Part shown: piece after piece, positions 1 to 27,436 of the stretch | Layout: each line of letters begins with the position of its first letter | How positions within the stretch are numbered: position 1 is the stretch's first letter | Virus record (IMG/VR): IMGVR_UViG_3300020404_001626 | Location: 1 to 27,436 of that record | DNA: 27,436 nt | Strand: one strand, 5' to 3' | Source of the DNA: a virus | The notes under the pieces: model-generated | The model's input: the letters and a program-made list of their open reading frames with translations, nothing else | Databases searched by the model: none | What the model was told of the DNA's origin: nothing | Made by a program: the position numbers and the translations under genes

Positions 1-3000
1 CCATATTTCTAAGAAATATTCTCTCTGTGCTAGTGTACAATCAAATGATTGATTATATCCAGGATTTAAAATTTTATTTCCTTGTTTTACAATTACATTA
101 TGACTATTAGGTAAAGCACTATACGGTGTTTTAGGAAGTGTGAATAACTTAGTACTTCCATCGCCTATAAATTCTGTTGTTTCAATTTTACTAAAGTTAT
201 CTATTCCTGTATAAACTGCAAAATTAATTATACTGTTGTCTGGTGGTGGACTACCAAATACAATCATTGCTTTTGGATCTTTGTTAGTACTATCACCGGT
301 TGATGTAAGCACACTTTCTACTGCTTTACCATTTACTGTTGCATAATAATCTAAGTTTGTATCGTAATGAACTTTAGTAACATATGCTAAAGTACTGCCG
401 TCACCTACAAATTCGCTTTGTTCTAATGAGTTTTTACCGTTACCACTAATTGATACAATATTAACTTCTTGGTTTGCGTTAGGTACAGTATTAAATGTTA
501 CTGTTTTCAATCTGTAATCTACTTTATATAAAGATTGTGCTAATATTACATCATTAAGTTTAACAATTAAGCCTTCTTTATTCTGTGGTTGAATACCAAA
601 TTCATATACTCCTGAAATACCATCTGATCTATAAGAGTTACTTGAAAGTAAACTGCCTCCTTCTTTAGGTCTATGGAATACTCTAATGTTTACTGCATCT
701 AATACTTGCCCTGGTACTTGTTCTTCAGGACCTTTTGATGTTGTTGGACTTATAAAGTCATCACCGTCAACAATAATTTCTTCTGGATTAATACCTCTTG
801 CTGTACTAAATGCTAAGTCGCCGCCTGTTAATACAGTATCATAAGATCTTGGATCAGGCAAAAATGCTCCGTCGGAAGTACTTTTTCTAAATACAAGTAT
901 ATCTCCTGGTCCTGTTGGAATATTTTCTTCGTCTAGGACAATTATACTGCTTCCTAAATCGCCAGCATCGTCATACAACGCAACACCAGTTTGACCTGCA
1001 CCAGTAACACTTTGCATAACTGCATTTGTATTAGTGACAGGATTAGCTGTTCCAAAATTAGGATCGTCTAATCTGACTCCGTTTTTATAAACATTATAAA
1101 CTGTGTTTGCTACTAACGGAGTAGCAAAATTTAATACCCGTGTACTATCGTCACCAATTTGGAAAATTTCATCCTCAAATGTAGTATCAAATGTATCATA
1201 GGTTGTTGTGAACCAACCATCTGAATCCCAACCAGTACCTGTACCAAAGTCAAAACTACTTACTTCAACTCCACCATAATCAATACCGTCTATTAACTGT
1301 GCAAGATCATTCCCGTACATACCAGTAGTTGGATTGTAATAAAGATTAATTCTATCTTGTGCTTGTAATAATTCTGGTGCTTTATTATATGTAATAGTAA
1401 TTGCTCTATTCACATTCAGTGCATTACTAAACACAATACGTCCGTAACTTCTTGTATATCCTTTTGAAGTATCAGTTACATTACTAAATGTATACTCACT
1501 ACGTAATGATTCTAATCCATCAACTGTTACAGTAATTTGTGTTGACACTAACTGCATTGGCCATTTTAAATTAAATATTTGCTGATCAACACCAGATGTA
1601 AATGTTTGCGTTTCATTAAGTGTTTGGAACAAGTATGTTCCGGTCACTCTATCAAATTTACATCTAATGTGTGCAGATCTTGCTTTACCTCTTCCTAAGA
1701 TAGGACTTAGTCTAGCAATAGATCCTGTGTCACCAAAAGATCCAACAACTTGTATAGTAGGTGCTGTGAGATATCCGCTACCTGCATTTGTAACTTTAAC
1801 ACTTGTTACTCTACCACCTGTACCAATAAATGCTTCTGCTGTGGCGCCAGAGCCTCCTCCGCCGCTAATAATAATCTTAGGAGCAACTTGGTAGCCTGAA
1901 CCTGAATCGGCAATACTAAATGACGTTACTTCAAAGCCTAAATTATCTAACCAATGTCTGCTAGGATAGTTTTGTAAATCTGAAACTCCAGGTATTACTT
2001 CATTTCCAATAACTTGTACACTTTGTGGTACAATCTTTCCTTCATCTTCATTGTAATAAGGAGCAAGATCAAAGTCAGTAATAACATTACTTGCAGGATC
2101 TACTTTTTCGTATGCACTTAGATATTCTCTAATCTTAGTTTTGTAAGGTTTCATTTCTGTAACATAATCTTGATAACTTGGAAGACTATCGTTTTGGAAT
2201 GTAACTTTTTGTGCTAGTTCACCAATATTGTGTTTTGCTTTAACAAAACTAGTTTTGAATACCCAATCAACATTAGGTTGTTCAGATAAAACATATCGTA
2301 TACTTGCAAAGAATAATTCGTTCCAGTATACTGCAAGGTTATCAATGAAAATATCAGATTTTAAAATTTCTAGTATTTTTCTAAATTCTGTATCTGGTTC
2401 TGTATCATAGAATATTTTATCAAAACTTGCACCGTCAAACGCACTATTACTTGCACTAGTATCGTACAAGCTGTTTTTAAATTCTATTGTTCCGTTTTCT
2501 CTACCTATAGTTTCGTAACTTAATGTGTAATCTTGTGTATCTAAGTTAGAAATCTTTCTAAGTAATAGCCAGCCGCCTGTGCCAACACTATTAATTTTAA
2601 CAATGTCACCAATTTGATCATCTAATGCATAAATTTGATAACTTGAATCTACAGTATAATTTATAAATGTAAATTTATTATAACCTGTTGCATACCAATC
2701 TCTATATTGCCAGTAAAGATTTATATCATAACTTTGTGTAAGTGTTCTTAAATATTCTGTACCATCGTATTCATACACACTCCACTTACCACTCACAGTT
2801 TCGTCACTTTTGACTAGAACTGCAAATTTTCTTACTGTAATTGTAACACGGTCTGTATAATCTCTACCACCGTTAACAATTTCTACAGATGAAATTTTAC
2901 CGTTAGCATCAAGTTCAAATTTTAATTCACATCCGCTACCTTCAGTATCTGCAATTTTGTATGTAGGAGTGTTAATGTATCCTTGTCCAGGATCATTTAC

Positions 3001-6000
3001 TATTACATTAATAATGACACCATTTTCAACTTCCAATGTTAACGAAGCTGGTTTAACTCTAGCAACACTTACAAATCTTAGTTCAGCATTACTATCACTT
3101 GTTGTATCATAAAGTCCTGTTGCTAAAGTAGGACTTGGGTCAAAACCAGTTAGTTTTGTTAAATCAAATTCATCAACAATTAAATGTTTGGCCAATGTAC
3201 CATTTGTTCTTTCAATAAATTGTTTACGTGCTTCTGTTCTGTTGACAAACCAACTCTGTCTCGGATCATTTAATGCACCATAACGACTCTTAATTGGTAA
3301 ACTAATATCCGGTACAGGTCTATCATTTTTATCAAAGCCAACTAAACTATCAAACCATTTTTGTTCAATTTCTCTGTTAGGTACACTTGTTTCTAAACCA
3401 TCACTTACTAATTGATATTGAATGTGTGTAGGTTGTTCTTGATTTTCAATAGTCCACCAATTGAAACTTATAGCTGTATCTGTATCTGATATAAACGGAC
3501 TACAATTAAATAATGCAAATCTATTATCACCTAACATTGCAACAAATCTATAACCCATTGATGCAGGATTTGCAATATATCGAGCTACATCAATTGCTGT
3601 TGTCACTCTGTTTTCTATTTCTGGTAATGTTGTTTTATTTGTTACCCAATAGTAATAATGAGTTTCAAATGTTTGTGATGCTTCGTCATACCTTCTTCTA
3701 GAACTGTAAACACTATCTCCGTACAGTGATGTTCCTGATATACCATTTTCTACACCATCAGGTGTAGCTGATTGAGTATCCCATTCACTTGGAAGTAATG
3801 TTGATTCAACCCATTCGTGAACTTGTACATTAGTTCCTGCAAACAATGTATTAAAGTTTGCTGTTGATTCTGATATATCACCTTGATGGTAATTAATAAA
3901 TCTAGCACTGTCAATATCCCACCACAACTTACCAATCCATTCATCGCTTGTGTAATCGAGTGTATCTGCTGTAATAATTGCATCTGTTGAATTATTATAT
4001 TTTGCTGGATCATAACTTGTTTTAAAAGATATTTCTTGTTCTGCTGGTCCTGCAATCTTTCCTTGTATAGGATCAATATAATCAAGATATGTGCGTAATC
4101 CGTTAGTTTTTTTGTTATACAAGTACACACCTTTAAACTTACTAGTATCTACTGGTATTATAGGTTGTCTTGTAATCAACCATGACGTTGTGTTCATTGG
4201 TTTTCTAAACTCTGCAACTAAGCCTTTATCAAGTATACTACTATTTGGTACTTGCTGTTTAGGTAATCCAATATAAACATGATTACTGTTTACAGCCATT
4301 CTGTTACCAAAGTCTTGCGTATCTAAATCATATGTAAAGTTTTGACTGTATAATAATGTGTTATTAACTGTTTCATATAAACTTACAACACCACTACCTT
4401 GATCTATCGTTTGGAATACTGTTGAATTATTATCGAAGGAAGTTTCAATTGGATTTATTTGTGATTTATTATCTAAAATATATCTTTCTACAGAAGTTAC
4501 ATCTGGAGTTTTTCTATCTCTATGTACATCAAAAGTAGCTTTTTCGATCATACTGCCGCCACGTGATGCAACTGCAAGTGTATTACCATCGAAATCAATC
4601 TTTGTACCAAATTGAATGTTTACTGATTTATCTATTGGACGTAATGTTTGATTGTAAACAAATGTATTTCCGTTTTGAACATAAATGTATACTGCTCCGC
4701 CGTTCTTTGATATATCACTATTTTGTGGTGCACCTACAGCAATCTTTTTACCATCATTAGATACTGCAATACTCAATCCAAAATCCTCAGTTTCATTAAA
4801 AGGTTCTAGTATTTGTGAGTATTCATAGTTTGATCCATTTTGTCTGTAAACTACAACTTTTCTATTTGCTATACTACTATCTAATCCTAATACTGTATCG
4901 CCTGATTCAATTTCGTAAACACTAGTATACATAGAATTAGAAATTAATACTTCGCCTTTTAAACTTACATCAAAATCAGATCCAAATGCTTCTAAATTTC
5001 TTTGCTCCAATGTACTTTCAACTAAAGAGAAGTTTGTATCATTAGGTACATATCCTAAAAGATCTAATCCATTACTTTGTGCAGTCCATTGACTTACATT
5101 AAACACACCTGGAACTAAGTTAGTGTTAGCTTTATAAATTGTTTCTCCAAATCTTACAAATTCACCTTCAAAATAAGTTGCTGAAACTCTAAAGTCTCCT
5201 CTGTAATTTTTCTGTACAGACAATGCCCAATCATCTTCAGCATTTTTATTAACGAAATAGATTCTACCTTGATTAGCTTCTGTGCCGTCGCCTTCAGCAT
5301 GAATATATAATTTGTAACTATTCAAATCTGGTTGTACAAATTTTAATTTTGTTCCTAGCTTACGATAGTTTGCACTATTAGGAACAGTATAATAATTAAT
5401 TAATTGATAGGTAACGCCTTTCATTTCATAAATTGCAAACGTACCTTGTTCTTCTAATGCTGTTTCATAACCTTCTGCTATTGCTGGTATATTGTATACC
5501 CTTTTCCAATCTAAGTTAATGCTAGACGGAGGATTAGCAACATCTGTAATACCTTCGATTGTGTTATCTGAATAAATCCAATATTCTAAATCTCTTAAAT
5601 AATTTGCTCCGCCAACTACTACAGGAATATTCACACCACTGTCAATAACTATAATGGGTCCTGAAATAGTATTTTCCATATGTGCAGAATTAATAGGTCC
5701 AATAGTTCTTGTAGCAGGTCCAAGACCTGGAACATTTTCAACAAATGTTGCATTTGAATTAACACCAAAATCTGATCCTACAGCCCAAGTACCATTTCTA
5801 TTTTTAATATAAATTTTTGCTGTAGAAAATGCTCTTTCAATAAAGGCAATCTCACCAGTTGATCCTGTTGTAGTGTCTGTAAGTATATCTCCTACATTTG
5901 GAATAAAAGGATCTCCGTTAAGATCAAAGTTTGTTAATCTAACTTCAACATAACCATTCCATATATCAGCAACTGTGTGTTCAGTATTATTAATATAAGT

Positions 6001-9000
6001 TGATGTCAATCCTATAGCTGAAGGATCTTGAACTAATCCGTTTACACGTATGGTGTTTAGCCAAAGTCTTGTTTTATCGCCTACTGTAATACTGCTTCCG
6101 TGAGCTAATGGTGTTCTAACCCACCACTTACTATCTAAGACTTCAATATTACTCTGTCCTTGGGTATGAGAAAGTATACTTATTTCACTTACTTTAGTTG
6201 GCTCAAGTACATTTTGTAACTGCTTAGTATCTAAAATATTACTAAAGAACGGATCATTAACTGTTTCGCCTTCAAGTGTAATATTTTGTATAACAAGATT
6301 TGCTTTTGTTTCTACTAAATTGTTTGACAAAAACGAACTTCCTACTCCTACGTGCCACCAACCTGTATGATAATCATCAGTAATTTGTAATGATTCTACA
6401 TAGTCACCAACTAGAATGCCGTCTGCATAAATTTTTCCTGTGCCTTGGAATGAGCCATTTACATCTTTAATATAAACAGTCATTTCATTTTCATTGTTGA
6501 CTTTTCTATATTGTATAACTGCTCTACAAGTGTCTGTCGTAATTTCTGTACCAGCATCAGGTACACTTAACGCACTTTGAATATGGATAATATGTTGCAC
6601 TTTATCAATAATAGTATGAGTGCCATTAATTAAAGATTCAGTTAATGTAGTGTCGCCATTAAATGGTAATACTCCAGCTGAAGCTGTTGTCGTGTATTTG
6701 TTCCATTTTAGAGTTAATTTATCTCCTGGCTTAGTTCCTTCAAACTGTTCTTTTTCAGCTCTAACTAAAATATGATCTGTTGATTCATCTGCACCTAATG
6801 TATAATCGCCTCTAACTATATACTCAATTTCTGGATAAGTTTGAGTAGCTGAATCATAATCGTTTTCTTTTGCTTGTTGGTTAGATGAATGATTACTGTA
6901 TACTTGTAATGCATCTGCTTCAATAACTCTATCTGCTTTCCATAACTGTTCAGAGTATAAAACAATATCCCCTACAGCATATGCTTCTCTTGGATTAAAG
7001 TCTCCTCTTAATCTACTTTTAACGTTTGAAGCATGCGGAGAACCAATTGCAAGATACTTGCCATCTGGGCTCATTGCAACACTTTGTCCAAAGCCTCCAT
7101 TTGAATCAAACAAGAATAATTGTTCGTCTATTTGTTGTAAAAATCCAAAGTCTGTATTATCGCTAGGTCTTTGAAAAATGTAAACGCTTCCGTTAAGGTC
7201 TTTAGGTGCAGTAATTGCAATACGATTGTTATTGCTTGATACACTAAACGCACTACCAAAATCTTTTTCTGTAGAGTCAAGCAATCCTGCCGAAGTATTA
7301 ACAATATTGTTTTTTAATTCAAATACTTTTCTATTTTGTAAAACTAACCATTTGCCGAGGTCATCATCATCAATCCAAAGCCTATTATTTAATATATCAG
7401 TGTTTATAAAACTATCATTTGCTTTAGCAAGTGTTGCTAACCTAGCAATTTTAAATTCAGTAATGTACCCGTTAGTATCAGCTGTATCATCTGTTGCTTC
7501 TACATCTTCGCCTTCAAGGCTTTCTAATGTTATAATATTTAAAGAAACACTGTCTACTTTATAATACCCGTCGGTAGCATCTGAAATATCATTGATTCCA
7601 ATAATATCACCTTTTGTATAATTTGGTGCTTTATTACATGTAATTGTAAATTTATTTGACTGGCTTGCAGTTACACCTGAGATTCTAAAATCTGTAGATT
7701 CTAATTTGTAAACTCCCCATGTTTGTTGACTTTTATCTGATGCTGTCCAAATATAACTGTTTGTTGCAATATTTGTTTGTTGTAGAATATCATCGTAAGT
7801 TAATAAAGACAAACTTACGTCTGATGGGTTAACAAATCCTGCTGTTTTTGTATAGCTATTTTCTTCATTAAAATATTTTGTCGGAAACGGTTTATGATTA
7901 TAATCTTTACTCTTAACATAGATATCATTTCGTGATAGTCTATAAATTAAACTAGTATCCTGTGGATTTATTTCATTAACTAATTCAACTTGTTGTGGTT
8001 CTTGTCTATATTTTGTTTCATCAAAAATAATATCAAATTGATCGTCACCTTCAGTTGCACCATAGCGTCCAACACGCACTGCCCATTCTTCAAAAAATTC
8101 TAGACTATCTTTATTAGCACTTCCTAGCTTATCAAACAATTTAGTAAGAACATTTTTAGTTCCTTTATCTTGTATAGCACCTTGGAAAAATTTATATTGA
8201 CTTACTTCGTCATTAATTATATTTTCAAGGTATTTACGTTTTTGATAACCTGTTGCATGTTGAGCTAACTTCTGTTGCTCTATATCAAAGTTATCACTAT
8301 CTAAATCATAAAAGTCTGCAAACTGTTTTGCTTTATAATCAAAGTTAGGTAACAACTGTTGTTCAGGCTTTTCAGTAAGTCTTAAAAACTTTTTATCTTG
8401 AAAAATATTAGATCCTGTAATTTTAGTTTTAGAAACATAAAAATATTGTTTATACTTAACTAATGCACCTATGTCATAATCTTGCCAAGCAACCCATTCT
8501 GTTGGTTTTGCATCGTCAAAAATAAATCCTGGAATATTATAGGATCCGTTCCATTCGTCTGAACGATATCCTTTTACTTTAATTCTTTCTTGTCTGTAAC
8601 CCTGAGCTCTATTATAAATTACATCTCCGAATACAGTTTTATTATCAATAATAATTGCATGTTCATGTTGTACTAATGGTAACTTAAGATGGAATATTCC
8701 ATCTTCAGTATTCTTAACAAATATACCAAAATCGTTTGTATTATCTCTCTCAGTTGTTGCAAAATCTGCAAGCAATCGTTTGCCGTCAGCTTTTAGTAAA
8801 CTATAATCGTAAAAGTTATCATATATATCGTCAATGACAGAATATTTCTGCACAAATGTAATTTGTCTTGCACTTGGACTTACTGTTAAAATTGTACCAG
8901 CTTCCCAATTTTGTGTAGTCCAGAATAAAAACTCTTTAGCACTTAGTCTCCAGTTTTCAATTTCTTCAATTTCTTTATTAAAATTTTCAAAACTAAAACC

Positions 9001-12000
9001 TACTGTAGTAAGGTACTTTTGATATCCCATCATAAGGTCAACAACATCTTGTTTTTCTCTAAACAATGTACCGTATGGAAGTTCTGCAAGTGATGCACTA
9101 AAGTTTGTAGAAATGTATGCTGATGCTCCGCCTTCTTCAGGAAGCTCTGCTAGTTTTTGAAAGTTGTCTTGGACAAATCCTTCACCTGATGTATGTGATA
9201 TTTTAACTCTATAATAGTTGTCAGACAATTCAACAATCTGTCCTGCTTCATAAGTCTTGCCTTCGCTCCAAGTTAAAAAGTTTTCACTTATCCCACCTAC
9301 ATTAATTACTTGATCGCTATTTTTTCTTCTAACAGGATAGTATTTAAATACAGGATTATCTTTATCATAACCTTTTACAATATAGCCTGATGGAGAAACT
9401 TCAATAATCATTCCGCTGTAAGAATATACTTGTGTAGGAACACTCTTAGTCAATTGTATTTTATAATTTTCTTCTGGAACAAAAACATTACCTTCGTTAG
9501 TTGGTGTTCTTGAATCTAAAATTAATCTAAATTTAGACTTTTGTGTGAAACCTCCAATTTTAGATCCTAACTTATTTTCAATAGATCTAATATTTGTTTT
9601 ATAATCACTAAATCTAACAGTATCATTATCTGCAAGGTAACCTTGTATGTAATTAACTATACCAGCAGTAAATACCCTAGTGTCTTCTGTAGCACTATTA
9701 GGAAATATTAATTGATTCAATTCAATACGCTTACTTGTGTCTTTGTAAACTAATTGATCTGCGCCATTACGTACAATCCTACTTCTATCAAATGCTAATC
9801 CAAAAAACTGAGCTGGTTGATTTAGTGCCCAAGATATCATTAAACTAAACGGATAGTGTGAACTTCGACGCCAAGCTGTTTCTACAGGTCCTTCATCACC
9901 AAATGCAAACTCATTACTATTTGTAGTAGGAACATTTCCTACAGCATATCCTGTCTCATTAGGGGCTAACAAATTACCTTCATCATCAACTGGAATATAT
10001 TTGTAAATATCTTCATTCTTAAATTTATTTTTATATGTAACTTTTGATCCTTCTGGACCTCTGACAATACCTTTACTAATATCTTCCCAAAGTAATAAGT
10101 TATTGCTTGTATAAGGTGATGCACCATACTCGCTATCAAACCAATCAGGCTTTTCTTTAAAACCTAATATTTCCCAAGGGTGACTATGTGGTCTATCTGT
10201 GTTATAAAAGTCTTTGTATATTGATCTCCAAAAACCTGTAAGTGCGTTATTGTTAGGGTCTCCTGCAGATGCATAGTTATATGTAAATCCGTTGCCAACT
10301 TTATAAACTTGGTTAGTCACATAATCAGGTGTTCCAACAGTTTCTAACCAACTGTTGAATTCTGAAATCATCGTTTTAGAAATTTGCTTTCTTGTAAATC
10401 CTGTGACTCTATTTTTACTAGGAATGTAATCAGCAATGTTTACAATGTTTTCATCGTATGGTAACTTAAGATTATTATAAATTCTTTTTTCAATATCTAA
10501 TAAAAGATTATCTCTAAAGTCTCCAAAACATCTCCACAAACTACCATCGTGTCCTTGCAACATTGGATAAGCATTTGGATATTCTTCGTGTAACTGACTG
10601 TCATTAGTAGCATGACTCATTTCACTGTTTGGCATATAAAATACTTTATTAGTACCTGCAAATACATGTGTATGCACTTCGCCGGCGCCGCCGTTTAGTG
10701 TATCTGCTTGCTTCGCTGATAATTCATCTGTATACAGTGGATAAAACCAACCAAGTTTGCCTTTATAAGACTTTGTTGTTTTTTCGTCTCTACCGTATAC
10801 TTTCCACGGACCTGTTACATCTGTTGGTTGTGTAATATAAGTATCGTCTAATATAATTTCTGGAGTAAACTTAGGATACAATCCTAACTTAGTAGGTGTT
10901 GGTGGCACCCAGCATCCATCTGTTGTAGAATATTCATAAACATCTAATATGTCGCCGCCTGTTGGAGGATTTAATAATGTTAAGAAACCATCTGTACTGA
11001 CTGTGTAATCTTTGTTGATTAATAATTGTTTTTCATTTAAGTATGCTAACACTGCTGTTTCAGATAATGTTGTATAGTCAATACCACGTGTCAAACTAAA
11101 AATAGTTTGCGATTGATCTTCAATTATATGTCTAACCTTAGTGTCTCCACCATGTGGAATCATATCACTAAAATAAAATGGATCTTTGTTTGTTAAGTTT
11201 TCATGTAGTTTTGATAAAATTCTATCTACATGTACTTTGTCGTATCCTTCAAACCCAAGTTCGTCTGCTGTTCTCAAAAATTCTCTTTTGAATTTAATAT
11301 AAGCAAATGCAGAATATTTCATAGCTTCAATACTATTGAAATCTTTATCTGTCAAATTATATAATGCAAGGTTAATTGGACCACTATGTTGTACAAATTT
11401 TAAACCATATTTTGATCCATTTCCTAAATCACGTAAATTACTGACTCCGGGAAATACTCCTTCGAAGCCTGTTACATTATCAACAATACTTTCAACATGA
11501 TCTAATACTTCACCTAAAGTAAATGTTGTTACATTTTCATTTTGAGGATTTTTTTCAAAGTTAACCGGAAATTCGTAAAATCCAACACCTGGTCTCTTTT
11601 TAGCACTAGACTTTGTTTTTAAAACTAATTTGTCGTCTTTAGTTAATTCTTCATTGAATGTTACATATGCATAATTGTTAATTCTGTTAATAACATAATC
11701 AACATTCTCACGCTTGCGAACACTGTTTACGTAAGCCTTAATTTCTAAGTCGTTTAAATCTCCACTGTTTACATAAACATCAACAATAAAATTATTTGTT
11801 CTAGCACCAACTGTTGTTTGTTTAACAACAGGCTGTGACGATTTTGTTGGAGCTTTGGTCCAACCTGATACATTTGTAAAAGAAGTTCTATTTGAATACT
11901 TTCTTAATAATGCAGTGTCAGTGCTTTTTGTTATTACATCTGCTATGTCGTCATATTGATAAGTGTCTAATAATAAATTAAAATCAAAAACAATGTCACC

Positions 12001-13809
12001 ACTATTTTCAATAGTTCTATAACTTAACGGAAATCCTAGTTCTGTATCATTTGCACCTGTACCAACCTTGTAACTAAAAATTTTGTTTCCTCTAAAAGTG
12101 CTAGAATCTAAAGAAGATAATTGGCTACCATTGTCAGTGTATAAATCAAATAAAGGTTGTTGGTTAACTGTTGTTTTATCTTGGGTTTGTTTCCAATTAG
12201 TGCCATCGTAATAAAATATTTTACCTTTATAAGTTGTACCTGATTTTACCAATACTGTTTCATTCTCTAATGGTGCTGTGTCAGTAGTCTCTGTAAGTGC
12301 AATTTGTAATGTTCCGTTTTGATTAATAAAACCTACTTCATAAATTTTTCCTGCAACAAAACTATCTGGGTCTGCTGTAAATAATACACGCATACCACTA
12401 ACTAGCTCAACTCCGTCAACAAAATAACCTACTTGTCCTTCGATGTTTGAGAATACATCATTAGTAACAGTATCTACCAAATCAACTGCTGTTTTCGATT
12501 CGGTTCCAAATTGATAAAGTTTTATACCTGCTTCAAATTCAATAATTGGTCTTGTTGCTCTATATCTTTGATCTAATACAACAGGCACGTTGTTTATCTT
12601 AGCAATATTTTCAATTACACTTTTATGTGTCCATTTATTATAACGCGACCATTGGTTTCCGTCTTTAGAAGCTCTGTTAATAACGATATAATCTTTTAGG
12701 GTAGCATAAGAAGTAGCATCATCAAATGGTAATGCACTAAAACCTTGTGCATCAAATTCTGTAGATACATCTGACAAATAGTCAGCAGTAATAACTAAGT
12801 CGCTTTCTGAAATTAAATTAATTGATTCGCCAACACCTTCTACATACCAGTTACCTTCTCCGTATTTTTCTGGTGTAATTTGTCCGTAAAACTTAACTTT
12901 CATACCATTGGTTAATTTATAACCATTTTGCATAGTATAACTTTTCTTGCCAAGTATTTCACTACCAACATCTAATTGTGTATTATCTCTAATATCTTTT
13001 ATAATAATAAGTCCTGATGCTTCTATGTCATTCCCGTTAGTATAATATAAAACATCTGGTGATTCTAAACTAATTTTCCAAGTAATAGAACCTTGTTCAA
13101 CTTTTTGTTGACTTACATCTACATTGTACAAGTTTGAATCGTCATCAATACTATTGCTAGTCCTAATACTAAAGGGCATGTCTATACAATCAATATCAAA
13201 TGTATATTCTTGTCCTCTGTATAGTGTTAATGTAGGATTGCTTACTTTATTTTCTTCGCTAAAAATATAACTGTTGTTATCTATGTTATCTTGACGCTTT
13301 ACACTGAAAGTACTTTTGACGTCTCTTGCAGTTCCGAAAACTGGAATCTCGTCTGGGCCTGGTGGTAGCCAATAATATTCTCTAAAGTTTACAAACTTGT
13401 CCCAATCAATATGTGGTTGCCACGCATAATACTCTTGCGAATTATATAGACTGTGATCTGTGTTATCTGTATTTCTAATTTTAGATGCATTTACATAATC
13501 TCTATAGTCTCTGTAAAAAGTTGTATTACCTAAATCATCTGTAATTGTTGCAACAGGTTCTAATTGATAGTTTTCTCTATCAGGAGTGACATCTGACAAA
13601 TAATTATCAGAGGCTTTAAATGCTTTTGAATCTCTACGTCCAATAAATCCGTCAACCTTTTCAATAACGCCAGGTTGCATTAACTGATCAATTGTACTAC
13701 TTAGAAACTTTTTATTTGCTACTGTTCTAAAGTACTTTGGAAGTAAATCTGTTGACTTTCTTTTTGAAGTGTCACCTTCTACTGGAATTGGACTTTCATC
13801 TTGTGCCAT
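1..13809 (-). CDS. Giant modular virion/baseplate protein following gp6 (gp7 position), incomplete at the C-terminus
   Basis: One open frame of 4603 codons begins with ATG at 13809, sharing the A of the gp6 stop (TAATG), and reaches the left edge without a stop, so the true protein is longer. A GGAG-rich stretch from the gp6 glycine tail lies upstream of the ATG. The N-terminus (MAQDESPIPVEG, then RRDSKAFKASDNYL and NYQLEPVATITDDLGN) and later phrases such as YWQYRDWYATGYN near residue 3700 resemble what I recall of very large structural proteins of marine T4-like phages. Visible modules are an HTH...FYMP motif near residue 1046, four Trp/Tyr-rich CBM5/12-like segments (about 1514, 1772, 2270, 2869), FG-GAP repeats at about 2183-2265 and 2938-3190, and GxGY repeats at about 3606-3660 and 3966-4023. 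In T4 this position holds gp7, a wedge protein of about 1030 residues. A wedge or fibre-like adsorption role is inferred; exact family unverified. Confidence 0.88.
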   Translation of the reverse strand, partial: MAQDESPIPVEGDTSKRKSTDLLPKYFRTVANKKFLSSTIDQLMQPGVIEKVDGFIGRRDSKAFKASDNYLSDVTPDRENYQLEPVATITDDLGNTTFYRDYRDYVNASKIRNTDNTDHSLYNSQEYYAWQPHIDWDKFVNFREYYWLPPGPDEIPVFGTARDVKSTFSVKRQDNIDNNSYIFSEENKVSNPTLTLYRGQEYTFDIDCIDMPFSIRTSNSIDDDSNLYNVDVSQQKVEQGSITWKISLESPDVLYYTNGNDIEASGLIIIKDIRDNTQLDVGSEILGKKSYTMQNGYKLTNGMKVKFYGQITPEKYGEGNWYVEGVGESINLISESDLVITADYLSDVSTEFDAQGFSALPFDDATSYATLKDYIVINRASKDGNQWSRYNKWTHKSVIENIAKINNVPVVLDQRYRATRPIIEFEAGIKLYQFGTESKTAVDLVDTVTNDVFSNIEGQVGYFVDGVELVSGMRVLFTADPDSFVAGKIYEVGFINQNGTLQIALTETTDTAPLENETVLVKSGTTYKGKIFYYDGTNWKQTQDKTTVNQQPLFDLYTDNGSQLSSLDSSTFRGNKIFSYKVGTGANDTELGFPLSYRTIENSGDIVFDFNLLLDTYQYDDIADVITKSTDTALLRKYSNRTSFTNVSGWTKAPTKSSQPVVKQTTVGARTNNFIVDVYVNSGDLNDLEIKAYVNSVRKRENVDYVINRINNYAYVTFNEELTKDDKLVLKTKSSAKKRPGVGFYEFPVNFEKNPQNENVTTFTLGEVLDHVESIVDNVTGFEGVFPGVSNLRDLGNGSKYGLKFVQHSGPINLALYNLTDKDFNSIEAMKYSAFAYIKFKREFLRTADELGFEGYDKVHVDRILSKLHENLTNKDPFYFSDMIPHGGDTKVRHIIEDQSQTIFSLTRGIDYTTLSETAVLAYLNEKQLLINKDYTVSTDGFLTLLNPPTGGDILDVYEYSTTDGCWVPPTPTKLGLYPKFTPEIILDDTYITQPTDVTGPWKVYGRDEKTTKSYKGKLGWFYPLYTDELSAKQADTLNGGAGEVHTHVFAGTNKVFYMPNSEMSHATNDSQLHEEYPNAYPMLQGHDGSLWRCFGDFRDNLLLDIEKRIYNNLKLPYDENIVNIADYIPSKNRVTGFTRKQISKTMISEFNSWLETVGTPDYVTNQVYKVGNGFTYNYASAGDPNNNALTGFWRSIYKDFYNTDRPHSHPWEILGFKEKPDWFDSEYGASPYTSNNLLLWEDISKGIVRGPEGSKVTYKNKFKNEDIYKYIPVDDEGNLLAPNETGYAVGNVPTTNSNEFAFGDEGPVETAWRRSSHYPFSLMISWALNQPAQFFGLAFDRSRIVRNGADQLVYKDTSKRIELNQLIFPNSATEDTRVFTAGIVNYIQGYLADNDTVRFSDYKTNIRSIENKLGSKIGGFTQKSKFRLILDSRTPTNEGNVFVPEENYKIQLTKSVPTQVYSYSGMIIEVSPSGYIVKGYDKDNPVFKYYPVRRKNSDQVINVGGISENFLTWSEGKTYEAGQIVELSDNYYRVKISHTSGEGFVQDNFQKLAELPEEGGASAYISTNFSASLAELPYGTLFREKQDVVDLMMGYQKYLTTVGFSFENFNKEIEEIENWRLSAKEFLFWTTQNWEAGTILTVSPSARQITFVQKYSVIDDIYDNFYDYSLLKADGKRLLADFATTERDNTNDFGIFVKNTEDGIFHLKLPLVQHEHAIIIDNKTVFGDVIYNRAQGYRQERIKVKGYRSDEWNGSYNIPGFIFDDAKPTEWVAWQDYDIGALVKYKQYFYVSKTKITGSNIFQDKKFLRLTEKPEQQLLPNFDYKAKQFADFYDLDSDNFDIEQQKLAQHATGYQKRKYLENIINDEVSQYKFFQGAIQDKGTKNVLTKLFDKLGSANKDSLEFFEEWAVRVGRYGATEGDDQFDIIFDETKYRQEPQQVELVNEINPQDTSLIYRLSRNDIYVKSKDYNHKPFPTKYFNEENSYTKTAGFVNPSDVSLSLLTYDDILQQTNIATNSYIWTASDKSQQTWGVYKLESTDFRISGVTASQSNKFTITCNKAPNYTKGDIIGINDISDATDGYYKVDSVSLNIITLESLEGEDVEATDDTADTNGYITEFKIARLATLAKANDSFINTDILNNRLWIDDDDLGKWLVLQNRKVFELKNNIVNTSAGLLDSTEKDFGSAFSVSSNNNRIAITAPKDLNGSVYIFQRPSDNTDFGFLQQIDEQLFLFDSNGGFGQSVAMSPDGKYLAIGSPHASNVKSRLRGDFNPREAYAVGDIVLYSEQLWKADRVIEADALQVYSNHSSNQQAKENDYDSATQTYPEIEYIVRGDYTLGADESTDHILVRAEKEQFEGTKPGDKLTLKWNKYTTTASAGVLPFNGDTTLTESLINGTHTIIDKVQHIIHIQSALSVPDAGTEITTDTCRAVIQYRKVNNENEMTVYIKDVNGSFQGTGKIYADGILVGDYVESLQITDDYHTGWWHVGVGSSFLSNNLVETKANLVIQNITLEGETVNDPFFSNILDTKQLQNVLEPTKVSEISILSHTQGQSNIEVLDSKWWVRTPLAHGSSITVGDKTRLWLNTIRVNGLVQDPSAIGLTSTYINNTEHTVADIWNGYVEVRLTNFDLNGDPFIPNVGDILTDTTTGSTGEIAFIERAFSTAKIYIKNRNGTWAVGSDFGVNSNATFVENVPGLGPATRTIGPINSAHMENTISGPIIVIDSGVNIPVVVGGANYLRDLEYWIYSDNTIEGITDVANPPSSINLDWKRVYNIPAIAEGYETALEEQGTFAIYEMKGVTYQLINYYTVPNSANYRKLGTKLKFVQPDLNSYKLYIHAEGDGTEANQGRIYFVNKNAEDDWALSVQKNYRGDFRVSATYFEGEFVRFGETIYKANTNLVPGVFNVSQWTAQSNGLDLLGYVPNDTNFSLVESTLEQRNLEAFGSDFDVSLKGEVLISNSMYTSVYEIESGDTVLGLDSSIANRKVVVYRQNGSNYEYSQILEPFNETEDFGLSIAVSNDGKKIAVGAPQNSDISKNGGAVYIYVQNGNTFVYNQTLRPIDKSVNIQFGTKIDFDGNTLAVASRGGSMIEKATFDVHRDRKTPDVTSVERYILDNKSQINPIETSFDNNSTVFQTIDQGSGVVSLYETVNNTLLYSQNFTYDLDTQDFGNRMAVNSNHVYIGLPKQQVPNSSILDKGLVAEFRKPMNTTSWLITRQPIIPVDTSKFKGVYLYNKKTNGLRTYLDYIDPIQGKIAGPAEQEISFKTSYDPAKYNNSTDAIITADTLDYTSDEWIGKLWWDIDSARFINYHQGDISESTANFNTLFAGTNVQVHEWVESTLLPSEWDTQSATPDGVENGISGTSLYGDSVYSSRRRYDEASQTFETHYYYWVTNKTTLPEIENRVTTAIDVARYIANPASMGYRFVAMLGDNRFALFNCSPFISDTDTAISFNWWTIENQEQPTHIQYQLVSDGLETSVPNREIEQKWFDSLVGFDKNDRPVPDISLPIKSRYGALNDPRQSWFVNRTEARKQFIERTNGTLAKHLIVDEFDLTKLTGFDPSPTLATGLYDTTSDSNAELRFVSVARVKPASLTLEVENGVIINVIVNDPGQGYINTPTYKIADTEGSGCELKFELDANGKISSVEIVNGGRDYTDRVTITVRKFAVLVKSDETVSGKWSVYEYDGTEYLRTLTQSYDINLYWQYRDWYATGYNKFTFINYTVDSSYQIYALDDQIGDIVKINSVGTGGWLLLRKISNLDTQDYTLSYETIGRENGTIEFKNSLYDTSASNSAFDGASFDKIFYDTEPDTEFRKILEILKSDIFIDNLAVYWNELFFASIRYVLSEQPNVDWVFKTSFVKAKHNIGELAQKVTFQNDSLPSYQDYVTEMKPYKTKIREYLSAYEKVDPASNVITDFDLAPYYNEDEGKIVPQSVQVIGNEVIPGVSDLQNYPSRHWLDNLGFEVTSFSIADSGSGYQVAPKIIISGGGGSGATAEAFIGTGGRVTSVKVTNAGSGYLTAPTIQVVGSFGDTGSIARLSPILGRGKARSAHIRCKFDRVTGTYLFQTLNETQTFTSGVDQQIFNLKWPMQLVSTQITVTVDGLESLRSEYTFSNVTDTSKGYTRSYGRIVFSNALNVNRAITITYNKAPELLQAQDRINLYYNPTTGMYGNDLAQLIDGIDYGGVEVSSFDFGTGTGWDSDGWFTTTYDTFDTTFEDEIFQIGDDSTRVLNFATPLVANTVYNVYKNGVRLDDPNFGTANPVTNTNAVMQSVTGAGQTGVALYDDAGDLGSSIIVLDEENIPTGPGDILVFRKSTSDGAFLPDPRSYDTVLTGGDLAFSTARGINPEEIIVDGDDFISPTTSKGPEEQVPGQVLDAVNIRVFHRPKEGGSLLSSNSYRSDGISGVYEFGIQPQNKEGLIVKLNDVILAQSLYKVDYRLKTVTFNTVPNANQEVNIVSISGNGKNSLEQSEFVGDGSTLAYVTKVHYDTNLDYYATVNGKAVESVLTSTGDSTNKDPKAMIVFGSPPPDNSIINFAVYTGIDNFSKIETTEFIGDGSTKLFTLPKTPYSALPNSHNVIVKQGNKILNPGYNQSFDCTLAQREYFLEIW
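1741..1905 (-). repeat. GxGY repeat pair in the giant protein
   Basis: Residues about 3969-4023 contain GSGYQVAPKIIISGGGGSGA and then AGSGYLTAPTIQVVG, two copies of a GSGY...P.I pattern joined by a glycine-rich turn and a short G-R-V-T-S-V strand. A diverged copy (GQGYINTPTYKIADTEGSG, then NGGRDYTDRVTITV) is encoded at about 2840-2994. Such repeats are common in beta-rich phage structural proteins; no specific binding function can be read from them. Confidence 0.6.
4242..4998 (-). repeat. FG-GAP (integrin-alpha-like) repeat cluster B within the giant protein
   Basis: Four repeats of about 60-100 residues occur at roughly residues 2942, 3009, 3067 and 3167 of the giant protein. The clearest is DFGLSIAVSNDGKKIAVGAP followed, after a short Ser/Asn-rich loop, by GGAVYIYVQNG, the classic FG..VA...DG..IAVGAP...G.VYIY pattern of seven-bladed propellers. 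The others (FGSDFDVSLKGEVLISNS, FGTKIDFDGNTLAVAS, DFGNRMAVNSNHVYIGLP) are weaker. In known families such repeats form beta-propeller blades used for protein or glycan contacts. Confidence 0.75.
7018..7272 (-). repeat. FG-GAP repeat cluster A within the giant protein
   Basis: Two repeats lie near residues 2183 and 2240: DFGSAFSVSSNNNRIAITAP with a following GSVYIF, and GFGQSVAMSPDGKYLAIGSP. They match the FG-GAP blade pattern and are separated from cluster B by about 680 residues. Together the two clusters give about six blades, close to the seven expected of one propeller; whether they fold together is inference. Confidence 0.72.
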
Positions 13810-16800
13810 TAGTATCCATAGCCTCCACCGCCGCCGCCGGAGCTACCTCCGCCGCCACTTGATCCGCCGCCACCACTTGATGATCCTCCGCCACCGCTTG
13901 ATGATCCTCCGCCACCGCTTGATGATCCTCCGCCACCCGAGCTACTGCCGGAGCTACTTGAGCTACTTGAGCTTGAGTAAGTGGTTGTGCTAGTAGTGCT
14001 TGTAGTTGTTGTATTTGTTGTAGCCACTTGGTTTAATGGTTGGCTTCTAATGCCAGCATTAGTTGTTCCTGTTGATGTAACAATTTTTCCTGATGCTTGT
14101 ATTCTTGACGCTGTAATAGAATCAATAATTTCAACATCATCAACTGTTGCATCATTAACAAAGATCTCGTTGTTCTCTGCTTTGACTTCATATAAGCTAC
14201 CAAATCCTTGTGTAGCCTGTTTAGGCACAAGGAGTATGTTAACAACATCTGGTGCTACTTCGTTCATTACATATGTTGCAAGTTCAGTAAAGTGGAAAGT
14301 GTCTCCGAAGTCCCAATTTTGTAATGCAAAGAATCTGTTTATGGCTCCAATTACATTAACTTTTACTTCATTATTATTAACAACTTCTCCGCCATTTTTT
14401 ACAATTTTAATTGTTGCTTGTAAGTTATCTTGTGCATGTACTCCAAACAATGGTTTATAACTAACAGGGTGATAAATTACTTCATCACTTATTGACTTGT
14501 ATAAAGCAATGGACGAACCATAGTTTTGAAATAACTCATCAGTGCTTGGTGGTAAAGGCATAACACTTGTTGCACCTGCAAGATATCTTCTAAAGTTTGT
14601 ATCATAAGTTTTAGTCAACATATAAATGTCAATAATATTACTTGCACTAGGATCAATTCTATTTCCTTCATCTGCACTGTGTACATAATGGAATTTTAGA
14701 TTTGATCTTCCAACTTGTGCTTTGTAATCTGCTGTTACTGTAAGGATGTTGTTACTTAAAAATTTAAAGTTGTTAGTATCAATAATATAAAACACTTGTC
14801 CTTCATTGTACTGACTGTATGCTCCAATTTCTGTTTCTGTAGAAACAACATTAATTGTATTACCTTGACTATAATAATTGTATTTGCTAAATCCTTCGTC
14901 TGTAGATTGTTTCTTTAAGAATATATATTTTGTAGATGGATTTGTTAACGGAGCAACAACATTGTCAAAGATATCTGGATCGTCTACGCTTCCGTCGTCA
15001 TTTAAATCAAAGAAACTTACTTCTACTTTTTTACTATTAATATATCCGTCTGTATTTCTAAACTCATTAACAATTTCCCAATCTATATCATTGTTAAAAT
15101 TTTCTAATGAATCTGGCTTTGTATTAAAATTCATTATACCGATTTTGTCTTTTACTAATTGCCCTGTTTGTGAATCGTAAATTTTATTTTGTCCATCAAA
15201 GTAAAAACTTAATTCTGTATCACTTTCAAAAACATATCTTAGTCCTCTGTTTGTAACAGTATACTTTTCTCCGTTAGTTTCAAAAAGAACAATCCAACTT
15301 GAGTCAAGTTGATTTTTTGTTACATCACCTGTTTTACCATTACTGAATACATCTACTGTATTCAAGTTTTCATTAATAATTACTCTCCAGTTACGATTAA
15401 CTTGGTCGTAACGTAATGCAAATGTTTTGTATGCAAACACTTGATCAATAATCTGTGATCTAATATCAGGCGTAATGTCTTTTACTATCTTAGGTTTTAC
15501 TTCTTCAAGTACACTGTTAGCAGGAAGTATTTCATTAAACACAATAGGACCTACACCTGTAACACTATCAACACTTGTACCTGCACCGTTAACACTGATA
15601 ACTTTTACCCATTTATAATCACTTGCACCTTTTGCTGATGCGTCACTAGTAAGTTCTCCATCACCGATAAAATAAAAACCTAGTGGTGATTTAAATTTAA
15701 GCAAAGCCCCAGCTTCTATATATTTTAAAGAACCTCCAGTAAATGATCCTACTTGATATGGAACATCACTTATATTTTGAAGTAAGCCTGTTGAACTATT
15801 TGTAGTTTTAGTTGATTGTTTCCATCTAGCATTTAGATCACTAACAATAATTTTAGCGTAGTTGCTAAAATAAAAATTACTAATTGCTCTACTTTGTATA
15901 ATAGGTAATATAGTATTTTCTATAGCACCTTCAATATCTGTTTGTGTATTAAAAGTAAATGACGTTTTGCTCTCATAAGGTTCTCTATATAACACACCAT
16001 CTGAGCCATATAAATTAGTGCTTGAATATTTTCCAGTAGCATCTTTTAAATCAAAATATCTACTAATACCGCTTGTTGTTCTGTTTGTTGATTTTACTTT
16101 TATAATTTCTTGGTTACTAGTCAAAGGAACAATATTATAATCTTCGCCGGTAATCATTCTGTTTTGTGTGTAGTAAGTTTGCGGAGCATTTTGTCTAATG
16201 TCTGCGGATGATTCACTAGTTGTTGCGTTAGTGACTGGTGTTTTAAGTTCAACACCAATAGTCATTGTTTCCGTTGTACCTGATTGACTAACATAAGGTA
16301 GAGAGAATGTTATACTTGTTAATTCGCTAGGTGCAATAGACATTAGCCTATTAGCACTAGTTCTATAATAAACTCTAAACTGGCCTGCAGGTAAATTACC
16401 AAAAGTTCCATCTGCAAATACTAGACTTACTTCATCGTCTGCTCTAGTTTGTACAGCATAAAAGTCTCTGATACGCTTATTCAAACTATTGTAAATTGCA
16501 TTGTTACCTTCTAAAGAATCAACCTTAGACCAAATTCTATCTGGTATACCAAGATCGTCTAATGAATATAACCATACATCTGTATCGTTAATATTCTGTG
16601 CTTCAATTGCAATTTTTTGATTTGAACTTGGACTATTAACATTGAACACATTAGATTTCAAAGTTCCTTGTCTAAAATGTAAAAAATATCCTGTGTTTGC
16701 ACTTCCTGAACCTCTACCATCTTCTCTATACAAAAATGCTAAACTTGTTCCTGGTACAGGATTCTCTTCTTTAATTACTTTTCTATCTTCGTCAATACCA

Positions 16801-17450
16801 GTTGACACCATTTCAAATTGTGTTGGCTGTCCACCAACTGCTTTAGTAAAAGAAAATACAGGAACATCTGCTCCTTCACTATTAAATCTATACTGTTGTG
16901 TTGACACTCCATTAATTACTACTGTCTTAGCTGGCTTACCTATTGTTCCATTTTGAGGTAGTGCCGCATTAAGAACACGTCTAAACTGCTCTGCCCAATT
17001 TGCGTTACTAGGATCGTTCCAAATAATTGTTTGGCCTGATAGATTACTACCGTTACTATCTACTAACGATTCTGAAGTGCTTACTGTCTCAAATTTGATT
17101 AATCCGTTTGCACATTGATTACGTTTAGGATTGTACGATAGCATACGTGCTAAACGGAGAACTGATTCTCTACGTTCAGCTAGTTCTAAAAAGTTTTCTC
17201 TTGCGTTTAGATCAACTCTGTAACTGATATTTTGTCCTAAGAACGCAATCATATCAATAAGAGCAATATACTCTGATGTATCTACATAGTCGTTAAAATC
17301 TTCTGGGTAATTTTGTCTTAGATAGGTGATCATTGCCCGTCTAAGTGTGTCAAAGTCGTAACTACGGAACTCCGCATTACGGTAGCTTTGGTATACTTTC
17401 TGCCAATCTTCTGCAAGTAGCAGTCTATTTTGTCTGTCGGTTGATGACAT
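13809..17450 (-). CDS. 6: Baseplate wedge protein gp6-like, with a Ser/Gly-rich C-terminal tail
   Basis: This is a gp6-like wedge subunit; in T4, gp6 dimers join neighbouring wedges into the ring of the baseplate. The N-terminal 150 residues carry the recognisable block: LRRAMITYLRQNYPEDFNDY, then EYIALIDMIAFLGQNISYRVDLN, then ENFLELAERRESVLRLARML. Length is 1213 residues, nearly double T4 gp6 (about 660). An EF-hand-like loop (DLNDDGSVDDPD) lies at residues 815-826. The last 55-60 residues are a Thr/Ser run followed by repeated GGGGSSS units ending in GYGY, encoded by GC-rich 21-bp repeats unlike the surrounding AT-rich DNA. The ATG start has AAGGA six bases upstream. A late-promoter-like AATAAATA lies about 28 bases before the start. 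The stop overlaps the ATG of the giant gene. Confidence 0.92.
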   Translation of the reverse strand: MSSTDRQNRLLLAEDWQKVYQSYRNAEFRSYDFDTLRRAMITYLRQNYPEDFNDYVDTSEYIALIDMIAFLGQNISYRVDLNARENFLELAERRESVLRLARMLSYNPKRNQCANGLIKFETVSTSESLVDSNGSNLSGQTIIWNDPSNANWAEQFRRVLNAALPQNGTIGKPAKTVVINGVSTQQYRFNSEGADVPVFSFTKAVGGQPTQFEMVSTGIDEDRKVIKEENPVPGTSLAFLYREDGRGSGSANTGYFLHFRQGTLKSNVFNVNSPSSNQKIAIEAQNINDTDVWLYSLDDLGIPDRIWSKVDSLEGNNAIYNSLNKRIRDFYAVQTRADDEVSLVFADGTFGNLPAGQFRVYYRTSANRLMSIAPSELTSITFSLPYVSQSGTTETMTIGVELKTPVTNATTSESSADIRQNAPQTYYTQNRMITGEDYNIVPLTSNQEIIKVKSTNRTTSGISRYFDLKDATGKYSSTNLYGSDGVLYREPYESKTSFTFNTQTDIEGAIENTILPIIQSRAISNFYFSNYAKIIVSDLNARWKQSTKTTNSSTGLLQNISDVPYQVGSFTGGSLKYIEAGALLKFKSPLGFYFIGDGELTSDASAKGASDYKWVKVISVNGAGTSVDSVTGVGPIVFNEILPANSVLEEVKPKIVKDITPDIRSQIIDQVFAYKTFALRYDQVNRNWRVIINENLNTVDVFSNGKTGDVTKNQLDSSWIVLFETNGEKYTVTNRGLRYVFESDTELSFYFDGQNKIYDSQTGQLVKDKIGIMNFNTKPDSLENFNNDIDWEIVNEFRNTDGYINSKKVEVSFFDLNDDGSVDDPDIFDNVVAPLTNPSTKYIFLKKQSTDEGFSKYNYYSQGNTINVVSTETEIGAYSQYNEGQVFYIIDTNNFKFLSNNILTVTADYKAQVGRSNLKFHYVHSADEGNRIDPSASNIIDIYMLTKTYDTNFRRYLAGATSVMPLPPSTDELFQNYGSSIALYKSISDEVIYHPVSYKPLFGVHAQDNLQATIKIVKNGGEVVNNNEVKVNVIGAINRFFALQNWDFGDTFHFTELATYVMNEVAPDVVNILLVPKQATQGFGSLYEVKAENNEIFVNDATVDDVEIIDSITASRIQASGKIVTSTGTTNAGIRSQPLNQVATTNTTTTSTTSTTTYSSSSSSSSSGSSSGGGGSSSGGGGSSSGGGGSSSGGGGSSGGGGSSGGGGGGYGY
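13878..13940 (-). repeat. Three 21-bp tandem repeats encoding GGGGSSS in the gp6 tail
   Basis: Three adjacent units (13878-13898, 13899-13919, 13920-13940) each encode the heptad GGGGSSS. The first two are identical and the third differs only in its last codon. Flanking sequence from about 13818 to 13977 is a more degenerate version. In-phase 21-bp units can expand or contract without breaking the frame. Confidence 0.9.
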
Positions 17451-17477
17451 TGGTTATCCTTCTTTTAACGCTTACAG

Positions 17478-17485
17478 TATTTATT
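17478..17485 (-). promoter_or_regulatory. Candidate T4-type late promoter for gp6 and the giant gene
   Basis: On the minus strand the octamer AATAAATA differs from the T4 late promoter TATAAATA at one position. It lies about 28 bases before the gp6 ATG in the 64-bp gap between gp25 and gp6, the longest gap within the late run. In AT-rich DNA such an octamer can arise by chance, so this is tentative. Confidence 0.35.
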
Positions 17486-17514
17486 ATAAACAATAATACT
17501 AGTAGTTAATTGTG

Positions 17515-17949
17515 TCACGATAATCCAACGTTTTTATCAAACTGCATTTTTAGTTGTTCACTAATATTGTAGTCTAAATACGTTAGCGTACATTCAACCT
17601 GAAGTCCGCTTTCAAATTCAGAAACTTGTACGCCGGATGCTCTTGTTCTTGGGTCATAATTAACAATATTTGTAACGTTAGATGTAATCGCTTCTTTTAA
17701 TCTAGTTGTTAATGGTTCGTATAATGCTTCCCAGATAATACAACCAAACGTAGGATCGGATAACTTTTCTCCTTGTCTAATATGCAGATGATTAAGCAAA
17801 TTCTGTTTAATCAAAGCAATATCATACTGCTGAAAGGAGCTATTTTCAGCATTTACTGTACTGAAACCCCTATATGTTTTTGCCCTAATAGGATTCTTCT
17901 TCTCTTTCTTAGGTGTAATTTTAATTTGTTTATATAAATCTGTTGCCAT
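17515..17949 (-). CDS. 25: Baseplate wedge protein gp25-like
   Basis: This is a GPW/gp25-family wedge subunit of 144 residues, close to T4 gp25 (132). In T4 it sits in the inner baseplate with gp6 and gp53 and helps start sheath assembly. Family features seen are an N-terminal basic stretch (KKEKKNPIRAKTYRG), FQQYDIALIKQNLLNHLHIRQGE at about 39-61 with the usual Gly-Glu turn, DPTFGCIIWEALYEP at about 65-79, and a C-terminal beta region containing YDPRTRASGVQV. The start is ATG with AGG about 11 bases upstream. It follows PAAR after 17 bp and precedes gp6 by 64 bp. Nothing is missing relative to the family. Confidence 0.93.
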   Translation of the reverse strand: MATDLYKQIKITPKKEKKNPIRAKTYRGFSTVNAENSSFQQYDIALIKQNLLNHLHIRQGEKLSDPTFGCIIWEALYEPLTTRLKEAITSNVTNIVNYDPRTRASGVQVSEFESGLQVECTLTYLDYNISEQLKMQFDKNVGLS

Positions 17950-17966
17950 ATTAATATTTACCTATT

Positions 17967-18266
17967 CTAAGGACCAGCGAAAACTGTAGGACTTCCTGTT
18001 GCAACACTTGTGCAGTCTGTAATAGCATCGCCAACTCTACCTACACCTTTACCATTAGCAAATACTTCTGTGCTACCTGTTGTAATAGGAGCGGCATGAT
18101 TAGGACACGGCACAATCGAAGGTTCATCATGGGTAGTATTGTTATCGTCTTGCCTAGATACTCCTGTACCATTTACATATACATCACCACTACACTCATC
18201 TCTTTTTGGGGTAGAACAGTGTACTACATCTGAATCTACACTATCACCTCTACATACTGCCGGCAC
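17967..18266 (-). CDS. PAAR-domain baseplate spike tip protein
   Basis: A PAAR protein forms the sharp, zinc-containing cone that caps the beta-helical spike of contractile tails (gp5.4 in T4); here it would sit on gp5. The product begins MPAVCRGDSVDSD and has the repeated V-Y/F-V/A-N-G-x-G-V pattern (VYVNGTGVSR, VFANGKGVGRVGD) with Cys and His residues (HCSTP, CPNHAAP) suited to metal binding. The GTG start at 18266 is chosen because GGAG sits seven bases upstream and because PAAR proteins typically begin Met-Pro-Ala-Val-Cys. A TTG two codons earlier is too close to the GGAG, and the frame is closed just upstream. Length is 99 residues, normal for the family. The gene overlaps the end of the 67-aa gene by 17 bp. 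Confidence 0.9.
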   Translation of the reverse strand: MPAVCRGDSVDSDVVHCSTPKRDECSGDVYVNGTGVSRQDDNNTTHDEPSIVPCPNHAAPITTGSTEVFANGKGVGRVGDAITDCTSVATGSPTVFAGP

Positions 18267-18453
18267 GTTCAATCTCCATTAATTTTTGTAACTTTGTATT
18301 CCATTTTGCAATTTCTTCATGTTGTTCTTCTGTATGTGGACCTTCTGGAATTTCTGGTAAAAACTCAATTACATGATCAAAGTCGTTAGGTATTGCATCA
18401 TAGTCTGTATACGTTTGCAATTCATTATTTTTCATTACTACAAATTTATGCAT
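18250..18453 (-). CDS. Small conserved protein between gp5 and PAAR, function unknown
   Basis: This gene encodes 67 residues, acidic in the middle (DYDAIPNDFDHVIEFLPEIPEGPH) and likely helical at the end (EEQHEEIAKWNTKLQKLMEIE). It has no signal peptide, membrane segment or cysteine. The start is ATG at 18453 within TAATG, overlapping the gp5 stop; an internal ATG at 18435 (MKNNELQTY) is a possible alternative start. It overlaps the PAAR start by 17 bp. Small proteins of this size and motif between gp5 and PAAR are, as far as I recall, usual in marine T4-like phages, but I know of no assigned function. Position suggests a hub or spike accessory or assembly protein; that is inference only. Confidence 0.8.
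   Translation of the reverse strand: MHKFVVMKNNELQTYTDYDAIPNDFDHVIEFLPEIPEGPHTEEQHEEIAKWNTKLQKLMEIERAGSM
18273..18276 (-). promoter_or_regulatory. Ribosome binding site deciding the GTG start of PAAR
   Basis: GGAG on the minus strand lies inside the end of the 67-aa gene, seven bases before GTG at 18266. It is only three bases before the TTG at 18272, so it selects the GTG start. Confidence 0.65.
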
Positions 18454-21260
18454 TAAAATGGTCCATCTAATCCTGCGTTTTCATTTTTTGATTGTTCTTC
18501 TGTTTGCACTGATGCTGTTCCTTCACCATTATCAATTGCGGCTGGTGGTGTTACATCAGCTAACGGAGTCAAATCTCCGTTTTTAATTTGTTGCCAAAAA
18601 CCTTTTCCTGATTCGATTCTCTTTGGTGTTTTTGCTCCTGGATTAGCGTAACCAACAGCATTTTGAAATTGTTTTCCTAAACTAGTAAAGTTAGTATCAG
18701 TCCAAGTAATAAATCTTGCCTTTGGTCCTTTGGTCAAATAAGCAACTGCTAGTTTACAAGCAACTTTAGGATCATTTGCTAATTCTGGATTTTTGTAAAT
18801 ATCTACCCCAATAAATCCTCCGTATAATTTATAATTGTCTGTACCAGTTAATTGGATTAATCCACGTCCTCTATATCTCCAGCCATCACCAGTTTCAGGT
18901 CCGCCGTTGCCCATTCTGCTTCCATAAACAACACTACCTATTTCTACAGGCTTTCTATGTAACTGTTCTGATAATTGATAACCGCCAGGCTTCTTAAACA
19001 TTCTAAATGTAGATCTTAATCCTTGGGCACTATAATTTAAATTTTCACTTCTTGGTTCAAAACGACATTCAGCTTGGACCTGTGCAATAGCCATAGCTAA
19101 TGCTTCTCCTGCTCCTCCTTCTACTGCTCCGCTTTGTAATGCTTTTACCGGATCTAATCCTAAGGCTTTTATAAGTTCGCTTAAGAAAAATCTTTTTGAC
19201 TCTGTTCTTGATATTGGTTCTGACGGTTGTGTTCCAACTGTGCCGTCATCATTGCTTTTAAATACTTTGTCTATTTCAACAACTTTTGGATCCGAATCTC
19301 CTGCTCTATATACACCAGAGGTGCTGTTACGTTCAGGCATGTCTGATTCTTTCTCCAACGTTGGAGATGATTGCCTTAAAGAAGGTGATGATTGAATAAT
19401 ACTTTCTGTAGACCCCGGAGTATGTCCTGATGGATTGTAACTTTCGTGTCCTGCCCAAGGTTCGTGTAACGGAACACGTCTTGGAGTGGCCGCTTCTGCG
19501 GCTTCGCCTGCTCTTGTTGCATCTGCTGTTACTCTTAATGGATTTCCGTCAGCATCATTAATAACTTGATTATCCTTGTCGCGTACTTCGTCAGCATCGT
19601 CTAAAGAATTACCAGTTGCTGGTTTAGTAAATGTGTCACCAATTACATCTGCTGTGTCTGCTGATGTTGCTGGTATTGTACTATTCATGTGTATATGGTT
19701 ACCTGCTGTTTCAAGATGATTGACTCCAGATTTAATTTCTGTATTACCTGTACTAGCATCAAGTTTATTGTTTAGAAAACTTTTAATTTGTGTGCTTTGA
19801 TAACTAGTAAGTTTGTTTTCTCCAAGTGTGTTTAAGTTAAATGCACCATTTACAGTCTGCCTATAATCACCAACTACTTTACTATGGAAGTTTGCATTTA
19901 CAGCAATGTGTCCATCTTGACTAACTTGTAAATTGTAATCTCCAGATATGGTTGATCTTTGTGTACCAGCGATTTGAACATCTTCGTCGGCGCCTATTGC
20001 TTTTTGTCTAGCACCACTTACTCTAAGGTCCTGATTAACTCCAACATTTTTTGTATCGTTATTTGAAATAATAACATCATTGTTTTGACCCACTTGAACT
20101 TTTTTATCTCTACCTGTTGTTAAATTATAATCTCTGCCTGCTCTAATATTGATATCTCTGTCAGCTGTTATGTTAAGATCAGTTTCAGTCCTAATGTTGA
20201 TACTGTCATTAGCGTAAACATCTATTTTACCGTTACCTGTAAGTTCAATCCATGCACTACCTTGTGCGTTACCTATATAAATTAAATCTTCAGTATTATG
20301 TAATAATATCTGATGTCCGGTTCTAGTTTTTAGTTTAATGTGTTCGTTGAAAGGCAGTGTTACATCAGCTCTAGAAACATCTTTGGGTGTAGTTTCAATA
20401 TCAAAATATTTTGCACCAGTAGTTGTAGCTGGTCCTGATCTCAATAATGTTGGATCTCCGTCGTCCATTGTAATTGCCGAGCCGCCAAGTCTACTTCTAA
20501 AAAAATTAACTTTGTTTTGTGCTTCTCCATATCTTCCTTTAGGTCTACCAGGACGCTTGTCTAACGGGCCTGGAGTATTCCATCCGTAAACAGTGTTAGG
20601 GGTATCTCTTCTTGAAGTTGTAGATGTAAGTCCTCTAATAATATCTTCTTGTAATCCTTGTGTTGCTAATACTCTTGACATCATAGGATTATGAGGTCTA
20701 GGAAATTTATCTGGATTCATACCTGCTTTTAAATTTTTTCCATCAACTACTGTAACACGCTTGTTGAATTCTCCTACTGGTAATGGCAAATTTTTAAGAT
20801 CGTTAGGTAAATCTTTTTGAATTATGTTGCTTCCTTTGTCTGAAGGGTATCCGGCAGGTACCATATAATTCATATATTCGTCTTGAATACAACCAATCCA
20901 AAATCCTTGGTTAGGTAATCCTTCAGCAAAAATAACTAAAACTTTAACGCCTGGATCTGGTGGTACTGCCCAAAATCCATAACTCTGTTGTGTATTATAG
21001 TAATCTAGATTTTTACTATTGCTGTCAACATTGTTGACGCCATAAAATGGCATGCAATATCTTACAGTAAAAAGTTGACCTTCTTGTTCGTCATCATTAG
21101 ACGCTACAACGTTAGATAGAAGTTGTACTTTTAAAGAACCTTGTCGTTTAGCATCTAAATGACTTACAACTTTAGCCACGTATGGACCTGGAGACATTTT
21201 TTTGACTCCAGCACCTGCTGACCTTTTGTTTTTTCCGCCTGACGGTAATTCGTATTCCAT
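18453..21260 (-). CDS. 5: Baseplate hub spike gp5-like with C-terminal GH19-type lysozyme domain
   Basis: This is the central spike that pierces the outer membrane and digests peptidoglycan. Domains in order (935-residue numbering) are an OB-fold-like region (GPYVAKVVSHLDAKRQGSLKV and FWAVPPDPGVKVLVIFAEG, within about 20-130), and a VgrG-like repetitive beta-helix (DSINIRTETDLNITADRDIN onward, about 343-500). A linker with HEPWAGHES near 595 follows. A glycoside hydrolase 19-type lysozyme/chitinase domain occupies about 690-890, with AECRFEPRSENLNYSAQGL (first Glu, near 730, the likely catalytic acid) and YRGRGLIQLTGTDNY. T4 gp5 instead carries a T4-lysozyme-type domain before the helix. The ATG at 21260 is preferred because it forms TAATG with the hub stop, as at other junctions here. 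A TTG at 21284 would add eight residues but has a poorly spaced ribosome site. Downstream overlap is with the 67-aa gene. Confidence 0.92.
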   Translation of the reverse strand: MEYELPSGGKNKRSAGAGVKKMSPGPYVAKVVSHLDAKRQGSLKVQLLSNVVASNDDEQEGQLFTVRYCMPFYGVNNVDSNSKNLDYYNTQQSYGFWAVPPDPGVKVLVIFAEGLPNQGFWIGCIQDEYMNYMVPAGYPSDKGSNIIQKDLPNDLKNLPLPVGEFNKRVTVVDGKNLKAGMNPDKFPRPHNPMMSRVLATQGLQEDIIRGLTSTTSRRDTPNTVYGWNTPGPLDKRPGRPKGRYGEAQNKVNFFRSRLGGSAITMDDGDPTLLRSGPATTTGAKYFDIETTPKDVSRADVTLPFNEHIKLKTRTGHQILLHNTEDLIYIGNAQGSAWIELTGNGKIDVYANDSINIRTETDLNITADRDINIRAGRDYNLTTGRDKKVQVGQNNDVIISNNDTKNVGVNQDLRVSGARQKAIGADEDVQIAGTQRSTISGDYNLQVSQDGHIAVNANFHSKVVGDYRQTVNGAFNLNTLGENKLTSYQSTQIKSFLNNKLDASTGNTEIKSGVNHLETAGNHIHMNSTIPATSADTADVIGDTFTKPATGNSLDDADEVRDKDNQVINDADGNPLRVTADATRAGEAAEAATPRRVPLHEPWAGHESYNPSGHTPGSTESIIQSSPSLRQSSPTLEKESDMPERNSTSGVYRAGDSDPKVVEIDKVFKSNDDGTVGTQPSEPISRTESKRFFLSELIKALGLDPVKALQSGAVEGGAGEALAMAIAQVQAECRFEPRSENLNYSAQGLRSTFRMFKKPGGYQLSEQLHRKPVEIGSVVYGSRMGNGGPETGDGWRYRGRGLIQLTGTDNYKLYGGFIGVDIYKNPELANDPKVACKLAVAYLTKGPKARFITWTDTNFTSLGKQFQNAVGYANPGAKTPKRIESGKGFWQQIKNGDLTPLADVTPPAAIDNGEGTASVQTEEQSKNENAGLDGPF

Positions 21261-24200
21261 TAATCTATTCCATAAGGAACCCAAAGTCCTTTTTCATCTA
21301 TATAACCTGTTGTTATTGTTGGTTCAGATGATCCGCCACTACCTGACGCTTGTGCATCATCTGCAAATGTTCCACTGGTATCTCCTGCTTTAGGTGGAGT
21401 TGATACTGGATTTCCTGTTGGGTCTGTTGCTCTTCCTTTTGCAAGTGCTATAAGTCTATCATCACTTGCTTTATTTTGTGCATCTATATTTTCTCTTGCT
21501 GTTTTGCCGGCGGCTAGTTTATCTTTTATATCAGCTTGTAATTGCTTGGCCCTTTCCATAGTGATACCAAGTTGTCCTAATGACACGTTGCTTAGATTAT
21601 TTTGTACTTCTAATTGTTTAATTTTGTACATATCATCATCTTTTGAAACTCCTAATTTTTCTAACTCCCTTAACTCTTTTTCTGCTTTTTTGTTAATCTC
21701 CACAGATTTTTTCGTATTTGATTCAGCTTCATTTTTCTTATCAAAGTTAGGACGTTTAACCATACTAAGCTCTTGTGTAAAAGTGTTGTTTTCTATTCTG
21801 TTAGCAACAGTAATAACTTGATACAATCCACTGAAATTGTCAATTCCGCTTATCGGGACTGCTTGCATTTTATAGTTTCCTAATTCGGGATCAATATCAA
21901 TAGGTGTTTTAAAGTTTATAATAACATCTACTTGTCCACTTTGATGATCCATACTACCATTAGCATTGATATTAATAAATTCTGAGGGTGCTGAATTATA
22001 GTTTCCCATTCCACTATCTGCAATATAATAAGGATCTCCTAATATTCGCATATTTAAAGTAATCAAATCAGCTTCACTTCTAACGATAGCCTCATTGAAT
22101 GCTCTAGCTACTTGTATTTCAGCTGTTTCAGCTATTGCACCTGCAGACAAAGGAACAGTATCATTAGATACTTCTGACTGTGATTTTCTTCCGCCATCTT
22201 GTCCAGGTTTGCCTCCGTCTTCTGATTCTGATACTTCGGTAACATCTTTGTCAGTTGCTTTATTTGCAACATCATTAGATTCTTTGCCGTTCATTTTGTT
22301 TATTGCTGAGAAAAAAGCATTGTCTAATCTAATCTCAAAATCTAAAATATCTTTGTTTTGGCCTGTGTACATATAGTTGTATGCTTTTACCGCTTGCTTA
22401 ACTAATTTGTCGTAGCCTGGTGGAGGACTATTTGGTTTTTGAAAAGAACCTATATGCACATCATATGGTACCACGTTATATACATATATCCTTGGCATTC
22501 TTCCATTTTTTTGTTCTGCTTTAGAATCATGAATAAGATACATTTGAGATTCAATTTTAAACCACGGAACCATTCCTTCTTTGTTTGGTTCAAGAAGCAA
22601 TAGTTGTTTGCCCCAGTCACTTATTAATACTAGTTCTTCAAGTATGCGTTGGATTTTTGTTCCTGATCTAAATTGTATAGTACGTTTGGTAGGATCAATT
22701 GATGTGGCACCACGTGTAAAGTTTTCTGTTCTTGCATCGTATGTAAATGTTGCTTTTCCGAAATCAGCGTTTCCTCCTCCAGTAGGCTCTTCAGGCGCAA
22801 TTTTTGCCAATCCGATAGGATTGATACCCATATCTTTATCAGTAATAACTTTTTTAATAGACTCGCTTAATGTTCCTCTTTTAATACTGTATCCTAATCG
22901 ACCTTCAATTAGTTTTCTTCTAGCAAATGCTGTAGCATATTCTCTTCCACTCTCATCAAAAAGAGTAGATAATGATACGTCTCCTGTTTCAACAATCTCT
23001 AGTGTTTGTTCATCTGAAAATTCTTTAAATTGTAATTCGCCGGTAGTTGCTGTGTCTCTTCCTTTTTTGTTACTGCTATAGAGTGCGGCTTGATCTTTAC
23101 TTGCTCTTTTTGAAGGGAATGCAATTATATATTCGTCTACTTCAATTTTTCCTGCATCTTTAAGAGCAATAGGCTTACCTTTTTCGTCAGTAAGTTTCTC
23201 TTTTAATTTATGTGTGTTAAGATTAGTTGCTATACTATTAATACCTGACTGACACATTTCTTCTAGTGTCCTACCAGAACATTGAATATCTGTGCTTATA
23301 GTTTGTGCATTGTCAGCAAATGCTTCGTCATTAAATGCACTACATAAAAACTGATAAACTGATCCTTCGCTGTCTACATTAAATTCTACACTTACAACTT
23401 TTAACGGCAATAACTTTCTTGTTGTTGGTGCTGAAGGATTTGATTTTTCTATATCCTTCCAACCAATAAACATCATCTCTAAAAGCCACGGTGCTTCTAA
23501 ATAATTGTTATATCCTGCGTTCTTTGCGGCAAGTTGCATTGTTTGTAACAACATTCCCATACTGTATGGTTCTCTAACTTCAAATTTAATTTGGTGAAAG
23601 TTAGTTTGTCTACTTTTTTTATTAGGAGCAATCCATGTATCAATTTCTACATTATTAATAAAATATTGTGTATCAATATTATATCTCATTTCAGCCGCTG
23701 TTCTTGGCTTTCTAGGAGCAGATAATCCTGTGCCTGATCTAAAAACTATCTGTCCATCTGATAATCCATTTGCTATGTATGTGTCATCAGGATAGTTTAC
23801 TTCATCAGGTGACAAACAACCAAAAGCAAAAATATTACTATAACTTGCAAATAATTCTAATTCGTTTGCTAAAGGTAAAGGACTGTTGTCTGGTTGTCTA
23901 TCTGGTTCAATTATAAATTGTGCTATTGCTTCAGGTACAGTCATTCCTGCTGGACCACTTGCGTTTCCAACAGTTGCAACATTTTTAGGTTTAACTGTTT
24001 TTAAAACTTCTGCTCTGCCTTCTGCTGATTGCAAAGACATATTGTTTAGTGCCGCACCTAAATTACCAAATCCTCCAGGCGGTTTAATTCCAGTAAGGTT
24101 GCCTTTGTTATCCATCATGCCACCGAACATAGATGGAACTTCACCTTTTTCTGCTTGGCCTCCTTGCTGTTCGTAAAAATTTGCAAGATTGCCCATACCA

Positions 24201-24322
24201 AATTTCCGCATAAAGGCCGCGGCTACTTTTGGGTCTCCATCTTGACCGACGCCGTTTGGTTTAGGTTTTTTCTGATTAAACTTTCTGGCTACGTCTGATT
24301 CACCATATGGGTCTCTTGCCAA
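21260..24322 (-). CDS. Large baseplate hub protein (gp27-position)
   Basis: This 1020-residue protein lies between gp53 and gp5, where marine T4-like phages carry a long hub subunit in place of T4 gp27 (about 390 residues). Seen are a Gly/Met-rich N-terminus (RKFGMGNLANFYEQQGG, GGMMDNKGNL), and a central beta-rich part including REPYSMGMLLQTMQLAAKNAG and PWLLEMMFIGWKD at about 240-300. A hydrophilic Ser/Asp/Gly linker lies near 715-740. A charged, probably coiled-coil stretch from about 855 to 960 (NKKAEKELRELEKLGVSKDD) and a low-complexity end follow. The start is TTG: AGGAG lies six bases upstream, the frame has a stop four codons upstream, and no ATG is available. The stop overlaps the gp5 ATG. 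Hub identity is inferred from position and size; a trimeric adaptor between tube and spike is expected. Confidence 0.82.
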   Translation of the reverse strand: MARDPYGESDVARKFNQKKPKPNGVGQDGDPKVAAAFMRKFGMGNLANFYEQQGGQAEKGEVPSMFGGMMDNKGNLTGIKPPGGFGNLGAALNNMSLQSAEGRAEVLKTVKPKNVATVGNASGPAGMTVPEAIAQFIIEPDRQPDNSPLPLANELELFASYSNIFAFGCLSPDEVNYPDDTYIANGLSDGQIVFRSGTGLSAPRKPRTAAEMRYNIDTQYFINNVEIDTWIAPNKKSRQTNFHQIKFEVREPYSMGMLLQTMQLAAKNAGYNNYLEAPWLLEMMFIGWKDIEKSNPSAPTTRKLLPLKVVSVEFNVDSEGSVYQFLCSAFNDEAFADNAQTISTDIQCSGRTLEEMCQSGINSIATNLNTHKLKEKLTDEKGKPIALKDAGKIEVDEYIIAFPSKRASKDQAALYSSNKKGRDTATTGELQFKEFSDEQTLEIVETGDVSLSTLFDESGREYATAFARRKLIEGRLGYSIKRGTLSESIKKVITDKDMGINPIGLAKIAPEEPTGGGNADFGKATFTYDARTENFTRGATSIDPTKRTIQFRSGTKIQRILEELVLISDWGKQLLLLEPNKEGMVPWFKIESQMYLIHDSKAEQKNGRMPRIYVYNVVPYDVHIGSFQKPNSPPPGYDKLVKQAVKAYNYMYTGQNKDILDFEIRLDNAFFSAINKMNGKESNDVANKATDKDVTEVSESEDGGKPGQDGGRKSQSEVSNDTVPLSAGAIAETAEIQVARAFNEAIVRSEADLITLNMRILGDPYYIADSGMGNYNSAPSEFININANGSMDHQSGQVDVIINFKTPIDIDPELGNYKMQAVPISGIDNFSGLYQVITVANRIENNTFTQELSMVKRPNFDKKNEAESNTKKSVEINKKAEKELRELEKLGVSKDDDMYKIKQLEVQNNLSNVSLGQLGITMERAKQLQADIKDKLAAGKTARENIDAQNKASDDRLIALAKGRATDPTGNPVSTPPKAGDTSGTFADDAQASGSGGSSEPTITTGYIDEKGLWVPYGID

Positions 24323-24323
24323 T

Positions 24324-24614
24324 TTACTCTCCTAGTGTTTCTTTAACACGCTCTGGACTTGGTAAGAAAATTTGTATCCCTGGAACTAAATCGTAAATAG
24401 GATCTTCAAGTACGTCTAAGTTCCTTTGTGTAAATATCCACCAAAGCCTATTGTCACCATACATATCATACGCAAGTAAATCTGGTCTGTGTAGATACTG
24501 AGGCTCAACAGTATATAGTGGATCATCAGAGTATGCTGGCACTGGTCTGATAGTTAAAACGTCTAAAGTTCCTGATATGCCAATTTGAGTTTTTCCGTAT
24601 GGACTACTGCTCAT
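24324..24614 (-). CDS. 53: Baseplate wedge protein gp53-like
   Basis: In T4, gp53 clamps gp6, gp25 and gp7 together in the wedge. This product has 96 residues (T4 gp53 about 196), so only the core is present. Family hallmarks seen are RPDLLAYDMYGDNRLWWIFTQRN at about 43-65, a LysM-like alpha/beta turn, and then DPIYDLVPGIQIFLPS, the usual strand that ends gp53/LysM-type tail proteins. The start is ATG at 24614 in TAATG with the gp48 stop; the stop is one base before the hub TTG. Its position between the tube-end gene and the hub fits the marine T4-like order. The short length is shared, as I recall, with other marine relatives. Confidence 0.85.
   Translation of the reverse strand: MSSSPYGKTQIGISGTLDVLTIRPVPAYSDDPLYTVEPQYLHRPDLLAYDMYGDNRLWWIFTQRNLDVLEDPIYDLVPGIQIFLPSPERVKETLGE
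24329..24333 (-). promoter_or_regulatory. Ribosome binding site for the TTG-started hub gene
   Basis: AGGAG on the minus strand lies inside the last codons of gp53, six bases before TTG at 24322. Because the frame is closed just upstream and has no ATG there, this site supports TTG as the true start. Confidence 0.7.
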
Positions 24615-25510
24615 TAAATGTACCCCGCACCTAAGTTACTTCCGTTAATGAAGTTTTTGTAACTAAATTTAGTTTGTTTATCTCTACTGTAAATTGGTTG
24701 CACTGTAATACTAAACTGTGATTCAGCAGGTGCCCAACCAAACTTACGACTGCCACCAAATTCTCCCATTGCGGCTAAATCGCCTGGAGTAAATCCGCAG
24801 GCAATATAATCTACTTCGTTAGGTAAGTCAACTGTAAAGTTTTGAATAATTACTGGAACATTATTAAAAACGTAATCTCCATAACCATTTAATTTTGCAA
24901 TAGGTGGTGGTGCACCTGATCCTCTAGAACCATAGTCCATTTTGGTCATAGTTCTTAAGTAATGTAAACATGCTGTCCAGTACTGTGCATCTACACTATC
25001 TTGACAATAAAATTGTCCTACTATAGTCATTGCATCCACTTGTGAGTTCTGATATGCAAAGAACGGATAATTATTATGTATAGGGGAAACTGTATTATAT
25101 GCGGCTGAATGGCTCACAATGATCGTTGGAGTATACGGAAAAACCATATGTCCTTCATATTTAGAAAATAACGGATTAAGTAATCCTGATGTCTGCCCTA
25201 ATGAGGGAGGCACTGATAATTTAACACGCCAATCTTTGTCTTCAACTTCTACTGCAAATGATGCTGGTGCTTTTGCCGCAAAAGCGTTTCCGCCTTTGCC
25301 TGGTAAATTCTTACCACGTAAACCACTTACAAGATCTTCCGCTCCTGCTGAAATACCATCAAATATGCCTTGGCCGATGTCTTTGGCTTTATCAATAGCT
25401 CCTGTTACGAAATCAGGTGCATTAGTTAACGAACTTTGTCCTGCGGCTTTAGTACCACTCTTAATTGTTGGGCCTGCGCCACCGAATGCTGATAGATCTG
25501 GTTCTGGCAT
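24614..25510 (-). CDS. 48: Tail tube-baseplate junction protein gp48/gp54-like
   Basis: In T4, gp54 and gp48 cap the hub and nucleate the tail tube. This 298-residue product has a flexible Gly/Ala-rich N-terminus (about 1-85) and then a tube-like domain. Its conserved block reads YEGHMVFPYTPTIIVSHSAA at about 119-138, followed by HNNYPFFAYQNSQVDAMTI, then MTKMDYGSRGSGAPPPIAKL and a FSITVQPIYSR strand near the end. This block is what I recognise from marine T4-like gp48. The start is ATG at 25510 with AGGAG nine bases upstream. It is the first gene of the minus-strand run, with a TAAATA element upstream. Length is slightly below T4 gp48 (364) and near T4 gp54 (320), so assignment between the two rests on recall. 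Confidence 0.82.
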   Translation of the reverse strand: MPEPDLSAFGGAGPTIKSGTKAAGQSSLTNAPDFVTGAIDKAKDIGQGIFDGISAGAEDLVSGLRGKNLPGKGGNAFAAKAPASFAVEVEDKDWRVKLSVPPSLGQTSGLLNPLFSKYEGHMVFPYTPTIIVSHSAAYNTVSPIHNNYPFFAYQNSQVDAMTIVGQFYCQDSVDAQYWTACLHYLRTMTKMDYGSRGSGAPPPIAKLNGYGDYVFNNVPVIIQNFTVDLPNEVDYIACGFTPGDLAAMGEFGGSRKFGWAPAESQFSITVQPIYSRDKQTKFSYKNFINGSNLGAGYI

Positions 25511-25532
25511 ATTAATTGTCTCCTATATACAT

Positions 25533-25540
25533 TATTTAGT
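25533..25540 (-). promoter_or_regulatory. Candidate T4-type late promoter for the baseplate operon
   Basis: The minus strand reads ACTAAATA, matching six of eight bases of the T4 late promoter TATAAATA, 22 bases before the gp48 ATG and just upstream of its AGGAG. It lies in the only intergenic region that can drive the operon from inside this window. It is tentative because a six-base match is weak. Confidence 0.35.
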
Positions 25541-25568
25541 TGACTTTATTAACAGAGTAGTTTATAAT
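25540..25568 (+). promoter_or_regulatory. Strong sigma70-type promoter of the gp55 gene
   Basis: The -35 box is TTGACT at 25540-25545 and the -10 box TATAAT at 25563-25568, with a 17-bp spacer, one base from the bacterial consensus. Start of transcription is expected near 25575. A GGAG at 25582-25585 precedes the ATG by five bases, giving a very short leader. The -35 box touches the candidate late promoter on the opposite strand. Confidence 0.85.
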
Positions 25569-25590
25569 ATAACAAACAATCGGAGAAAAT

Positions 25591-26436
25591 ATGAATAAAC
25601 GTGTAAATTATCTAAACAATAAGGATATATTAAAGGAAATACACAAATCAAAGACTACATTCTGTAGTTATGTTGATCCTGAATATGGCCAATATGATAT
25701 AATCCTACCAGAAATTGGTAAAATTAATATTAGAACAATAGCTGAAGCAAAACGCAATAAAGCAAAACGCCTACAGCAACAAGCATTTGAAGCCGCAAAG
25801 TTAGCAGGCAAAAGAGTAAAACTTGCCGAATTCGAAATTGACTATCGAAAGATAACAAAAGACGAACTAGTTTTTAGAATTATGACTTTTGATCATATAC
25901 CAGAAGAACCTGGTCGAAAAAAGAATCCTAAAACACCTGCAGATTATAGAGTTAAACTAAATTTTCCTCCGTTCCAACATTACAAATTTGATGACAAAGA
26001 TCAATTAGTATGTGTAGGTAAAAGTCACTGGGAAGGTGGTATGGAAAACGGATACTTTAGCAAAGCACACGGCAAAGCAACTAATAAACTTGCTCTAATG
26101 TGGATGAAATTATGTGATCGTTACGCAACAAGAGGAAATGTGCGTGGATACACATATAATGACGAAATGCGTGGACAAGCAATATTACAGTTAGCACAGA
26201 TTGGGTTACAATTTGATGAATCAAAATCAAACAATCCATTTGCTTATTATACTGCGGCAGTAACAAATTCATTTGTAAGAGTTATTAATATTGAAAAACG
26301 AAATCAAAATATAAGAGATGATATTTTAGAAATGAATAATATGAATCCTAGTTATACTAGACAAGCACAAGGCGAATGGGATCGTGTCAAAACACAAGAA
26401 GCAAAAACTGTTCCAAATCCGTCCAAAAACGCTTGA
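25591..26436 (+). CDS. 55: gp55-like late sigma factor, enlarged
   Basis: gp55 directs host RNA polymerase to phage late promoters (TATAAATA in T4). The sigma region 2-like core lies at about 191-247: DEMRGQAILQLAQIGLQFDE, then SNNPFAYYTAAVTNSFVRVI and NIEKRNQNIRDDI. The NPFAY(Y/F)T motif followed by a basic helix is the recognisable gp55 signature. The N-terminus (NYLNNKDILKEIHKSK) also looks gp55-like. At 281 residues it is about 100 longer than T4 gp55 (185). The extra part is mainly residues 25-165, containing a basic helix (EAKRNKAKRLQQQAFEAAKL) and PPFQHYKFDDKDQLVCVGKS. The polar C-terminus (TVPNPSKNA) shows no obvious hydrophobic/acidic clamp-binding tail as described for T4 gp55. ATG has GGAG five bases upstream. 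It is divergent from the late operon it probably activates. Confidence 0.78.
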   Translation: MNKRVNYLNNKDILKEIHKSKTTFCSYVDPEYGQYDIILPEIGKINIRTIAEAKRNKAKRLQQQAFEAAKLAGKRVKLAEFEIDYRKITKDELVFRIMTFDHIPEEPGRKKNPKTPADYRVKLNFPPFQHYKFDDKDQLVCVGKSHWEGGMENGYFSKAHGKATNKLALMWMKLCDRYATRGNVRGYTYNDEMRGQAILQLAQIGLQFDESKSNNPFAYYTAAVTNSFVRVINIEKRNQNIRDDILEMNNMNPSYTRQAQGEWDRVKTQEAKTVPNPSKNA

Positions 26437-26461
26437 CTTCAATAAAATTTTCAAGTATAAT
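26433..26461 (+). promoter_or_regulatory. Strong sigma70-type promoter of gp47, overlapping the gp55 stop codon
   Basis: TTGACT at 26433-26438 overlaps the gp55 stop codon TGA (26434-26436). TATAAT follows at 26456-26461 after exactly 17 bp. AGGAG at 26471-26475 lies five bases before the gp47 ATG. Beyond the boxes it shares TTGACTT and TATAATATA with the gp55 promoter. Confidence 0.85.
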
Positions 26462-26480
26462 ATACAAAACAGGAGTATGA

Positions 26481-27436
26481 ATGTTTAAAAAAGCGGCGGT
26501 GTTTACAGATATTCACCTTGGGTTGAAGTCTAACAGTAGACTACATCTACAAGATTGTGAAGAATTTGTAGATTGGTTTATAGAACAAGCAAAAGCAAAC
26601 GGTTGTGAAACTGGTATTTTTTGTGGTGACTGGCATCACAATAGAAATACAATTAATGTACAAACACTAGATGCAACTACACGTTGCCTAGAAAAATTAG
26701 GTGCGGCATTTGATAAGTTTTACTTCTTTGCAGGTAATCACGATTTATATTACAAAGACAAACGTGATGTTTATAGTGTAGAGTTTGGTAAACACATTCC
26801 TGGTATTACATACGTAGATGAAATACTAGTAGAAGATGATGTTGCACTAGTCCCATGGCTAGTAGGTGAAGAATGGAAACAAATTAGTAACATTAAAACA
26901 AAGTATATGTTTGGACACTTTGAGCTTCCTAGTTTTTATATGAACGCAATGGTACAAATGCCAGATCATGGAGAACTAAAGGCAGAACACTTTAAACATC
27001 AAGAATATGTTTTCTCAGGACATTTTCACAAACGTCAAGTACAAGGATCAATACATTATATGGGTAATGCTTTTCCACACAACTATGCAGATGCGTGGGA
27101 TGATAAACGAGGTATGATGATTCTTGATAAAGAAAATAATAAAGAACCACAATATATTGATTGGTTAGATTGTCCTAAGTATAGAACAGTAAAACTTTCA
27201 AGACTGTTAGATGAAAAAGACACACTACTAAAAAATAAAATGTATTTGAGAGTAACACTTGACTTGCCTATTAGTTATGAAGAAGCAAGTTTTATTAAAG
27301 AAACATTTATTAACGAATATGACTGTAGAGAGATTACACTAATTCCTAGTCAACAAGATGAGGAAATACACACTGACATTGACATTAGCACTTTTGAAAG
27401 TGTAGATGAAATTGTAACAAAAGAAATAACTGCACT
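26481..27436 (+). CDS. 47: Recombination endonuclease subunit gp47 (Mre11-type), incomplete at the C-terminus
   Basis: gp47 is the nuclease subunit of the phage Mre11-Rad50 complex; with gp46 it resects DNA ends for recombination-dependent replication and repair, and in T4 aids host DNA breakdown. All five phosphoesterase metal motifs are visible: D10-x-H12 (TDIHLG), G49-D50 with nearby H53 (CGDWHHN), G85-N-H-D88, G145-H-F-E and G180-H-F-H183. The frame starts at ATG 26481 with AGGAG five bases upstream and is open for 318 codons to the window edge. T4 gp47 has 339 residues, so only about 20 residues are likely missing. It follows gp55 by 44 bp on the same strand but has its own promoter. The gp46 gene would be expected downstream, outside the window. 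Confidence 0.93.
   Translation, partial: MFKKAAVFTDIHLGLKSNSRLHLQDCEEFVDWFIEQAKANGCETGIFCGDWHHNRNTINVQTLDATTRCLEKLGAAFDKFYFFAGNHDLYYKDKRDVYSVEFGKHIPGITYVDEILVEDDVALVPWLVGEEWKQISNIKTKYMFGHFELPSFYMNAMVQMPDHGELKAEHFKHQEYVFSGHFHKRQVQGSIHYMGNAFPHNYADAWDDKRGMMILDKENNKEPQYIDWLDCPKYRTVKLSRLLDEKDTLLKNKMYLRVTLDLPISYEEASFIKETFINEYDCREITLIPSQQDEEIHTDIDISTFESVDEIVTKEITA

Follow-up and report, generated by a model that had tools for sequence, protein, structure and literature searches.

The window, by which we mean the whole 27,436-bp virus fragment analysed here, raises the question of what is encoded by a frame that runs on the minus strand from an ATG at 13809 to base 1 through 4,603 codons without a stop. 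An earlier note on this DNA had proposed a single, still incomplete gene in the gp7/gp8 position, with a product of exceptional size consisting perhaps of a gp7 core with added modules. The reading we favour, with a probability of about two in three, is that the frame encodes a tail-baseplate protein of roughly 5,000 residues from a large environmental phage, most probably a gp7-type wedge protein of giant size.

The frame itself leaves little to argue about. It is free of stops over its whole length, as the note had said, and the five other frames of stretch 1–13809 contain 219–695 each; the chance of such a run at the base composition of this stretch is ~10^-175. The GC content by codon position (~0.44/0.37/0.17) is coding-like and even along the whole frame. 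The gene is indeed cut by the contig edge, and its end was recovered from a near-identical contig, IMGVR_UViG_3300012954_000026, which is ~99.9% identical overall (22 mismatches in 20,857 bases at window 810–21666 for its locus L054 and six in 11,500 at window 1–11500 for its locus L005). Locus L005 supplies 430 further codons followed by TAA, so that the full protein has 5,033 aa, a mass of 564.6 kDa and a pI of 4.8.

One uninterrupted ORF of 4,987–5,033 aa is present in all 22 contigs that contain both gene ends (paired from 31 of 49 C-terminal and 22 of 80 N-terminal loci, and including the near-identical contig), and none of the 22 gives any sign of an assembly join within the gene. The stop is also reached in each of the nine contigs with a C-terminal locus only. 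Among N-terminal loci, 147 of 148 are open up to the locus end, that is for at least 656 codons, a figure bounded by locus length; the remaining one, L173, has a frameshift past 1,084 codons, after which homology goes on in another frame. These contig and locus counts include many close relatives and are not counts of independent events. Within the first ~4,330 codons, three segments were compared with four relatives, two of which hardly differ from one another, and dN/dS (Nei–Gojobori) is 0.083–0.152 in every segment. The frame is a real, intact and conserved gene under purifying selection, and homologues consistently split into several genes, which the note had named as the finding that would speak against a single gene, occur neither in the environmental contigs nor in the isolates.

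The protein matches PHROG_10938, annotated ‘virion structural protein’, with E=0 and 1040 bits over four stretches. By this likeness it belongs to an already catalogued, functionally unexplained family, of which it is a new large member rather than a new kind. Homologues are encoded by the isolated RaK2-group phages Phosso (4,555 aa), Atu_ph07 (gp180; 4,449 aa), AP-J-162 (gp58; 4,455 aa according to a published table, PMC11242549), PA5oct (gp355; 3,857 aa), SCTP-2 (3,807 aa), Vibrio phage 2.275.O (3,771 aa), CBB (CBB_236; 3,340 aa), RaK2 (gp465; 3,326 aa), K64-1 (3,321 aa) and XacN1 (ORF325; 3,313 aa). In the RefSeq record of K64-1 only the final 1,373 codons are annotated, along with many tiny genes, but an intact frame of 3,321 aa is present in the DNA and is annotated whole in GenBank. 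At E≤1e-5, the first 500 residues of the giant are matched by 60 phage records, a few of them through one domain only, and among the 600 IMG/VR matches listed from one degenerate scan at least 554 are confirmed relatives. IMG/VR is rich in the window clade and its kin; these environmental relatives are, as we take it from their record numbers, mostly marine, and one relative carries a Tara Red Sea title. Megablast of 1–13809 and tblastn of residues 4104–4603 found no match among isolated phages, a PDB sequence search returned one meaningless match (E=0.43), and a scan of bacterial genomes gave three MAG contigs offering no evidence on a host. From relatives on 262-kb and 335-kb contigs, and from the isolates, this phage itself would be expected to have a jumbo genome.

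The suggestion that the protein is built into the virion gains support from mass spectrometry of virions of two relatives. CBB_236 was detected with 21 unique peptides and 7.72% coverage according to the CBB report (PMC5259590), and the record of the PA5oct gene carries the note ESI-MS/MS. For Atu_ph07, the published virion-protein cluster of CDS 170–215 is a range that spans the number of the giant's gene (PMC6102473).

The neighbourhood is that of a contractile-tail baseplate, all on the minus strand. Directly upstream lies a gp6-type baseplate wedge protein (13809–17450; PHROG_10646, E=1.6e-284), matched by hhalign at 88% to T4-type gp6 and at 97% to HTVC008M gp6; its TAA shares one base with the ATG of the giant. 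Beyond it come gp25, the sheath initiator (17515–17949; PF04965, PHROG_43/261), a PAAR spike tip (17967–18272; PF05488), a gp5-type hub with a lytic domain (18453–21284; PHROG_13211, PF22178, with GH19 slightly below its cut-off) and a baseplate wedge subunit in the gp53 slot (24324–24614; PHROG_7145), in an order found also in CBB and RaK2. A gp6 homologue stands directly upstream of the giant in all 146 environmental loci (of 148) with at least 2 kb of upstream sequence, and the distance from the gp6 stop to the first matched giant codon is –1 to 64 nt. The same arrangement holds in eight of nine isolates examined, or nine of ten if AP-J-162 is counted, where the published table numbers gp58, a ‘structural protein’, next to gp57, a ‘baseplate wedge protein’ (PMC11242549). 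The exception is SCTP-2, in which gp6 lies elsewhere.

Downstream, as seen in L005, the giant is followed by a protein of ~200 aa. Its homologues (hhalign 99.6–100%) are encoded a short way past the giant gene in Phosso, Atu_ph07, PA5oct, SCTP-2 and the Vibrio phage. These are five of eight isolates; the next gene in XacN1 gave no match, and RaK2 and CBB have a Clp protease gene instead. Past it lie three fibre-type genes that have an N-terminal module in common, one of them with a tail collar domain. Neither the ~200-aa protein nor the three fibre-type genes are similar to T4 gp8, gp9 or gp10.

The order gp25–gp6–giant equals gp25–gp6–gp7 in P-HM1 and W–J–I in P2. The giant lies directly after gp6 in a gp25–gp6 operon, as gp7 and gpI lie after gp6/gpJ, and the position given to it in the note is supported. 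Its size is not exceptional for that slot, contrary to what had been supposed: the post-gp6 proteins of two cyanophages with genomes of 172 and 181 kb have 6,273 aa (S-CAM22 gp152) and 4,446 aa (P-HM1, labelled gp7), respectively, and that of HTVC008M (gp055) has 1,016 aa.

Whole-profile comparison does not bear out what gene order suggests. Nine slices of the giant compared by hhalign with T4-type gp6–gp10 never exceeded 5% probability, and this slice-wise comparison, which the note had proposed, revealed no likeness to gp7 or gp8; several of the same slices find the XacN1 homologue at up to 99.8%, and gp6 with T4-type gp6, taken as a control pair, reaches 88%. The T4-type gp7 profile matches no RaK2-group record, a result of little power as the same profile also misses HTVC008M gp055, and Tail_P2_I (PF09684) matches neither the RaK2-group records nor T4. 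In S-CAM22, the T4-type gp7 profile matches the post-gp6 ORF only at gp7 positions 725–753 (E=2.4e-6), which is the segment discussed in the next paragraph. HTVC008M gp055 matches PHROG_2885 ‘baseplate wedge subunit’ (4,179 positions) with a whole-protein E of 1.1e-38, and its best stretch, 167–281, lies around the same segment, at 205. Fold searches listed no gp7 among the best 50 matches each, which says little because one cupredoxin-like domain fills the PDB list of the first model and the second AF2 model is weak (pLDDT 65.6, and <50 at the segment in question).

This segment, of 37 residues around a KGT at residue 1882 (residues 1864–1900; 8110–8220, minus strand), follows the pattern KG[TI]x6[LF]Fx2L and is the proposed gp7/gpI-type wedge anchor. 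The motif was initially noticed by visual inspection, and the strict pattern was drawn up once the proteins of T4, HTVC008M and the window had been compared. A search of 12 phage loci, whose ORFs total 141,178 residues, finds the pattern only in the slot proteins of T4, S-CAM22 and HTVC008M; S-CAM22 is the only match outside the proteins used in writing the pattern. The strict form is found in the window protein and in 33 of the 36 members of alignment A4, and in none of the eight other giants of the scan. Seven of these eight, XacN1 being the odd one out, have a looser form, and KG[TS] occupies that column in all 11 rows of an 11-sequence alignment. Mu gp48 has no KG[TISV], and the motif is not universal.

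Because the motif had first been seen by eye, score matrices were made from known post-gp6 proteins only, with scores averaged per column over the giant family. A matrix from five families (T4-type gp7, HTVC008M, S-CAM22, P2 gpI and P-HM1) places the KGT column first of 2,688, with 2 of 1000 column permutations as good, the mean log-odds being negative and absolute scores low. The column is again first with the P-HM1 ‘gp7’ alone (3/1000), a protein that had not contributed to the discovery of the motif, and it is also first with the matrices from HTVC008M, S-CAM22, P-HM1 and P2 (0/1000), from T4, HTVC008M, S-CAM22 and P-HM1 (17/1000) and from T4, HTVC008M, S-CAM22 and P2 (4/200 and 16/1000). 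P2 alone ranks it first, yet 66 of 200 permutations do as well; T4 with P2 places it third (109/200), and T4 gp7 alone 27th (200/200). When KGT itself is blanked out, the column ranks 3 and 10. Taken one sequence at a time, the KGT sites of nine giants rank 37, 5, 4, 3, 208, 30, 1, 6 and 79, that of the window itself being 37th with a score below the maxima of its shuffles. When all windows are scanned, the best near-KGT window comes 10th of 140 in P2 gpI and third of 327 in HTVC008M; the 1882 column is hit by 11 of 25 near-KGT windows in P2 and 7 of 9 in HTVC008M, against 5 of 115 and 30 of 318, respectively, of the other windows. The comparison suggests, as evidence rather than proof, that the KGT segment is a wedge anchor shared with gp7-type proteins. 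A literature search found no paper that connects these giants with gp7 by way of this segment, and it is solely on that ground that we call the link new.

Around the proposed anchor the protein is modular (all coordinates again on the minus strand). Residues 1–4603 of 5033 lie in the window (1–13809). Near the N-terminus lies a conserved helical stretch, LP..FRT...F....DQL..PG....GYIGR (residues ~20–60; 13630–13752; alignment A5, 23 sequences), in which no Pfam family exceeds its cut-off in member 1; a scan at E≤10 gave nothing consistent, Toprim_Crpt appearing in 3 of the 23 members. It is followed by a predicted cupredoxin-like beta-sandwich (residues 163–276; 12982–13323), modelled with a mean AF2 pLDDT of 78.7, whose best fold match has Z 11.1 over 100 residues at 2.3 A and which matches the gp9-annotated protein of S-CAM22 (hhalign 92%) and a P-SSM2 tail fibre-like protein. 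Such a domain also occurs in cyanophage fibre/connector proteins. Ahead of the anchor lie two carbohydrate-binding-like modules. The first is chitin-binding-like (CBM5/12; residues ~1507–1558; 9136–9291), with a PF02839 match of E=1.8e-5 whose 25.1 bits fall slightly below the cut-off of 26.2, and a middling fold match (Z 7.0, 45 residues, 1.2 A). The second, CBM-like (residues ~1767–1812; 8374–8511), is matched in fold by 8fqc_P1 of the phage Milano baseplate (Z 8.0, 45 residues, 1.3 A) and more weakly by chitinase B, in a model of low overall confidence.

Behind the anchor, an FG-GAP region of beta-propeller type with inserts occupies residues ~2170–3200 (4210–7302). FG-GAP_2 scores 45.4 bits in the window giant against a Pfam cut-off of 23, and at E≤0.001 it can be recognized in 18 of 23 environmental members; the Phosso, Atu_ph07 and PA5oct giants have none at E≤0.1. 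In an alignment scored per 100 residues, residues 2000–3200 align with little or nothing in RaK2, CBB and Vibrio phage 2.275.O. What is conserved with the isolates is residues 1–2000 and a second block, residues 3200–3950 (1960–4212), and the C-terminus is variable. GSGY..AP repeats (residues ~3960–4043; 1681–1932) are the cause of a match to PHROG_460, whose label ‘head closure Hc2’ is misleading for this protein. C-terminal repeats beginning GDGST start at residues 4468 and 4548 (1–408), with a third at 4919 outside the window; simple-repeat patterns gave little in the giants of the isolates. The idea of a gp7 core with added modules is supported in part: it fits the KGT signature and the cupredoxin-like, chitin-binding-like and FG-GAP modules, and whole profiles detected no similarity to gp7.

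The gp8 domain PF09215, found in the positive controls T4 and HTVC008M, is absent from the window part of the giant and from all nine RaK2-group records, with the caveat that two of these records may not be complete (the Vibrio phage and the 262-kb contig behind L083). The giant may cover the place of gp8. The gp9/gp10 N-terminal family is over cut-off in the 262-kb contig and T4, and falls below it in SCTP-2 and the Vibrio phage. T4 gp8, gp9 and gp10 were considered as partners of the giant and rejected, its slices having no similarity to them. Identity with VrlC was rejected too, as HTVC008M VrlC against five giant slices gave hhalign probabilities of <1%; pelagi- and cyanomyophages are described as lacking T4 gp7, with VrlC apparently standing in for it (PMC7029224).

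If the favoured reading is correct, this ~565-kDa baseplate protein of a myovirus in the RaK2/Atu_ph07 jumbo-phage supergroup would fill the position of gp7 (gpI, TssG) within the wedge. The short and probably helical segment at ~1864–1900 would pair with the gp6 dimer and, on the T4 model, each baseplate would then contain six giants. The ~1,850 residues before the anchor and the 3,150 after it would form the periphery of the baseplate in place of gp8, where they would present carbohydrate-binding-like and propeller modules and provide the docking site for the fibre proteins from the genes just downstream. Homology to gp7 through the signature, copy number, contact with gp6, loss of gp8 and a part in host recognition are all points that we infer. 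A wider proposal, which we advance tentatively and rate at somewhat less than an even chance, is that one gp7-type family spans P2 gpI (176 aa) to giants of 3,300–6,300 aa. Two lineages, the RaK2 supergroup and the cyanophages, would have arrived at giants by adding modules before and after the same short wedge anchor, and the single chain of the RaK2 supergroup would also have absorbed the place of gp8, so that six copies of one protein of ~3,300–5,000 residues would make up the outer baseplate with its receptor-binding modules.

The strongest competitor, unlikely in our view but to be taken seriously, is that the giant belongs to the baseplate periphery or to a fibre network and does no more than share the operon of gp6, the true gp7 equivalent lying elsewhere and being too diverged to see. 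This would account for the lack of whole-profile similarity to gp7, the many fibre-type modules and the SCTP-2 giant that is not beside gp6, and CBB is reported to have many unassigned structural proteins (PMC5259590). It fits less well with gp6 being the direct neighbour in all 146 testable environmental loci and in nine of ten isolates, with the first rank of the KGT signature, and with the presence of the KGT segment in cyanophage slot proteins, one of which is labelled gp7. Much less probable is a whisker or hair protein of the tail shaft, or some other part outside the baseplate. Very long proteins suit long fibres, and CBB, 121Q and Atu_ph07, which according to a review bear whiskers or hair-like fibres, all carry homologues; however, the gene is fixed beside gp6, GAP32 has a homologue though its whiskers are in doubt, and a whisker gene was not assignable by the authors of the CBB report (PMC5259590 for both). 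An assembly artefact or a set of joined genes, which might be suspected from the window being a single fragment and from the one frameshifted relative, L173, is refuted on present evidence by the 22 intact two-ended contigs, the presence of genes of this length class in the complete genomes of isolated phages and the dN/dS of 0.08–0.15 in all tested segments.

Giants of this sort are annotated as ‘structural’ or ‘hypothetical’ in jumbo phages, without a function. The giant is ordinary for its phage group, and it is the link to gp7 that would be useful if confirmed. Were these proteins giant gp7s, the apparent absence of gp7 and gp8 in these phages would be explained, residues ~1820–1990 would become the target region for structural work, and it would be seen how the growth of a single subunit can make a contractile baseplate larger.

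Among known proteins, the RaK2-group giants of PHROG_10938 are the closest counterparts. They have the two conserved blocks (1–2000 and 3200–3950) in common with the window giant, at ~12–42% identity per aligned 100 residues, and each is a single ORF, mostly directly after gp6; the window clade differs in being longer (4,987–5,033 aa), in having the FG-GAP region and in its C-terminal repeats. The post-gp6 proteins of cyanophages and pelagiphages (PHROG_2885/701) occupy the same slot, cover a comparable size range and have the KGT segment. Those of S-CAM22 and HTVC008M also contain SGY repeats, although these repeats are all that hhalign finds in common with the giant, and P-HM1 and HTVC008M differ in keeping separate gp8 and VrlC. 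VrlC is likewise a large baseplate protein said to substitute for gp7 (PMC7029224), but it sits after gp8 and, as judged from that of HTVC008M, has no detectable similarity to the giant. Proteins of gp7 type form a core bundle with two gp6-type chains, the XM1 version having 242 aa and binding the tail spikes (PMC10457771), and the Type VI secretion pair TssF/TssG is described as having the same arrangement (PMC6300606). T4 gp7 and P2 gpI are 5–30 times shorter than the giant, and no whole-length similarity to T4 gp7 was found, yet they follow gp6/gpJ in the same gene order, both contain a KGT(I) segment, and the giant is proposed to partner the gp6 dimer as they do.

The gene in the gp7 slot of phage HTVC008M, gp055 (33435-36485 of its comparison locus, L216), is annotated as head closure Hc2. 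That label looks wrong: the part of the protein bearing KGT, the motif around which the 37-residue signature proposed as a wedge anchor lies, matches the baseplate wedge profile PHROG_2885. In K64-1 (L224, NC_027399.1), the 3,321-aa frame is intact in the DNA; in RefSeq it is annotated in pieces, as a gene of 1,373 codons plus numerous tiny ones spread over both strands.

The gene ahead of the giant in Salicola phage SCTP-2 is not gp6 but gene 141 (L137:6609-15899), which encodes 3,096 aa and has no similarity to the SCTP-2 giant. Two relatives (46% identity) lie on contigs of 153 and 335 kb (L217 and L218), both binned in one Neomarinimicrobiota MAG, although such binning is not proof of host.

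In the window, gp6 ends in a low-complexity tail rich in Thr, Ser and Gly (~13809-14040, minus strand; ..SSSGGGGSSSGGGG..YGY). The gp5-type hub (18453-21284, minus strand) carries a GH19/endolysin-like domain at its C-terminus. The strand switch at 25510-25591, where both GC and AT skew shift, has the baseplate operon on one side and a late-sigma-factor/SbcD-like pair on the other.

T4-like cyanophages, as seen in S-CAM22 (L146:6355-25176) and P-HM1 (L223:2130-15470), also have a giant directly after gp6, but of a different family from that of the window. The first 600 aa of the S-CAM22 giant match 408 phage records, and a profile for cyanophage-type giants in this slot already exists (PHROG_701, 6136 positions).
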